A stretch of DNA of 64,000 bases, taken from contig CP004348.1 of the NCBI GenBank assembly GCA_000342265.1, positions 1,240,001-1,304,000 of the forward strand. Direction: 5' to 3'. Shown in pieces: positions 1 to 64,000 of this stretch; within the stretch, counting starts at the first letter, position 1; every line of letters starts with the position of its first letter. Position numbers and translations under genes: made by a program. Source of the stretch: a beta proteobacterium CB. Lineage in GTDB: Bacteria; Pseudomonadota; Gammaproteobacteria; Burkholderiales; Burkholderiaceae. The notes under the pieces were generated by a model. That model had not been told where the DNA came from. It saw nothing but the letters and a program-made list of their open reading frames with translations, and searched no databases.

Positions 1-1
1 T

Positions 2-328
2 CGTGAATATTGCGGTCACGGCATTGGCAAAGTGTTTCATCAGGATCCGCAGATTCTTCACTATGGCCGCCCTGGCACCGGTGAGAAATTAAAAGAAGGC
101 ATGACCTTCACGATTGAGCCAATGATTAACGCTGGCAAGCGCGATATCCGCACCATGCCTGATCAATGGACAGTGAAGACTAAAGACCGCAGCCTCTCTG
201 CACAATGGGAGCACACCCTCTTGGTAACGGCAACTGGTGTTGAGGTATTAACTTGGTCGGAGGGAAGTAATCCAGCCCCTGATTGCGTTAAAAGCCTATC
301 CTTTAGGCCAAGCCTAGCAAGCGCATAA
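2..328 (+). CDS. map: Methionine aminopeptidase type I (C-terminal part)
   Basis: This is the C-terminal part of the metalloprotease that removes the initiator methionine from nascent proteins in the cytoplasm. The frame is open from base 2, so the 5' end lies outside the window. The visible part reads REYCGHGIGKVFH, with the metal-ligand histidine of the family motif GHGIG and the second histidine in FHQDP. The glutamate-containing stretches FTIEPM and QWEHT carry the last two metal ligands. The stop is TAA at 326-328 and glnD starts 5 bases later, so the two are probably cotranscribed. Identity is firm from the motifs; only the missing N-terminus is unknown. Confidence 0.93.
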   Translation, partial: REYCGHGIGKVFHQDPQILHYGRPGTGEKLKEGMTFTIEPMINAGKRDIRTMPDQWTVKTKDRSLSAQWEHTLLVTATGVEVLTWSEGSNPAPDCVKSLSFRPSLASA

Positions 329-332
329 GTTT

Positions 333-2930
333 ATGAATAAACTCCAGGCAGCCAGCAATATTGCTGATGCAGCTAGCCTGCGTGCAGCGCGCGAAGTTGC
401 ATACGACGAGTTTAGAAAAACACAGTCAGTAGGTAGGTTAACCAAACAACTTACCAAGATGAGCGATCAAATACTCGCCCATCTCTGGAATAACTGCGGC
501 TTAAACAATGAAGCTAGTTTAATTGCCGTTGGTGGTTATGGAAGGAATGCTTTATTCCCCCATTCTGATATTGATATTCTCATTCTGCTCCCAGCAGAAG
601 AAAAACAAGCACTCGCTTTATCGAAACAGGTTGAACAATTTATTGCCAGCTGCTGGGATATGGGACTGGAGATAGGCTCTTCAGTACGGAACACTGCAGA
701 ATGCATGTCTGAATCTGAGCAAGATGTCACTGTACGAACATCACTCTTAGAGGCGCGACTCCTATGTGGCAATAAACAACTTTATAAGGACTTTGAAAAA
801 GCCTTTGAAGTGGCAATGGATCCAAAGGCATTCTTTCAGGCTAAGCTGGCAGAGCAAATTCAGCGTCACTACAAATACCAAGACACACCCTACTCTCTAG
901 AGCCCAATTGCAAAGAGAGTCCTGGTGGTTTGCGTGACCTTCAAGTGATTTCTTGGGTCAGTAAAGCGGCCCATCTAGGCAATACATTTAAAGATCTTAG
1001 TCTTGCCGGCCTAGTTACTCAACGCGAGTTAACTGAACTCAATCGTAACCAGCGCTTCATAGAAACTCTGCGCGCTAACTTGCACCTCCTTGCCAAGCGC
1101 AGACAAGATGTATTGGTATTTGACTTGCAGGCGCCACTTGCTGCAGCCATGGGTATCCAAGAAGAATCCTCTAGATTAGCTAGTGAAGCGATCATGCGTC
1201 GCTACTATTGGGCAGCTAAAGCAGTTAATCAATTAAATGATGTGCTACTGCAAAATATTGAAGCACTTCTCTTCCCTCAAGAATCCAAAACAACTCATGA
1301 GATTGCCGGCGAGGGTAATGAGTGCTTTATTGAGCGTCAAGGTGTTCTAGATATTACTGATCCTCAACTATTTCAGAAGCATCCAGAACAAATTCTGCGC
1401 ACCTTCTTGGTATTTGCGCAAACAGCCAACGTCAAGAGCTTATCTGCGACGATCTTTAGAGCGCTTTACAACGCGCGTCAGAAGATGGATAGCAAATGGC
1501 GTAAGGATCCAGTTAATCGCGCACTCTTTATTGAGATCCTGAAAGAGCCCGAGGGAGTTAGTCGCGCTTTCCAACTCATGAACCGCACCAGCGTTCTGGG
1601 TCGCTACCTCCCTGCCTTCAGAAAAATCGTTGGTCAGATGCAGCATGACTTATTTCACGTCTACACGGTTGATCAACATATCTTGATGGTGCTACGTAAT
1701 GTACGCCGCTTTATGGTGGTTGAGCATACGCATGAGTTTCCTTTTTGTAGCAGCCTGATTGCCCATTTTGAGAAGCCTTGGCTATTAGTCATTGCTGCAC
1801 TCTTTCATGACATTGCCAAAGGGCGTGGCGGCGATCACTCTGAGCTTGGTAAAGCAGATATGCGCAAGTTTGCAAAAGACCATGGTTTAGACAAGGCAGA
1901 TACTGAACTGTTGGTTTGGTTAGTTGCGGAACACCTGAATATGAGTCAGGTTGCTCAGAAACAAGACATTACAGATCCTGAAATAGTTCAAGCATTTGCT
2001 AAAAAAGTGGGTGATGAACGTCATCTCACTGCACTATATCTATTAACAGTTGCCGATGTTCGTGGCACCAGTCCAAAAGTATGGAATGCCTGGAAAGGCA
2101 AGCTATTAGAGGATCTCTATCGTGTCACTCTACGTGTATTGGGAGGCGCAAAGCCAGATGCCTCTTCAGAGCTTGCACAGCATCAAGAAGAATCCCGTGC
2201 CAAGCTAAGACTCTATGCGATCGATGACTCTGCTTATGAGAATCTCTGGAAACAATTAGACGTTGCATTCTTCTTAAGACAAGACGCCGCCGATATTGCG
2301 TGGTTAACTCGCCATCTATTTAATAAGGTGGATAGTGAAACACCAGTTGTACGCGCCCGCCTTTCTCCAGTTGGCGAAGGGTTACAGATTGCTGTGTACC
2401 TTAAAGACCAAGAAGATCTCTTCGCACGAATTTGCGCCTACTTTGAACGTCATGGCTTCTCTATTTGGGATGCCCGCATTCACACAACTAAGCACGGGTA
2501 TGCGCTGGATACATTCCAAATCTCAGGCAGTAATTTGGTAGATGAAGGCGGAAGTTATCGAGATCTCATTCAGCTGGTTGAATACGAACTCACAGCGGCA
2601 CTGCAAAACAATGATCCGCTGCCATCACCAAGCATGGGAAGACTCTCAAGACAGTCTCGCACCTTCCCCATTCAACCACGCGTACATATGACTCCAGATG
2701 AACGTGGTCACTACTACGCGCTTTCTCTTTCAGCTAGTGACCGTACTGGCCTACTTTATGCAATCTCTAGAGTCTTAGCTAAGCATCAGGTTTCACTGCA
2801 TACAGCTCGCATCAATACATTGGGCGAGCGAGTGGAAGACGTATTCCTATTGGATGCAGCTAACTTGAGCAAGAACCCTAAACTGCAGATCGTGCTGGAG
2901 ACGGATTTATTAGAGGCTCTAGGGGCTTAA
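333..2930 (+). CDS. glnD: Bifunctional PII uridylyltransferase / uridylyl-removing enzyme
   Basis: GlnD is the glutamine sensor that uridylylates and deuridylylates PII proteins and so controls nitrogen assimilation. The 865-residue protein has the full family order. The nucleotidyltransferase motif GGYGRNALFPHSDIDIL lies near residue 70. A GlnE/GlnD uridylyltransferase region with SPGGLRDLQ follows. An HD domain with HDIAKGRGGDHSELG lies near residue 490. Two ACT domains end the protein (around 690-770 and 790-865, with SASDRTGLLYAISRVLAKH). The length fits the family. It follows map with a 4-base gap, an arrangement common in betaproteobacteria. Confidence 0.96.
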   Translation: MNKLQAASNIADAASLRAAREVAYDEFRKTQSVGRLTKQLTKMSDQILAHLWNNCGLNNEASLIAVGGYGRNALFPHSDIDILILLPAEEKQALALSKQVEQFIASCWDMGLEIGSSVRNTAECMSESEQDVTVRTSLLEARLLCGNKQLYKDFEKAFEVAMDPKAFFQAKLAEQIQRHYKYQDTPYSLEPNCKESPGGLRDLQVISWVSKAAHLGNTFKDLSLAGLVTQRELTELNRNQRFIETLRANLHLLAKRRQDVLVFDLQAPLAAAMGIQEESSRLASEAIMRRYYWAAKAVNQLNDVLLQNIEALLFPQESKTTHEIAGEGNECFIERQGVLDITDPQLFQKHPEQILRTFLVFAQTANVKSLSATIFRALYNARQKMDSKWRKDPVNRALFIEILKEPEGVSRAFQLMNRTSVLGRYLPAFRKIVGQMQHDLFHVYTVDQHILMVLRNVRRFMVVEHTHEFPFCSSLIAHFEKPWLLVIAALFHDIAKGRGGDHSELGKADMRKFAKDHGLDKADTELLVWLVAEHLNMSQVAQKQDITDPEIVQAFAKKVGDERHLTALYLLTVADVRGTSPKVWNAWKGKLLEDLYRVTLRVLGGAKPDASSELAQHQEESRAKLRLYAIDDSAYENLWKQLDVAFFLRQDAADIAWLTRHLFNKVDSETPVVRARLSPVGEGLQIAVYLKDQEDLFARICAYFERHGFSIWDARIHTTKHGYALDTFQISGSNLVDEGGSYRDLIQLVEYELTAALQNNDPLPSPSMGRLSRQSRTFPIQPRVHMTPDERGHYYALSLSASDRTGLLYAISRVLAKHQVSLHTARINTLGERVEDVFLLDAANLSKNPKLQIVLETDLLEALGA

Positions 2931-2932
2931 GC

Positions 2933-3421
2933 CTAATCTTGTAGCTTTTGTAATGCTCGTTTAATACGCGGGCTAGTAATTTGATCAAAAGGTACCCATG
3001 CCTTTTCAATCTTTTCAGGAGATTCTCGCTCTCCAACCATCTGCAATACAAATAAAAGATCGATGTGCAAATGCGCGTCCTCGCCCTTTTTTGGATTTAG
3101 GGGAATTTCGTGTAAATCAATATCAATTGGTTTTGATTGGCCTTCAATAGGCTCGCAAATAATTCCCGTCTCCTCGTAAACCTCTCTTATTGCCGCTTGC
3201 ATAGGGGATTCGCCATCATCAACGTGACCACCAGGCTGGAACCATTGCTTAATATAGGGGTGAAAGATAAGGAGGGCCTTACCGTCTTTGACCACCAACC
3301 CACTCGCTGTGATGTGACCCTGATTTGTGGAGCGTGAGTAAGGATTTCTTGAGGAGAGAACCTGATCACAGACAGACTTAAACGATGAGTGAACTGCTGC
3401 CAGAGAGATGAGATCAAGCAT
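2933..3421 (-). CDS. NUDIX hydrolase
   Basis: This 162-residue protein belongs to the NUDIX family of pyrophosphohydrolases acting on nucleoside diphosphates linked to another moiety. The NUDIX box [20 protein letters not shown] is intact and runs into TGI, with the catalytic glutamates in REVYEE. The N-terminus carries about 35 extra residues before the sheet starting [16 protein letters not shown]. It is convergent with glnD, the two stops being only a few bases apart, and reads away from ligA. The substrate cannot be told from sequence; it could be a housekeeping (d)NTP or ADP-ribose-type hydrolase. Confidence 0.85.
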
Positions 3422-3455
3422 GTTGACTAATAAAAACTGAAATCATATTAAAAGA

Positions 3456-3476
3456 ATCAGCTACTGCAAAGCTGAT
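3456..3476 (-). terminator. Probable intrinsic terminator of the smc-zipA-ligA operon
   Basis: The 7-bp inverted repeat ATCAGCT / AGCTGAT with a 7-base loop lies 19 bases past the ligA stop. On the minus strand it is followed by TCTTTTAAT, a T-rich tail. The stem is short and moderately stable, so termination is likely but not certain. Confidence 0.45.
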
Positions 3477-3494
3477 CATTGAGTAGGAATCCTC

Positions 3495-5519
<2,025 letters not shown>

Positions 5520-6590
5520 TTAGCTAAAGAGTCTGCTAGCAGTAGAAGAGCCAGCTGGAACGCCGCCCTTCTCAAGATTGGCATACAAGACATCGAGGTG
5601 CTGACGAATGCTAATCACCGCAGCTTCAGTTAGATTAATGCCGTTGTCATCCACCAAGCGACCGTGGGCTGCTTGGGCAATCTCAATACCTTCGCCGAGC
5701 ATGCGCTCAAAAGCGCGCTCTTCTTGCGATACCAAAGGCACTTCAAGCAATAAAGTTGCTTGTTTAACGGGCGCATTGGGATCGATTTCTGCACTAGTAA
5801 AGATGAGTGTGCCGTTGCTATAGAACTCATAGGCACGACCATTGCGAGAAAGTCTAAAACCGCGTTTGCGCATCAAGGCATCAAAGTTGGCACCTGGGGT
5901 CGCCTCATCGAATAGAACATTGATACTCAACTGAATATCGCTCTCAGCAGCCATGGTGTCGAGCTCTTTAGCACTCTCTAACATCGTATTGACGCTAGGC
6001 ATATCTATCTGAGAACCCAAGGTCTCTGCAAGCGCTTGAGCACGTGAACAGAAATCAGATAACTCTAGGACACCAATTGGGCCACGGCGACTCGCCAGTT
6101 GAATTGCTAGCTGTAACTCTGAGTAAGACGCATCTGGGCGTAAAGCTTCCCAGTCTTCAGCGGCGTCAACATCAGCATTTAAACCTTCACACATCCAGCG
6201 GGCTGTTGAAGTTGCAGGAAGGTCATTCCAGGTATTGATTTCTTCTAAGATTTCAGCGCCATTAATACCCTCATCAAAACGGAGGGTGATAACGCAATCA
6301 ATGCGAGGGTCGATTGAAAAACTCTCTGGGATGGAAGGCGTAGAAAAACTGGCATCACCAAATGTGGGCTCAGCACGCTCTTCTGAATCGGCGAAGCCTT
6401 GTCCAAAAGAAGGCTCTCTTGGGAGTTGATCCACTACAGAATATTCACTGGCAGCTTTGGCCTTGCGGCGTGCACGGGCGTACTTGAGATTAAGGATGGC
6501 TACTGAAATCAGAATCAATAGACCTATCACAGCCAAAGCGAACTGCAAGTCAGACAAACCTAACATTGTCATGAATTGCTCTAGATCCAC
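5520..6590 (-). CDS. zipA: ZipA-like cell division protein
   Basis: This 356-residue protein is anchored by one N-terminal membrane segment (about residues 16-36, LQFALAVIGLLILISVAIL) followed by a basic stretch (KYARARRKAK). A linker and a C-terminal globular region resembling the FtsZ-binding ZipA domain (about 205-345) follow. ZipA tethers FtsZ to the inner membrane early in division. The C-terminal similarity is weak by eye, so the call leans on topology and position: between smc (adjacent at 6591) and ligA, the usual place for the betaproteobacterial zipA-like gene. It may be a divergent functional analogue. Confidence 0.72.
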   Translation of the reverse strand: MDLEQFMTMLGLSDLQFALAVIGLLILISVAILNLKYARARRKAKAASEYSVVDQLPREPSFGQGFADSEERAEPTFGDASFSTPSIPESFSIDPRIDCVITLRFDEGINGAEILEEINTWNDLPATSTARWMCEGLNADVDAAEDWEALRPDASYSELQLAIQLASRRGPIGVLELSDFCSRAQALAETLGSQIDMPSVNTMLESAKELDTMAAESDIQLSINVLFDEATPGANFDALMRKRGFRLSRNGRAYEFYSNGTLIFTSAEIDPNAPVKQATLLLEVPLVSQEERAFERMLGEGIEIAQAAHGRLVDDNGINLTEAAVISIRQHLDVLYANLEKGGVPAGSSTASRLFS

Positions 6591-9500
6591 TTAAGCTGCC
6601 TCCACCATAGATACTGCAGATGAAATATCCACCGCAACAATACGAGATACACCCTGCTCTTGCATCGTGACACCAATCAACTGATGAGCGATTTCCATAG
6701 TAATCTTGTTATGCGAGATGAACACAAATTGAGTCTTATTAGACATTTTGGCAACCATCTGCGCATAACGCAAGGTGTTCGCATCATCCAACGGCGCATC
6801 CACCTCATCGAGTAAGCAGAACGGTGCTGGATTGAGGAGGAATAAAGAGAAGACGAGGGCAATTGCGGTTAAGGCCTTTTCACCACCAGACAGCAAGTAG
6901 ATAGAACTATTTTTCTTGCCTGGAGGCTGAGCCATCACTTGAACGCCAGCATCGAGAATCTCTTCGCCAGTCATCACCAACTCCGCATGACCACCGCCGA
7001 ATAACTCTGGGAACAGTTTTCCGAAATGGGTGTTGACCTGATCAAAGGTGCCTTGTAAGAGGTCACGAGTTTCCGCATCAATCTTGGCAATCGCATCCGT
7101 CAAAGTCTGCATCGCTTCGTTCAAGTCAGCAGATTGTGCATCCAAGAACTGCTTGCGTTCACGTGAGCTTGAAAGCTCATCTAAAGCGGCCATATTCACT
7201 GGGCCCAAAGACTGAATCTCATTACCAAGGCGAGTTACCTCGCTTTGTAAAACACCCACCTTCAGGTCAGGGCTAAAGCTGGCTTCTAATGCAGTTAGGT
7301 CCGCTTCGGCATCTGAAAGTAAAGTTGCAAACTGTTCAAAGTTCAAACGGGCAGCCTGTTCACGCAACTGCAGATCGACCACTTTGTCACGCATTGGCTG
7401 AAGGCTACGCTCAATCTGCATGCGCACTTCATCCGCTTCACGCAATTGATGCAATAAGGCATCTTGTTCGGTACGGGCATTGGCCAATGCAGCTTCACGA
7501 GCGCTACGAGCTAGCAAGAGACCTTGCAATTTATCTTGCGCCTCTTCATCGCTCAGTGTTTCAAGTTCTTGCTCAGAGGTAGCCTGCTTATCCTGAATCT
7601 CCATGATTTGCACGCGCGCAGTACTTTGATCGCGTTGCAAGTCAGCAATACGTTGCTGTAATGAGCGAGTGGCAAATGCCGCTTCTTGAGCAGACATCTC
7701 AGATGAACGTAACGCCTCACGAAGACGATCACGCTCTTGGGTAGCCAGCTCAAGTTTTTCTTGAGCGATGGCGAGATTTTCTTGCAAGCCTTGCTTAGAT
7801 TCTTCTGACTGAGCAAGCTCTTCTGCTGATTGCTCTTGCGTTTGAATCAATTGCTCCATTTGCTGGCGCAATTCACTCAACTCACCCTGAATCTGTTCGG
7901 CACGTTGGCTGTACTTTTCTTCGGCTTGAGTTAATTGCATTCTTTCCACTTCAAAGCCGTGTACTTCTTGTACAGCTTGCTCCGCAGCAATACGGGTTTG
8001 CTCAGCAGCTTGATGGGCAGCCTGATAATTTGCGGTGCATTGATCCAGCTCACCTTGTAGCTCACTCTGAATTAACTTCTGTGCACGCAACTGCTTCTCG
8101 AGACCTTCCATCTCTTGAGCACGCGCCAACATGCCAGCCTGCTCGGAGTCTGCTGCATACAACTGCACGCCAACGCGACTTACCAAATGGCCTTGTTGGG
8201 TTACGAAAGCGCCACCAGCAGGTAATTTCTCGCGGCGATGCAATGCATCTTCCAGACTATTGGCAATATAAATATTGTCTAACCACTCCTGCAATACAGC
8301 AGCGACACGCGGTGCGCCTGCGCTCTGAACGCGAGTTAACAGCGGAATGAAATCTGCTGGCACAGAAGTGTGAGCAGGAGAAATATCTTCTGTTAACAAA
8401 ATCGCTAAACGACTTGGCGGAGCATCATTTGCTAAGGCTAAAGTTTCCTGAACACTCTTTGCCGTAACAGCGGCTAAGCGCTCGCGCAGCACTGACTCCA
8501 AAGCGGCTTCCCAACCACTCTCCACTTTGAGTTCTTGCCATAAACGCTTACTCTCTTTTAAGCCCTTGCTCTCAAGCCATGGGCCAATCTTGCCTTGAGC
8601 CTGTACGCTTGCTTGCAATGCTGTCAGCGCAGTGAGTTTCGCTTCAGTTTGAGCTAACTCTTGATTGGCTGATTGAATCTGTTGTTGCGCAGTATTACGA
8701 GCCTCATCCGCAGCGGGAACACGTTGTTGTGCCTCCCCTGCTTTTTGTCTTGCCTCATCTACTTTGCGTTGCGCCATAGCATGACGATCAATTGCCATTT
8801 GCAATGCTTCAGCATCAGGCCTGCGCATACCTGCAAGTTCAGCCTCCAGACGCGTATCGCGTCCTTTAAGCTCTTCTACTTGAGTTGTAATAGCTCTTAC
8901 GCGCTCACCCAAACTGGCTAAGCGTTGATCAATCGTAGCTAAGTTCTCACGAGCATCATTGAGTTCGCGGGAGTGAATTTGATATGCCTCTTCGCGAGCC
9001 GGCATTTGCTCCTGCAAGCCAGATAAATCCGCAATCAATGTTTGCTCTTTTTCTGCAGCTAAACTGAGCTCTTGCTCAGCAGTACGTTGTGCTTGAGCGG
9101 CATCGGTTTCTTGAACAGTCCAACGTTGTAGTTGAGCTTGTAAATCTTGGGATTGCTGTTGTAGACGCTGACGCGCTTCTTGCACGTAACGAATCTGTGA
9201 CTCGACCTGGCTAACGTCGGCATTGGTTTGATACAGATCGCCTTGAGCCTGAGAAACCTTATCTTGCAAAGCATACTGTTCAGTACGCATAGTCTCTAGT
9301 TCAGTTTCAGCATGACGCATTTTTGCGGTCTGCTCTTCGAGACTTACTTGAGTGTCACGAATACCGTTGGCATGGCGCTCTTGCTCTTTGCCTGCTTCGG
9401 TCTGACGTACAAACCAGAGCAACTGCTGCTGAGACTTCATCTCAGCAGATAACTCAGCATGACGCTCAGCTACGGTTGCTTGCTTCTCTAAGCGGGTGAG

Positions 9501-10112
9501 CTGTTGATCGAGCTCACGCAAAATGTCTTCTACGCGAACTAAGTTTTCTTTTGTATCTTCAAGACGGGAAGCCGTTTCTTTGCGACGCTCTTTATATTTA
9601 GATACGCCTGCGGCCTCTTCCAAGAAAACACGCAACTCTTCTGGCTTGGCTTCCAAGATGCGATTGATCGTGCCCTGCCCGATGATCGCGTAGCCTCTTG
9701 GACCCATACCGGTACCCAAGAAAATATCTTGAATGTCTTTACGGCGTACAACTTGATTGTTGACGTAATAACTAGAATTGCCATCACGCGTCAGAACACG
9801 TTTAATACCTAGTTCTGTAAAAGCACTCCACTGACCCTGAGCGCGTCCTTCTGAATTATCAAAAATCAGTTCGACACTGGCGCGGCCGGAAGGCTTACGC
9901 AAACCAGAACCATTAAAAATAACGTCCTGCATGGATTCACCGCGCAATTCACTAGCGCGAGATTCACCCAAAACCCAGCGTACCGCGTCAATAATGTTCG
10001 ACTTTCCGCAGCCGTTAGGGCCCACAACACCGATCAATTGACCTGGCATTTCGAAGTGGGTTGGGTCGACGAAGGACTTAAAGCCGGAAAGTTTGATGGA
10101 TTTCAGTTGCAC
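6591..10112 (-). CDS. smc: Chromosome segregation ATPase SMC
   Basis: SMC forms the dimeric core of bacterial condensin. The 1173-residue protein shows the whole layout. The N-terminal ATPase half has Walker A GPNGCGKSN near residue 32. Two long coiled-coil arms rich in Gln, Glu and Ala flank a hinge around residues 510-640 (GPWLESKGLKESKRLW to VTQQGHLVSRVGV). The C-terminal half has the ABC signature LSGGEKALTA and Walker B CLLDEVDAPLDDAN. It is the first gene of smc-zipA-ligA and is divergent from dapD across a 174-bp intergenic region that must hold both promoters. Confidence 0.96.
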   Translation of the reverse strand: MQLKSIKLSGFKSFVDPTHFEMPGQLIGVVGPNGCGKSNIIDAVRWVLGESRASELRGESMQDVIFNGSGLRKPSGRASVELIFDNSEGRAQGQWSAFTELGIKRVLTRDGNSSYYVNNQVVRRKDIQDIFLGTGMGPRGYAIIGQGTINRILEAKPEELRVFLEEAAGVSKYKERRKETASRLEDTKENLVRVEDILRELDQQLTRLEKQATVAERHAELSAEMKSQQQLLWFVRQTEAGKEQERHANGIRDTQVSLEEQTAKMRHAETELETMRTEQYALQDKVSQAQGDLYQTNADVSQVESQIRYVQEARQRLQQQSQDLQAQLQRWTVQETDAAQAQRTAEQELSLAAEKEQTLIADLSGLQEQMPAREEAYQIHSRELNDARENLATIDQRLASLGERVRAITTQVEELKGRDTRLEAELAGMRRPDAEALQMAIDRHAMAQRKVDEARQKAGEAQQRVPAADEARNTAQQQIQSANQELAQTEAKLTALTALQASVQAQGKIGPWLESKGLKESKRLWQELKVESGWEAALESVLRERLAAVTAKSVQETLALANDAPPSRLAILLTEDISPAHTSVPADFIPLLTRVQSAGAPRVAAVLQEWLDNIYIANSLEDALHRREKLPAGGAFVTQQGHLVSRVGVQLYAADSEQAGMLARAQEMEGLEKQLRAQKLIQSELQGELDQCTANYQAAHQAAEQTRIAAEQAVQEVHGFEVERMQLTQAEEKYSQRAEQIQGELSELRQQMEQLIQTQEQSAEELAQSEESKQGLQENLAIAQEKLELATQERDRLREALRSSEMSAQEAAFATRSLQQRIADLQRDQSTARVQIMEIQDKQATSEQELETLSDEEAQDKLQGLLLARSAREAALANARTEQDALLHQLREADEVRMQIERSLQPMRDKVVDLQLREQAARLNFEQFATLLSDAEADLTALEASFSPDLKVGVLQSEVTRLGNEIQSLGPVNMAALDELSSSRERKQFLDAQSADLNEAMQTLTDAIAKIDAETRDLLQGTFDQVNTHFGKLFPELFGGGHAELVMTGEEILDAGVQVMAQPPGKKNSSIYLLSGGEKALTAIALVFSLFLLNPAPFCLLDEVDAPLDDANTLRYAQMVAKMSNKTQFVFISHNKITMEIAHQLIGVTMQEQGVSRIVAVDISSAVSMVEAA

Positions 10113-10223
10113 GGCGTACTTTGCAGGGAAAAATGGGGTTCAAATAAGGGAGTAAAAATTATTACTAAAGTGGGAAGATGATAGCAAGCTTAGGGCTCCC
10201 CACACGGGTTTTTGCCCCACCGA

Positions 10224-10229
10224 TATAAT
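10224..10229 (+). promoter_or_regulatory. Candidate -10 element for dapD
   Basis: A perfect TATAAT lies 57 bases before the dapD start in the smc/dapD divergent region. No good -35 hexamer is visible at 16-18 bases upstream, where the sequence is CACACGG-like, so this may be an activator-dependent promoter or a chance match. Confidence 0.4.
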
Positions 10230-10286
10230 GATTAATCTACATCCAGGGACAAAAGCCCTTAACAATCTGATAGTTAACTGAAAAGC

Positions 10287-11114
10287 ATGAGCCAATCACC
10301 ACAAAGCATCATCGAACAAGCCTGGGAAAACCGCGCAAACCTGTCTCCTGAGGCCGTTTCTGGGGAAATCCGCAACGCCGTGAACGCCGTACTTGAAGGT
10401 CTCAACACGGGCAGCATTCGCGTAGCTGAGCGCCGTAGTGTCGGCAAATGGGAAGTCAACCAGTGGGTAAAAAAGGCAGTTTTACTGTCTTTCCGCCTGG
10501 AGGACAACAAACCTATGGGTGCTGGTGGCTACACCCAGTTCTATGACAAGGTGCCGAGCAAATTCGAGAACTACACCGCTGAAGACTTCGCCAATGGCGG
10601 TTTTCGCGTAGTTCCCCCTGCAATGGCTCGCCGTGGCTCATTTATTGGCAAAAATGCCGTTTTAATGCCTTCTTACGTCAATATTGGCGCTTATGTAGGC
10701 GAAGGCACCATGGTTGATACCTGGGCGACTGTAGGCTCATGTGCCCAAATCGGTAAAAACGTACACCTCTCCGGTGGCGTCGGTATTGGTGGAGTTTTAG
10801 AGCCAATCCAAGCTGGCCCAGTGATTATTGAAGATAACTGCTTTATTGGCGCCCGTTCTGAGGTCGTTGAAGGGGTGGTTATTGAAGAAAACGCCGTTCT
10901 CTCTATGGGCGTATACATTGGTCAAAGCACTAAGATCTACGACCGCGAAACCGGTGAAATTCATTACGGCCGTGTGCCAGCCGGTTCTGTTGTGGTGCCA
11001 GGCTCCCTTCCTTCCGCTTGCGGCAAGTACAGCCTGTACGCAGCAATCATCGTGAAAAAGGTCGATGCTCAAACTAGAGCAAAGACTGCAATTAACGAAC
11101 TCTTGCGCGATTAA
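10287..11114 (+). CDS. dapD: 2,3,4,5-tetrahydropyridine-2,6-dicarboxylate N-succinyltransferase
   Basis: DapD transfers succinyl from succinyl-CoA to tetrahydrodipicolinate in the succinylase route to diaminopimelate and lysine, and acts as a trimer. The 275-residue length is normal for the family. The N-terminal helical domain is followed by a left-handed beta-helix of hexapeptide repeats (from about residue 115: [40 protein letters not shown]). The conserved [20 protein letters not shown] segment is present. It heads the dapD-dapE-prmB run, with dapE 9 bases downstream. Confidence 0.97.
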
Positions 11115-11123
11115 GCTAAATCT

Positions 11124-12275
11124 ATGAGCGCTACCCTTGAGTTAACTGAAGCCCTCATCTCCTGCCGCTCGGTAACCCCAGCGGACGGGGGCTGTCAGGA
11201 GCTCATCGCCAAACGGCTTCAAGCGCTTGGCTTTCATACCGAGAGCGTCATCAGCGGCCCCGAGAGTTTTCAGGTCACCAATCTATGGGCAATCAAAAAA
11301 GGTACGGCAGGCGATCAGGGTGAAGTCTTGATGTTTGCTGGTCACACTGACGTTGTCCCAACTGGACCACTAGAAAAATGGACTAATGATCCATTCACCC
11401 CAACAATTCGGGATGGCATGCTGTACGGTCGTGGCGCCGCAGATATGAAAACCTCTCTTGCCGCATTCGTTGTTGCTACAGAAGAATTTGTAATCACCCA
11501 CCCCGATCACAAAGGTTCGATTGCCTTTTTGATTACCAGTGATGAAGAAGGTCCAGCCAACGATGGCACCGTCATCATGTGTGAGCGCTTGCAAAAACAG
11601 GGACAGCGTTTAGATTACTGCGTCATTGGTGAACCAACCTCAGTCGACCAATTAGGCGACATGATTAAGAATGGTCGCCGTGGATCACTCTCAGGCAAGC
11701 TACGAGTCAAGGGTATTCAGGCTCATATCGCCTACCCTCATCTTGGCAAGAATCCGATTCATATTTCAGCGCCAGCGATTCAAGCGCTTGTTGAAACTGA
11801 GTGGGATAAAGGCAATCAATATTTCCAACCTACTAGCTTTCAGATTTCCAATATTCATGCAGGTACTGGCGCGAATAATGTGATTCCTGGAGAGCTGGCG
11901 GTGGATTTCAACTTCCGTTTCTCTACCGAGAGCAAACCAGAAGAGCTGCGTAGTCGCCTAGAGTCAATCCTCAGCGCTGCAGGTCTTGAGTTTGAAATTG
12001 ATTGGGTATTAGGCGGTAGCCCTTTCATTACTGGTGATGGCGCTCTAGCTGGTGCCTTACGCAAAGCGATCAAAGCGGAAACCAAAATTGATACTGAGCT
12101 ATCCACCACTGGCGGCACGAGTGATGGCCGCTTCATTGCTAAGATCTGCAAAGAGGTTGTGGAGTTTGGCCCACTCAATGCAACAAGTCACAAAATTGAT
12201 GAGTGCGTGAATGTGGATGATGTTGTGCCTCTCAAAAATATTTTCCGCAAGACTCTAGAGCAACTCGTTGCTTAA
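11124..12275 (+). CDS. dapE: Succinyl-diaminopimelate desuccinylase
   Basis: DapE hydrolyses N-succinyl-LL-diaminopimelate to LL-diaminopimelate and succinate. It is an M20-family di-zinc enzyme. The 383-residue protein carries the metal motifs [12 protein letters not shown] (His and Asp, about residue 73), [15 protein letters not shown] (bridging Asp) and [11 protein letters not shown] (catalytic Glu). The C-terminal [18 protein letters not shown] provides the last histidine ligand. It sits directly after dapD, so two steps of lysine and peptidoglycan precursor synthesis are coupled. Confidence 0.96.
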
Positions 12276-12311
12276 GACTGTTTAGCTAATTACCTCCCAT
12301 ACAAATTTCTC

Positions 12312-13208
12312 ATGGACCCTGCGCCCCAGCAATCTCTGACGCTTGATGAATGCATTGATCAAGTTGCAAAACGACTAGAGGCGGCAGATTTATATTACGG
12401 ACATGGTGCGGTTGATGCTGGGAGTGAGGCTCTGTGGATTGTCAGCAAACAGTTAGATCTCAGCCCCACTGAAGCACTGGATCATTTAGAGCAAGTCATG
12501 ACTGCCGAGCAAATTGCTAAGGCTTTAAAAGTTACTGAAACTCGCATCTCTACACGTAAGCCATTGGCATATATTTTGGGTGAAGCCTGGTTAATGGGCG
12601 TACCGTTTTATTCCAGTGAGCAAAGTATTGTTCCTCGCTCCTGGATAGCCGAGCTCATTGCAGATGGCTCCTTAGAGCCTTGGCTACCAGCCGATGGTAA
12701 AGCACTTGACCTTTGCACTGGCAATGGCTCTTTAGCCATTTTGCTAGCCTTAGCTTGCCCCGATATTCATGTAAGTGCTTGTGATATCAGTTTGCCTGCA
12801 TTAGCAGTAGCATCTCGCAACCTCGATCGGCATGGCCTTACTTCGCAAGTGGAACTTTTTGAAGGGGATCTCTGGGATGCGCTACCAGAACCCCATGAAG
12901 ATAATCGTTTTGATCTCATCATTTGTAACCCACCTTACGTCAACGCCAATTCCATGAATGCCCTGCCCGCTGAATATCATGCGGAGCCTGCTCTCGCATT
13001 AGCAGGTGGCGATGACGGCATGGATCTGATCCGAAAAATTATTGCCGGAGCCCCTGATTACCTATCTGAACGTGGGGCCATTCTGATTGAGATTGGCAAC
13101 GAGTATGAGCACTTTAAAAAAGCGTTTCCGCAGATCCCAGTAATTTGGATGGAAGTATCTGCAGGCGACGAGCAAGTATTACTCATTCAAGCAGAAGACT
13201 TGCGCTAA
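12312..13208 (+). CDS. prmB: 50S ribosomal protein L3 N5-glutamine methyltransferase
   Basis: This 298-residue protein is a SAM-dependent glutamine methyltransferase of the HemK/PrmB family. It has an N-terminal helical domain and a Rossmann domain with motif I ALDLCTGNGSLAILLA (about residues 133-148). The catalytic NPPYV motif sits in LIICNPPYVNANSMNALPAEY (around 212), after which comes EPALALAGGDDGMDL. Features before the methylase domain (YYGHGAVDAGSEALWIV) match PrmB better than PrmC. It lies 36 bases after dapE on the same strand. Distinguishing PrmB from PrmC is the only uncertainty. Confidence 0.9.
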   Translation: MDPAPQQSLTLDECIDQVAKRLEAADLYYGHGAVDAGSEALWIVSKQLDLSPTEALDHLEQVMTAEQIAKALKVTETRISTRKPLAYILGEAWLMGVPFYSSEQSIVPRSWIAELIADGSLEPWLPADGKALDLCTGNGSLAILLALACPDIHVSACDISLPALAVASRNLDRHGLTSQVELFEGDLWDALPEPHEDNRFDLIICNPPYVNANSMNALPAEYHAEPALALAGGDDGMDLIRKIIAGAPDYLSERGAILIEIGNEYEHFKKAFPQIPVIWMEVSAGDEQVLLIQAEDLR

Positions 13209-13220
13209 ATTTTTGCTGTC

Positions 13221-14585
13221 TTAACTTAGCTCTGCTGCTGCTGAGATAGCTTGATCAATACGCTCTACCGGTATCACCCTTAATCCCGGAATCTTTGTCT
13301 TAGGCATATTAGCCTTTGGAATAATGGCCACAGTAAAACCGAGCTTTGCCGCTTCTTTTAAGCGCTCCTGACCTCGAGGGCATGGACGAATCTCTCCAGC
13401 CAAACCCACCTCACCAAATACGATTAATTCTTTAGGCAAAGCCTTATTTCGGATCGAGGATTGAATTGCTAGCAGCACCGCCAAGTCGGCCGCTGGTTCG
13501 GAAATCTTCACACCGCCTACTGCATTTAAGAAGACATCCTGATCAAAGCAGGCGACACCTGCGTGACGATGCAATACCGCTAATAGCATTGCTAAGCGCG
13601 CCTGCTCTAAGCCAACCGCAAGACGGCGCGGATTAGGAATATGCGCCGTATCTACTAGTGCCTGAATCTCCACCAAGAGTGGGCGACTACCTTCTTGCGT
13701 AACCAATACACAGGCGCCCGGCACCATCTCCGCATGCTGGGATAGGAAAATAGCTGAAGGATTAGCAACGCCACGCAGACCTTTTTCAGTCATGGCAAAT
13801 ACACCTAACTCATTAACAGCGCCAAAACGGTTTTTAATTGAGCGCACTAATCTAAACGAAGAATGGGTATCGCCCTCAAAATACAGAACCGTATCCACAA
13901 TGTGCTCCAGCACACGAGGTCCAGCTAAGTGACCATCTTTAGTGACATGACCCACCATCAGAACGCAGATACCGCTGGATTTAGCAGCTCTAGTTAATTG
14001 CGCAGCGCACTCTCGCACTTGTGCCACAGAGCCTGGAGCAGAGCTCAACACTTCTGAATACAAGGTCTGAATCGAATCAACTACCAAGACCTGCGGCTTC
14101 ACCGTATCCATGATGGATAAGAGTTTTTCTAACTGAATCTCAGCCAGCACTTCTAATTGAGGAGCATCCAATGCAATCCGTTTTGCTCGTAATGCGATTT
14201 GCGCAGCAGATTCTTCGCCGCTACTGTAGAGAACATTCATGCCTGCAGCACTCATCTCTGCCAGCGCTTGTAGCAATAAAGTAGATTTACCAATGCCCGG
14301 ATCACCGCCCAAGAGTACAACCCCGCCAGGAACCAGTCCGCCACCTAGCACGCGATCAAATTCTTCTACGCCAGTACTAAAACGCGGGAGATCTTCCGCA
14401 CTAATAGCAGAGAGCTTTTGACGTGGGAGAGACTGCGCTAGACCTTGAAAGCGAGTATTCGAACTTACTTCAGGCAAGCCCTCCTCTAGCGTATTCCACG
14501 CCTGGCATGAAGGGCACTGCCCTTGCCATTTAGCAGAGCTGCCACCGCATGACTGACAGATATAGATTGTTTTAATCTTGGCCAA
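13221..14585 (-). CDS. radA: DNA repair protein RadA
   Basis: RadA is a RecA-like hexameric ATPase that processes recombination intermediates and promotes branch migration. The 454-residue protein starts with a four-cysteine zinc finger (CQSCGGSSAKWQGQCPSC, residues 9-26). The RecA core has Walker A GGDPGIGKSTL (around residue 92). The RadA-specific KNRFG motif is in SIKNRFGAVNELG. A Lon-protease-like C-terminal domain follows (LNAVGGVKISEPAADLAVLL). It is convergent with prmB. Confidence 0.97.
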   Translation of the reverse strand: MAKIKTIYICQSCGGSSAKWQGQCPSCQAWNTLEEGLPEVSSNTRFQGLAQSLPRQKLSAISAEDLPRFSTGVEEFDRVLGGGLVPGGVVLLGGDPGIGKSTLLLQALAEMSAAGMNVLYSSGEESAAQIALRAKRIALDAPQLEVLAEIQLEKLLSIMDTVKPQVLVVDSIQTLYSEVLSSAPGSVAQVRECAAQLTRAAKSSGICVLMVGHVTKDGHLAGPRVLEHIVDTVLYFEGDTHSSFRLVRSIKNRFGAVNELGVFAMTEKGLRGVANPSAIFLSQHAEMVPGACVLVTQEGSRPLLVEIQALVDTAHIPNPRRLAVGLEQARLAMLLAVLHRHAGVACFDQDVFLNAVGGVKISEPAADLAVLLAIQSSIRNKALPKELIVFGEVGLAGEIRPCPRGQERLKEAAKLGFTVAIIPKANMPKTKIPGLRVIPVERIDQAISAAAELS

Positions 14586-14630
14586 AGTATTACCTAGTAA
14601 TTAATGAGTGGGTGCAGCAGTAATAATCAA

Positions 14631-15140
14631 TTAATCGAGCTGTGTGCCCGCTTTATTCTCTTGAGCACGCTTAGGCGCATCTTTACGGCGTTGCTCAACA
14701 TCTGCTGCACGAGCAGCTGCTGCTTTTTGCTTCTCTTCAAAATCCTTCTGATTAGCTGAGCGCTCAGCAGCTTTTTCAGCAGAGGCACGTTCAGCAATCT
14801 TTGCGGCATCACGCTGGTCTTTTATGCTTGCACGCAACTTCCGCTGCACCTCATGCAATTCCACTTCCTGTGCACGAATTGGATCAATCTCTTTGCGGTA
14901 CTCTGCACGAGAATCTTTCAGGCAGCTGTTTACCCAGTACTTTTGATAGCACTCAGAGTTAGTTTTCTCCCAACGGTATTTAGCCCAATCGCGTTGCAAC
15001 TCCAGCTCACGTTCAATTTTGTCGAGCTGCTCAAGCTGAGCCTCTTCAGCGGGGGTAGCAAGAGCCAGATTACTGAAGATGCAAACCAGTAGAAAAGCAC
15101 CTAACGCAGCTAAGGAACGCAAAGAACTTGGCTTTCTCAA
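14631..15140 (-). CDS. Secreted coiled-coil hypothetical protein
   Basis: No known function is recognised. The 169-residue product has an N-terminal hydrophobic signal ([20 protein letters not shown], cleavage about residue 28). Two cysteines follow ([14 protein letters not shown]), then a long charged helix rich in Ala, Glu, Lys and Arg (from about 95) likely to form a coiled coil. It overlaps the end of kup by 4 bases (ATGA-type), so it is translationally coupled to the potassium transporter. The product should sit in the periplasm. Similar small proteins of Burkholderiales are annotated only as hypothetical. Confidence 0.75.
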
Positions 15141-17077
15141 ATCTCAACCTTTGCGCCGAGCTCGACCAAACGATTAGCAGGAATCTTAAAGAAGTCAGAT
15201 TGGCGACCAGCATTTTGGTACATCCAACAGAACAGGCGTTCACGCCACATCGCCATACCCGGAATTGCTGATGGAACGATCGTATCGCGCGATAAAAAGA
15301 ATGAGGTGTTCATTAAATCAAACTTCATGCCGAAGGTCTTCTCAATCACATCAATAATGGAACCCATGTCTGGGGTTTCTTTGAAGCCATAGATAGCGCG
15401 TACCACATGGATATTGCCGCCAAGATCTTTCATGGTAATGCGCTCTTCATCGCTGACATAGGGCACATCCCAAATACTGACCTTCAAAAAGAAGACTCTC
15501 TCATGTAGAACATGGTTATGTTTGAGGTTATGCAAGAAAGAAACTGGCAGGTAATCAACGTGCGCCGTGAGGAACACAGCGGTACCATCAACCCGATGCG
15601 GAGGGTGCTTGAGCAATGATTCAATGAAACTGCCAAGTTGAATGCCCTCTTCCATTGCACGCTGACGCAAAATCTGACGACCCCTGAACCAAGTGATCAG
15701 ACAGGTGAAGCACAATAAGCCAAGAGCCAATGGATACCAACCACCGTCTTTAATTTTAATTAAATTGGCGGTCCAGAAGGCAAGATCAACAACGAAAAAG
15801 GCGATTGTTACCAGGCTCACCAAAATGATATTCATCTTCCATTCGCGGAACATGACTACAGCCAGCAGAATGGTTGTAATCAACATGGTTGATGTCACCG
15901 AGATACCGTATGCCGCCGCCAGATTCATCGATCCCTTAAAAGAAATGACGGTTGCAACCACCATGAAAAGCAAAGCCCAGTTCACAATCGGAATGTAAAT
16001 CTGTCCTTGCTCAGAATCGGATGTGTGTAAGATATTCATGCGAGGCATAAAACCTAGCAAGATTGCCTGGCTAACCAAAGAATAAGCGCCAGAGATAACG
16101 GCCTGTGAAGCAATCACAGTAGCGGCCGTAGCCAAACCTACTGTTGGCCATAAAGCCCAGTCCGGCACCATTAAATAGAATGGGTTTTTAATCGCCTCTG
16201 GGTTGGATAGAACTAGAGCACCTTGGCCCAAATAATTAATTAATAGGCTAGGCAAAACCACGATCAACCAGGCATAGCGCACTGGGGTTCGTCCAAAGTG
16301 ACCCATATCCAAGTACAAAGCTTCAACACCAGTAACAACCAATACAACTGCACCCATCACGATGTAAGCAGTTGTGGGATGACTAATGATGAAATTCACG
16401 GCATACCAAGGATTAAATGCTGAAATGATTTGTGGCGCATCACCAATATTGATCACGCCCAATACGGCCAGAGTTAAAAACCATGCCAGGGTGACAGGTC
16501 CAAATAGTTTACCGACGGCAGCTGTACCGTATTTCTGTATCAGAAATAGAGCAACCAAAATCACCAATGAAATGGGGATAATGAATTTATGTAATGCAGG
16601 GGCCGCAATCTCAATACCCTCTACTGCAGACAAAACCGAAATAGCTGGCGTAATCACAGACTCGCCGAGCAACATACATGCACCGAACATGCCGATGATC
16701 ATGAAGAAGAAATAACTCTTAGATTTACTATCGAAGGAACGTAAGGCGAGGGCCATTAATGAGAGAACGCCACCCTCTCCTTTATTGTCTGCTCGCATGA
16801 CGAACAAGACATACTTCACAGTCACCACCAAAATGAGAGCCCAGATCATCATTGAGATCACACCAAAAAGCGCTTCCGGTGTGAATGCGATTCCGTGCTC
16901 CGGATCAAAACATTCTTTCAGCGCATACAGTGGGCTGGTACCAATGTCACCAAAAACCACGCCAATTGCCGCAAGCATCATTACACCGAGGCTTTTTTTA
17001 TGCTCGCCGCCTGTTCCATGAACCTCAACTGGGTTCAAAAGTGTAGAGCTTGAAAATTCTGGATTGCTAATGGACAT
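15137..17077 (-). CDS. kup: Low-affinity potassium transport protein Kup
   Basis: Kup is an inner-membrane K+/H+ symporter. The 646-residue protein opens with the family signature ([20 protein letters not shown], residues 31-50), including the conserved GDIGTSPLY. About twelve hydrophobic segments run to residue ~470, followed by a soluble C-terminal domain ([23 protein letters not shown]). Length and order fit the family. It is transcribed leftward, divergent from tRNA-fMet, with the small secreted coiled-coil gene overlapping its end. Confidence 0.96.
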
Positions 17078-17191
17078 CTCAAAACCTTAAGGTGATGTTG
17101 CACGGCAATATGTTACTCCTTATGCAGCCTGACTCAGGAGTCTTATTTGCCCTAAAAAACCGCTTATTCCAGCTCCGTTTGAAGGTATATC

Positions 17192-17221
17192 TCGACAGAG
17201 ACCCCTAAAAAATGGTAGAAT
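17192..17221 (+). promoter_or_regulatory. Sigma-70 promoter of tRNA-fMet
   Basis: A -35 element TCGACA (17192-17197) and a -10 element TAGAAT (17216-17221) are separated by 18 bases and end 12 bases before the tRNA. The promoter belongs to the chromosome, so island insertion downstream left tRNA expression intact. Confidence 0.65.
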
Positions 17222-17233
17222 CTTAGCTTCAGA

Positions 17234-17311
<78 letters not shown>

Positions 17312-17318
17312 ACAGTAG

Positions 17319-17360
17319 AAGGCTTCTAGGTCAATTGACTCAGAAGCCTTTTTGCTTTTC
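17319..17360 (+). terminator. Island-borne terminator after tRNA-fMet
   Basis: The 9-bp perfect stem AAGGCTTCT / AGAAGCCTT (17319-17327 and 17342-17350) is followed by TTTGCTTTTC. It lies inside the island and replaces the original chromosomal terminator, which is now found after attR at 52901. Confidence 0.8.
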
Positions 17361-17368
17361 TTAGCTCT

Positions 17369-17392
17369 CGTAGACGTATCGTAGACAAATAA
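17369..17392 (+). repeat. Putative integrase arm-type site, left end
   Basis: The 24-bp stretch holds two copies of CGTAGAC 11 bases apart, followed by AAATAA. It matches 52693-52716 at 23 of 24 positions in the same orientation. Each copy lies inside the island, one near attL and one near attR and the integrase start, as expected for arm sites bound by the integrase N-terminal domain. Confidence 0.6.
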
Positions 17393-17427
17393 AGGGGTTG
17401 GACTTGTGTACTGAACATGCAGCCCTC

Positions 17428-17441
17428 CAGAGTCGACTCTG
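17428..17441. repeat. Perfect 14-bp palindrome
   Basis: CAGAGTCGACTCTG is a perfect palindrome without spacer, located 57 bases beyond the end of the DUF499 gene and between it and the left arm site. It could be a protein-binding site of the excision machinery. Its function is unknown and chance is possible. Confidence 0.3.
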
Positions 17442-17497
17442 ATTTACCAGTGCAACCCTTACATTTAGGCAATTAAAACGGCGTAAATCTAGCTGCT

Positions 17498-20400
17498 TCA
17501 ATCTTTTTCAAAACCTTGGTCGGAAAACTTCAGTGTTCTGCAGTTTTCAGTTATGGTTCTAACAACATTATCCGGGACACCTTCCGGCACCTCCGCGTGA
17601 ATCTCTAACGTCACTCTTACATCCGAACCAATTAAACCGGATAAATGAGCAATAACCTCATCAGCAATCTTGCCAGCATCTCGCCCCACTCTAGTTGGAT
17701 CCAAAACTACTGAGCCATGAAATCTGCTGGGTTTTTTCATGGGTACGGGCTGACCTGGAATGGAAGTCCCATCCTCACCAGAAGTTTGGCTCCCGGAACC
17801 TCCCGCACCACCACCGGCTATGTCATCTACTTGAGCTACACGCTCGGCATCAAGTTGATCACTAGCGACGCCCGACTTAACCAGCAAAGATGTCCCATGA
17901 GGGTCAATTGAGTCGATAATTTGACCTCCGCGAAGTCCCTTATACCGACCGGCAGTCACATCAAAATCATCGGCCAAGGCGAAGCCATCATTTGCCCATG
18001 TTACTAAGCGGACACCCTCCCGAATCGATTCAAGAAGAACTTGAGAATCCCTCAGCCTTGGGAGATAAACATAACGAGCAAAATCCTCGACAAGCTGCTT
18101 AACAGAAACATGATTGCCATCGCGCCACAGCAAACGATCCAATTCCATCCTAAGTCGCGAAGGTGCAAAACTTGCCAACAACAACTCATCAGTACGCAGC
18201 TTTTTGCTTGCACGCACTGCAAGCTTATCCGATCCAGAAAGGCGGATTGACTCCCAGGCAAGAGGGGCTTGGGCATCGGGCTGAACGGGAACAAGCAGCC
18301 ACTGGTATGTCTCGGGAATTCTTGCAATCACAGTTGCCTCAGCCCCAGTCTTTTGGGTTTGAGCCTGGGTTACCTGGTAGGGGGTGAGATCAAGCTGTTT
18401 TTCATCCCTAAGAATTGAATCCCAAGCAAGATATTTACGAGTTGCCTCCTCCAGATCTTGCAGTCGCGTTTTATCTGCGGCCAAGAAAACCAAGCTATTT
18501 CTATAAATACGTGGTGCATTTCCCCTATTTTCAAGAATGGTCTTAGCAACAACTTCAGCAGGACTATTACTCTCCTTGCTGTATGGGTGGCCAATGCCTA
18601 AGACCACCAACCTTGTATCAAAGTCATCTGGAACATCAGCACCACCCTGCGGAATTGGGTGCACACGACTAAAGTCACCGGCAAACGCTAAATCTTTACG
18701 TATTCTCTGTTCAATTTCATTGGCAATCTTTTCCGGCTCCCTCTTTAATTGATCCGTACGATCTTCGGCCAGCTTAGTAACGGTGGGTTGAGTTGAATAC
18801 CAATAGTGAGGGCCATCTTGATAAAGATAGGTAGCTGCACCAGCCATGCGGCGAAGCGCATCGCCAAAAATAGCTGGAGACTCACCGGGCATCACACAGC
18901 CTAATTTAATGCGCCTGTCCTCTATGCCTTTATGGGCGGCAGCCGTAGTTGGCGCTGAACCCATATAGATAGTTCTCGCAACGCGACGGCAAGCTGAAAC
19001 CTTACCCAAATTTGGAAGCTCACTATCAATTTTCAGTGGCAAGGAATTAGGGCCATCAACATCCTTCTCAATAACTGGCACCCAGTTATCAGTGAGGTAT
19101 CTGGTTAGCTCCGATTGAACGCGCGGATCATCAATTGAAACGTTGGCCGGAAGAATTAAGGGATTGCGATCACCCTTTTCCCAAAGACTATGAATTACAG
19201 CAGCCATTAAACGGAGTACGCCTCGTGTGCGCTGAAACTTAACTAATGTTGACCAATCTGTATAAAGTCGATCAAAGATTTCTGGATGAATTGGGTAGGC
19301 TGCTTTAATACGCTGCTCATATTCTGACTCGTGACACTCTGGCGGAAACTCTGCCTGTTGATTGCGATATAGATCTGAGAATGCTCTGGCTATCACATCC
19401 CTATCTTTAAATTGAGCTGGATCTGATAATGGCTTAAATAAGCGACGCCTAACAATTTCAAAACCCTCTTCAGCCGTCGCGGGTCTCCAAGAAGACTCAA
19501 CACGCCCCACAACATTGCTTAAACGATCAAGAGCTTCGCGACCTCGGGTTCCGCCAACCTCAATATCTTCAGATTGAGCATTTTGTGACCCAGAGGTATC
19601 AGACGCAGGAAGACTAATTACAAGCAAAGTATTTTTGGCTAACTTTGCAGATTCAGTGAGAACCTGTGCAAATGTAAATTGTGTCTCAAACCCACCGGCC
19701 GGCAAGTCACTTTGATCGTGAAGCTGTCTTGCATATGCTACCCACTCATCAATGAGGATGACAGAAGGCCCATACTCATTGAATAATTCACGCAAAACAT
19801 CTCCGGGACTTGTTGCGTTCTCATCATCAGCCTGGATCCGCTTGTAAGCCTCAGCGCCGCCCAATTGCCACGCCAACTCACCCCAAAGTGTTCTAACTAC
19901 AGTACCATCAGGCTTTACCGAGGGATTACTTGGAGAAATTTTATTTCCAACTAAAACGATTCTTTTAGCTTTAGGAATCTTTGTTGTACCAGCCTCCTGC
20001 ATAACAAGATCAATACCAGGCAACTCAGTTGGGTTGGCGCCCGAAAAAAGATGGTACAAGGCCAACATCGAGTGAGTTTTACCACCACCAAAATTGGTTT
20101 GTAGTTGAACAACTGGATCGCCACCATCTGTAGTTAGTCTTCTAACTGCGCCGACAAGCATTTCTTTCAAGCTTGCCGTCAAATAAGTACGTCGGAAAAA
20201 TTCAACTGGATCTAAATACTCATCGGCACCCTCTCCCAAATGAACTTGCCATAAATCAGCAGCAAACTCGGCCTGTTGGTATCTTCCGCTAGCAACATCA
20301 TCATGAGGCATGACCACTTCACGCCATGGCTTAAGCGTAGAAGCAACACCGCTCTCGATGGCAATACCTGCTGTCTTACGTTTTTCACCACGCGCCTGCT

Positions 20401-20830
20401 CATCAAAACGGACGCGCAGCAACTCCATCCGCATTTTCTCCACATCATCAGCTTGAGAGGCTGAAATAGCAGTTAATAACCTTACTGATGAGTCTAGGGC
20501 ACGGTATGCATCGTCACTAGAAAAAGCTTCTTGGTGCGCCCACTTATTGCGAACCGCGATAATTTCATTAACCAAGCTACGATCGGTCTTACCTAGTACC
20601 TGACGGAAAACATCACTCCATTTCCTATCCATTACAACCAATAAAGCTGCAACGTCATTTATAGAGTCACCCTTGCCTAAACCAAGGCGTGTATCAGATA
20701 GAGCATCCTTCATTTCAAAGCCATAACTTGTGCCATATTTAGCCTTAAATTCACGCTCAACAAATGGCACTAATCCCGTTTTTAATAGCTCGAGCGCCTT
20801 ACCAACACGCTCATGATTTGTAATGGCCAT
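17498..20830 (-). CDS. DUF499 / BrxC-PglY-like ATPase with N-terminal Swt1-type HEPN domain
   Basis: This 1110-residue protein resembles the DUF499 (COG1483) AAA+ ATPases related to BrxC/PglY of BREX and Pgl systems. The ATPase core shows Walker A NFGGGKTH (residues 246-253) and Walker B VILIDEWVAY (from 357). The N-terminal region up to about residue 130 resembles the Swt1-type HEPN domain and carries RNKWAH (94-99), which fits the RX4-6H motif of HEPN ribonucleases. The C-terminal part has a Gly/Ser-rich linker (AGGGAGGSGSQTSGEDG, around 1015) and a small terminal domain. It is the third gene of a leftward operon, 3 bases after the methylase. Probable role: the NTP-driven component of a phage-defence or modification complex, possibly with an RNase effector. 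The latter is inference. Confidence 0.82.
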   Translation of the reverse strand: MAITNHERVGKALELLKTGLVPFVEREFKAKYGTSYGFEMKDALSDTRLGLGKGDSINDVAALLVVMDRKWSDVFRQVLGKTDRSLVNEIIAVRNKWAHQEAFSSDDAYRALDSSVRLLTAISASQADDVEKMRMELLRVRFDEQARGEKRKTAGIAIESGVASTLKPWREVVMPHDDVASGRYQQAEFAADLWQVHLGEGADEYLDPVEFFRRTYLTASLKEMLVGAVRRLTTDGGDPVVQLQTNFGGGKTHSMLALYHLFSGANPTELPGIDLVMQEAGTTKIPKAKRIVLVGNKISPSNPSVKPDGTVVRTLWGELAWQLGGAEAYKRIQADDENATSPGDVLRELFNEYGPSVILIDEWVAYARQLHDQSDLPAGGFETQFTFAQVLTESAKLAKNTLLVISLPASDTSGSQNAQSEDIEVGGTRGREALDRLSNVVGRVESSWRPATAEEGFEIVRRRLFKPLSDPAQFKDRDVIARAFSDLYRNQQAEFPPECHESEYEQRIKAAYPIHPEIFDRLYTDWSTLVKFQRTRGVLRLMAAVIHSLWEKGDRNPLILPANVSIDDPRVQSELTRYLTDNWVPVIEKDVDGPNSLPLKIDSELPNLGKVSACRRVARTIYMGSAPTTAAAHKGIEDRRIKLGCVMPGESPAIFGDALRRMAGAATYLYQDGPHYWYSTQPTVTKLAEDRTDQLKREPEKIANEIEQRIRKDLAFAGDFSRVHPIPQGGADVPDDFDTRLVVLGIGHPYSKESNSPAEVVAKTILENRGNAPRIYRNSLVFLAADKTRLQDLEEATRKYLAWDSILRDEKQLDLTPYQVTQAQTQKTGAEATVIARIPETYQWLLVPVQPDAQAPLAWESIRLSGSDKLAVRASKKLRTDELLLASFAPSRLRMELDRLLWRDGNHVSVKQLVEDFARYVYLPRLRDSQVLLESIREGVRLVTWANDGFALADDFDVTAGRYKGLRGGQIIDSIDPHGTSLLVKSGVASDQLDAERVAQVDDIAGGGAGGSGSQTSGEDGTSIPGQPVPMKKPSRFHGSVVLDPTRVGRDAGKIADEVIAHLSGLIGSDVRVTLEIHAEVPEGVPDNVVRTITENCRTLKFSDQGFEKD

Positions 20831-20833
20831 TAC

Positions 20834-23725
20834 TTATTCCTGATTAAATAGATCATTGGTTTCTGGGACCACATCTGATATAGATTTCGCCAGCCGACTT
20901 ATCTCTGGCCAGCTTTGAACTAAGCCGTTATATGCCATTGCATCATTGGCACGTTTTTTTCTTTCACATAGCGTATAAAGACGGTAGCAGAGCTCCCTTG
21001 CCACCTCCGCATGATCACCCAGCCCCTTCACTAATGTAGCTGCAGCACCCTCTCCACTTACCTCAAGAGATCGAATAAGTTGATGGACTATTTCCCATGC
21101 AGTCAATCTTTTATCTGCGAGCGGATCCCACCCAGAATCTAATTCTGCCGGCTTTAGCAATCTAACTTTTCCCGCGCCAGAAACCAGAATCTTCGCCTCA
21201 ACTAAACCCGCAACAGATATGTTTTTTGAGGTTGATAGCTGCTCTGCGACACCATAATCACCCTCACTAAATCCGAACTGCTCAAACCAAGTTAATGCCC
21301 ATCGACTATCCGCATCAAAATCCCCCTCTTGTTCAGCCAAGGCCTCATCAAGCGTGTCATTAATTAACTCAAGTGCCGCCTTTACAGACAAAGCATTACC
21401 ATCGCTATCTAGAACTTTTTTATATCGAGTAAAAACCGCCATACCAGGTCCTATAGCGGCCTGAGCTAAGTCGACTGGAGCAATATTGCCTTCCTGAAGA
21501 TGCGCCAATGCTAGTGGCATCTCAGCCTTCAGGGCAGTAACAAATTCTCTTCTGGTTACTGTATTTGACACCTCACTGCTTGGTCTACAAACAAGAACAA
21601 TGCTTGAAGCAAGAGCGTTTGTGCCAGCCGAAATCATGCGGCTTGCCATTTCCGTTCTCATGGGCCATGTGCCAGTAATAGATAAACCAGCATCGATTAC
21701 GGCCTGAAGAAATGTCTCCCATCCCGTGCTGGATGTTCCAGAATCATCTTTCGTCTCTGCCTGCTTAAAGGCGTAATAAATTGTTATTGGAAAGAATGGA
21801 TGGGATAACTCGGATAGTCGACTCATGGCATGAGTCATGCCATCTAAAAAAAATAATTCTGCACCTTCTTTACTTCCATGACGATAGGGTGTTGCAACAA
21901 GTTCTTCTGACTTTGGAACGGTCATTGTTGTAAACAACTCAGGGAGAATAGTTTTAATTGAGCGCCTCAGCCATACATAAAAGAAATCAGAAAGATCAGC
22001 GTACCCAATGTTGTCATAATAAGGTGGATCAGTAGAAATCACCTTATTTTTACTGATCTCTTGCGTTTGTGCATCTGCCTGATAAACCGAAGCCGGCAAA
22101 ACATGTCCAGCAAAACTTTTATTAAAACTTTTACAAACATTTTCAACCGAGGCAATGAAAGAGCCGGTGCTGTCACATAACAGATTTGTTTCCGAGAAAT
22201 CCCAAACCATAGGAATTGCATGCCTGCCAAATAACTGTTGCGGCACCTGCGCTTTTGATTCCCATCTTGAAAGTGAGTTACTCCAATCAGTGGTTCTACT
22301 TAGGGCCAGCGCTAAATATACGGCAATTGCTTCGCTATATGCAATGGCACCATCCCCACCCTTTTCAAGACCAATATCACTATTATTGAAACCATTCAGC
22401 AATGCATCCAATCTAACCCGCTCTTTTATTTCCACTATCAAATCTGAAAATGTAGCTAGACCCATCAATTGTCTGGAGGTAAATAAATCTCTCCATCTCT
22501 CCATTCCATATTCTTGAACCCTAAAGCCTAAGGCCTTTATTGGCAACTCAGTATCAGGAACATCACTCAAGACTTCACATTGCGCCACAGCCTCAATTTC
22601 ATCCGTTGGGGATAGGTAGAGCCTGGATCTATCGCCCTCAACCACAACAGCCATTAGTCGAGATCCAATCCTCCCCTCCTTGGCTTCTGATCGCAAGTAC
22701 TCAAAAGTCATTGGCGTACCAGATAAGAGGCAGAGAAAACTACTTCCGCTAGTACCTGACTTAGTCCCTCGTGTCGTAGCAGCCTGATCTAGCGGCTTGC
22801 CAGTTTTTACTGTGAACTTATATTTACTGCCGCTAATTTCAGGCTCTACGTAATTTTCTTTGCCGGCCTTGGTCGAAAGCATAAATGTAGAGGCGAGTGG
22901 GACATCTACATTTGCAAATGCGGGATTTGGGCTTTTAGCTGTTCTGGCCCATAGCCATGAAATTACAGTTAACTCTCTCCCAACATAACCCTTTAGATCA
23001 TCCCTAAGCTCTGCCATCTCCTTGGTTATTTTTACTTTTGGGTATAAATGTCCAAGCCTCTCTGATGCTTTGGCACGCATTAATTCACCATAAAATCGGA
23101 TGTCCTCAACTAAGCCAGAAGGTCCCGAGCAATCCCTTGATATAAGATCATTGGAACTATGGAAAGTAGGGTTAACTGGCCTTAGATTTGCGAATTTTTG
23201 AGGGAATTCAATTAAGGCTTTATTAATCAACACCGCTACAGGATTTAAGTCGCTCGCAAAGCTTCGCAATCCAAGCCGCTGCCCTTCTAAAGGCAATGCT
23301 CCGCCGCCAGCAAAAGGATCATGAAATGCAGGCAAAATATTTCGGTCAAATAATTCTTTTGCCTTTGGATCATCAGCATTTTTTGCACAAGCATATCTCC
23401 AGCTCTGCCATATTTCATCACTTGCAGCCTTAAGCACGGTCCTATTATTGGTATTTTCCCATTTAACGAGTTCAGATATTAATTTAAATAGGCGTTTGCG
23501 CTCTTTATCCTGGCACTTAATGGTTGGAAAAAGATCAGGATGCTGAGATGGATCATCGACCATTTGAGCAAAAATAACAGCTCTTGCCGAAGCAAGAGGC
23601 CTTCGGGCCCACCATAAATGTACGCTAGTTGGCTTTCCCACTTTTACTAATTTTTCATATGTTGCCGCCTGGTTAATAAGTTCAAGCGGCAAAGCAACTT
23701 CAATTAATTTTTTCGTATATTTCAC
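20834..23725 (-). CDS. DUF1156-type DNA adenine methyltransferase (COG1743-like)
   Basis: This 963-residue protein opens with the characteristic DUF1156 region (KKLIEVALPLELINQA, then VHLWWARRPLASARAV). It carries SAM-binding motif I DPFAGGGALPLE (136-147) with SDLNPVAVLINKA, and catalytic motif IV DPPYYDN (566-572), typical of amino-methyltransferases making m6A or m4C. The family often has a Zn-ribbon in the middle. Here the matching region reads CLLSGTPMTFEYLR (around 332), with the second cysteine replaced by serine, so zinc binding looks lost. It overlaps the upstream helicase gene by 4 bases and is followed by the DUF499 ATPase gene. Likely role: epigenetic marking of host DNA for a defence system. 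The recognition sequence is unknown. Confidence 0.86.
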   Translation of the reverse strand: MKYTKKLIEVALPLELINQAATYEKLVKVGKPTSVHLWWARRPLASARAVIFAQMVDDPSQHPDLFPTIKCQDKERKRLFKLISELVKWENTNNRTVLKAASDEIWQSWRYACAKNADDPKAKELFDRNILPAFHDPFAGGGALPLEGQRLGLRSFASDLNPVAVLINKALIEFPQKFANLRPVNPTFHSSNDLISRDCSGPSGLVEDIRFYGELMRAKASERLGHLYPKVKITKEMAELRDDLKGYVGRELTVISWLWARTAKSPNPAFANVDVPLASTFMLSTKAGKENYVEPEISGSKYKFTVKTGKPLDQAATTRGTKSGTSGSSFLCLLSGTPMTFEYLRSEAKEGRIGSRLMAVVVEGDRSRLYLSPTDEIEAVAQCEVLSDVPDTELPIKALGFRVQEYGMERWRDLFTSRQLMGLATFSDLIVEIKERVRLDALLNGFNNSDIGLEKGGDGAIAYSEAIAVYLALALSRTTDWSNSLSRWESKAQVPQQLFGRHAIPMVWDFSETNLLCDSTGSFIASVENVCKSFNKSFAGHVLPASVYQADAQTQEISKNKVISTDPPYYDNIGYADLSDFFYVWLRRSIKTILPELFTTMTVPKSEELVATPYRHGSKEGAELFFLDGMTHAMSRLSELSHPFFPITIYYAFKQAETKDDSGTSSTGWETFLQAVIDAGLSITGTWPMRTEMASRMISAGTNALASSIVLVCRPSSEVSNTVTRREFVTALKAEMPLALAHLQEGNIAPVDLAQAAIGPGMAVFTRYKKVLDSDGNALSVKAALELINDTLDEALAEQEGDFDADSRWALTWFEQFGFSEGDYGVAEQLSTSKNISVAGLVEAKILVSGAGKVRLLKPAELDSGWDPLADKRLTAWEIVHQLIRSLEVSGEGAAATLVKGLGDHAEVARELCYRLYTLCERKKRANDAMAYNGLVQSWPEISRLAKSISDVVPETNDLFNQE

Positions 23726-26700
23726 GATGGCTTTTCTGCTCTAGAAAGTAATTCCGGGAAATCATAATTTACGCTAGTGACGCCGAAATCTGGCTCACGC
23801 TGAAACGGTTGGCGCAAATAGTGGGTGTTATGAGTCTCATCCCCGGTGAATTCAACAATGGCAAGTATGAAATCATCGGGCTTATTTAGAGAGTATAAAA
23901 TTTCGTTACGCGTTACTGTTATTGTAGGCGCGCCCGCAACACGACCCTTTACCTCAATAAACCGAAGTTTTCCTGTTCCAGGAACCCGACTTTCAATATC
24001 GTAGCCCAGCTTTTCAAATTCTCGGTCAACCGGCTCATATCCAAGCTTATGCTCTACATCCATAATCACAGCGCGAGCTCGTGCAGCACTAATTTGAGTA
24101 TCTACAGGATTATTTAAAGCGGGGTCAGCATCCTCACCCATCATCTTTCTCACCAATCCCATTGGAATTACTAGCATCCCGCCAATCACTACCGGGGGCA
24201 ATGGAGAGATCTGAGCTTCTTGCTTTAGCTCTTCAAGTCTTTTTTGTAGTCTTGCCTGCAGATTATCGGCGCGCTTTAATGCCTCAGCAGAATTAAGTTT
24301 GGCATTTGGCTTTCCAGCTTGCTCCTCCGACTTTAGATCCTGCGCCCTATGATCCCAGAAAGTAATTTCTTTAACCAAGCGATCCTTAACAGCGGCTTCC
24401 GTTTTGGCAATATGGTCCAGCTTATGGCCACGAACTTCTGCAAGATGTTCTGGAACTACGCTTGATATTGCATAACCTTGCGCTTTTTGCTCAAGCTCCT
24501 TATTAATCCATCCACATTCAGGCCGATCCAAAATTGACTCTGCACTTGGCTCATCGGGTCCAAGCGGACGATAGTCAAGATACGGCGCGTAATTAATATG
24601 CCTTATGTTGCCTTGTGCATCCTGCTCAACATAAAGCATTTTTTTGGATATAACTCTACGCTCACCCGTGCGCACTGTGCTGGCATCTTGGATTGAGTGC
24701 TCTAAATAAAATAAAACACGAGGCTCAATTCCTTCATCGCGTTCATCAACAAGAATGGTCCCTCTCTTCAGAAGATCTCGGTTGCGCTCTAGAGTTAAAT
24801 CAATCACAGAGTCTAGCAATGGATGTCCAGGACAAACAAATGCTGCCAATGGCTGACCTTGGGGTGCCACCAAGTTTTTATCAAAAGTAATACGCTCATA
24901 CCGAGGCAGAACAGGCTCGCCCAATCCAATGACCCTGTCGCGATTTTTAATGGGGCCAGGAACATGGGTAATTTCAAATCTACGAGGTTCGCGTGGTTTC
25001 ACCGTGCCACCAAGATTCTTAAAAGCCTCATAAAAGAAGGACTCTATATAGTGAGGTTGCAATCTTCTAGCATCTGCACGCTCCATATCCTCGCGAATAC
25101 GCTGCACATTTGATACATCCATTACATCACGCGCCAATGCGCCCTCATCCAGAAGATCTTCGAGATGACCTCTGTCTAGCGCATGATCAAGCACAGTTGT
25201 TAGATATGCCTTAACTTCAGGTTTTTCACCATGACGAATAGCCTCAATCAAAAGATCTCTTAGTGACTTACCCTCAAACTGTAGCTTCCCAAGCACATCA
25301 AAAACCTGCCCACCAAGGGCTTGCCTGGCCTGCTCCAACTTTTCCAATAATTTTCTATAAACATCACCTTCACGCGTGTCATCCGCTACAAGATTCCACA
25401 AATGACAGACTTCAGTTTGGCCAATACGATGAATACGACCAAAGCGCTGCTCTAATCTATTGGGGTTCCACGGTAAGTCATAGTTCACCATGAGGTGAGC
25501 GCGCTGCAGGTTAATACCCTCGCCCGCAGCGTCCGTTGCCAACAACACCTGAACTCGCGGATCATGCTTGAATGACTCTTGCACCTTTAGGCGCTCTTCA
25601 CGGCCAATACCACCGTGAATTTGTACAACAGCATCTTTGCGACCTAAAAGCGTGGTAATCCGCTGCTCAAGGTAATTCAATGTATCCCGATGTTCGGTAA
25701 AGATCACCAATTTTTGATGGGGTGACGAGCTAATGGCTGGAATTTCTTTGCCATCGGCTTGAGTGGCCGCTTGAAGCCTAGATACTGCACCCCCTACTGT
25801 AAAAACTTCTGACAACAAACCAGCTAATTCGCGCCATTTTGTGTCTGTTCCACTTTGTTTTACTGACAAGGCTTGCGCCTCTAAAACTTTCAGAGTCTCT
25901 ATCTCAATACGTAACTCTGCAATTGAGCGAGAGGCTGTTGCCTGGTCCAAAATTTCTTCTTCTGCAATTTCAACTTCGACTTCTGGGGCTTCGTCTAAAT
26001 CCTCTAAATCTTCAACATCTAAATCACGAATGGAGATCGAGCTAGCAATAGGAGCCTGTCCACCTCTTTGTAAAATCTCTAACTCTCTTAGCCTGCTGTC
26101 TAATCTCTCTCTTCTTCTATTTAATGATCTATATATGGCCTCAGGAGAAGATGCCAAACGTCGTTGCAAAATAGTCAACGCAAAGCCTACGGTTCCAGCA
26201 CGCTTATCATTTTCCAGTGCTTCTGCGCGGTTAAATTCCTCCCGAACATAGTCAGTCACCATTGTGTACAGATGCTCTTCTGCAGGAGAAAGTTTGTAAG
26301 GGATGGTATGCGCTATGCGCTGCGGGAATAGCGGAGTTCCATCAAACTTTAATAAATTTTCTTTGACCATTCGTCGCATTAAGTCGGTGGCGTCGACAGT
26401 GTGAACGCCATCTCTATAGCGACCCTCAAATCGATCACCATCAAGCAAGGCCATAAAAAGCTGGAAATCGGCTTCTTTTCCGTTATGTGGCGTTGCAGAC
26501 ATTAGCAAGAAATGTCTTGTTGTTGATGAAAGCATTTGCCCTAAACGATAGCGCTTGGTGTACTTAGTTTCGCCACCAAAAACAGTGGCGGACATTTTAT
26601 GCGCCTCATCACATACCACCAAATCCCAGCGACAATCTGGAGCCTCTAACTTAGCTTGCACATCTTCATTGCGAGCAAGCTTATCTAGGCGCGCAATCAC

Positions 26701-27300
26701 GAGATTGGTTTCAATAAACCAATTCCCAGTTCGGGCGGCCTCTAATTTATCGTTGGTCAGAATTTCAAAAGAAAGATTAAAACGACGATAAAGCTCGTCC
26801 TGCCACTGCTCTGCAAGGCTGCCAGGGCAAACAATTAAGCAACGCTGTAAATCGCCTCTAGCAATAAGCTCCTTGATTAGCAAGCCAGCCATAATGGTTT
26901 TACCAGCACCCGGATCATCTGCTAATAAAAATCTTAATGGTTGGCGAGGCAGCATTGCCTCATAAACAGCGGTAATCTGATGAGGAAGTGGATCGACTAA
27001 AGATGTGTGTACCGCAAGAACTGGATCGAATAAATGAGCCAGACGAATTCTTTGAGCCTCTGATACCAGCCGGAATAATGCGCCATCCCCATCAAAGCTC
27101 CAGGGCCTTCCTTGTTCCACCAGCTCAATGCGCGGCTCATCATGACGATATAAAAGCTCATTAGCCACTTTTCCACTTGCAGTTTTATAAGTTAATTCAA
27201 GCGCTTCCGATCCAAACCACTGAACGCTCACTACCGTTACCAAAGCATCCGGAATAATTCCTCGAATACTTGCATGAACTTGGAGGTCTTCGAGCTTCAA
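23722..27300 (-). CDS. SNF2-type helicase with C-terminal DUF3883-like domain
   Basis: This 1192-residue superfamily 2 protein has Walker A DDPGAGKT (128-135), DEAH box VVCDEAHKMSA (DEAH at 231-234) and SAT at 268-270. The C-terminal helicase lobe holds LLATDAAGEGINLQRA and QRFGRIHRIGQ. The last ~110 residues (YDIESRVPGTGKLRFIEVKGR) resemble DUF3883, with an E-x-K pattern like that of PD-(D/E)xK nuclease folds. The furthest upstream start is TTG at 27298-27300; no in-frame ATG lies close by. It heads the operon helicase-methylase-ATPase with ATGA coupling to the methylase. Such helicases occur with COG1743 methylases and COG1483 ATPases in predicted defence islands. Probable role: translocation on foreign DNA. 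Confidence 0.87.
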   Translation of the reverse strand: MKLEDLQVHASIRGIIPDALVTVVSVQWFGSEALELTYKTASGKVANELLYRHDEPRIELVEQGRPWSFDGDGALFRLVSEAQRIRLAHLFDPVLAVHTSLVDPLPHQITAVYEAMLPRQPLRFLLADDPGAGKTIMAGLLIKELIARGDLQRCLIVCPGSLAEQWQDELYRRFNLSFEILTNDKLEAARTGNWFIETNLVIARLDKLARNEDVQAKLEAPDCRWDLVVCDEAHKMSATVFGGETKYTKRYRLGQMLSSTTRHFLLMSATPHNGKEADFQLFMALLDGDRFEGRYRDGVHTVDATDLMRRMVKENLLKFDGTPLFPQRIAHTIPYKLSPAEEHLYTMVTDYVREEFNRAEALENDKRAGTVGFALTILQRRLASSPEAIYRSLNRRRERLDSRLRELEILQRGGQAPIASSISIRDLDVEDLEDLDEAPEVEVEIAEEEILDQATASRSIAELRIEIETLKVLEAQALSVKQSGTDTKWRELAGLLSEVFTVGGAVSRLQAATQADGKEIPAISSSPHQKLVIFTEHRDTLNYLEQRITTLLGRKDAVVQIHGGIGREERLKVQESFKHDPRVQVLLATDAAGEGINLQRAHLMVNYDLPWNPNRLEQRFGRIHRIGQTEVCHLWNLVADDTREGDVYRKLLEKLEQARQALGGQVFDVLGKLQFEGKSLRDLLIEAIRHGEKPEVKAYLTTVLDHALDRGHLEDLLDEGALARDVMDVSNVQRIREDMERADARRLQPHYIESFFYEAFKNLGGTVKPREPRRFEITHVPGPIKNRDRVIGLGEPVLPRYERITFDKNLVAPQGQPLAAFVCPGHPLLDSVIDLTLERNRDLLKRGTILVDERDEGIEPRVLFYLEHSIQDASTVRTGERRVISKKMLYVEQDAQGNIRHINYAPYLDYRPLGPDEPSAESILDRPECGWINKELEQKAQGYAISSVVPEHLAEVRGHKLDHIAKTEAAVKDRLVKEITFWDHRAQDLKSEEQAGKPNAKLNSAEALKRADNLQARLQKRLEELKQEAQISPLPPVVIGGMLVIPMGLVRKMMGEDADPALNNPVDTQISAARARAVIMDVEHKLGYEPVDREFEKLGYDIESRVPGTGKLRFIEVKGRVAGAPTITVTRNEILYSLNKPDDFILAIVEFTGDETHNTHYLRQPFQREPDFGVTSVNYDFPELLSRAEKPS

Positions 27301-27639
27301 TTGTCGGTCCGATATATTAAAAATGTGCAGTTAAATTACTTACGTAGATATTTGAAATAACAAAGAAAAGTATAGCCGTAGCCCATACATCCTTATATTT
27401 TTTGAAAATACTCTATAGCGATCCAGAAGCCTTAAAGATTCAAGCGTTGACAGCGCTTAGCATCCTTTTCTGCAAATAAATCATACGACTCCGAAAATCC
27501 AAGCCGCCCAAGACCATGCCAATGCCAAAAGTAATAAAACTAATGAATGAATGGCTCAAATGATGAGCTCAAAGATATTTTTCATAGAAAGCATTATATT
27601 AACAGTTATTATTTACAGTATTAGTGTTAATATATCGCC
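27301..27639. other. Divergent intergenic region between helicase operon and merR
   Basis: The 339-bp AT-rich stretch has no convincing ORF. It must hold the promoter of the leftward defence operon and that of the rightward merR-VWA operon. The right end contains the large operator described at 27602-27634 and an upstream partner half TATATTAACA, at about 27595-27604, complementary to TGTTAATATA at 27625-27634. No clear -35/-10 pair was identified for the leftward operon. Confidence 0.6.
27602..27634. promoter_or_regulatory. Operator of the MerR regulator (autoregulatory site)
   Basis: The site contains ATTTACAG-TATTA-GTGTTAATATA and ends 5 bases before the merR start codon. Over 24 bases (27611-27634) it matches the site at 40629-40652 with only two differences. 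Position and palindromic character fit autoregulation by the MerR protein encoded next to it. Binding itself is an inference. Confidence 0.6.
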
Positions 27640-28047
27640 ATGGAAGACAAAAAATACACTTTTGAAGAGCTCTGTAGCCTAACCGGCGTCAGTTCACGAA
27701 CCCTACGGTATTACATCCAAATTGGTCTGGTTGATAAACCAATAGGACAAACCCGGGGAGCTCACTATCTGAGCCTTCACATTGAGAAGATCCTTCGTAT
27801 CAAGCAATTAACTGAAATGGGTATTTCGCTTGAGCGAATACGTGAAGTGTTATCTGGCTCGCCAATGCCACTGCCTGAGCGAGCCAAAAAGCCGGGAGAT
27901 ATTTCGGTACGCACTCACCTATGGGTAGGAGAAGGTATTGAACTGGAAGTCTCAGCTGAAACAGCAGGTTTGAGCCCTGAGCAATTACGTCAATTCTTAA
28001 AAGGCGTGATGCAGGTATATGAACAAGTTAAAAAGGATGCTCAATGA
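27640..28047 (+). CDS. MerR-family transcriptional regulator
   Basis: The 135-residue protein has an N-terminal MerR winged helix (YTFEELCSLTGVSSRTLRYY, followed by IQIGLVDKP and the wing RGAHYLSLHIEKILRIKQL). A short C-terminal helical tail (LSPEQLRQFLKGVMQVYEQV) should form the dimer coil. No cysteine pattern for metal or redox sensing is present, so the signal is unknown. It overlaps the VIT-VWA gene by 4 bases (ATGA), so the two are one unit. An operator lies just upstream and a close copy lies upstream of the secreted-protein gene at 40736. Confidence 0.9.
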   Translation: MEDKKYTFEELCSLTGVSSRTLRYYIQIGLVDKPIGQTRGAHYLSLHIEKILRIKQLTEMGISLERIREVLSGSPMPLPERAKKPGDISVRTHLWVGEGIELEVSAETAGLSPEQLRQFLKGVMQVYEQVKKDAQ

Positions 28048-30371
28048 TTGTCATTGAAAAGGTAAAAAACATATTTTCTAGCAGTAATAAGAAATTAGCC
28101 CTGCAATCAGTCTGCGCAACTGGTGTAGCCAATGGTTTATTGCTCGATTTGACCATACGCCAGCACTATAAAAACAACACCAACAAAACTTTGGAGGTTG
28201 TTTACTCATTTCCTATGGCTTGGGGCGCCACCTTCATGGGAATGCAGGCAGAGATTAGCGGTCAACGCTTGGTCGGCACGGTGATTGAAAAAGCGAAAGC
28301 AACCGAACAATATGAAAAGGCGATAGCTGATGGCGATACTCCCATCATGATTGAAAAGAATTCTGATGGTCTATATACCGCCAATCTGGGAAACCTTAAA
28401 CCCAATGAAGATGTAGTTATTGAATATAGCTATGCGCAACTGCTCAAATATGAGCAAGGCTCAATGCGCATCGGTATTCCTACGGTCATCGCTCCGCGCT
28501 ATGGCGATGCCAAAAAAGGGGGTATTGAAGATCACCACAGTACTGAGTCTGATTTCTTAACTGAATATCCTTTTTCTCTGTCCCTTCAATTAACCGGCGG
28601 CCTAGAAAAAGCCACAGCTGAATGCCCATCACATCAAGTAAAAGTGACCAAACAAGATGAGGGCTTATTGGTCTCGATTGAACGTGAAGCTTTTTTAGAT
28701 CGCGACTTCATCCTCAATTTAACTGGCTTGCAAAACCAATCCTTTTATATTGTCACACCAGATAAACAACTCGGACCCGATGGTTGCACTGTCTTAGCAA
28801 GTTTTTGCCCACCAACCATCGACAATCAAAAAGATAGCTCACTAGATCTGAAGATCTTGGTTGATTGTTCAGGCTCCATGGAGGGTGATAGCATTCAATC
28901 GGCAAAACGCGCCCTGCATCACGTATTGAGCCACTTAACTGCAGAAGATCGATTTAGTTACTCTAAGTTTGGTAATCATACCAACCACCTATTTTCTAAA
29001 GTTAAGCCAGCCGACCAATTTCATATCTCTGCCGCCTCTTTATTGATAGAGAACACAAATGCCGATATGGGCGGCACTGAAGTAGAAGCGGCATTGCAAT
29101 CGACTTTCGATCTAATGGGTGCCCAAGGTATGGCAGATGTTCTTCTCATTACCGATGGTGAAGTTTGGAGCACCAACGAAACTATTGCCGCAGCGAAGGA
29201 AAGTGGGCATCGCATCTTTGCTGTAGGCGTAGGCTCGGCGCCAGCAGATACCCTCTTAAAAGAATTGGCTGAAATGTCAGGCGGCGCATGTGAGCTAATC
29301 TCGCCCAAAGAAGATATTGAGAAAGCGATCGTGCGCATGTTCCACCGGATTCGCCAGCCTAGAGCATGCAATATTGAAATTGACTGGGGTCACCCAGAAC
29401 AACCAGAATGGACTGTTGGTACCAATACCGCCATCTTTAGTGAGAATACAACTCATGTATTTGCTGGGTTTAAATCCACCCCATCAAAGCCAGCCTTGCT
29501 AAGTTACCAATTAGGCAATAGCTCACAACGCACAGGCATTGGGGCTTCTCAGATCACACACTCCAAATCTCATAACCTACCTCGTTTGGCAGCGGCGCAA
29601 AGAATCAAAACTGCGCCCGAAGGAGATCAAATTGCTTTGGCCCTTAGCTATCAACTCATTACAGAGAAGACCAATTGTTTATTGGTTCATATTCGCGCCG
29701 AAGACCAAAAGGCAACTGAATTTCCGGAGCTGATGACCATAGCGCAGATGCAAGCGGCTGGATGGGGCGGCGCGGGTTCAGTCCTAGATGGATCACCTCA
29801 TATTCTATTTAGCAAGAGCAAATCATTTACCTCCAAATGCGCTACGCTTAATCTCTCTAGCGCCACCTATGCTTCGTATGACATGCCAAGGGTATTTAGA
29901 TCAAGCCCAATCACAGGGGATTCACCCATCCCATTACAAGAATCTATAGGTGGAGATCCAGATTATTACGACATCCCGGCATTCCTCAGAAAGCAGGCAA
30001 CCGAGTCAGAACAGGCTGCTCCAAAAATCAAGTACCTTGATCCTACTGATGTTATTGAGATAGCTAATACCGTTATTTTAAGCAAAGCACTTTTTGCTGA
30101 CTTTGTTAAAACGATGGACCAGTCCTTATTTGATGTTGAGGTATCAGAGGTATTTAATAGTTGCTTGAAGTTTTTATCTCAAGAGCAATTGTGGACTACC
30201 GTTCTAGCGTGGTTACTCCTCCATCTAGAAGAGTCTGGTAATTGGAATGAGAATACTAAGAGTGTTATTCAAGAACTTACCAATGAGATGGATGCTATTG
30301 AGTTAGGTAAAGCATTGCGAGTTTTCAATACCAAGATGAACAATATTGGTATGCATGAATGGCTCTCTTAA
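28044..30371 (+). CDS. VIT and von Willebrand factor A domain protein
   Basis: The 775-residue protein has an N-terminal VIT domain (about 15-140, VVYSFPMAWGATFMGMQAEI and ANLGNLKPNEDVVIEYSY) and a VWA domain (about 268-440). The metal site is intact: DCSGS at 274-278, threonine T345 in MGGTEVEAA, and aspartate D371 in LLITDGEVW. The remainder is a beta-rich region and a C-terminal helical domain. No signal peptide or membrane segment is visible, so it is probably cytoplasmic. It is coupled to the MerR gene. VWA proteins with intact sites usually bind partner proteins, but the partner is not evident here. Similar MerR/VIT-VWA pairs occur in bacteria with no settled function. Confidence 0.88.
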   Translation: MIVIEKVKNIFSSSNKKLALQSVCATGVANGLLLDLTIRQHYKNNTNKTLEVVYSFPMAWGATFMGMQAEISGQRLVGTVIEKAKATEQYEKAIADGDTPIMIEKNSDGLYTANLGNLKPNEDVVIEYSYAQLLKYEQGSMRIGIPTVIAPRYGDAKKGGIEDHHSTESDFLTEYPFSLSLQLTGGLEKATAECPSHQVKVTKQDEGLLVSIEREAFLDRDFILNLTGLQNQSFYIVTPDKQLGPDGCTVLASFCPPTIDNQKDSSLDLKILVDCSGSMEGDSIQSAKRALHHVLSHLTAEDRFSYSKFGNHTNHLFSKVKPADQFHISAASLLIENTNADMGGTEVEAALQSTFDLMGAQGMADVLLITDGEVWSTNETIAAAKESGHRIFAVGVGSAPADTLLKELAEMSGGACELISPKEDIEKAIVRMFHRIRQPRACNIEIDWGHPEQPEWTVGTNTAIFSENTTHVFAGFKSTPSKPALLSYQLGNSSQRTGIGASQITHSKSHNLPRLAAAQRIKTAPEGDQIALALSYQLITEKTNCLLVHIRAEDQKATEFPELMTIAQMQAAGWGGAGSVLDGSPHILFSKSKSFTSKCATLNLSSATYASYDMPRVFRSSPITGDSPIPLQESIGGDPDYYDIPAFLRKQATESEQAAPKIKYLDPTDVIEIANTVILSKALFADFVKTMDQSLFDVEVSEVFNSCLKFLSQEQLWTTVLAWLLLHLEESGNWNENTKSVIQELTNEMDAIELGKALRVFNTKMNNIGMHEWLS

Positions 30372-30474
30372 CTTTAATGAAAAATCAATTTGTTGTTAAT
30401 TGTGGTGGTTGTGTGGCAGTAGATTGCTTGTTGTTAATAGTTAGTGCGGCCTAGGGGATTTGGTATGAGTGCCC

Positions 30475-30608
30475 CAAAGCCGGAGAGATACTCTCTTTCA
30501 TGAAAAAACCATATCAGCTTGCGTGTTCTTTTGTTCCCTCTCGTTTGGGACCTCCTTTAGGGCAGGAGCAAGCGGACAGCCGGGAAAGACCGGCATTTCA
30601 TTTTTTAA
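30475..30608 (+). ncRNA. Candidate structured RNA
   Basis: Between the VWA gene and a convergent hypothetical, several helices can be drawn by eye. GAGAG-ATA-CTCTC lies at 30483-30495. The outer stem GCTTGC/GCAAGC (30517-30522 with 30568-30573) encloses a GTTCCC/GGGAC hairpin (30533-30538 with 30547-30551) and CTCC/GGAG. A terminator hairpin ends it at 30579-30594. The spacing and closing terminator suggest a discrete small RNA or a leader. No known class was recognised (no retron reverse transcriptase follows, and no tmRNA or 6S features). The reality of the RNA is an inference. Confidence 0.4.
30579..30606 (+). terminator. Intrinsic terminator after the VWA gene / candidate RNA
   Basis: The 5-bp GC-only stem GCCGG / CCGGC with loop GAAAGA is followed by ATTTCATTTTTT. 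Confidence 0.65.
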
Positions 30609-30646
30609 TAAGGAAAAAGAATGGAAGCTCCAATAAAATTAATCCG

Positions 30647-31462
30647 TCAGCCTGTCTTAAATACATCCCTTAACTTTAAGAGCTGATCTTGCATTTTTCC
30701 AGGCAATTTAGGCCGAACTGCTTTAACCTTTTTATCCTCGCTTTTACCTCTTTCAGAATTAGGCTCTCTTTTACTTTTGAAATTTTTTCCTGATCTATGA
30801 TTCGATGGGTTTTGCTGTATTACTCGAGCCACGACCTTTGGGGGAGGGGATGACCCACCTAAAACAGATTCCATCAGTTCAGATTGATATTTTTTTACGA
30901 TAAATTCAAGCAGGTAACTCTCAGAGTCAGGTTTAAATGTTAGCAATCTAATTTCTGAGTCAGTTTCTTTGATAAAAAAAGGGAAATCGGTGGTTATTCC
31001 CTCCAATCTTGTGAAGAAGCTTCGCTTTTGATCATTTATATAACCGACTATTTCTGAGATACGTTTTTTTAAATCTACTTTGAATAAACCCTCAACCAAG
31101 AAAGGCTTCCACTGGCTATTTACATAATATTGAGTAGAGAAGTCCATGGATTGAGGCCTTACAAAATTATTGGCTGGAATTGATTTATTTGGACTAGTGG
31201 TACATGGATGCTTGGGCCATGGCGGCCCTAATTCGTCGAAAAAAACACGTCCATTACTGGGGGATCTATAAAAAAATACAGGATTTCCGCACTCTGGACA
31301 TTTGGCGTTTGGAATTGTGCAGCTAACCAAGAACTCGTTGTAAGTTTTGAATTTAGGTTGCATTACATGCAGGGAGACATTACCTAAAGACCTTCTTCCA
31401 GAATGTCCTTCACCTCCCCATCCACAGGTGCAGTCAATGGAGTGATTCCATGCATTACACAT
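30647..31462 (-). CDS. Hypothetical protein with zinc-binding cysteine motifs
   Basis: The function of this 271-residue protein is not recognised. The N-terminus has CNAWNHSIDCTCGWGGEGH, and a second cluster CPECGNPVFFYRSPSNGR is followed by PPWPKHPC, consistent with one or two zinc ribbons. The remainder is a beta-rich middle region and a basic C-terminal tail (FKSKREPNSERGKSEDKKVK). The start ATG at 31460-31462 begins right before the first cysteine. It is convergent with the VWA gene and separate from the genes to its right by a 47-base gap. The Zn motifs and basic tail suggest nucleic-acid binding, but this is only inference. Confidence 0.7.
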   Translation of the reverse strand: MCNAWNHSIDCTCGWGGEGHSGRRSLGNVSLHVMQPKFKTYNEFLVSCTIPNAKCPECGNPVFFYRSPSNGRVFFDELGPPWPKHPCTTSPNKSIPANNFVRPQSMDFSTQYYVNSQWKPFLVEGLFKVDLKKRISEIVGYINDQKRSFFTRLEGITTDFPFFIKETDSEIRLLTFKPDSESYLLEFIVKKYQSELMESVLGGSSPPPKVVARVIQQNPSNHRSGKNFKSKREPNSERGKSEDKKVKAVRPKLPGKMQDQLLKLRDVFKTG

Positions 31463-31509
31463 TTAATATCAACCTCGTTTATTGATAAATAATTGCACTA
31501 ATATTCACG

Positions 31510-31887
31510 CTACCTTAGCATACCTGCCACTTCACCCGTCTCAGTTCCCTTAAGAAATACGGACCTGGTTCTCTTATCAGATTCAAGCCAATCACACTTC
31601 ATGGTGGGTCCCCCAAACATACCTTCGTAAACACAGACATCCTGCCAGCATTTTTTGCTATCTTCCTCGCGATAACACTCAAAACCCATCTCCTGCCAAC
31701 TTTCGACCAAAGACGAAATATCTCTTGGATTCATTGCGCCATTTCGAAATAAATACTGGTCATACCAAACGCGGCCACCAATAAGATGCTCATGATCTCT
31801 TAAGCACTGCTCCCACCCTCCGGGATATTTATCCCTAATAATATGAATAGGAACAATAAAGTCGATAAATTCTGTAGCTATGGCCAT
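31510..31887 (-). CDS. Hypothetical protein
   Basis: This 125-residue protein has no signal peptide. It contains FIVPIHIIRDKYPGGWEQCL near the start and several aromatic and cysteine residues (ECYREEDSKKCWQDVCVYEG). It resembles small conserved hypothetical proteins seen across proteobacteria, possibly immunity- or stress-related, but no family name is assigned. It lies 17 bases after the secreted hypothetical at 31905-32198 on the same strand, so the two may be cotranscribed. Confidence 0.7.
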   Translation of the reverse strand: MAIATEFIDFIVPIHIIRDKYPGGWEQCLRDHEHLIGGRVWYDQYLFRNGAMNPRDISSLVESWQEMGFECYREEDSKKCWQDVCVYEGMFGGPTMKCDWLESDKRTRSVFLKGTETGEVAGMLR

Positions 31888-31904
31888 ACTTTCTCCTAAA
31901 TTTA

Positions 31905-32198
31905 TTATCTGCTACGCACATACGAATTGATATAAGCTTTACGTGCAGTGACATCGCTAACGATTAGCATACCGGCATGCTGATGAATCAATGCCAGAGG
32001 TTCTTGAATCATTGCCTTGTGGGGGTTATAAATGTTTCCATTCCCGTCCCTAAGTCTGAATTTTGGCAACCCTAAAATTCTGGCACTATCCACAAATACC
32101 GCCACTGCCAGTGGTCTAGAAATTAGCAAACTTGATTTACCACTCGGCGAAACCTGTAATGGCAGCATTGTGATTAATACGAGTGCGCTGGTTAGCAT
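31905..32198 (-). CDS. Small exported hypothetical protein
   Basis: This 97-residue protein begins with a hydrophobic segment (MLTSALVLITMLPLQVSPSG) that looks like a short signal peptide. It then shows a beta-rich stretch (LLISRPLAVAVFVDSARI, FRLRDGNGNIYNPHKAMI). No family is recognised. Its start faces the WYL regulator gene across a 127-bp divergent region containing the 17-bp palindrome at 32246-32262, so it may be controlled by that regulator. Confidence 0.6.
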   Translation of the reverse strand: MLTSALVLITMLPLQVSPSGKSSLLISRPLAVAVFVDSARILGLPKFRLRDGNGNIYNPHKAMIQEPLALIHQHAGMLIVSDVTARKAYINSYVRSR

Positions 32199-32245
32199 TT
32201 GATTCCCTTCTGTATTTAATAGTTATTTCATTTTCTTGAGCCGCT

Positions 32246-32262
32246 AGCTCAAAAAATGAGCT
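32246..32262. promoter_or_regulatory. Palindromic operator, WYL regulator 1 (copy A)
   Basis: AGCTCAAAAAATGAGCT has 6-bp arms and a 5-bp spacer and lies 63 bases before the WYL gene. Its exact reverse complement occurs at 33336-33352, before the next gene. Confidence 0.65.
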
Positions 32263-32325
32263 ATAAAGGTCTTAAAGTGATAAAAACAAAAATGTGGACT
32301 ATTTGATATTTATATTGGGATTGAT

Positions 32326-33294
32326 ATGAGTAGTGTGGAGCGGCTGCACCGTATTAAGTACATGATCCAGGTTCGCAAATGCGTACCTCGTCAAGATTTT
32401 CTTGATGAACTCGAAATCTCTCCCGCGACCTTTAAACGCGACTTGGAATATCTGCGTGATCGCATGAATGCCTCGATCATCTATGACCGATCAGAGGGTG
32501 GTTATAAGTTTGAACAAGCTAGCGTATCTGAGAAGATCGAATTACCAGGACTGTGGTTTTCTGAAAAGGAAGTCACCGCCTTAGCCCTCATGCAACATCT
32601 ACTCTCATCCCAAGATAAGGGCGGTCTTATTGGCCCCCATATTGAGCCCTTGATGTCAATCATTGATGGGATCTTAGGCCAGTCATCCGCTACCTCTAAA
32701 GAGCTGCGTAAACGCATTAAGGTCTTTGGAATGGCCTCACGCAAAAGCTCGATTGAAAACTTTGAAGAAATTGGTAGCGCCCTACTCAAACGTGAGCGCC
32801 TACACATTGCGTATTACTCCAAGGGCACCAATCAAACCACAGAGCGCGAGATCTCCCCTCAGCGCCTCATTCATTATCGGGATAATTGGTATCTAGATGC
32901 CTACTGCCATCTACGTAATGAACTACGTAGCTTTGCAGTTGATGGAATTAAATCAGCCGCATTAACCAACAAAAAAACGGATGACATTTCCGAAAAAGAG
33001 CTTCATGAAAACTTTGCCGAAAGTTATGGCATCTTCTCCGGAAAGGCAACCCAAAGAGCAAAGCTACGGTTTTCCCCAGAGCGCGCCCGCTGGGTTTCTG
33101 GAGAGCAGTGGCATGGGCAACAAACTGGCAAATTTGACGACAAAGGCTTTTACATCTTGGAGTTTGATTACAACCAAGATCCCGAGCTAGTCATGGATAT
33201 TTTGAAACATGGCTCTGAAGTTGAGGTTTTGGCACCAGCAAGCCTTAAAACCAAGGTGGTTAATGAACTCAAAAAGGCGCTGTCAAAATATTAG
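32326..33294 (+). CDS. WYL-domain transcriptional regulator (YafY/BrxR/CapW type), copy 1
   Basis: The 322-residue protein has an N-terminal winged HTH (ERLHRIKYMIQ through ATFKRDLEYLRDRM), a WYL domain (about 150-215, ISPQRLIHYRDNWYLDAYCH) and a C-terminal WCX-like segment (LRFSPERARWVSGEQWHGQQ). This architecture is shared with BrxR and CapW, repressors of phage-defence operons that respond to a ligand through the WYL domain. It is flanked on both sides by identical palindromes, indicating autoregulation and control of the adjacent repeat-protein gene. The second WYL gene at 35758 is a clear paralogue (shared SPQRL-YRDNWYLDA and RARWVS motifs). Confidence 0.9.
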   Translation: MSSVERLHRIKYMIQVRKCVPRQDFLDELEISPATFKRDLEYLRDRMNASIIYDRSEGGYKFEQASVSEKIELPGLWFSEKEVTALALMQHLLSSQDKGGLIGPHIEPLMSIIDGILGQSSATSKELRKRIKVFGMASRKSSIENFEEIGSALLKRERLHIAYYSKGTNQTTEREISPQRLIHYRDNWYLDAYCHLRNELRSFAVDGIKSAALTNKKTDDISEKELHENFAESYGIFSGKATQRAKLRFSPERARWVSGEQWHGQQTGKFDDKGFYILEFDYNQDPELVMDILKHGSEVEVLAPASLKTKVVNELKKALSKY

Positions 33295-33335
33295 GCTACA
33301 TGGACTAAATATATTTTCTATTAGCCGATGATGCT

Positions 33336-33352
33336 AGCTCATTTTTTGAGCT
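33336..33352. promoter_or_regulatory. Palindromic operator, WYL regulator 1 (copy B)
   Basis: AGCTCATTTTTTGAGCT is the exact reverse complement of the site at 32246-32262 and is also preceded by GCT. It lies 42 bases before the start of the heptapeptide-repeat protein. Confidence 0.65.
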
Positions 33353-33394
33353 TAAGACTCCCTAAGATAGAGTCATAGCACATAGGAGAGAGTA

Positions 33395-33703
33395 ATGAAA
33401 AAATTAATTGCAATGGCACTTATTGGATTGACATTGAATAGTTTTGCTCAGACTGCCAACTGGAACAGCAGCCCACTGAATTATCAAAATAGCGAACTGA
33501 ACTATAACAATAGCCCTTTAAACTATCAAAACAGTCCGCTCAATTACCAAAACAGCCCATTAAATTACAACTCAAGCAATGGGGTTTATGACAATAGTGG
33601 CAATCGAATTGGTTATGAAGTTCAATCACCGCAGGGCGTGACCAATATTTTTGATAACAACGGCAATCGGATTGGCTACTCACCAAGCCAAAGGTCAAAA
33701 TAA
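33395..33703 (+). CDS. Secreted heptapeptide-repeat protein (SPLNYQN type)
   Basis: This 102-residue protein has a signal peptide (MKKLIAMALIGLTLNSFAQ, cleavage about residue 19). Five consecutive heptads of the form S-P/E-L-N-Y-Q/N-N follow (residues 26-60). Two copies of a motif like NGVYDNSGNRIGY then occur (62-74 and about 85-95), resembling YD-type turns. A strong ribosome binding site (AGGAGAG at 33384-33390) precedes the ATG. The putative WYL operator lies upstream. A larger relative with the same two-part layout is at 43444-43995. The product should be periplasmic or extracellular. Function is unknown. Confidence 0.8.
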   Translation: MKKLIAMALIGLTLNSFAQTANWNSSPLNYQNSELNYNNSPLNYQNSPLNYQNSPLNYNSSNGVYDNSGNRIGYEVQSPQGVTNIFDNNGNRIGYSPSQRSK

Positions 33704-33868
33704 AATATGGGCAAGACTTAGATCACGATAAATCTATTTCGTATAAGTCTAACCGCGTATCAATTGTCCATTAAAACCTAAGTTTTCCAAGATTACACAA
33801 TTATAGGAATTAGCCACTACCGCTCTATTGAGATCAACATCGGTATGTTAATTAGAGTATTGGCGTCA

Positions 33869-35608
33869 TTAAAGATCAAAGCTTCTTACCTGACCATTTT
33901 TAACGCTTTGATCCATGAAAAGATTAATCAAGTCCGCAAGACGTTGGCGGCGATACTCTAAGAACTTGCCAAAATTGCCGATCTCACGCATTTCCAACCC
34001 TAGTGGTATGGCTTGTTTTAATAACACATCACCACCCTGGGTATCCACGATTTCCTGGAAGTAGATATTAGGCGCTTTATTAGAAATATTACGATTGGCT
34101 TTGCCGCTAATAAAAGCCATATTGGAGATCTCATTAATATCAGCGCCATCAAAACCAGCTTTCTGGAGTAAAGATTTCGGAAAAATATGGTGATACTCAA
34201 TTAAATGGCTATGACCCTGATGAAACAGAGAGAGTCCCAGGCCTGTATTCCAATCTACTGCATTGGAATATTTCAGCGCCAGATAACTTAGCGAGAATAA
34301 GAAACTGCGCTGTCCGCGTCCAGCCAAATCCCGAGGTTCAACATTAATACGTCCAAAGCGTTGCTCAAGCATTTGCACCAAATCACCAAAATTTCCGCCA
34401 TCAAGCAATACGCGTAAATCCGCATCCAAGCTAGATTCACTTGATCCTGAGAAATGCCCTTTAATACCGCCAGCAAAGAGCCATTGGAGCATCTGACTTG
34501 AGTCACTGGGGGCTAACTTATAGCCCTTCAGATCACCATACACTGCAATTGGAATTAAATAATATGGCGATGCAAGCAAGGACATGCCTTCAATGCCGGC
34601 ATTTTGCTTGAGAAAATTAATAGCGTAATCGATTCCATTCTTGGTTTTCTCCCAACTACTCTGAAGCTTTGCCAGCGGAATCGTGCTTACCGTTCTAAAG
34701 CGAGATTGTCCGGTAGCAAAGACTACCAGCAACCGAACTAACAATCCCGTATCGATATAAAAATTGCTTTGCTCTTCACAGCTATTTGAAAAATCCTCAA
34801 AGGTAGTAAGCGACCCAGGCCACTTAGCGGTAATTTGCGCTAAAGCCAAATCTGATCCCTTAAGCTTGGCGCCTAATGAGTTCACCCGCACGAAGATTTC
34901 TGCCACCTCTTCATAAGAGAGGTTGCGCGGCAAAATTTCCATGGTGTAAAGATAATCTTTGATGGCTCGCAGGCGATTTAAACGATTCAAATAGACCGCA
35001 AACTGCGGATCATTTGGTGAGCTCACCAAATCCTTGACCAGCTCCCAATCATTTTGGCTAGCAAAGACTTTAGAAACACTCACCCAATTCGGGCGATTTA
35101 ATATTTGACTAGATGCAACCGCAAAGACACGACCATTCAATCTCTGTAAAACATTCTCACCACGCTCATCATCCGATCCCTCATCGACTTCCGCGCCCTC
35201 CTCACTGCCATTAGCATCATCTTCCACCTCGAGAAGATCTACAGGAGGCCCTTCAGGATGATTTAAGTTAAAAGCAATATCAATTGGCCTTTGGCGGTTG
35301 CGAACCTCAATAGGCTTTCCTGAAAGCACCGCAGTCAATGATGTTAAACGCTGCTGACCGTCAAGCAATAGCTTCTGAGTGGCAAATGCATTGGAATTTT
35401 GCAGAACCTGTAAATCTCTGGGCTGCTGTTCAGCATCAGTTTCCCAAACAAGAATTGTCCCCGATGGGTAGCCACGATATAGAGAATCTAATAAGTCCCG
35501 GACTCGAGTGGATGTCCAAACATAGCGACGCTGCATCTCAGGGAGTCGCAATTCTCCGCGCTCAATCATTTGCACTAAATCTAAGACACGGGTTTCCTGC
35601 TTTGGCAT
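33869..35608 (-). CDS. DUF262-DUF1524 protein, GmrSD-like (type IV restriction family)
   Basis: The 579-residue protein joins an N-terminal DUF262 domain with the ParB/sulfiredoxin-like motif DGQQRLTSL (DGQQR at 83-87) to a C-terminal HNH-type DUF1524 region with HHIFPKSLL (about 473) and downstream Asn residues (ISNMAFISGKANRNISNKAP). This is the layout of GmrSD and BrxU nucleases that cut modified phage DNA using NTP. A long acidic stretch (EVEDDANGSEEGAEVDEGSD) interrupts the N-terminal part near residue 130. It is followed on the same strand by nothing close and lies between two WYL regulators, suggesting regulated defence. GmrSD-like activity is inferred from motifs. Confidence 0.82.
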   Translation of the reverse strand: MPKQETRVLDLVQMIERGELRLPEMQRRYVWTSTRVRDLLDSLYRGYPSGTILVWETDAEQQPRDLQVLQNSNAFATQKLLLDGQQRLTSLTAVLSGKPIEVRNRQRPIDIAFNLNHPEGPPVDLLEVEDDANGSEEGAEVDEGSDDERGENVLQRLNGRVFAVASSQILNRPNWVSVSKVFASQNDWELVKDLVSSPNDPQFAVYLNRLNRLRAIKDYLYTMEILPRNLSYEEVAEIFVRVNSLGAKLKGSDLALAQITAKWPGSLTTFEDFSNSCEEQSNFYIDTGLLVRLLVVFATGQSRFRTVSTIPLAKLQSSWEKTKNGIDYAINFLKQNAGIEGMSLLASPYYLIPIAVYGDLKGYKLAPSDSSQMLQWLFAGGIKGHFSGSSESSLDADLRVLLDGGNFGDLVQMLEQRFGRINVEPRDLAGRGQRSFLFSLSYLALKYSNAVDWNTGLGLSLFHQGHSHLIEYHHIFPKSLLQKAGFDGADINEISNMAFISGKANRNISNKAPNIYFQEIVDTQGGDVLLKQAIPLGLEMREIGNFGKFLEYRRQRLADLINLFMDQSVKNGQVRSFDL

Positions 35609-35757
35609 TCCTCAGTCCTTTATACGGTCTAAATAGTAATAATAACTATACGCTGATTACGATTAATCTCTTAATATTCATACAATCTAATAGACCCCAA
35701 ACTCCAAGCATTTTTGAGAACTATGATCGCAATTGCAAGCAACCAAAAGGTTCATTA

Positions 35758-36738
35758 TTAGCCATGATAAATGGCTACTGTCTTTACCAAGAGCTCAATC
35801 ACATGGCTTCTTAGAGCAGGGGGATCCACCACCTCAACTTCAGCGCCTTGGCGCAAAATATCCAGAGTCAACTCCCTCTCATCGCTATAAGGAATTTCTA
35901 ATAGGTAAGAGCCATCCTCCATCACTTCGCCACGCTGCTTGGGGTGCCATAGCTCTTTAGAAACCCACCGGGCTCTAAAGGGCGTAAATTTGAGCTTAGC
36001 AATTTGATATTTTTTGCCGGCAAAGATCCCATAAGAAGATTCCAATTCGGACACTAAAACATTCTCATCAACTGATACAGCAGACTTCTCTAACCCCTTT
36101 ACCGTCTCGATGGCGTCCAGAGAGAATGTTCGCAGGTCATCACGATCATGACAAAAAGCATCTAAGTACCAGTTATCGCGGTAGTACACCAGTCGCTGGG
36201 GTGATACCTCGCGTTCACTGACGGTCTCGTTGTATCTTTGCAGATACCGAATATAAATTCGCTTTCTCGCCAATAGAGCATTGGCGATTAATTCAAAATA
36301 GGCTGGCGATGTTCTACGTCTGGCTAAACTGACAATCTGAATTCTCTTGGCAACCTCTTTCAGAGAAAAACTGCTTTCATCTAGCAACTTTTCTAAGCGA
36401 CTACGAATAGGGTTAACCTGTGCATTCACCATGCCATTAGGTTCAATATTTTTTAATAGCTCAATAACCGATAACCAAGAATAAATCTCAGCATCGTTTA
36501 ACCAAAGGCCAGGAAGCGCCGTTAAAGACTCCTTACCGTTTGCCTTGATATTAAGGGTATAGCCTTTGAGATCCGCATTCCACTCAATAGGCGTACCCAA
36601 GCGATCCCGCAAATACTCCAGATCCCGTCTAAAAGTTGCCCGCGAAACTTCAAGTACCTTTAAAAATTGTTCAGCGGTAACGACTTGGCGCTCTTCCAAC
36701 AATTTTTGAATCTTATAAAACCGTTCCGTTCTATCCAT
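35758..36738 (-). CDS. WYL-domain transcriptional regulator (YafY/BrxR/CapW type), copy 2
   Basis: The 326-residue protein starts with a winged HTH (ATFRRDLEYLRDRLGTPIEW), then a WYL domain (VSPQRLVYYRDNWYLDAFCH) and a WCX-like C-terminus (FTPFRARWVSKELWHPKQ). It is paralogous to the regulator at 32326-33294. It lies 149 bases upstream of the GmrSD-like gene on the same strand and is divergent from the beta-barrel gene at 36865. A 17-bp palindrome with the same 6-5-6 geometry but different arms sits in that divergent region, so the two paralogues probably recognise different sites. Confidence 0.9.
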   Translation of the reverse strand: MDRTERFYKIQKLLEERQVVTAEQFLKVLEVSRATFRRDLEYLRDRLGTPIEWNADLKGYTLNIKANGKESLTALPGLWLNDAEIYSWLSVIELLKNIEPNGMVNAQVNPIRSRLEKLLDESSFSLKEVAKRIQIVSLARRRTSPAYFELIANALLARKRIYIRYLQRYNETVSEREVSPQRLVYYRDNWYLDAFCHDRDDLRTFSLDAIETVKGLEKSAVSVDENVLVSELESSYGIFAGKKYQIAKLKFTPFRARWVSKELWHPKQRGEVMEDGSYLLEIPYSDERELTLDILRQGAEVEVVDPPALRSHVIELLVKTVAIYHG

Positions 36739-36809
36739 TAATCCGCCTTGCGCCCTCGTTATGAAATTTATTGAGATTTATTTCATTCTGAGTAGTCACA
36801 GTCTCATGG

Positions 36810-36826
36810 GGTGAGCCTGACTCACC
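36810..36826. promoter_or_regulatory. Palindromic operator, WYL regulator 2
   Basis: GGTGAG-CCTGA-CTCACC is a perfect 6-bp inverted repeat with a 5-bp spacer in the region between the second WYL gene and the beta-barrel gene, 38 bases before the latter. A second, looser inverted repeat ATGAAAT/ATTTCAT lies nearer the WYL gene (36759-36785 region). Confidence 0.5.
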
Positions 36827-36864
36827 GCAAAAATGAATTCTTCTTAATTTTTATAAGGATTGAT

Positions 36865-37554
36865 ATGAAAAGGCTGGGTATATATACAGTAGTAGCTGGA
36901 TTATTGTCAGTTGGTTCCATTGCCACTGCAAATGCACAATCTAAATTTGAAGGCGCCTATGGCCAACTCGGCATTGGTTATGAAAACATCACGCCAACAT
37001 TTAACTCTAGCGGATTAAATATTGTGGGCGTAGGAACTGCTCCGATTAGCACAAACGTTTCAAGCCAAGGTAGCGTAATGGGCGTTGTCACTATTGGCTA
37101 TATGGCCCCCATAACCAAAGACTTTTTGCTTGGAATCGGCGCTGAATACAACCCATTTAATTCACAGTCTGGCAATTACAACTATGGCGTAGGCAATGTG
37201 AGAGTAAATGGAACATACCAGTCCCAAAACCAATACAACATTTTCCTTTCACCAGCAACTCCAGTTGGTACAGATGGTTTGCTTTACGGAAAAGTTGGCT
37301 ACACGGGTACCTCTGTAAAAGCTACCGAAGGTGGCACTTCAAATACCCAAAATCTTACAGGCTACTCGCTTGGACTTGGGTATAAGCAAATCATACAAGG
37401 CGGCTTATATGGGTTCGGTGAGTTGAACTACATGAGCTATAGCAATAACACCAACTCGTACAGTGGTGTTGCAGGTGGTTACGCTTATAACTACTCGATG
37501 ACTTCTAGCGCAAATGTATTTAACGCGGTTGTTGGTATTGGTTACAAGTTTTAA
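36865..37554 (+). CDS. Outer-membrane beta-barrel protein
   Basis: This 229-residue protein has a signal peptide (MKRLGIYTVVAGLLSVGSIA through ATANAQ, cleaved about residue 24). Alternating aromatic-rich strands follow, ending in the terminal aromatic residue F (NAVVGIGYKF), a hallmark of outer-membrane barrels. Strands such as AYGQLGIGYENI, GVVTIGYMAPI and YSLGLGYKQI fit an 8-stranded OmpX/OmpW-like barrel. The ATG at 36865 with AAGGAT upstream is chosen over a GTG at 36811, which would add a non-signal extension overlapping the operator. A terminator follows at 37565. Ligand or function is unknown. Confidence 0.82.
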   Translation: MKRLGIYTVVAGLLSVGSIATANAQSKFEGAYGQLGIGYENITPTFNSSGLNIVGVGTAPISTNVSSQGSVMGVVTIGYMAPITKDFLLGIGAEYNPFNSQSGNYNYGVGNVRVNGTYQSQNQYNIFLSPATPVGTDGLLYGKVGYTGTSVKATEGGTSNTQNLTGYSLGLGYKQIIQGGLYGFGELNYMSYSNNTNSYSGVAGGYAYNYSMTSSANVFNAVVGIGYKF

Positions 37555-37564
37555 GCAATAAGCT

Positions 37565-37590
37565 AAAGGGGATGCACATCCCCTTTTTTC
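37565..37590 (+). terminator. Terminator after the beta-barrel gene
   Basis: AAAGGGGAT / ATCCCCTTT form a 9-bp stem with loop GCAC and are followed by a T run. The element starts 10 bases after the stop codon. Confidence 0.8.
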
Positions 37591-37614
37591 TTTCTCATTT
37601 TTGAAATTGGTCCC

Positions 37615-38037
37615 ATGAAAAAATCGCTCTTCATCACCCTCTTGTCCGGCCTTGCATTAATTACTCTATCTGGGTGCTATCCAACATCCCTAGTAGATCA
37701 ACAAAAGGATATGAACGCTGCCAAAGGGGAAGGCAATAGCCTCTCCATTGCCAAGGTTCAAAAAGAAATCAAGGTGGGTATGAGTTCATCTGATGTGGTC
37801 TCTGTGCTGGGCTCACCCAATATGGTTACCACCGACGAAAAGCGACGTGAATCTTGGGTGTATGACAAGGTATCTACGGAAGGTATGGCCTCTACCTCGG
37901 CAGGACGTGGCTTTTTGTGGTTTCCATCGGATCGCAATGCTACCGCCAGCAGAACTCAAAAGACTTTAACGATTGTTATCAAGTTTGATGAAAAAGGTAT
38001 GGTTAGAGACTTTGCCTACAACACCTCTAAATTTTAA
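37615..38037 (+). CDS. BamE/SmpA-like lipoprotein
   Basis: This 140-residue protein has a lipoprotein signal (LITLSGCYP, modified Cys about residue 21). Its domain has the SmpA/OmlA pattern IKVGMSSSDVVSVLGSPNM followed by RRESWVYDK, as in BamE-like small lipoproteins. It is probably the first gene of a three-lipoprotein operon ending at the terminator at 39112. It is unlikely to be the core BamE because of its island location; a role in envelope remodelling is inference. Confidence 0.82.
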   Translation: MKKSLFITLLSGLALITLSGCYPTSLVDQQKDMNAAKGEGNSLSIAKVQKEIKVGMSSSDVVSVLGSPNMVTTDEKRRESWVYDKVSTEGMASTSAGRGFLWFPSDRNATASRTQKTLTIVIKFDEKGMVRDFAYNTSKF

Positions 38038-38049
38038 AGAGTGAACCCA

Positions 38050-38652
38050 ATGAAAAAAATTATTGGCTGCCTTACTCTGCTGGCCTTACTAGTGGGTTGC
38101 GCCCAACCCATCCCCCCAGAAGCTCTACAATTTTCGCCAGATACCCTGGCAAATAGACAGCTGCAATCTCGTAAATATGACATCAAGAGCGAGAAAGAAC
38201 TTCTCTCTGCTTCGAATAATGTTTTGCAAGATATGGGGTTTAACCTAGATGAATCCAATATGCCTCTAGGTGTGATTGTTGCCTCCAAAAATAGAGATGC
38301 GACTGATGGTGGGCAGATTGCCGGGGCTATTCTGATGGCAGCTCTCTTTGGTGTACAAACGAACTACGATAAAGAGCAAAAAATCAGGGCTTCTCTTGTC
38401 ACCAAACCGGCCTCTACCAACAACCCCATAAAAGTTGATGTCACGACAAAATCTGGCAAACAGGTCAAATTCGATCAACCCGTTGAAGCCACTACTAGTG
38501 GCTTTGTTGTTCGCGTAACCTTCCAAAGACTAGTTTGGAATCAAAAAGGTGTGCTCTCCAAAATTGAAGGAATCAATGATCAAGAAATCTATCGAGAATT
38601 CTTCGACAAACTATCAAAATCCATCTTCCTACAGGCACAAAATGTTGAATAA
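38050..38652 (+). CDS. Lipoprotein, paralogue A
   Basis: This protein of about 200 residues has a lipobox LALLVGCAQ. The body has a conserved-looking sequence (SEKELLSASNNVLQDMGFNL, then an Ala/Gly-rich short hydrophobic stretch GGQIAGAILMAALFGV around residue 95). The start is ATG at 38050; a GTG 9 bases upstream (38041) is also possible. Its C-terminus (YREFFDKLSKSIFLQAQNVE) closely matches that of the next gene (YQDFFVSLQKSMFLTANNVD), so the two are paralogues. It starts 12 bases after the BamE-like gene and its end overlaps the start of the next. Confidence 0.78.
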   Translation: MKKIIGCLTLLALLVGCAQPIPPEALQFSPDTLANRQLQSRKYDIKSEKELLSASNNVLQDMGFNLDESNMPLGVIVASKNRDATDGGQIAGAILMAALFGVQTNYDKEQKIRASLVTKPASTNNPIKVDVTTKSGKQVKFDQPVEATTSGFVVRVTFQRLVWNQKGVLSKIEGINDQEIYREFFDKLSKSIFLQAQNVE

Positions 38653-39091
38653 GCAATCTATGATCAAAGTTGCAATGTTAGTGGCCGTAACCAGCACCAT
38701 CCTCTTGACTGGCTGTCAGACTATGAAAGAGCGCGTTCTTGACTCTTCGGCTGATGGACAAACCTCAGTTGAACTCAGATCAATTCAGACGCGGGCCTTT
38801 GACACCACCGATAAACCTAAAACTATGCGCTCAACTATTGCCACACTACAAGACCTCGGCTTTGTAATTGATAAGGCAGACTTAGACTTAGGTAGCGTCT
38901 CTGCGACTAAGTTAAGCGGCTACGCCCTACGTATGACCGTATCCGTGCGTCCTGGCGCATCTGGAAAAAATATGATCGTTCGGGCTAACGCTCAATACAA
39001 CAATATGCCTGTAACTGATCCAAAGCCCTATCAAGACTTCTTTGTATCGCTACAAAAATCGATGTTCCTCACTGCAAACAACGTAGATTAA
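38642..39091 (+). CDS. Lipoprotein, paralogue B
   Basis: The product of about 149 residues has a signal and lipobox (MIKVAMLVAVTSTILLTGCQ). The start may be ATG 38642 (overlapping the previous gene by 11 bases) or ATG 38660, which gives the tidiest signal peptide. A further upstream start at 38549 would run deep inside the previous gene and is rejected. The domain (STIATLQDLGFVIDKADLDL and the FF-L-KS-FL-A-NV ending) is shared with the preceding paralogue. A terminator follows at 39112. Function is unknown; it is probably an envelope-anchored partner of paralogue A. Confidence 0.78.
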   Translation: MLNKQSMIKVAMLVAVTSTILLTGCQTMKERVLDSSADGQTSVELRSIQTRAFDTTDKPKTMRSTIATLQDLGFVIDKADLDLGSVSATKLSGYALRMTVSVRPGASGKNMIVRANAQYNNMPVTDPKPYQDFFVSLQKSMFLTANNVD

Positions 39092-39111
39092 GAGCGCATC
39101 TTTCGCTTAAG

Positions 39112-39132
39112 CCACCTGCGGGTGGTTTTTTT
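39112..39132 (+). terminator. Terminator of the lipoprotein operon
   Basis: CCACC-TGCG-GGTGG followed by seven T residues lies 20 bases after the last lipoprotein stop. Confidence 0.85.
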
Positions 39133-39218
39133 GTATACCAACTTAAAGTATTTCATATGGTGAAAACCAAATGTGTCATGCTAGATATAGCAAGTATTTT
39201 TTATATCCCTAGGGGCAC

Positions 39219-39425
39219 TTGATGACCAACAAAACCCACACATTCAGCAATAGACTCATTACAAGTAATACGCCAAGCGTGGCTAATTACACTCTTCAAG
39301 AAATTGCTGACATGATGGGATTAACAAAAGAGCGCGTTCGGCAAATAGAAGCCAGGGCCCTTAATAAATTTAAGCAGCGCCTTAGCGCACTTGGGTACAA
39401 CCAGGCAAACCTACTGGACTATTAG
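39219..39425 (+). CDS. Small sigma-70 region 4-like HTH protein
   Basis: This 68-residue protein consists of a disordered N-terminus and a helix-turn-helix very like sigma-70 region 4 (YTLQEIADMMGLTKERVRQI, then EARALNKFKQRL). No region 2 is present, so it cannot be a full sigma factor. It could be a small DNA-binding regulator, an anti-sigma-like modulator, or a fragment of a larger sigma gene. The neighbouring small genes 39484 and 39775 follow on the same strand. Confidence 0.7.
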   Translation: MMTNKTHTFSNRLITSNTPSVANYTLQEIADMMGLTKERVRQIEARALNKFKQRLSALGYNQANLLDY

Positions 39426-39483
39426 TCTAAAAAATTGTCCTCACAAGCAAAAATCTAGCGAACCTTAAATACGAAAACAGATC

Positions 39484-39756
39484 ATGAATACGCAAAACCC
39501 ATATCAGTTCATCATCGTAGAAAGCTTTATCCCCTCCAACACAAGTGGACGGCATGGTCCAGTCCATGTTCGACCAATTGAAGGTCAACCCTATCCAACA
39601 TCTCTGTTCGTTGAATGCTCTAGGGACCTTGTCACAAAATATCCAGTAGGGACACAATTTAAGATTAGGGTTAAGCTTACCGATCGAGAAGGAACCCCAT
39701 ATCTTTACTCCTATTTTGGCTGGAAGTACGAAGTGCTATTGCAACCCAAAATCTAA
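39484..39756 (+). CDS. Hypothetical protein
   Basis: This 90-residue protein of unknown function has a compact beta-rich sequence (YQFIIVESFIPSNTSGRHGP, VGTQFKIRVKLTDREGTPYL) ending in an aromatic YSYFGWKYEVLLQPK. It resembles small single-domain proteins found on plasmids and islands. It lies 18 bases upstream of the zinc-ribbon gene and is likely cotranscribed with it. Confidence 0.65.
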   Translation: MNTQNPYQFIIVESFIPSNTSGRHGPVHVRPIEGQPYPTSLFVECSRDLVTKYPVGTQFKIRVKLTDREGTPYLYSYFGWKYEVLLQPKI

Positions 39757-39774
39757 ACTGACGAAGGAAGCACA

Positions 39775-40005
39775 ATGTCGATAAACAAACCCATATTTCG
39801 ATGCCCCTCTTGCAGAACTCAAATCACCGCACAACTGCCAACCATGTGTCCAAAATGTAATCTTGGCATTCCTGAAGAAAAGGGGGCGATTTATCGCGAT
39901 CCGCGCACCCCAAGAGGCGGATTTACTGGCAAAGAGGTGATGGATAGAAATGGCATGCCTTTAGATGCATATGTAGATCGCATGAAAAAATCTGGATACT
40001 CCTAA
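39775..40005 (+). CDS. Small zinc-ribbon hypothetical protein
   Basis: This 76-residue protein has CPSC (residues 10-13) and CPKC (about 24-27) forming a classical four-cysteine zinc ribbon. A Gly-rich tail (RDPRTPRGGFTGKEVMDRNG) follows. It could be a nucleic-acid binding or protein-interaction module. It has a good ribosome binding site (GAAGGAAG). Confidence 0.68.
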   Translation: MSINKPIFRCPSCRTQITAQLPTMCPKCNLGIPEEKGAIYRDPRTPRGGFTGKEVMDRNGMPLDAYVDRMKKSGYS

Positions 40006-40067
40006 TGTTGATCATTCAATCTGATACATCAACTGCCCTGGCGTCCCATCCCGAGAATTAGAACTCG

Positions 40068-40526
40068 ATGATTATTCCAAATCAACCTCAAAATGAAGGT
40101 TCGCTGCAACGATTCGTTGATGCTCAAAATGAATACTATGGGCAGGTGCTCAAAGAGCTCTCGCAGGGCAAGAAAACGTCGCACTGGATTTGGTTTATTT
40201 TTCCCCAAATTCGTGGGCTGGGTTTTAGCGAATTTTCCCAATATTTTGGAATAGATGGGTCAATAGAGGCCAAGTCATACTGGAAAAACCCACTACTTAA
40301 AAAACGCTATGAAGAATGCCTGCAACTTATCCTAGATGCGAATGACAGTTCGTTAAATATCCTGGGTCGAACTGACGCCCAAAAATTACAATCCTCAATT
40401 ACTCTTTTTTTATCCATTGCTCCAAATTCTGAATTGCTTCACTTCGCCCTAGAGCAATTATTCGCAGGAGAAGTGGATAAGAAATCAGTGCAAATATTGG
40501 CCAATTTAAATCAGCAACCTGACTAG
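40068..40526 (+). CDS. DUF1810 family protein
   Basis: This 152-residue protein has the DUF1810 pattern: LQRFVDAQNEYYGQVLKELS, HWIWFIFPQIRGLGFSEFSQ, then YFGI. It is an all-helical fold (calpastatin-like in old annotations) of unknown cellular role, found sporadically across bacteria. The length is normal. It is cargo of the island, with no obvious functional link to neighbours. Confidence 0.85.
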   Translation: MIIPNQPQNEGSLQRFVDAQNEYYGQVLKELSQGKKTSHWIWFIFPQIRGLGFSEFSQYFGIDGSIEAKSYWKNPLLKKRYEECLQLILDANDSSLNILGRTDAQKLQSSITLFLSIAPNSELLHFALEQLFAGEVDKKSVQILANLNQQPD

Positions 40527-40620
40527 CGGCTATAGCCACTAAGCCCTTTTTTGGTCAAAAGTAGTTCCCCTTCTACCCTAGCCCCAATTACCCCCTATTT
40601 TTTGAGTCTTGTTTATTTTT

Positions 40621-40657
40621 ACAGTTATATTTACACAATTAGTGTTAATATAACTGT
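40621..40657. promoter_or_regulatory. 37-bp near-perfect inverted repeat (MerR-type operator)
   Basis: Two 16-bp arms (40621-40636, ACAGTTATATTTACAC, and 40642-40657) flank a 5-bp spacer AATTA and match at 15 of 16 positions. The core 24 bases (40629-40652) differ from the merR operator at 27611-27634 at only two positions. The site lies 78 bases before the secreted-protein gene at 40736. Confidence 0.65.
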
Positions 40658-40735
40658 ATTCAGAACTTAGGCTTAATTCCGACAATATTTACTAGGTAAC
40701 GGCAATGGGATCTGGACTCAAATTAAGGGATCACC

Positions 40736-41317
40736 ATGAAATCTATTCAGTGGCTATTGTTAATTACGTGCGGACTAACCTCAACCGCGGCCTTATCTCA
40801 AAATGACTTATGCGACTACTACCAACCTCAGTGCGCTACTAAATTTGATCAATTTAGCAAAGCAGCAAAGCAATTAGATCTCCAGGTAAAAAACAAAGAG
40901 CTATCCAATCTTGAAGCAGCACAAAAAGTAGTCGCATTATCAGACTCACTTTATCCAAAAGATGTATTGTTTGCGAGTATCAATAAGCAAAATCTCGTGA
41001 TAGCTCAGTTTGCTGAGCGCTACCACCTCTCAGAGAGCCAAATCCGTGAACTTGATAACTCCGCAACGGATACGTTTCGTCAAGCCCTATTAGAGCGATT
41101 CGCCGTCATGAAAGCGGCACAAGAAGTAGGTCAGTTTTATAGTCAATATCAGGCACCACAGCAATATCAACCACCCCAACAAAATCCAGCCAATACTGCT
41201 GCAATAGCGACTTTGCTTAATGGTATTGGCAAGGCTTTTACTAACTCATTTGGTCAATCGATTACCCCACCACCCCGTATCTGCAATTACTACGGCGGCA
41301 CGAGTTACTGCTTTTAG
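40736..41317 (+). CDS. Secreted hypothetical protein with cysteine pairs
   Basis: This 193-residue protein has a signal peptide (SIQWLLLITCGLTSTAALS, cleaved about residue 21). N-terminal CDYYQPQC and C-terminal CNYYGGTSYC pairs could form disulphides, around a helical domain and a Gln/Pro-rich linker (YQAPQQYQPPQQNPAN). The large operator at 40621-40657, shared with merR, suggests MerR control. The gene at 41330 follows at 12 bases with a strong ribosome binding site, so they form one unit. Function is unknown. Confidence 0.78.
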   Translation: MKSIQWLLLITCGLTSTAALSQNDLCDYYQPQCATKFDQFSKAAKQLDLQVKNKELSNLEAAQKVVALSDSLYPKDVLFASINKQNLVIAQFAERYHLSESQIRELDNSATDTFRQALLERFAVMKAAQEVGQFYSQYQAPQQYQPPQQNPANTAAIATLLNGIGKAFTNSFGQSITPPPRICNYYGGTSYCF

Positions 41318-41329
41318 GAGATTACTACT

Positions 41330-41872
41330 GTGAATCCAGAAACAAAACACTCAGTATGGCTTTCCTTTTGGAGAAGCCTTAAGGGGGGAATTTGCACCTC
41401 TTACCGGTCTGATGCCGCCGTCACTGAAAATGAAGGCTGGTCTGAAATCACAAGCGCACTCTCAATTGAGGGGCTAATCTTTAAGCCTACAGTGCGAGAC
41501 TACTATCTGCTTAAACGCCGACCCATCATCCATAAATTGTTTACAAACCACACCACCAATCTGCGTATTTATGGATCATCAAATTCTATATTTGAAATAG
41601 AGGATGAGGACTCCAGAATATTTCGCTTTGATCATGCCGGAAAGCAATTTGAAACCAGCATTATTTGGTCAATTGATGATTCATGCACACTTTCCAGCAT
41701 TCTTCATGATGTTCGTAGCGCAAATTTTGTCACTGCTTCTATTGAGCTTCTATGCAGTGATAGTTTCTTTGATTTATCTGATCCAAAGTTTGAAGAGGTT
41801 GATGAATACGGGCAAACTGAAGTTCATCAACATGAAATTAATATCAAGCGGATTGATTTGGTTTTTGAATAA
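41330..41872 (+). CDS. Hypothetical protein
   Basis: This 180-residue protein starts at GTG 41330, supported by AGGAG at 41316-41320. No family is recognised. The sequence is mixed alpha/beta without signal or membrane segment. It is probably cotranscribed with the secreted protein upstream. After its stop, 235 bases precede the UvrD-like gene; another frame stays open from 41604 to 42020, but its first part overlaps this gene and is not considered real. Confidence 0.65.
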   Translation: MNPETKHSVWLSFWRSLKGGICTSYRSDAAVTENEGWSEITSALSIEGLIFKPTVRDYYLLKRRPIIHKLFTNHTTNLRIYGSSNSIFEIEDEDSRIFRFDHAGKQFETSIIWSIDDSCTLSSILHDVRSANFVTASIELLCSDSFFDLSDPKFEEVDEYGQTEVHQHEINIKRIDLVFE

Positions 41873-42107
41873 CGGCAATTCTCATTTTTCCCAAAAAATA
41901 CTGGGTAGCAAGAAGGCGGCGTCAGCTTCTCCACTTAAAGCAGACAGAACGCTAATCTACCCAGGAGACAAATATCGACCCATAAGCGACGGCCTCATAA
42001 CTCTAAGAAGATCACTTTAATACCGCTACCCGCAAAGGAGGGCATTCCAATCTGCAGTTAATGGAAATATACTAAACGGAGATATTGACCACCCAACTTA
42101 AGTCCAA

Positions 42108-43415
42108 ATGAATCAGATAACTTCTCATAAAATTACAAAGATATTTGGCCCTCCTGGAACAGGCAAGACAACATTCCTAATTAACGCCGTAAGGAATGCG
42201 CTTCAAAGCGGGGTAAGCCCTCATGAGATTGGATACTTCTCTTTTACGAATAAGGCAACGGAAGAGGCTAAAACTAGAATGGCCGCCGAATTTCCCACAT
42301 TTAGTATTGAAGAAGATTTCCCCGGATTTAGAACCCTTCACAGCCTGGCGTTCCAAGCCCTACCAAATAGAACAAAAATTATGACTGGTGATGAGGCGCT
42401 GGCTTTTGATACTGGCTTCTTTATTGAAACCCAGTACATGAAAGAGAATGATCCTACCTCTCTTGTGTATAGAGCAAAGCAAATCGTCGTTGATGCCGCT
42501 GCAACAGCTAGAGCCAGATTAATTGATTTTGAAAGTTATTTAAAAGGTGCCTCAGAATCCGAACGATACCGACTTAATCGGTGGATTGGCTATCCTGCAA
42601 AGCAATGTAAAAAAGAATTTTCAGATCTAGATATTCAGAAGCAGCTTGCCTATAACGCCAAATACGAAGCTTATAAGAATTCAATTAATGCGATTGATTA
42701 CACAAGCATCCTAGAGGAGGCAATCAATAATCCCAATAGCATTCCTGGATATGAATTGCTTATTATTGATGAAGCACAGGATTTATCTCTATTGCAGTGG
42801 AAACTTGCGAATCTGGTAATCGAAAAATCTAAGAAAGTATTTATTGCTGGAGATGACGACCAGGCAATATGCGAATCATTTGGCGCCTCCGCCAATGCCT
42901 TTCTATCCATAGAGGGACATGATCATGCATTAACCCAATCCCATCGGGTTCCAAGCAATATTCACACTGCTATATTTTCCCCAAATGGCATTATCACCAC
43001 CCTGAGTAAAAGATACGTCAGAAAAGAAAAGCAATGGAAGGCTAAAGATCACGCCGATGGATCATTCCAGCGCCTCGCTGATATTGCCACTCTTTTAGAA
43101 ATGCTAGGCAAGGATAGGGATGACTGGCTAATCATGGCCGCAACACATAACACGCTAATAGCGCTCTCAAATGTTCTTAAGGAAAGAAAGATTGCTCACT
43201 TTCTATCAAACCAACTTATCGCTTCGATTGAAAGCAATACCGAATACCCAACAATCCGTCTCAAGACAATATGGGGCGCTAAGGGTGGAGAAGCAAAGAA
43301 TGCCGTATTGCTTAGGGGCCCTTATGCAGATGAAAATATGCTAAATGATGACCCAAGGTTGGAGTATGTAGCCATCACAAGAGCAAAGGAAAATTTCTAC
43401 ATTTGCACGATTTAA
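42108..43415 (+). CDS. UvrD/Rep-like superfamily 1 helicase
   Basis: The 435-residue protein carries Walker A IFGPPGTGKTTFL (about residues 13-25), motif Ia FSFTNKATEEAKTRM, motif II LLIIDEAQDLSLLQW, motif III FIAGDDDQAICESFG and a C-terminal VAITRAKENFYI. It is much shorter than UvrD (about 700), lacking most of the 1B/2B inserts, and resembles compact phage- or island-borne helicases. No nuclease partner (such as Gajala-type GajA) is adjacent, so whether it is defence or replication related is open. Confidence 0.87.
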   Translation: MNQITSHKITKIFGPPGTGKTTFLINAVRNALQSGVSPHEIGYFSFTNKATEEAKTRMAAEFPTFSIEEDFPGFRTLHSLAFQALPNRTKIMTGDEALAFDTGFFIETQYMKENDPTSLVYRAKQIVVDAAATARARLIDFESYLKGASESERYRLNRWIGYPAKQCKKEFSDLDIQKQLAYNAKYEAYKNSINAIDYTSILEEAINNPNSIPGYELLIIDEAQDLSLLQWKLANLVIEKSKKVFIAGDDDQAICESFGASANAFLSIEGHDHALTQSHRVPSNIHTAIFSPNGIITTLSKRYVRKEKQWKAKDHADGSFQRLADIATLLEMLGKDRDDWLIMAATHNTLIALSNVLKERKIAHFLSNQLIASIESNTEYPTIRLKTIWGAKGGEAKNAVLLRGPYADENMLNDDPRLEYVAITRAKENFYICTI

Positions 43416-43443
43416 ATATTACTCTTACCCAGCGATTGGTCAG

Positions 43444-43995
43444 TTACTTTGATTGTGGCATTGCATAGCCAACCCCATCTATATAGAACATTTTTGTAGC
43501 CCCATTGCTACTAGGTGCGACATAACCTACTCGGTCTCCATCTGGAGTAAATAAGCCATTGTTTTGATTCAAATTATTAGGGCTATTCTCTAACGCATAT
43601 GGACTGTTATTCAGTGCATTGGGGCTATGGCTTAACTGATTTGGATTGAATGGGCCAACCTCAATTGAGACTGGAATAGTCTCGGGTACGTATAACTGTC
43701 GGTTTCCATCTACATCAAAAACGTTAGTTGATCCCTGCTGATTAGGTACGTAATAACCAATTCTGTCGCCCTCGTCATTAAAGACGCCATTGGCTGGATT
43801 TACACTATTCGGGCTATTTTGCAGCGCATAAGGCGAGTTCTGTAATGCATAAGGACTATTAACAGGGTTATATTCTGAGTTTGCCCAGTTATAAGGTGAG
43901 TCCGCCCAGTCAAATGCAGACTGTGCAATCACGCCGCTATTAAAATAACTAACTAATATTAATGCTAATAGGGGGTGGCTACACCGTTTATCCAT
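43444..43995 (-). CDS. Secreted repeat protein, large relative of 33395 product
   Basis: This 183-residue protein has a signal peptide (LLALILVSYFNSGVIAQS). N-terminal heptad repeats (SPYNWAN, SEYNPVN, SPYALQN twice, SPNSVNP) lead into a turn-rich domain with NGVFNDEGDRIGY and FDVDGNRQLY. A second block of heptads (SPNALNN, SPYALEN, SPNNLNQ) leads to NGLFTPDGDRVGY. The layout of the 102-residue protein at 33395 is thus present twice. It starts 11 bases after the stop of the 44007 gene on the same strand and may be cotranscribed. Function is unknown. Confidence 0.8.
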   Translation of the reverse strand: MDKRCSHPLLALILVSYFNSGVIAQSAFDWADSPYNWANSEYNPVNSPYALQNSPYALQNSPNSVNPANGVFNDEGDRIGYYVPNQQGSTNVFDVDGNRQLYVPETIPVSIEVGPFNPNQLSHSPNALNNSPYALENSPNNLNQNNGLFTPDGDRVGYVAPSSNGATKMFYIDGVGYAMPQSK

Positions 43996-44006
43996 TTAGC
44001 ATTTCT

Positions 44007-44981
44007 TTATTTCGTTTCATAGATGTTGCGGAAATAGCCTTGTCGAGACCACTTTCCGGGGCTTTCAATTGGATCCCAGCAAGTAGTCTTCACCCGGGAA
44101 CCAACAAGTTCCCTTGCTTTTTTTGTGATCAAACCTTCTCGATCAAATGTAGATGTTTTCATGTGGCGCTCAGTACCGTCCTCAAATACAAGCACTGTGC
44201 ATGCTGAACCACGAACAATGATGCCCTCCTTAACGGCAACAAGTTTATCTGAGGATGAAAGCGTGGCCACACTACTATCCTTCTCCGCCGCCAGGGATTC
44301 CATTTGATACCGAGCTTCACCCTCCTTGATACGAGCCTCCAAGTCACTAATTTTTTTCTGTTGAATTGACCTCTCAACCTCTAGATCTTCAACAACGCCG
44401 ATTGCCTCACGCGCTACTTTTTCCATATGCTCTGCTTTATTTCTAGCAAGCTCTGCATCTTCTTGTGCAGCCTCTAAATTCTTGATAGCGAGCGCAGTTT
44501 CAGCTCTTGCTTGAGATGCAACGCGCTCAAATCGCTCTACATCATTTTTTGCAATACTAGAACTTAGGTATTTTATTAGCCCCGCAGAGTCTGTTACTTT
44601 GCCCGCCAAATAAAGTGGGTGCATCTCCAAAAGATTTTCTACAGTTACGAATCCATCTTTACGCAAGGCCGTCATTGTGCTGGATAGGCCCCACTCAGTA
44701 TCACGATCTCCGCGCCAGACAGTCACAAGCCTTGGGCAACCCTCTTGCAGGTTGTCACTCAAAACAAAGTGTCCAACGCAGTCTTTAGCGTCTAATGCCG
44801 CAGGATCTTGAAATTTTGCTTCAACGTGAAAGCGATCCGGATAACCAGGATCGCGACCTAGATCCTCAATAACCTCAAGCACCAATTTTTGATCAGAACG
44901 AAAATGCATACCAAATCGCAATGGCAATGAATCGCAATTTGCATGACTTCTTCTTGGTACGAATACAGTAATGGTGCTCAT
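44007..44981 (-). CDS. Coiled-coil hypothetical protein
   Basis: This 324-residue protein has an N-terminal globular part (STITVFVPRRSHANCDSLPL, then KFQDPAALDAKDCVGHF). A long coiled coil follows, rich in Ala, Glu and Lys (about 165-245). A C-terminal beta-rich domain ends it (VKEGIIVRGSACTVLVFEDG). The start chosen is ATG 44979-44981 because AAAAGGAAAATC precedes it at proper spacing; longer starts at 44996 or 45014 lack this. No family is recognised. The ordering suggests a structural or DNA-associated protein, but this is speculation. The repeat protein at 43444 lies directly downstream. Confidence 0.68.
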   Translation of the reverse strand: MSTITVFVPRRSHANCDSLPLRFGMHFRSDQKLVLEVIEDLGRDPGYPDRFHVEAKFQDPAALDAKDCVGHFVLSDNLQEGCPRLVTVWRGDRDTEWGLSSTMTALRKDGFVTVENLLEMHPLYLAGKVTDSAGLIKYLSSSIAKNDVERFERVASQARAETALAIKNLEAAQEDAELARNKAEHMEKVAREAIGVVEDLEVERSIQQKKISDLEARIKEGEARYQMESLAAEKDSSVATLSSSDKLVAVKEGIIVRGSACTVLVFEDGTERHMKTSTFDREGLITKKARELVGSRVKTTCWDPIESPGKWSRQGYFRNIYETK

Positions 44982-45061
44982 GATTTTCCTTTTCATCAGA
45001 AGCTGTTGTTTCAAGCTAATATAGTTAAGCCAACTAATGGGTGAGCTTAAGATCCAAAGAA

Positions 45062-45982
45062 TTAATTAATCGGCTCGTAAAAATATATGGGCTTTAAGCG
45101 CAATCTATTCTTATCCTCATCCTCAAGCTTCGAGTAGAACTCATGCCACAGCTCAATCAATCTATCTAGGTCAATGAGCTCCACGTGAATATGCGAAGCT
45201 CTAGCAGTCATTTTCGTGTCATAAGTAAATCCACCCGAAGATACGAAGATTCCAACATCACCGTCCCTTTGCAATAAGCCCATCAACTGGCGCACTTCAT
45301 CAACGCTAGCAGAGGACTCTCTATGCTTAATTTGAACCTTGATCCTTGGAGCTACTACGCCCAAAGGATCTTGGTAGGCGATGATGTCTACCCCACCATC
45401 CTTACCTTTAGGCGCAATAAATGGAGTGTGATAACCCATAGCACGTAAGAGCGCGCCAACAAGGTCTTGGAACTCGTAAGGGTTAAGGCTATTAATTTGA
45501 TTTCTTAAACCTTCGTTGGCAAGCTCTTCCATTTCTTGAAGGGTTGCTTCTTGAGCTTGTTCTGTAACACTCTTTCTATCAGAGTCATCATCAATCACAT
45601 CAGACTTGATGTCTTCTTTTTCTTTTTTAGGATTTGCCTCTCTCCAACTTCTATATGCCTGGCTAGCGGTAGCAAGTAATTCAACCTCACCTAATGCAAG
45701 TGCCGCATCACCTTCAGGAGTCAAATACCAAACTCCCTTTTTCTTAACCAAAAAACCGGCTTTTATTAAATCAATACTGTAAAAGTGAAGGATTGATTCC
45801 CATCTAATCTTTCCAGTTTTTTCGTAAGTTGATTTAGCCCAATCATCGAGCTCAACAGTTTTACCGACCTCATCAACAACATCCTTGCCAGGAGCCTCGC
45901 CACCCTTAGCTTTCAGTATTTTTAAAGCGGCATATGAAACTTTGGCCGCCAGCTGTTTTGAAGGTGCTAATGGTTTTGACAT
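45062..45982 (-). CDS. Mrr-like restriction endonuclease (type IV)
   Basis: The protein of about 307 residues has an N-terminal winged-helix Mrr_N-like region (KVSYAALKILKAKGGEAPGK, LTPEGDAALAL). The C-terminal Mrr catalytic domain (about 165-290) has FQDLVGALLRAMGY, GGVDIIAYQD and IKVQIKH, the D-QxK pattern of the Mrr branch of PD-(D/E)xK nucleases. Mrr enzymes cut DNA carrying methylated adenine or cytosine. The start is ATG 45980-45982, 6 bases inside a TTG extension. A perfect 12+3+12 palindrome lies 9 bases upstream, indicating tight repression. Coexistence with an island-encoded methylase is notable. Confidence 0.87.
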   Translation of the reverse strand: MSKPLAPSKQLAAKVSYAALKILKAKGGEAPGKDVVDEVGKTVELDDWAKSTYEKTGKIRWESILHFYSIDLIKAGFLVKKKGVWYLTPEGDAALALGEVELLATASQAYRSWREANPKKEKEDIKSDVIDDDSDRKSVTEQAQEATLQEMEELANEGLRNQINSLNPYEFQDLVGALLRAMGYHTPFIAPKGKDGGVDIIAYQDPLGVVAPRIKVQIKHRESSASVDEVRQLMGLLQRDGDVGIFVSSGGFTYDTKMTARASHIHVELIDLDRLIELWHEFYSKLEDEDKNRLRLKPIYFYEPIN

Positions 45983-45991
45983 GTGCAATTC

Positions 45992-46018
45992 ACTGTAATT
46001 AATAGAATTAATTACAGT
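45992..46018. promoter_or_regulatory. 12+3+12 perfect palindrome before the Mrr-like gene
   Basis: ACTGTAATTAAT and its complement ATTAATTACAGT flank AGA, 9 bases before the start codon. A bound protein here would block expression of the nuclease. The half-site TGTAATTAAT also occurs at 49577. Confidence 0.6.
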
Positions 46019-46192
46019 TTAACCACATATCGTTGCACCCCCGCACAAGTCTCTTTACCAGCTTAATCTTGGGGAAAGTCATTACTACCGTCATGCGCGC
46101 CAATACGGCTGTCCTCACAACCCCCACCCAACAAGTAGAAACAAGACTAAAAAACGAGTAGCCGATCCAATGAAACCAGATGCTTGGGTGGA

Positions 46193-47101
46193 TTATGTAT
46201 CTTTTTTACGCCCTGACCTTGGCGCCTGTTGAACCACTCCGGGCCCCGGACTGACAATCACTTGAGTTTGAGCATTCGGCAACCTATTTAAGAGACTAGC
46301 GACAGTAACATTCTTCTCTTTAGCCTCCTGAATAATTTCATAAAGATCATCACCATTGATAGTCTCTCCTTCTTTAGCTATCACAATGGAGTCAATCTTG
46401 AAATGTGCCTCATCATAAGCGCCTGCCGATACAGCTGTTTTGATAATGTGCTCAACAGTGTCTTCACTTAGAACATCGCCCATCCCCTCGCCAAAAGAGA
46501 ATCTTTGCTTAATTTTACCGGGCAATGCGCGCATAGCCTCGATATTGATCACATCCATTTCACTAAAAGGAATGTGAAAATCACTATAGTTGATGAAAGG
46601 CCGGCGATCAATGCGCATCTGGAAATGGTAGTGCGGATGCTTGGCGTGCTGCGAAGTGGAATGACCCTGATAGTCGGATTCTGCGCAAGAAAATGCCCAT
46701 TCAAGATTTTTATATTTAATCGTTACCTCAAATAGTTTGACGCCATTACCCTCGCATGTAAGATCGTTGATGTTCTTGGCAAAATTTTCTTGATTTGCAA
46801 CCCAACGAAGAAAGCTCTGAATTTGGAAAAAACCGTACCGATGCGCAACAGTACGAAAATCTTTCTTATTAAATCCCTTTGGCTTTAAAAGCCAATGTAG
46901 ACATGGTGTCTTTTTGCTAAATGAGATGAGTGGTTTTGCACAAAGATAACAATGGCCCTTGTTAAAAAATTCAAGAAATCGCTGATATTCAGCTTTGCTA
47001 GCGCGAAAGCTTTCATCATTGCCATGAGCTCGTACATCCTCGGGCAATGCATCCAAGAACTTAGCGAAATACCTCCCCTTTGATTTCGCAGCTTCAGTCA
47101 T
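46193..47101 (-). CDS. Hypothetical protein with zinc-like and histidine-rich motifs
   Basis: This protein of about 302 residues has an N-terminal helical region and CYLCAKPLISFSKKTPCLHW, which may bind a metal. A histidine-rich central motif reads HAKHPHYHFQMRIDRRPF (about 160-175) and is followed by YSDFHIPFSEMDV. The C-terminus is Pro/Arg-rich. The HxH within HPHYHF recalls, but does not prove, a HUH-type arrangement. The start at ATG 47101 (MTEAAKSK) is preferred because the longer form from 47155 would add a hydrophobic segment without a ribosome binding site. Function is unknown; a small replication-type or nuclease-type role is possible. Confidence 0.6.
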   Translation of the reverse strand: MTEAAKSKGRYFAKFLDALPEDVRAHGNDESFRASKAEYQRFLEFFNKGHCYLCAKPLISFSKKTPCLHWLLKPKGFNKKDFRTVAHRYGFFQIQSFLRWVANQENFAKNINDLTCEGNGVKLFEVTIKYKNLEWAFSCAESDYQGHSTSQHAKHPHYHFQMRIDRRPFINYSDFHIPFSEMDVINIEAMRALPGKIKQRFSFGEGMGDVLSEDTVEHIIKTAVSAGAYDEAHFKIDSIVIAKEGETINGDDLYEIIQEAKEKNVTVASLLNRLPNAQTQVIVSPGPGVVQQAPRSGRKKDT

Positions 47102-47230
47102 GGCCTGGGTAAAAAATGAGATACATAAAAGGTAATATACGCTGCACGCCAGCACAAACTATATCTTGGCGATCTCCACCAGGAAAACTCTTGAAGTTCC
47201 TATTTTCAAACACCGAAACCAAAAGTGCAG

Positions 47231-47731
47231 TCATTCACGAGGCGTCAAAAAAGTCTCAAGCCCTGCAATTACATTCGCCTTATGCTCTAAGTCAAGACCA
47301 GACGTTCTATCTGTATCTTCTGTAATACTGACTCTCTTTAGCACTGTCTTATAGTCAATTCCGTGCGCCTCGCATACTTCTTTTAACGCTTCAAAATGGG
47401 CGGCAATGATTTTCTTCCACCCTGTCAGCAATTCCACATAACTGTCTCTTTTCTTGATGTCGCCTGTAATATGGTGATACGCCATTCCGAGCACATCACC
47501 TGCAGATAAAAATTCTAGTCGCCAATAATCATTGGCCCATAAGTAGCCCATGAGATGGAGATGCTCCAAAGCATCTATGAACTGAACATCCATCATGGAG
47601 TACGTCTTCCAAGGAATTGCCGCTTTAATGCGCAACGATTCCAATTCATTATCAGCATGGGCGTAGGCCGCTGCCGCAAGTCCTCTACTGGTCATCCCCT
47701 CATAAGCTGCGCTTAATGGTCTTTGATTCAT
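47231..47731 (-). CDS. Hypothetical protein
   Basis: This 166-residue protein has no recognised family. It is helical, soluble and lacks a signal. Its start overlaps the upstream gene (47728-48075) by 4 bases, so it is the last cistron of the leftward series from 49487. Such series are typical of integrase-linked island maintenance genes. Confidence 0.65.
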   Translation of the reverse strand: MNQRPLSAAYEGMTSRGLAAAAYAHADNELESLRIKAAIPWKTYSMMDVQFIDALEHLHLMGYLWANDYWRLEFLSAGDVLGMAYHHITGDIKKRDSYVELLTGWKKIIAAHFEALKEVCEAHGIDYKTVLKRVSITEDTDRTSGLDLEHKANVIAGLETFLTPRE

Positions 47732-48075
47732 TTTTTAAGTTTCCTCATTTTATTTACTTGATCGATTACTTCCACCCGACGCTGTAGCTCACAAGTCTCA
47801 TGGGCTTTGCGCACCATGTCTAAGACATAAGCTAAGCGCGTTCCATCTTGTGTATCAATGCGCCCCATCCTCATATCTCTATAAACCCTGGCCATCTCCA
47901 TACGGATGGTTTCAGCATCATTGAGCCTGATCTTGCTTATGCTATTAAGGGGGGTGGGGTCTAGGAGTTCGCCGCCTGCCAGTTGGCTTTGCGGCTGATC
48001 TTCCGACCCATACCCTTCCCCAGAATTCAACTTTTGGTTAGTCGCATCCAATGACACTATTTGGGCCTCCCTCAT
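47728..48075 (-). CDS. Hypothetical protein
   Basis: This 115-residue, charged, helical protein is of unknown function (ISKIRLNDAETIRMEMARVY, then RDMRMGRIDTQDGTRLAY). The segment is reminiscent of helical accessory proteins of phage or plasmid genes annotated as hypothetical. It is coupled to the following gene by a 4-base overlap and separated from the upstream gene by 2 bases. Confidence 0.68.
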   Translation of the reverse strand: MREAQIVSLDATNQKLNSGEGYGSEDQPQSQLAGGELLDPTPLNSISKIRLNDAETIRMEMARVYRDMRMGRIDTQDGTRLAYVLDMVRKAHETCELQRRVEVIDQVNKMRKLKK

Positions 48076-48077
48076 GC

Positions 48078-48515
48078 CTAAACCTCTAATAATGAGGCTT
48101 GAGAATTTGTGTGGCCTACTGCATCTTCTTCAATAATCGGCACGTCCGAGGTAAATGCATCATCCCCCATATCACAACCGGCAATACGACAAACAGTTTG
48201 CGCCTTCTCATAGACAGCTTTAATTTGGGTCAGATGACTTATGTCTATATATTCGGCCTTCGAAATATCTCCCCAATGCTCGCCAATGGCATCTACGAGC
48301 TCACCTAATTCAGCGCGCATTACTTGACCCATCCGGGCCGTATGGTTAACTTCAATGAGATTCATTTGTTCAGCCAATATTTTTATATGAAGTCTATTGA
48401 GCTTGATCAGATTTGCTTCCCCACTATTCACAGATGATTGCTCGAGATGAACCTCATCCAAGTCATGATCAATGAAATAGGCTAGTTCGTAAATCTTAGT
48501 TAATTGCTGAGTCAT
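48078..48515 (-). CDS. Hypothetical protein
   Basis: This 145-residue, mostly helical, acidic protein (ELAYFIDHDLDEVHLEQSSV) is of unknown function. It sits between a winged-helix protein upstream (26-base gap) and the 115-residue hypothetical downstream (2-base gap) in one leftward operon. Confidence 0.65.
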   Translation of the reverse strand: MTQQLTKIYELAYFIDHDLDEVHLEQSSVNSGEANLIKLNRLHIKILAEQMNLIEVNHTARMGQVMRAELGELVDAIGEHWGDISKAEYIDISHLTQIKAVYEKAQTVCRIAGCDMGDDAFTSDVPIIEEDAVGHTNSQASLLEV

Positions 48516-48541
48516 TTTTATTCCCTATAAGGTAATTGAAT

Positions 48542-49231
48542 TTAGTTGTTGCGCAGATTGTCTAGTTCCATCTGATTCAAACGCTTTTGATTTAACGCCA
48601 TCCAATTCATTGGATAAGTTTTCCCACTCTTCAATGGGTTGTTTAGCTGTATATATGGCATATCTAAGTAGCTCCCAATAATTGGGGATGCATGAGATGA
48701 AATTTCTGTATTCCGAGTATTCCCATTCACCCCTTTAGATGGCCTGGGTTTAGTCTTTTTTGACGGGCATTCCCATTTTTGAGCTTGCTCCCTCCCAATC
48801 TTCGACCCCTCATTTTTTTTCAACGCAGGACTCCAATTGCGATATGCATGACCCGCAAATTGATTTAAGAATTGCCTATCAGACTTATTGATAGGTTTCC
48901 AAGTGATTGCAAATAAGCTACATACGCCGCTAAGACTTCCTCCTCGCCGCGTTTGATAGATAAAACCATGTGCTATCAACTCCTTTATTGCCTTGGTCAT
49001 GGTGTTTTTAGATAGACCCCTATTAATGGCAGTTTTGGCTGATATGAATATGGATCCGTTATTGTTGCCTCTATAAAAATGAAGCACCTCAACAAGCATA
49101 GCTCTGGCTGAGTAGCTCAAATCCTTATAGGCAGCACTATTTAGAACCTCTGAGGGTATCTGCACGAATGGTTCAATCTGCTTCGGAGGATGTGACTGAG
49201 CGACACCCCTACGGTGTTTATCTTCAGCCAT
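48542..49231 (-). CDS. Winged-helix DNA-binding protein, replication/maintenance type
   Basis: The protein of about 229 residues has a winged-helix region in its N-terminal half (LSYSARAMLVEVLHFYRGNN, ISAKTAINRGLSKNTMTKAI, then KELIAHGFIYQTRRG). This pattern is seen in helix-turn-helix proteins of integrative elements and plasmid replication proteins. A basic, low-complexity C-terminal half follows. Start ATG 49229-49231 is preferred because GGAGG lies 6 bases upstream, inside the overlapping end of the preceding HTH gene; ATG 49246 is an alternative. Role in element replication or regulation is inferred. Confidence 0.68.
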   Translation of the reverse strand: MAEDKHRRGVAQSHPPKQIEPFVQIPSEVLNSAAYKDLSYSARAMLVEVLHFYRGNNNGSIFISAKTAINRGLSKNTMTKAIKELIAHGFIYQTRRGGSLSGVCSLFAITWKPINKSDRQFLNQFAGHAYRNWSPALKKNEGSKIGREQAQKWECPSKKTKPRPSKGVNGNTRNTEISSHASPIIGSYLDMPYIQLNNPLKSGKTYPMNWMALNQKRLNQMELDNLRNN

Positions 49232-49487
49232 GGGACGCCTCCGCATACCCGCTGGCTTGATATTCCACAGCCTCTTTGCTGATGTGGTTACGTAACTCTA
49301 CCCCCAAGGATCCGCCATTCAAAAGTTTGGCAATCTCGGAGATGGGCCACAATAGGCGTCCACCTACTTTTATAGGTCTGATGCCGTAACAATGGCCTGT
49401 TAGGCAATGGTTCTTTCTGATTGTTTTTGCTGAGCACTTTAACGATTTGGCGAGCTCTTGCGTTGTTACTACTTTTTGCAAATCCAT
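49224..49487 (-). CDS. AlpA/MerR-like excisionase-type HTH protein
   Basis: This 87-residue protein has a small winged HTH (VVTTQELAKSLKCSAKTIRK) and a short wing-like region (IRPIKVGGRLLWPISEIAKL). This is the size and form of AlpA-type activators and excisionases of P4-like elements. Its end overlaps the start of the winged-helix gene. The TGTAATT repeats lie upstream. It may regulate the operon or act in excision with the integrase. Confidence 0.72.
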   Translation of the reverse strand: MDLQKVVTTQELAKSLKCSAKTIRKNHCLTGHCYGIRPIKVGGRLLWPISEIAKLLNGGSLGVELRNHISKEAVEYQASGYAEASHG

Positions 49488-49566
49488 GATGATTTACTCC
49501 TCTATACATTTCCCGATGTGCCGGTATGTGTATGACGATATTCATCATGAATCTTTATGTCATTTT

Positions 49567-49646
49567 TGTAATTTGGTGTAATTAATACCTTTTAAACCCT
49601 TATAAATCAATGGGTTATATTGCATGAGTGTAATTTGGTGTAATTA
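49567..49646. repeat. Two 18-bp direct repeats with TGTAATT pairs (iteron-like)
   Basis: TGTAATTTGGTGTAATTA occurs twice without mismatch (49567-49584 and 49629-49646). Each copy has TGTAATT twice, 10 bases apart. The four copies lie in the 156-bp region between the 252-residue gene and the AlpA-like gene. They may be operators or a replication/partition site. Confidence 0.6.
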
Positions 49647-50402
49647 TTTTTTAGACTTTCCACCAATGTGAATCATCCGGCCAATCATCATGGATTGAAT
49701 TGATTGTGCAGGAGAATTTTTCTTAAGCTTTTCAGCACCTCTAATGGCATTCTGAATTGTATTTTTACTAATTGGATAATCGGGATTTTTTTGATTCCAT
49801 ATTCGAATAATTTCATCGTTGCTAACACTTGCAATCATCACTCTAATCCATCCATTGCGAGTAGCAATGTCGGTGTATGGTGGCGCCGAATAAACGTCTA
49901 TTTTCGGCAAAAATTCTGCGGCAATTTTGTGCGCGTTAAATCCCTTCTCAACACCTCTTTTTTCAATCTCCGAAAAATCCTCTTGAAGATGTTCATCAAA
50001 AATACAGTAACTAGCTACACCAAGCAATCGAAATGAGTCCAGCAGATGAGATATATCAACCTGAGTCATATCACCACCCAGAATCTTAGCTCTCTCGACT
50101 CTACAATGCAGGGAATGTAAAGCTTGTCGCGCTGACACATAGGCCCCAAGTAATTGGCGTTTTTCAGGAGATTCGTAGGCTTTTTTCAAGGCAGCCAAAT
50201 TATCCGAATCTCGTAGACTTGACTTACAGCCCTCTACATCAATCTTTACCCCAAGCCTTTTAGCTGCGCTTTTATATAGATTTATTGCCTCAGCTAACGC
50301 ATCGTCTAGCTTATCCCGAATTAGTGATGTGTTTAGAGAAGGATCCTTACCATTACTTGTGCCGGGCAGATTCTTCTCACGACTCTTATGTTGTTTTTTC
50401 AT
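49644..50402 (-). CDS. Hypothetical protein of integrase-linked island
   Basis: This 252-residue, lysine-rich, helical protein without signal peptide has no recognised function. It contains ISKNTIQNAIRGAEKLKKNS near the C-terminus, which could be a small HTH. It lies between the toxin-antitoxin cluster (7 bases downstream of the HigA-like gene) and the repeats at 49567-49646. The last bases overlap the second repeat, so its expression and the repeat region are tied. Confidence 0.65.
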   Translation of the reverse strand: MKKQHKSREKNLPGTSNGKDPSLNTSLIRDKLDDALAEAINLYKSAAKRLGVKIDVEGCKSSLRDSDNLAALKKAYESPEKRQLLGAYVSARQALHSLHCRVERAKILGGDMTQVDISHLLDSFRLLGVASYCIFDEHLQEDFSEIEKRGVEKGFNAHKIAAEFLPKIDVYSAPPYTDIATRNGWIRVMIASVSNDEIIRIWNQKNPDYPISKNTIQNAIRGAEKLKKNSPAQSIQSMMIGRMIHIGGKSKK

Positions 50403-50408
50403 AAGACG

Positions 50409-50693
50409 TTAAGCCTCTTTACCGTTGGCCACCAAACGCTTAATCTTCGGAATGCCGCTCTTCTTGGCCTGCGACAAATCCCATTGCAGCTGCATACCAA
50501 GCCACAAGTCGGGTGAAGTGCCAAGCCATGCGGATAGCCTGAGCGCCATGTCCGCAGAGATTCCCGCTTTTCCATTCAATATCTTGGAAAAAGTGGAGCG
50601 CGAGACTTTCAATTGCTCAGCCGCATCTGTTAACGTTAAATTCTCAGGCACCCATTCCCGCAACACTTCGCTAGGGTGAGATGGATTACGCAT
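50409..50693 (-). CDS. HigA-family antitoxin (XRE helix-turn-helix)
   Basis: This 94-residue protein of the addiction-module antidote HigA type has the signature MRNPSHPSEVLREWVPENLT. An HTH follows (LTDAAEQLKVSRSTFSKILN, then GKAGISADMALRLSAWLGTS). HigA antitoxins neutralise HigB RelE-type RNases and repress their operon. No separate HigB is present; the only toxin-like gene nearby is at 50979, which already has its own antidote. It overlaps the antidote gene at 50686 by 8 bases. Confidence 0.86.
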   Translation of the reverse strand: MRNPSHPSEVLREWVPENLTLTDAAEQLKVSRSTFSKILNGKAGISADMALRLSAWLGTSPDLWLGMQLQWDLSQAKKSGIPKIKRLVANGKEA

Positions 50694-50982
50694 GAAGCTC
50701 AGCTACACTCAACCGTAAACCAACGGAATGCAAGATTCTATTCATGGTGTCTAGCGTAGGGTTACCGCCCTCAGCCAATGACTTAAACAATGTTTTTTCT
50801 CCCAATGACGCGCAACGGGCTACCTCTGCCATGCCACGCGCTTTAGCCACTTGACGCAATGCCACCAATAGCGCTCCTTGATCTTCTAACTCCATGACGG
50901 CATCCAAATACGCTACCGCCTCTTTTGGGTCAGTTAGCGAAAGAGTTAGACTGTCCTCATAGCTTTTATCTCGTTTGCTCAT
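50686..50982 (-). CDS. Addiction-module antidote protein (XRE-like)
   Basis: This 98-residue protein has an N-terminal tail (LTDPKEAVAYLDAVMELEDQ) and an HTH (LVALRQVAKARGMAEVARCA, then SLGEKTLFKSLAEGG). It matches the antidote paired with RelE/ParE-type killer proteins. Its start overlaps the end of the toxin gene by 4 bases, so toxin is translated first, as in HigBA-like modules. Confidence 0.87.
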   Translation of the reverse strand: MSKRDKSYEDSLTLSLTDPKEAVAYLDAVMELEDQGALLVALRQVAKARGMAEVARCASLGEKTLFKSLAEGGNPTLDTMNRILHSVGLRLSVAELHA

Positions 50983-51302
50983 GGCTTACCTCGTTTTTTC
51001 CAGTCTTCCAAATACTCAATAGCTTGCTTAATAGCTCGGTCTTGGTCGCTCTTATCGCTGCCGCATAGTAATAGAACAATCTCATCACCTTGCCTACTTA
51101 AATACACCCGGTAACCCGGGCCGTAATCAAGCTTTAATTCTTGAACTCCTGCACGCAATGCTTTGCAGTCTCCAAAGTTTCCGGCTTTCACTCTGGCCAA
51201 GCGGGCGCGAATCTTTGCCCTTGCTTGAATGTCCTTTAAGCCATGAAGCCAATCTTCAAAAGGCGCCTTGCCTTGCGTATCGGTGTATATTCTGAGCTTC
51301 AT
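50979..51302 (-). CDS. RelE/ParE-type toxin (addiction-module killer)
   Basis: This 107-residue protein has the pattern FEDWLHGLKDIQARAKIRAR and YGPGYRVYLSRQGDEIVLLL of RelE/ParE superfamily killer proteins of the HigB type. These usually act as ribosome-dependent mRNA endonucleases. It lies directly downstream of the integrase gene (26 bases) and upstream of two antitoxin genes, so it stabilises the island after integration. Confidence 0.87.
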   Translation of the reverse strand: MKLRIYTDTQGKAPFEDWLHGLKDIQARAKIRARLARVKAGNFGDCKALRAGVQELKLDYGPGYRVYLSRQGDEIVLLLCGSDKSDQDRAIKQAIEYLEDWKKRGKP

Positions 51303-51328
51303 TATAGTATCTTTTAGAATACCGTCAA

Positions 51329-52684
51329 TTAATTTGTACCGCCAACCACTTTAAGTAGCTGTGAGCCATCCTGAGGCTTAAATTCAATACCTGCCTGCTC
51401 CAAAATCCAAGCCTCATATTTGGTATGCCAAATAGCCAACAATTCAATAGGGCGTGATATGTAGTGCTTCTCAGCGGTTGCACTGGGCTTATGCCCTTTA
51501 ATTTCAGCAACAACCCCAATCGGCATTTCTACCCACTCAGCCAATGAAGCAAAAGTGCGGCGTAATCCATGAATGGTTACAGGTGGCAACTGTGCAAGAC
51601 TTAAAGCGCGATGATGAGAAACGCTTGGGTCAGCGTATCTTCCATCCTTAGATAGGGGGCTACTAAACACCCATTCATTACGCCTTGGTAAATTCTCAAT
51701 AAGGCTTTTTAAATATGGAGTAAGAGGTATTTTTCTACCCTGCTCCTCCACCTTGTCTTTGAGCCACAAGGCATTCCATTGAAAATCAACATCAACCCAT
51801 TTCAGATTTGCCATTTCTTCCCGCCGCGCACCCGTCAAGATTACGGCCTGCAGGTAGACTTTAGCAACTTTGCTATTTAAGGAATTAACTGCTTTGAACC
51901 AAGGCTTTAACTGGGCGCGCTGCAATACATCGAAGCGCTTGTTTTTACGACTGGGCACTTCATCGCGCAACTCTTTGCCCTCTACTGCGTTCACATCAAT
52001 AATTTTTAGACACTCAGGCCGAATTGCACACCAACGCCAAAAAGCTCTAAACATTTCGAAACCTTGGCGAGCATTATTTGCCCTCGTTGCGGCTTCCTCT
52101 TTTTGCCAATCCTTTAGGACGTCGGCATTAATGTCAGCCATGCGCATAGACATGAGGGGATATAAAACACCTGCCTTAGTTTTTTCTTTACTGCGCTTTC
52201 TATTTTCGCCACCCGCCTGAGATAAATTCTCATGGTCTTTGAGGTGCCTCGCACCCCACTTCTTACCGCGTTCTATATGAGGGCGCGTCATCTTATCTTT
52301 TTGATACTCAAGATATTCATTCCAAACTTCACTAACCAAAAGCTCTTTGTTCTTTTCTTCGGCCTTCTTTGCCTGTGCCTGTTTTTCCTTGGCTTTGACA
52401 AGCTCTCTAGGGTCTATGCCTTGATCGGTTAATGCTTTGAGGCGGGTTGCCTCTGTTTGAGCTTGGCTAATTGTGTAGGTACGCGTATCACCTATGGTCA
52501 GTCGCGTGGGGGATAGGGCCCCACCTATTCTTGATTCAAAGATATAAGTCTTTTTCCCTGTTGCCGTAACTCTAAGCCCCAATGAGGGCGTTTTAGCATC
52601 CCAATGGAAGCTTTGTTGCTTGCCTTTTTCGCATTCAAAGCTATCTACCCTCCCAGCTGTGAAATTCACTTTTTTAGCCATCAT
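51329..52684 (-). CDS. Tyrosine integrase (P4/DUF4102 type)
   Basis: This 451-residue site-specific recombinase has an N-terminal DUF4102-like arm-binding domain (SLGLRVTATGKKTYIFESRI), a core-binding domain and a C-terminal catalytic domain. Catalytic residues are Arg 287 (TGARREEMANL), His372-x-x-Arg375 (IHGLRRTFASL), His 398 (IKGHKPSATA) and the nucleophile Tyr 408 (EKHYIS). It sits next to attR and transcribes away from it. A likely arm site at 52693-52716 lies 8 bases before its start, so it may be self-regulated. The matching tRNA-fMet repeats identify its att site. Confidence 0.95.
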   Translation of the reverse strand: MMAKKVNFTAGRVDSFECEKGKQQSFHWDAKTPSLGLRVTATGKKTYIFESRIGGALSPTRLTIGDTRTYTISQAQTEATRLKALTDQGIDPRELVKAKEKQAQAKKAEEKNKELLVSEVWNEYLEYQKDKMTRPHIERGKKWGARHLKDHENLSQAGGENRKRSKEKTKAGVLYPLMSMRMADINADVLKDWQKEEAATRANNARQGFEMFRAFWRWCAIRPECLKIIDVNAVEGKELRDEVPSRKNKRFDVLQRAQLKPWFKAVNSLNSKVAKVYLQAVILTGARREEMANLKWVDVDFQWNALWLKDKVEEQGRKIPLTPYLKSLIENLPRRNEWVFSSPLSKDGRYADPSVSHHRALSLAQLPPVTIHGLRRTFASLAEWVEMPIGVVAEIKGHKPSATAEKHYISRPIELLAIWHTKYEAWILEQAGIEFKPQDGSQLLKVVGGTN

Positions 52685-52692
52685 CTAAAATC

Positions 52693-52716
52693 CGTAGACA
52701 TATCGTAGACAAATAA
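52693..52716 (+). repeat. Putative integrase arm-type site, right end
   Basis: This site differs from 17369-17392 at one of 24 positions and has the same orientation and the same doubled CGTAGAC. It lies between the integrase start and attR and may also act as an int operator. Confidence 0.6.
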
Positions 52717-52838
52717 TAGCAAAATAGGGAAATATAAATCAACCCGAAAAATATACAAAAATCCTTAAATCATTGTATTTAAAGAGTTTTATGGTTAACA
52801 AGGGAATATAGAGTAATACGGGTAAACCCTATTATATG

Positions 52839-52888
<50 letters not shown>

Positions 52889-52900
52889 GATTTACGCTCT

Positions 52901-52927
52901 AAGCCCTTATTTTTAAGGGCTTTTTGC
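52901..52927 (+). terminator. Original terminator of tRNA-fMet, displaced
   Basis: AAGCCCTTA (52901-52909) pairs with TAAGGGCTT (52914-52922), and a T-rich tail follows. It lies 13 bases after the remnant CCA, so it originally ended the tRNA transcript and now lies 35 kb away. Confidence 0.78.
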
Positions 52928-53053
52928 TTTTCTGGGCTTTGACAAGCAACTCAAAAGCATCAAAGTGATTAGTTTGATGAATTCAGATCCCCTACTTTGC
53001 TTGATCATGACTCAATATTCTAATCAGATCAAGCCCAATCAAGGAACTTAGCT

Positions 53054-53260
53054 GTGACAGATAAATCCACTCTAGAGCGCTCAAAAAAGCTGAAAGCTAA
53101 GGAGCCAAATTCTATAGCTGATGATGCCAATAGCAAGCCTATTGATATCAATCAGGCTTCTACTGAAAAACATGAGGCTAGCCGCCCCATAAGAGTCGCC
53201 AAAAGTAAGCGCGAGATTATGGAAGAGTTAAGTCGTGAACGATTCCCCTGGGAGGAGTAG
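53054..53260 (+). CDS. Small charged hypothetical protein
   Basis: This 68-residue protein starts at GTG 53054 after AAGGAA. The sequence is highly charged and probably disordered (ERSKKLKAKEPNSIADDANS), ending in SREIMEELSRERFPWEE-like residues. No family was recognised. It lies just outside attR, so it is core genome. A terminator follows at 53281. Confidence 0.6.
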   Translation: MTDKSTLERSKKLKAKEPNSIADDANSKPIDINQASTEKHEASRPIRVAKSKREIMEELSRERFPWEE

Positions 53261-53280
53261 TTTATTAATCGACCAATGAA

Positions 53281-53303
53281 AAACCGCCCGAGGGCGGTTT
53301 TTT
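53281..53303. terminator. Bidirectional terminator
   Basis: AAACCGCCC pairs with GGGCGGTTT around a minimal loop and has T runs on both strands. It lies between the small protein gene and the convergent membrane-protein gene. Confidence 0.85.
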
Positions 53304-53320
53304 AATCCTTTGATGCCTTC

Positions 53321-53962
53321 TTAATGCGTATGTCCCTGTGGGCTCATCTGCTTTTTACTGGAATTACCACTTGGCATGCTTCCACTGTTCATCATTTGCT
53401 GATGCATTCCTTTCATCTCTTCATGCATTTCTGGATGACAGAACTCATGATCAGAGCTACTACTAGCGCTACCCATTTGATGGGTGCTAGTACCCTTGTA
53501 ACCAAGCAAGGAAGGATCAAGCATGCCAGCGATCATAGCGATGTGCCCAAACACTAAAAATAATGCAACGCAAATCGCATGAATTTTCAGCTTACCCATT
53601 TGGTCTAAGGCCCTGTTCACAAAACCAAACTCCTGCAAGGCAATCCAAATTAAAGGCAGCCCCCCGATCAAATAAGTAGCTACCGCAATCACATCAATGG
53701 CGGTACGCCATTCATTATTCTTGGTTATAGGTAGCACCGCAGTAGTCATTAAATAAGCAATTACGCCAATGAAATATAAACCAACTGTCGTGCCGGCAAA
53801 TCGATTTAGGTGATAGACGAAGCCGTCAAATTTTCTAGTAAACAGGATATACAGCTCCGTGATTGCCAAAGTTTCAGCAAGCACAATCGGTATCGCCATA
53901 AAGATTAAGAGGTTCCAAGGCTGATTGTCAGCCAATAGCTCCATATAGTGAGTCATATTCAT
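53321..53962 (-). CDS. Membrane protein with His/Met-rich C-terminus
   Basis: This 213-residue inner-membrane protein has four or five hydrophobic segments (NLLIFMAIPIVLAETLAITE, GLYFIGVIAYLMTTAVLPI, VIAVATYLIGGLPLIWIAL, IHAICVALFLVFGHIAMIAG). The soluble tail is rich in His and Met (HEFCHPEMHEEMKGMHQQMM, SPQGHTH) and likely binds copper or another soft metal. No named family is assigned; it may be a metal-handling permease. The secreted HDHCQ-containing protein at 54021 lies 58 bases upstream on the same strand. Confidence 0.75.
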   Translation of the reverse strand: MNMTHYMELLADNQPWNLLIFMAIPIVLAETLAITELYILFTRKFDGFVYHLNRFAGTTVGLYFIGVIAYLMTTAVLPITKNNEWRTAIDVIAVATYLIGGLPLIWIALQEFGFVNRALDQMGKLKIHAICVALFLVFGHIAMIAGMLDPSLLGYKGTSTHQMGSASSSSDHEFCHPEMHEEMKGMHQQMMNSGSMPSGNSSKKQMSPQGHTH

Positions 53963-54020
53963 TACTGTTCTCCAAAACGGAAATTATCAAAAGGCAACTA
54001 AATGCCACAATCAAAAGTGA

Positions 54021-54356
54021 TTACAGGTAATTTCTGGGAGGTTTGTAAATGGACTCGGCAACATTAGATGTGGGTCTTGAAATATCGCTATGCAAGTAGA
54101 CGTCGACCTGCTTGGCCGAAAAAAATTCAGGCGAAGCCGTCAGAATTGCAACTACCGCACAGCAATAATGGGCGGCACTAGGATTGCTACTCGACTTACC
54201 ATCTTCAGCATGATTGACTGATCCCACCTCTTGGCAATGATCATGCCCGGTGACCATTACTGTGGTGCTTGCTGCATTGAAATCGACAGGCATCATCGCA
54301 GCACTGATTTGGCTGACAAAAAGGCTGATAAATAGAAATGCGATGAATTTCTTCAT
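54021..54356 (-). CDS. Secreted hypothetical protein with HDHC and HYCC motifs
   Basis: This 111-residue protein has an N-terminal signal peptide (FIAFLFISLFVSQISAAMMP). A His/Cys stretch (TGHDHCQEVGSVNHAEDG, then SAAHYCC) suggests a metal-binding periplasmic protein. It lies just upstream of, and in the same direction as, the His/Met-rich membrane protein, suggesting a shared metal-related role. No characterised family was recognised. Confidence 0.68.
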   Translation of the reverse strand: MKKFIAFLFISLFVSQISAAMMPVDFNAASTTVMVTGHDHCQEVGSVNHAEDGKSSSNPSAAHYCCAVVAILTASPEFFSAKQVDVYLHSDISRPTSNVAESIYKPPRNYL

Positions 54357-54413
54357 ACCCCCAGTTTACGCCGAATATTAAAATGGATAGAGCGCAAGAC
54401 CAAACCACCTTCC

Positions 54414-54806
54414 TCAAGCAGTTAATGCTAGATGTGCAATAAATGCGGATCTGTTTTCCCCAGCTTTTTTTGCTTTTGCATCCAATCTAGCTAAAACTCG
54501 TTTTGGAAGAGTGATATTGATGCGCTCAATATCGTCTGAAAGCAATGCTGGATCAATCTCTACGATTGCCCAAGCCCACCCTTTAAACTCCTTCCGCTTT
54601 TGTAGCTCCCTTAAGGAGCTTGGCTTTGGAATATCTTGATTGCGATCTAAAGCAAGCTCAATCCAAAGTTCTATTGCTTCTTTGGCGTTTTCTATCGCCT
54701 CATCGATGCCATTGTCTCCAGCCGAAAAACAACCCTCTAAATCTGGTACGGTAACGCCCCAGGCCTCCTTGGCAGATCCAGGTTCAATTGCAATCGGATA
54801 TTTCAT
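54414..54806 (-). CDS. hicB: HicB-family antitoxin
   Basis: This 130-residue protein has an N-terminal HicB-like partial RNase-H fold (MKYPIAIEPGSAKEAWGVTV, then PDLEGCFSAGDN). A C-terminal ribbon-helix-helix DNA-binding segment follows (INITLPKRVLARLDAKAKKA). It binds and inhibits HicA and represses the operon. It overlaps hicA by 4 bases. The pair lies outside the island, between the metal-related genes and comEC. Confidence 0.9.
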   Translation of the reverse strand: MKYPIAIEPGSAKEAWGVTVPDLEGCFSAGDNGIDEAIENAKEAIELWIELALDRNQDIPKPSSLRELQKRKEFKGWAWAIVEIDPALLSDDIERINITLPKRVLARLDAKAKKAGENRSAFIAHLALTA

Positions 54807-54997
54807 TTAAGACCCCTTTTTATATCAGCCTGCTTCAATATTTTTTCCACTAAACCAAGACCCAAATCTTTTTTAGGATGCGGGATGCAGATATGTCCAC
54901 TCTTTGTATTGTGAATAAAAATATGATGCGACCCCCTACTTCTATTCAATACCCACCCATCGGACTTCAATAACTCGATTAGTTTTTTACTATGCAT
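54803..54997 (-). CDS. hicA: HicA-family toxin (mRNA interferase)
   Basis: This 64-residue double-stranded RNA-binding-like toxin has the HicA signature SDGWVLNRSRGSHHIFIH, with the catalytic histidine in GSHHIF. It then reads PHPKKDLGLGLVEKILKQAD. The start ATG 54995-54997 is chosen because AAGGGG precedes it; an upstream ATG at 55027 would add ten unlikely residues. Confidence 0.9.
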   Translation of the reverse strand: MHSKKLIELLKSDGWVLNRSRGSHHIFIHNTKSGHICIPHPKKDLGLGLVEKILKQADIKRGLK

Positions 54998-55046
54998 TAA
55001 TCCCCTTGTATTATACACACGATACACACTAAAATCACCCCACCAT

Positions 55047-57530
55047 TTACTCTCGATGCCACAGGCGGCTGCTTTCTGAGCGCCAAAATAAGGGTGTCTC
55101 CTGCTTCAGATCAAAGATGGCTGGAAACTCCCAAACCTGTGCACCAGTAGTTGGTGTTTGATGAAACGGAATACCCATACTTTGATATCGAGCCGTGACT
55201 GTGGGATGCGGATGCCCATAACGATTGCGATAACCGTTTTGTGCGAATGCCTCATCAGGACTCAGCGCTGTTAACAACTCTTGAGATGAGGATGTTTTGC
55301 TGCCGTGATGTGGGGCCATGAATATCAAACTCTTATCACTTAAATGATTGAGGGCAGCCTGAGTTAAGCGCTCAGTGATTTCGGCCTCACCTTGCTTTTC
55401 CACATCGCCCGTCAACCAAAATGAAGTGCTTAAGTTGCGAACTTCTAGAACACAACTGACCTCATTAGGCTTTCTTGGATGTAGGTCTTCAAAAACCGTA
55501 TGCTCATTCGGGTGCCATATATAAAAATCCACCCCATCCCATGACCATTGCTGTCCAAAGCGACACGGAATAGCGGGTATTTTTCTTTCATCCAAATTGA
55601 TGAGTAATGGATTGGTGCTTGGCAAAGATCCCATCATGGAGTCAAAGCTGATCTCTTTAAGCAGGCTTGCGGCGCCTCCAATGTGATCGCTATCACTGTG
55701 GCTAATTACCATGAGATCAACATGATTGATTCCTCGCCCCCTGAGGTAGGGCAGGATGGTTCTTTGTCCAGCATCATCTTTTCCCTGAATGGGTCCAGTG
55801 TCATATAGCAAGCGCTTAGTTTTGGTTTCAATAAGAACCGCTGTGCCTTGGCCGATATCGAGTACCGACGCCCTAAAATCGCCTTTTGCTAGGTTGAAAT
55901 TCATGATGGGCTGGACAAATAGAGTTGCACACAATGCGAGGCCACCAGCTCTTGATACCCAACTCTCTTGAATAGATCCAGGGCGAATCGCCACAATGAT
56001 GCCAAGAGTTGATAAGACTATTGCCCACCAAGCAGGTTGGCTAGACCAAGCGATTGCCCACCTCCAATTGGCCATCCAGGCAAGCATGATGGCCAAGTAA
56101 TCCATCGTGATATGTGCTGGCATCAGCAACCATTTACCGATGAAGTCAGGCAGTAAAGCACCGGCGATGGCCAGCGGCGTCACGATATAACTCACCACAG
56201 GAATGGCAATAGCATTTGCTAGCGGGGAAACTATCGAGACTTGATAAAACCAATACAAGGTCAATGGTAAGAGTGCGATAGTGACAACCGCCTGCACTCG
56301 ACACGCCTCTCTTAGCGCATGAGTAACTCTATGACGCCAATCAAGCTCTAACTCTTTGCCGGTGGGCAAACCCAACAAGCCATCAGAGTTCTGCATGGCA
56401 TACAAAATAGCCGCTACCGCCCCAAACGAGAGCCAGAATCCCGGTGTGTAGGGCGCCATCGGATCAATCAGCAGAACAACAAATAAAGCCCACCACCAAA
56501 TATCAAACGATCGCGGGCTTCTACCAGACCAAAGCGCAAAGGCAACTACGCCCACCATATACATCGTCCGCTGCGCCGGAATCTGAAAACCAGCTAACCA
56601 GGCGTATATAAATGCAGTCAGAAACCCAACTGCTGCCGCCACCTTTCCAACTGGAATCAACAGCGGGAGTGTATTGCGACGCCATAAAAATGTGGCGAGC
56701 ATGGCACCAAATCCCGCCAACATCGTTACATGGAGACCTGAGATGGATATGAGGTGCCCAATACCAGTAGCATTAAATACGCGCCAATCTTCTTGGTTAA
56801 TCGCATTTTGATCACCCATCACTAGCGCTGCAATCACACCACCATAGCGAGCATCTTTCGGTAGTAGTTGCTGAATCTTTTTCCTTAACTTCCAACGCTG
56901 ATACTCCATGGCTAGAGCAAATTCAGTAAGGCCTATATCTTTCTCGGTGATTAATTTTCCAGATCGCACGGATCCACTGGCGCCGAAGTCTTGATGGAAA
57001 GACCAACGCTCAAAATCAAAGGTATGGGGATTGAGGGATCCATAAGGTCTTTTGATTTTGACCTTGAATTCCCAACGTTGACCCGGAATGACTTCTGGCA
57101 CATCTTGAGGATTGCGCCATGCTGGCTGCCAACTCAAATACACCTGCGGAGGAAAAGATTCAATTGGCTTTTTACCCAAAAATGCTTTATCCACCTCAAA
57201 AGAAAACTTTGCACCACTAGGAGAGCTCTGTGGCAAGGCATTAACCCTGCCCTCGAGAGCAATGTCTTGACCCTCATACTCGATTGAAAGGACATTAGCC
57301 AGTCGACTTTGTGCGTAATGTGCATTCCAAGCAAATCCCAAGGTAAAACAGCATGCAGCCAGCAATACGCTAGTTGCATAGTGATATTTTATGGACGAGT
57401 CATTGATGCAAATACCGAATAGACAAATGACGATGGTTACCATGCATATCCAAGCCCAATACTCTGGCATGGCAGGTAAAAATAGAAGAAGTGATCCCCC
57501 GGCGATGAACGCCGTAATATTGATACGCAA
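55047..57530 (-). CDS. comEC: ComEC/Rec2 family DNA internalisation channel
   Basis: The 827-residue inner-membrane protein moves transforming single-stranded DNA into the cytoplasm. It has an N-terminal pair of membrane helices followed by an OB-like periplasmic region. A ComEC_N multi-helix domain follows from about residue 200 (GVIAALVMGDQNAINQEDWR, FNATGIGHLISISGLHVTML). The C-terminal metallo-beta-lactamase-like domain has LLYDTGPIQGKDDAGQRTIL, VISHSDSDHIGG and MAPHHGS. Length fits the family. It is upstream of tatD in the opposite reading sense only by order: both read leftward, tatD being upstream by 4 bases. Confidence 0.94.
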   Translation of the reverse strand: MRINITAFIAGGSLLLFLPAMPEYWAWICMVTIVICLFGICINDSSIKYHYATSVLLAACCFTLGFAWNAHYAQSRLANVLSIEYEGQDIALEGRVNALPQSSPSGAKFSFEVDKAFLGKKPIESFPPQVYLSWQPAWRNPQDVPEVIPGQRWEFKVKIKRPYGSLNPHTFDFERWSFHQDFGASGSVRSGKLITEKDIGLTEFALAMEYQRWKLRKKIQQLLPKDARYGGVIAALVMGDQNAINQEDWRVFNATGIGHLISISGLHVTMLAGFGAMLATFLWRRNTLPLLIPVGKVAAAVGFLTAFIYAWLAGFQIPAQRTMYMVGVVAFALWSGRSPRSFDIWWWALFVVLLIDPMAPYTPGFWLSFGAVAAILYAMQNSDGLLGLPTGKELELDWRHRVTHALREACRVQAVVTIALLPLTLYWFYQVSIVSPLANAIAIPVVSYIVTPLAIAGALLPDFIGKWLLMPAHITMDYLAIMLAWMANWRWAIAWSSQPAWWAIVLSTLGIIVAIRPGSIQESWVSRAGGLALCATLFVQPIMNFNLAKGDFRASVLDIGQGTAVLIETKTKRLLYDTGPIQGKDDAGQRTILPYLRGRGINHVDLMVISHSDSDHIGGAASLLKEISFDSMMGSLPSTNPLLINLDERKIPAIPCRFGQQWSWDGVDFYIWHPNEHTVFEDLHPRKPNEVSCVLEVRNLSTSFWLTGDVEKQGEAEITERLTQAALNHLSDKSLIFMAPHHGSKTSSSQELLTALSPDEAFAQNGYRNRYGHPHPTVTARYQSMGIPFHQTPTTGAQVWEFPAIFDLKQETPLFWRSESSRLWHRE

Positions 57531-57534
57531 GTTC

Positions 57535-58395
57535 TTAAGAAGCGGAGTGTGGGTTTAGCTGCTTAGCCATCAATGATGACCAACGGGGCAATGCTTGCAT
57601 GGCATTTTGCCAAACTGCCTTTGAAAATACCTCTTCGCCAATGCTACGCGTATCAGCCAATTGTTGAGCAATTCTGGGAAGTAAAGCGGGCTCATTGAAT
57701 CGACCGCCTTCCTCCTTAAGCCAGGCTGGAGGAATATCTGGCGCATCAGTCTCAGTAAGAATGCATTCCAGCGGAAGCTCTTTTAAGAGGCGGCGAATCT
57801 GCAATGCACGCTCATAGGTTGCCGCTCCACCAAATCCTAGCTTGAAACCCAGCTCAATAAATTGCTCGGCTTGCTGGTGACTGCCATTAAAAGCATGAGC
57901 TATCCCGCCAGGAACTTTTCTTTTCCGCAGGGCTTTGAGAATGGCATCTTGGGAGCGGCGTACATGCAAAATTACTGGTAACTGAAATTGCTGAGCTAAA
58001 TCAAGCTGCGCATGAAAGAAATATTCTTGACGCTGCGGATCAAGGCCCTCGACAAAATAATCAAGACCAATCTCACCAATGCCTACAAACCTTGGATCAA
58101 TTAATGATTGCTCAATTTGATTTTTAAGTGCGATGACATCACCCTCTTGCACCTTGTTGATGTAGAGCGGATGAATACCAAGCGTATAAACCAATCCCGG
58201 AATTTGATTGCCATACTGGTTTGCCAAATTTTTAGCCTGCTCCCAATCGGAGGCTTGAACTGTTGGCAGTAATATGGCTTTAACGCCTTTACTGGCCGCT
58301 CTTGAAACGATGTCAGGAAGTACACTTGCAAACTCTGGCGCATCCAGATGGCAATGGGTATCAACCCATGCAAGCCCTATACTCGTTTCGCTCAT
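57535..58395 (-). CDS. tatD: TatD family metal-dependent deoxyribonuclease
   Basis: This 286-residue TIM-barrel hydrolase has metal-ligand histidines in [13 protein letters not shown] (about 14), a mid Glu in GIGEIGLDY, His in ILHVRRSQ and IAHAFNGS, and Asp in [11 protein letters not shown]. TatD enzymes are 3'-5' exonucleases on DNA. It could also be the YcfH-type paralogue (TatD-like). It overlaps lolD by 4 bases and precedes comEC by 4 bases. Confidence 0.92.
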
Positions 58396-59087
58396 TGTGT
58401 GAACGTCTTTAATACTCCGCGCTCTAAATGCAAAATTCGGTCACAACGTTTAGCGCGAATCGGATCATGAGTAACAATCACAAAAGCAGTCCCTTGCTCA
58501 CGTGCAATGTCTAACATTAAGTCAAATACGCCATCCGCAGTTTCGGTATCGAGATTGCCTGTTGGCTCATCTGCTAAGACGCAAGCAGGATTACCCACTA
58601 ACGCTCGAGCAACTGCAACACGTTGACGCTCGCCACCAGATAGCTCGCCCGGAGTGTGCTGCACTCGCTTTGATAGGCCAACTGCGTGCAACATCGCATT
58701 GGCACGCTCCATAGACTCTTCATTATTCAGACCACGAATACGCAAAGGAAGTGCCACATTCTCAACGGCACTGAATTCATCCAAGAGATGGTGGAACTGA
58801 TAAATAAATCCTAGACTGTGATTGCGCAGTTGATCAAGTTTTCTTACGGGCAAGTGATGTAGATTCTCTCCAGCAAGCATGACCGTACCTGAGCTCGGGG
58901 TGTCCAAACCACCCAACAAATGCAGCAAGGTACTTTTGCCTGAGCCAGAAGAGCCGACGATAGCGACCTTCTCAGAAGCTTTCACCTGTAAATCGATTTC
59001 TTTCAGAACCTCAACTGCCGTCGGTCCTTTGCCATAGATCTTCGCTAAACCAGAAGCACTCAGGATGATTTGACTGGAGTTACTCAT
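58392..59087 (-). CDS. lolD: Lipoprotein-releasing ABC transporter ATPase LolD
   Basis: LolD powers the extraction of lipoproteins from the inner membrane by LolCDE. The 231-residue ABC ATPase has Walker [17 protein letters not shown] (about residue 45), signature [15 protein letters not shown], and Walker [13 protein letters not shown]. The Lol-specific [19 protein letters not shown] motif is present. It overlaps lolC by 8 bases and tatD by 4. The island carries three lipoprotein genes that would use this system. Confidence 0.95.
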
Positions 59088-60342
59088 AGCGTAATGCCTC
59101 CGCAGGCTGAACTTGTGCAGCTCGTCTGCTTGGGTAAAGGGTGGCTAATACAGAGAGGCCAAAAGCCATTAAACCCACGGTAACAACATCAGATAAACGC
59201 ACATCTGACGGCAGCTCACCAATAAAGTACACATCGCGTGGCAAGAAGCGAACCCGGAAAATCGCCTCAATAGCAGGAACAATCACATCAATATTTAAAG
59301 CAATGAGGAGGCCCAAACCAACGCCGGCCAGAGAACCTAATAAGCCAATCGCCAGACCTTGAACCAAAAAGATCCGCTGAATGAGTCCTGGACTAGCGCC
59401 CATCGTTCTCAAGATCGCAATATCTGCCTGCTTCTCGTTCACGGTCATCACCAAAGTAGATACTAGATTGAAAGCGGCTACAGCAATGATGAGCGTCAGA
59501 ATGATAAACATCATCTTTCTTTCAGTTTGAACAGCAGCAAACCAATTACGATTGGATCGTGACCAGTCGCTCACCCACAAAGCTTGCGGGACAACTTGGG
59601 CTAACTCAGAAGCAATCTCTGGCGCGCGCTGCATATCATCCACCTTCACGCGCAAACCAGATGGGTCTTGCAAACGCAATAGAGCAGCAGCATCTTTCCA
59701 ATGCATGATTGCTAAAGAACTGTCGTATTCATAATGACCGCTATCCACAATGCCAAGCACTTGTAGTGTTCGCATTCTGGGCATAGCGCCCGCAGGAGTT
59801 AGATCGCTCTCAGGCACAATCAAATTCACACGATCACCAACGCGTGCACCCACAATATTGGCGAGTTGCGCGCCGAGGGCTACACCAAAAGTACCCGGCT
59901 TGAGATCCTCAATACTGCCGGCAACAAATTGCTTTGGCAGATCAGAAACCTTACCCTCTTCGCTTGGGAGTACCCCACGAATCGCCACGCCACGCATAAC
60001 ACTATCGCGGCTTAGCAAACCTTGCGAACTCACCATGGGAGCAACACCCACGACGTGAGGCTGAGCAGCTACTTTCAGCGCAATCGGCTCCCAATTAGCC
60101 AAGCCATCTGGGGCAGTAATCTCAACATGGGAGAGGACCGATAGCATGCGGTCACGCACTTCCTTTTGGAAGCCATTCATCACTGAAAGCACCACAATGA
60201 GTGCGGCAACGCCTAGGGCGATGCCTGCGGTGGAGATTCCGGAAATAAATGAAAGAAAGCCATCACGCTTACCCACGGTCTTACGACGCTTGGATCGGGT
60301 GTAGCGCAGGCCAATTTCTAGCTCAATGGGAAGTCTCAACAT
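59080..60342 (-). CDS. lolC: Lipoprotein-releasing ABC transporter permease LolC/LolE
   Basis: This 420-residue permease has one N-terminal helix ([20 protein letters not shown]), a large periplasmic domain (about 60-270) and three C-terminal helices of FtsX type ([60 protein letters not shown]). The LolC/E signature [16 protein letters not shown] is at the start. In betaproteobacteria a single LolC/E gene beside lolD is common. Divergent from the gene at 60389. Confidence 0.94.
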
Positions 60343-60388
60343 GGTTACAGTTTAGACAATTGCATGGGCAAACTGATGGATTCTGTAA

Positions 60389-61369
60389 ATGCCACCTAAA
60401 ATCAGGGGAATGACTGCCAATTTAAGCCCCCAATCGAGTACTTTGCGTCGCTTTACCCTGATGTTGTCAGGGGAAGATGCCGTTGACGCTGGATTAGAGA
60501 AAAATGCGCCACCCAATGGATTGCCGCAAGAACGCTTTTTATTGGGAGACCGGCTACCAATCGCACCAGTCTTGCTATTAGGTCAAAGTGATTTAGTAGT
60601 GAATCCAAATGAAATTATTGCCTGCCTTCAGCCAGTTCACCTTCACGCTACTCGGGATCATTTAATCCTAATGGCTCAAAGTCAGATTGATCTGACTGAA
60701 AATGAATCTGCCAGACTACTAAATGTTGCCCTACCCTTTATTGAAGAGGACTTTGGAGGCAAGATCTTGTTCCAAGGTGAGCGTGATTGGTTTATTCCAG
60801 CAGGGCCATTTACTAGCCTTGCAACCCACTCGATTGATCAGGCGCATGGTCGTAATATTGATTGGTGGATGCCGCGCGATACAAGCGAGCTTGGTATTGC
60901 CAAGCTCTGGCGCAAACTCCAAAATGAAATTCAGATGCTCTGGCACATTGATCCAGTGAATCAAGAACGGGAGCAATCGGGATATCCAAGCATTAACTCC
61001 CTTTGGATTAGTGGTATCGGAAAATTGGCTGATATTCAGACCCCCCAATTGCTCGAGAACGTAAAGCAGATATATGGAGACCATCCCCTCTTGGCTGGAT
61101 TAGCTAGATATCTTGAAATTCCTCAGCAGAATGAAATTGATTTCTCAAAGCTACCTAATGCCTTTGCGTGGATTGATCGCCCTGAGAATATTTGGAGCAA
61201 TCTGAGAAACGCCCTCTTGAGCAATGCGTTGGATCAAATTGAAATCATCGATTTTCCCAAGGGACAAGCTCGTCATAGGATGATTACAGCTAAAGATCTA
61301 AATAAAAAATCATGGGCCTTCTGGAAAAAATCAGAGCCCTTAACTTGGCAAGAAATTATTTCAGCATGA
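60389..61369 (+). CDS. Conserved hypothetical protein upstream of recJ
   Basis: This 326-residue soluble protein has no clearly recognised catalytic motif. Segments such as NPNEIIACLQPVHLHATRDH, NIDWWMPRDTSELGIAKLWR and INSLWISGIG are typical of a betaproteobacterial family often annotated as RpfE-type regulatory or phosphoglycerate-mutase-like protein beside recJ. The start may be 60389 or the internal ATG 60410. Its stop overlaps the recJ start by 4 bases (ATGA), so it is coupled to recJ. Confidence 0.7.
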   Translation: MPPKIRGMTANLSPQSSTLRRFTLMLSGEDAVDAGLEKNAPPNGLPQERFLLGDRLPIAPVLLLGQSDLVVNPNEIIACLQPVHLHATRDHLILMAQSQIDLTENESARLLNVALPFIEEDFGGKILFQGERDWFIPAGPFTSLATHSIDQAHGRNIDWWMPRDTSELGIAKLWRKLQNEIQMLWHIDPVNQEREQSGYPSINSLWISGIGKLADIQTPQLLENVKQIYGDHPLLAGLARYLEIPQQNEIDFSKLPNAFAWIDRPENIWSNLRNALLSNALDQIEIIDFPKGQARHRMITAKDLNKKSWAFWKKSEPLTWQEIISA

Positions 61370-63111
61370 GTGTCTTTTCAAGGCGCCCCTTCTCCGATCG
61401 TACGGCCAGCTGGTTGCAGCAAAGTGGCTTGCACCCATTGCTGGCCAGGCTGTATGCAGCCCGCGGTATTGATAAGCCAGATGAGCTCTCTTTAGATCTC
61501 AAGCAACTACTCTCGCCAATGGAGTTAAAGAACTGCATCAGCACCGCCACCCTGCTGGCTGATATTTTGGAACGCAAAGAGTCTATGCTAGTAGTAGCGG
61601 ACTATGACTGTGATGGCGCTACCGCTTGCGCCGTTGCACTCCGTGGTTTGAAGATGTTGGGTGGAGTGGACACTCCTATTCAATTCTTAGTACCAAACCG
61701 TTTTACGATGGGCTATGGCTTAACCCCAGAGGTAGTGGAATTGGCTGCTCAACAAAATCCCAAGCCAAAATATCTCATTACAGTGGATAACGGCATTGCC
61801 AGTGAAGCTGGGGTAGAGCGAGCCCGCGAGCTTGGAATGGAAGTGATTGTTACTGATCATCATTTACCTGGCGATCGATTACCTAAAGCAATTGCGATCG
61901 TCAATCCGAATCAGCCAAGCTGTAGCTTTCCGAGCAAAGCGCTTGCAGGCGTAGGTGTGATGTTCTATTTATTAGTTGCACTGCGTGCAGAGCTTCGTAA
62001 GCGCGGTAAATTTTCTGCTGAAACTCAACCTAAGATTGAAAACCTATTAGATCTAGTTGCCTTAGGCACTGTTGCGGATGTTGCCCAACTCGATCGCAAT
62101 AATCGCATCTTAGTTTCCAATGGCTTAAAGCGCATTCGCTCGGGAGTCTCACAAGCCGGTATTCAGGCGCTATTTCAGGCTGCGGTACGGGATCCCCGCA
62201 AAGCCAATACATTTGACTTGGGTTTTGCTATCGGCCCCCGCCTGAATGCGGCGGGCCGTTTGGCTGATATGACTTTGGGTATTCGCTTATTGCTAAGCGA
62301 TAAACCTGATGAGGCTATAGAGCTGGCGTATGAACTTGACCGCATCAATCGCGAGAGACGCGTGATTGAAGGTGGAATGCAAGAAGCCGCCCTCGCCCAC
62401 CTTGCTGAAGATCAATTGGCAGGCACCATGGCTGGTCGCTCAAGCATTTGCCTTTGGAATTCAGAATGGCATCAAGGGGTAGTTGGTATCGTAGCCTCTC
62501 GCTTGAAAGAACGCTTTAATCGCCCTGCGATTGTCTTTGCTCCTGCAGATGGGGCTAGCGGAGAAGAATTGCGTGGCTCTGGCAGATCATTGACAGGCTT
62601 TCATCTTCGCGATGCATTAGATATTGTCTCTAAGCGTGAGCCAGGCCTGATTCTCAAATTTGGCGGTCATGCCATGGCTGCAGGCCTGAGCATTAGAAAA
62701 GTGGATTTTGAAAAGTTTGATGCCCTGTTTCAACAAGTTGCCAATCAATTACTAAACGATGAGTTACTAGAGCGTCACCACATTCATGATGGCGCCCTTG
62801 ATCTTTCTGAATTCACACCCGAAACTGGCGATCTCCTTGCCCAAGAAATCTGGGGCCAAGGCTTTCCTCAACCCATCTTTTATGGAGAATTTGAGATTGG
62901 CCAGCAAAGCCTCATGAAAGAAAAACACCTGCGCTTGCAGCTTCGTCCGCTTGGGGATGGTCAATTGGCTAGCAAACCATTCACAGGAGTTTGGTTTAAT
63001 CGGACCCAGCCCTTACCGGCCAAGGCCAAGCTGGCCTATCGCCTGGTGACAGACCGCTTCCAGGGGCAGGCACGCGTGCAGCTCATGATTGAAGCCCACG
63101 ACGAGAGCTGA
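61366..63111 (+). CDS. recJ: Single-stranded-DNA-specific exonuclease RecJ
   Basis: RecJ degrades single-stranded DNA 5'-3' in mismatch and recombination repair. From ATG 61366 it is 581 residues long. It has the DHH-family motifs: [20 protein letters not shown] (motif I), [21 protein letters not shown] (DHH) and a C-terminal DHHA1 domain with [15 protein letters not shown] start at 61312 would overlap the upstream gene by 58 bases and add a tail unlike the family, so the ATG overlapping the previous stop is chosen. prfB follows after 28 bases. Confidence 0.95.
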
Positions 63112-63139
63112 GCCGCAATAACCCCCTTATAATTAGGGG

Positions 63140-64000
63140 ATGGAAGCCGAACAACTTAATATTATTTCAAATACCTTGTCCGATCTGCTCACTCGTGAGC
63201 AAGCACTTCGGGGGTATCTTTGACTTCGAAGTAAAGTCACGACGCCTTACTGAAGTTAACTCAATTCTTGAGGATCCCACTATCTGGGACGATCAAAAGA
63301 AAGCACAAGCACTCGGCAAAGAAAAGAAATTGCTTGATGGCGTTGTTGCCACCCTCACCGATTTAAATAGCAACATCACTGGTGCACTCGAATTATTCGA
63401 CATGGCTAAAGAAGAAAGTGATTTTGAAACGATTGCTGCCATCGAACAAGACGTTGAAAGCTATAGCAAGATCATTCATGATCTTGAGTTCCGTCGCATG
63501 TTCCATAACGAGATGGATTCCTGTAATTGCTTTATCGATATTCAAGCGGGTGCTGGCGGAACAGAAGCTTGCGACTGGGCCAGCATGCTCTTTCGTCAAT
63601 ACCTCAAGTATTGTGAGCGCAAAGGCTACAAAACAGAAATCTTAGAAGAGTCTGATGGTGATGTTGCTGGCATCAAAAGCGCAACAATCAAGGTCGATGG
63701 TGAGTATGCTTATGGTCACCTTCGCTCAGAGACTGGCGTGCACCGCTTAGTACGTAAGTCACCATTTGATTCATCAAACGGTCGTCATACTTCTTTTGCC
63801 AGTATTTATGTGTATCCAGAAATTGATGACTCGATTGAGATTGATGTCAATCCAGCAGATATTCGTACTGATACCTATCGCGCCTCTGGTGCGGGTGGTC
63901 AGCACATCAACAAGACCGACTCTGCCGTTCGTTTAACCCACCTTCCGACCGGCATCGTAGTGCAATGTCAGAACGACCGAAGCCAGCACCGCAATAGAGC
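63140..64000 (+). CDS. prfB: Peptide chain release factor 2 (3' end outside window, +1 frameshift)
   Basis: RF2 recognises UAA and UGA and releases nascent chains. The first reading frame runs from ATG 63140 for 27 codons to an in-frame TGA at 63221-63223. Translation must shift +1 at CTT-T-GAC to read on. The body then shows the RF2 anticodon-like SPF tripeptide ([18 protein letters not shown]) and the catalytic GGQ in [20 protein letters not shown]. The gene runs off the window end at 64000. It lies downstream of recJ, probably in the same operon. Confidence 0.95.
63209..63226 (+). promoter_or_regulatory. Programmed +1 frameshift signal of prfB
   Basis: CGGGGG (Shine-Dalgarno-like) lies 3 bases before CTT-TGA-C. 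The pattern GGGGGTATCTTTGAC is the canonical prfB shift site: low RF2 favours the slip at CTT, giving autoregulation of RF2 by its own abundance. Confidence 0.93.

Follow-up and report, generated by a model that had tools for sequence, protein, structure and literature searches.

Three long open reading frames (ORFs) lie within the 64,000-nucleotide stretch of DNA analysed here (hereafter, the window), in the order hmaA-hmaB-hmaC and all on the minus strand according to the ORF list (Table 1). The first two overlap by 4 nt and a 3-bp gap separates the last two; given this near-contiguous layout on one strand, we predict a single operon. Pfam searches placed SNF2-rel, Helicase_C and NOV_C (a DUF3883-like end) in HmaA, DUF1156 in HmaB, and HEPN_Swt1 plus DUF499 in HmaC, as the initial annotation had proposed for the SNF2/DUF3883-like, DUF1156 and DUF499 parts. 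The operon also sits beside attL, as claimed, with the tRNA-Met gene, a perfect 50-bp repeat and a tyrosine integrase all present; the attL repeat forms the 3' end of tRNA-Met, and 186 bp extend from the hmaC stop to the repeat end.

Table 1. Features of the Hma operon and the surrounding island, in window coordinates
Feature	Position	Strand	Details and evidence
tRNA-Met (cat), integration site	17234..17310	+	ARAGORN
attL core, 50 bp	17262..17311	+	Perfect direct repeat of 52839-52888
hmaC: HEPN + DUF499 BrxC/ORC-like AAA+ ATPase	17498..20830	-	1110 aa, ATG start
Swt1-type HEPN domain, HmaC residues 11-123, active-site R-x4-H present	20462..20800	-	Pfam PF18731, 113 bits
hmaB: DUF1156 + putative amino-methyltransferase (DPFAGGG, then DPPY)	20834..23725	-	963 aa, GTG start; PADLOC
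hmaA: RapA-like SNF2 helicase, C-terminal nuclease domain	23722..27300	-	1192 aa, TTG start; PADLOC, Pfam, Foldseek
NOV_C / DUF3883-type PD-(D/E)XK nuclease domain, HmaA residues 1076-1156	23833..24075	-	Pfam PF13020, 65.8 bits
46-bp block 5' of merR, edge of nucleotide homology	27594..27639	+	blastn edges 27594-27596
MerR-family regulator, divergent from hmaA	27640..28047	+	Pfam MerR_1, 60.7 bits
VIT + VWA protein, 4-nt overlap with merR	28044..30371	+	Pfam VIT 83 bits, VWA_3 53 bits
Island tyrosine integrase	51329..52684	-	Phage_integrase + Arm-DNA-bind_3; just inside the 52839-52888 repeat
attR core, 50 bp	52839..52888	+	Perfect direct repeat of 17262-17311

PADLOC defines Hma by a helicase (HmaA), a methylase (HmaB) and an ATPase (HmaC), all of which the operon encodes: HmaA matched PDLC00659 (1689 bits, residues 1-1191), HmaB PDLC00660 (1410 bits, residues 2-951) and HmaC PDLC00662 (1170 bits, residues 165-1108). 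The operon represents a complete version of a bacterial anti-phage system that already bears a name, Hma, alias Type-1 BREX-related (BR). The view that this grouping had no established name was mistaken: it is Hma in PADLOC and in the available text of PMC8565338, later Type-1 BR (PMC12839542), and its neighbourhood was described in 2013 (PMC3710099). The PADLOC and profile runs returned a described system with known partners, an outcome that the initial annotation had set against its own proposal, and with these sources an unnamed new system is ruled out and the false lead of an 'unnamed PglZ-less system' is removed. Assignment to Type-2 BR is likewise ruled out, as the Type-2 profiles scored far lower in PADLOC (DUF499, 137 bits; DUF1156_MTase, 68 bits). 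The NCBIfam antiphage equivalogs gave 165 bits for DUF499 and 107 bits for DUF1156, versus cut-offs of 1200 and 1000, respectively.

We compared motifs across the best 80 of 253 loci ranked by match to the window HmaB, which is not an even sample; HmaA was found in 71 of these loci, HmaB in 80 and HmaC in 77, and the three-gene set recurs across phyla. Among aligned rows with letters at the respective positions, the HmaA nuclease motif was kept throughout (D in 68/68, ExK in 69/69), as were the helicase DEAH (61/61) and the HmaC Walker A K and Walker B DE (76/76 each), and the methylase DPPY was present in all 80 HmaB relatives. The Met in the consensus of 20 HmaA rows lies at most one or two residues from the window TTG, which supports the TTG start of hmaA. 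A Foldseek search with the predicted HmaA structure returned RapA for all top five chains (best E 6e-27); as overall confidence in this model is low (mean pLDDT 70.5, pTM 0.50), the order of the domains is taken mainly from sequence. DPPY with an upstream DPFAGGG marks amino-methyltransferases (N6-adenine or N4-cytosine), and the presence of both motifs speaks for HmaB being a putative enzyme of this kind rather than an m5C methyltransferase. The available text of PMC8565338 names HmaB an m5C methyltransferase, at odds with the DPPY motif.

HmaC carries an N-terminal Swt1-like HEPN domain that the initial annotation had missed. Both R and H of R-x4-H are present in 20 of the 21 HEPN-bearing rows, the window among them, the exception being L065. 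The 'minimal methylation-plus-ATPase system' first suggested understates the operon: the intact PD-(D/E)XK-type motif of HmaA and the intact HEPN motif of HmaC point to two predicted nucleases. By predicted structure, HmaC is closest to BrxC (the model lacks the first Met, and its numbering is one lower than that of the protein); a PDB search by HmaC sequence gave no match.

On a tree of HmaC with the N-terminus removed (74 rows, 21 with HEPN and 53 without), HEPN presence maps as one change, with support of 100 and 0 of 500 shuffles as low. The tree was built by a quick method without bootstraps, and its long-branch warning falls on the HEPN/no-HEPN split itself; of 77 rows, five that fell short of 800 aa were excluded, the HEPN-bearing L009 among them, and of the 76 rows that remained, two (Type-2 BR, from G513 and G342) were lost because the Walker-A pattern did not match them. 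Within this sample, the HEPN form makes up a single deep branch that extends over several phyla and is not a set of scattered fusions; repeated gain and loss was not seen, one change sufficing on the tree of sampled rows. A statement of this single deep branch was not found in the available portion of PMC12839542. The idea that HEPN-bearing Hma lacks embedded genes was unsupported by gap counts, with gap lengths approximate (stop-to-stop ORFs): A-B gaps of at least 300 nt occur in 10/17 HEPN and 23/41 no-HEPN loci, and B-C gaps of at least 300 nt in 5/17 and 19/41. The operon is an intact, HEPN-bearing Hma representative, ordinary as such, in a setting worth a look.

That setting is an integrated island. 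Homologues of its integrase occur in the islands of G408 (83% identity over the 200 residues seen) and G412 (86%). In two congeneric genomes, the DNA within ~1.1 kb of the tRNA matches not the island but the right flank in the window, from 53274 onward in G426, and at 52839-52937 and then 55152-55859 in G381. Across 150 other congeneric genomes, no full-length HmaB relative was found, three of them giving weak partial matches alone. From these island-free flanks, together with the lack of a full-length congeneric HmaB relative, it follows that the operon arrived with the integrated island or was inserted into it.

The tRNA-Met slot, which in the window holds Hma divergent from merR, contains other defence operons elsewhere: a full Type-2 BR in G513 (DUF499 1125, DUF3780 216, DUF1156_MTase 1384, PLD_Helicase 1340 bits), Zorya I in G408 (ZorA 623, ZorB 255, ZorC 297, ZorD 1194 bits) and a type III RM in G412 (608 and 826 bits). 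By blastn and alignment, homology to the window stops at 27594-27596 in all nine other genus copies. Up to this edge, G513 is 97% identical to the window over 5.7 kb and G408 93% over 2.9 kb, and for these two it is a real junction; in more distant copies it may reflect no more than conservation of the block upstream of merR. Towards the tRNA, homology stops at 17392 (G513, G408) or 17359 (G412). Because homology ends on both sides, the segment 17393-27593 acts as a slot open to exchange in these four genomes. A slot swapped between an att site and a fixed gene pair offers a natural experiment on the island exchange of defence modules and a way to harvest candidate systems, such as the Hsp70/helicase/GHKL cluster of G406.

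Strong matches to the VIT gene of this pair were found at ten places, spread over 8 of the 151 congeneric genomes searched, window included; at E <= 1e-3, 134 of the 151 genomes gave matches, those beyond the ten places being uncounted short ones of at most 32 bits. At six of the ten places, a PADLOC-recognised defence or RM operon lies divergent from the pair, each of another kind: Hma, Type-2 BR, Zorya, type III RM, type IIG RM with specificity (560 and 167 bits, at a second G408 site) and PDC-S37 (1042 bits, in G386, where the tRNA-Met match is far away). The other four do not fit: the neighbour is a transposase in G411 and DUF1810, then the contig end, in G434; G406 has unknown genes and, beyond them, Hsp70, a restriction-type helicase and a GHKL ATPase; and in G408 a third copy lies in tandem behind an outer-membrane gene. 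A class sample (369 genomes, E <= 1e-60) added five VIT genes, three of which adjoin such systems: in G247 the gene immediately precedes Hma (HmaA 71% identical, and no MerR was seen next to that VIT), in G060 it immediately precedes Zorya, and in G342 it is divergent from Hma-like genes; no defence neighbours were seen beside VIT in G345 and G314. Two of 17 VIT-matching plasmid records were examined, and in one of them a single small gene separates merR from a type I methyltransferase; G810 (L200) and the Massilia plasmid, apparently one record, count once. Phage records yielded no VIT. Neighbour genes of VIT were chosen by a greedy ORF script, and L201 and L205, which gave no VIT gene, were left out.

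Viewed from the Hma side, none of the 80 loci has a VIT gene in its flanks (10 kb at most, often less), and MerR appears near them as one weak match (21 bits). In an order sample (19 places in 18 other genomes, two places unparsed), no named defence system was seen adjoining, and PADLOC on eight proteins from six places gave one partial IetA-like match (150 bits). The conserved 46-bp block is the merR upstream region alone, and the divergent operons share no related upstream DNA from one genome to another. MerR as a MADS regulator was set aside, its mad1 match being weak (PADLOC, 30 bits) and our literature search on MADS returning unrelated papers alone. A search for a link of VIT/VWA-MerR to defence gave, among the papers listed, nothing relevant bar PMC10250203, and others may exist. 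A defence-linked control or sensing module that stays fixed while unrelated defence operons change, and that governs or assists each, is an improbable reading on this mixed evidence, for which reason we keep it as a lead.

Our best explanation, to which we assign a probability of about 0.85, is that the operon is a complete HEPN-fused Hma (Type-1 BREX-related) system likely working by self-marking, recognition, cutting and a HEPN back-up. HmaB would mark host DNA by methylating adenines at a specific site; HmaC, the BrxC/ORC-like AAA+ ATPase, would assemble on DNA and help to recognise unmarked invader DNA; and HmaA, a RapA-like SNF2 translocase with a PD-(D/E)XK nuclease, would move along the invader and cut it. 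When cutting fails, the HEPN RNase of HmaC might act as a second, cell-sacrificing layer. Our analysis contributes the identity and gene order of the three proteins, their intact catalytic motifs, the BrxC- and RapA-like predicted folds, the island and the slot exchange. Methylation and its target, self-marking, non-self recognition, restriction, translocation and cutting, and the triggering of the RNase would follow from the protein families and the published model. These steps follow the family model in the available text of PMC12839542, and the published family mechanism fits the anatomy of the window operon; a suicide role for HEPN is a published proposal.

Among the alternatives, the operon could act mainly by abortive infection, with HmaC firing its HEPN RNase on sensing either phage DNA or a stalled HmaA, and methylation by HmaB serving only to restrain self-activation. 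No HEPN loss appears across the deep clade, and this retention, together with the near-universal R-x4-H, argues that HEPN is more than an optional extra in its lineage; however, the HmaA nuclease motif is equally well kept and most HmaC tree rows have no HEPN, and we regard this scheme as unlikely. Still less probable is that MerR and VIT/VWA belong to the functional unit as a regulator or sensor switching on any divergent defence operon: the six fitting genus places, the three class VIT genes and one of the two examined plasmids place the pair near defence or RM genes, whereas the four misfitting places, the absence of VIT from all 80 Hma loci, the order-level places without a named defence neighbour and a 46-bp block covering the merR upstream region alone tell against it.

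It is very improbable that the operon is a BREX or DISARM locus, canonical or degenerate, from which partners have been lost. The BrxC-like predicted fold of HmaC and the PADLOC cross-matches of HmaA to DrmD (413 bits) and BrxHI/II (315 bits) lean that way, but the own-family profile of HmaA scores 4 to 5 times higher than DrmD and BrxHI/II. BREX calls for PglZ (PF08665), which gave no match in the whole genome of the window (2/14 control genomes positive), and DISARM for DrmB, sought through MZB (PF09369), which we take to be its DUF1998 part and which likewise gave no genome-wide match (8/14 control genomes positive). This double absence rules out such a remnant and, with the same three-gene set found across phyla, leaves nothing pointing to partner loss. 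The description 'BREX-like but PglZ-less' thus held, given the BrxC-like predicted HmaC. The PADLOC matches listed for 19 window proteins included no BrxA, BrxB or BrxL. 'Not DISARM' stood within the tests run, DrmA appearing among those matches only as a weaker cross-match of HmaA (223 bits).

The HEPN-fused Hma reading agrees closely with the published descriptions. Hma owes its name (helicase, methylase, ATPase) to Payne et al. 2021, who reported 1638 instances and 26 phyla (PMC8565338); the window shares the three genes, their order and domains, with end-to-end profile matches, but its HmaC has an extra N-terminal HEPN outside the PADLOC model. According to the available text of Rakesh and Krishnan 2026, who regroup Hma as Type-1 'BREX-Related' (2446 taxa, 1370 with the HEPN-DUF499 fusion; PMC12839542), the helicase has an active C-terminal REase and the DUF499 protein a C-terminal RRM/ferredoxin-like domain; they also cite an experimental paper on the helicase-nuclease, Liu et al. 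2024. The window has the corresponding HEPN-DUF499 ATPase with a BrxC-like predicted AAA+ core, DUF1156 MTase and RapA-like SNF2 helicase with a C-terminal PD-(D/E)XK nuclease (Foldseek; NOV_C with D and ExK), in a simple three-gene locus without DUF3780 or, by Pfam, a PLD/HKD domain at the helicase front or elsewhere in HmaA; in the ATPase, MTase and helicase features compared with that text, no difference was found. Anantharaman et al. 2013 (PMC3710099) described a Swt1-family HEPN (Ava_2192) fused to DUF499 beside SNF2-DUF3883 and R-M components, the same arrangement as here, but, in the text available, as a neighbourhood without a system name. The operon resembles BREX in the predicted BrxC-like core of HmaC and RapA-like HmaA, and differs in its three genes only and a genome without PglZ. 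The locus thereby finds its place in a widespread family of largely inferred mechanism and can serve to represent the HEPN-bearing lineage.

Hotspots in which defence systems sit between fixed flanks are already known. In cDHS1 of Pseudomonas aeruginosa, as described in the available text of PMC10250203, different defence systems lie between fixed flanks with merR on one flank, and the window slot too holds varied defence systems with merR at its flank; unlike cDHS1, it is part of a tRNA-Met island and is bounded by the att site and the mobile MerR-VIT/VWA pair rather than by core genes. This swap slot beside the fixed MerR-VIT/VWA pair is the sole part of our analysis that goes beyond annotation.

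At the tRNA-Met that bounds the island, the defence operon lying divergent from the MerR regulator and VIT/VWA gene differs among congeneric genomes that share this same pair. Across the window and these genomes, the slot is occupied by the three-gene Hma operon, a Type-2 BREX-related system, Zorya I or a type III RM system. Additional copies of the MerR-VIT/VWA pair are adjoined by PDC-S37, a PADLOC family, in one locus (L148) and by a type IIG RM system in another (L152). In genome G406, the cluster divergent from the pair comprises unknown proteins, a weak zinc-finger match, Hsp70, a restriction-type helicase and a GHKL ATPase, and may represent a defence system yet to be described; G434 has a protein resembling the product of its first gene (L150:9979-10521).

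Features at the tRNA-Met, on the island and in G406 (window coordinates unless a locus is named)
Feature	Position	Match or comparison
Exchange slot at tRNA-Met	17393-27593	L143, L145, L147
WYL-domain regulator, first of two	32326-33294	
GmrSD_N protein	33869-35608	HEC-05, 160 bits (PADLOC)
WYL-domain regulator, second of two	35758-36738	
Second copy of the ~46-bp block otherwise upstream of merR	40609-40659	
Mrr-type restriction endonuclease	45062-45988	Mrr_cat, 85 bits; PDC-S02
Gene cluster divergent from MerR-VIT, G406	L149:10521-19516	

Small insertions at the same tRNA-Met, edged by the same att repeat, were observed in loci L156 and L157. The G428 insertion spans about 6.4 kb and includes integrase-related DNA, and that in G382 spans 4.9 kb; the tRNA-Met is thus a site where integration has recurred within the genus.

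Within the window island, the second block copy has no merR-VIT pair behind it. As G408 (L146) carries the whole pair at the matching position, ahead of the same downstream genes, the pair was either lost in the window or gained in G408. Both WYL regulators are kept in the G513 and G408 islands, and related WYL genes lie within about 5 kb of a VIT gene in three further loci (L164, L199, L207).

The Mrr-type endonuclease, on the same island as the Hma operon, is 99% identical to its counterpart in the G412 island, which carries a type III RM system, and may be a methyl-directed nuclease lying alongside exchangeable methylases. HEC-05 is one family of the 'Hma-embedded candidates', a term taken from PMC12111858. 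The window GmrSD_N protein that matches it is not embedded, being encoded 6.5 kb away from the Hma genes; similar proteins occur inside or close to Hma in 7 of the 80 related loci, the best matches to the window HmaB.
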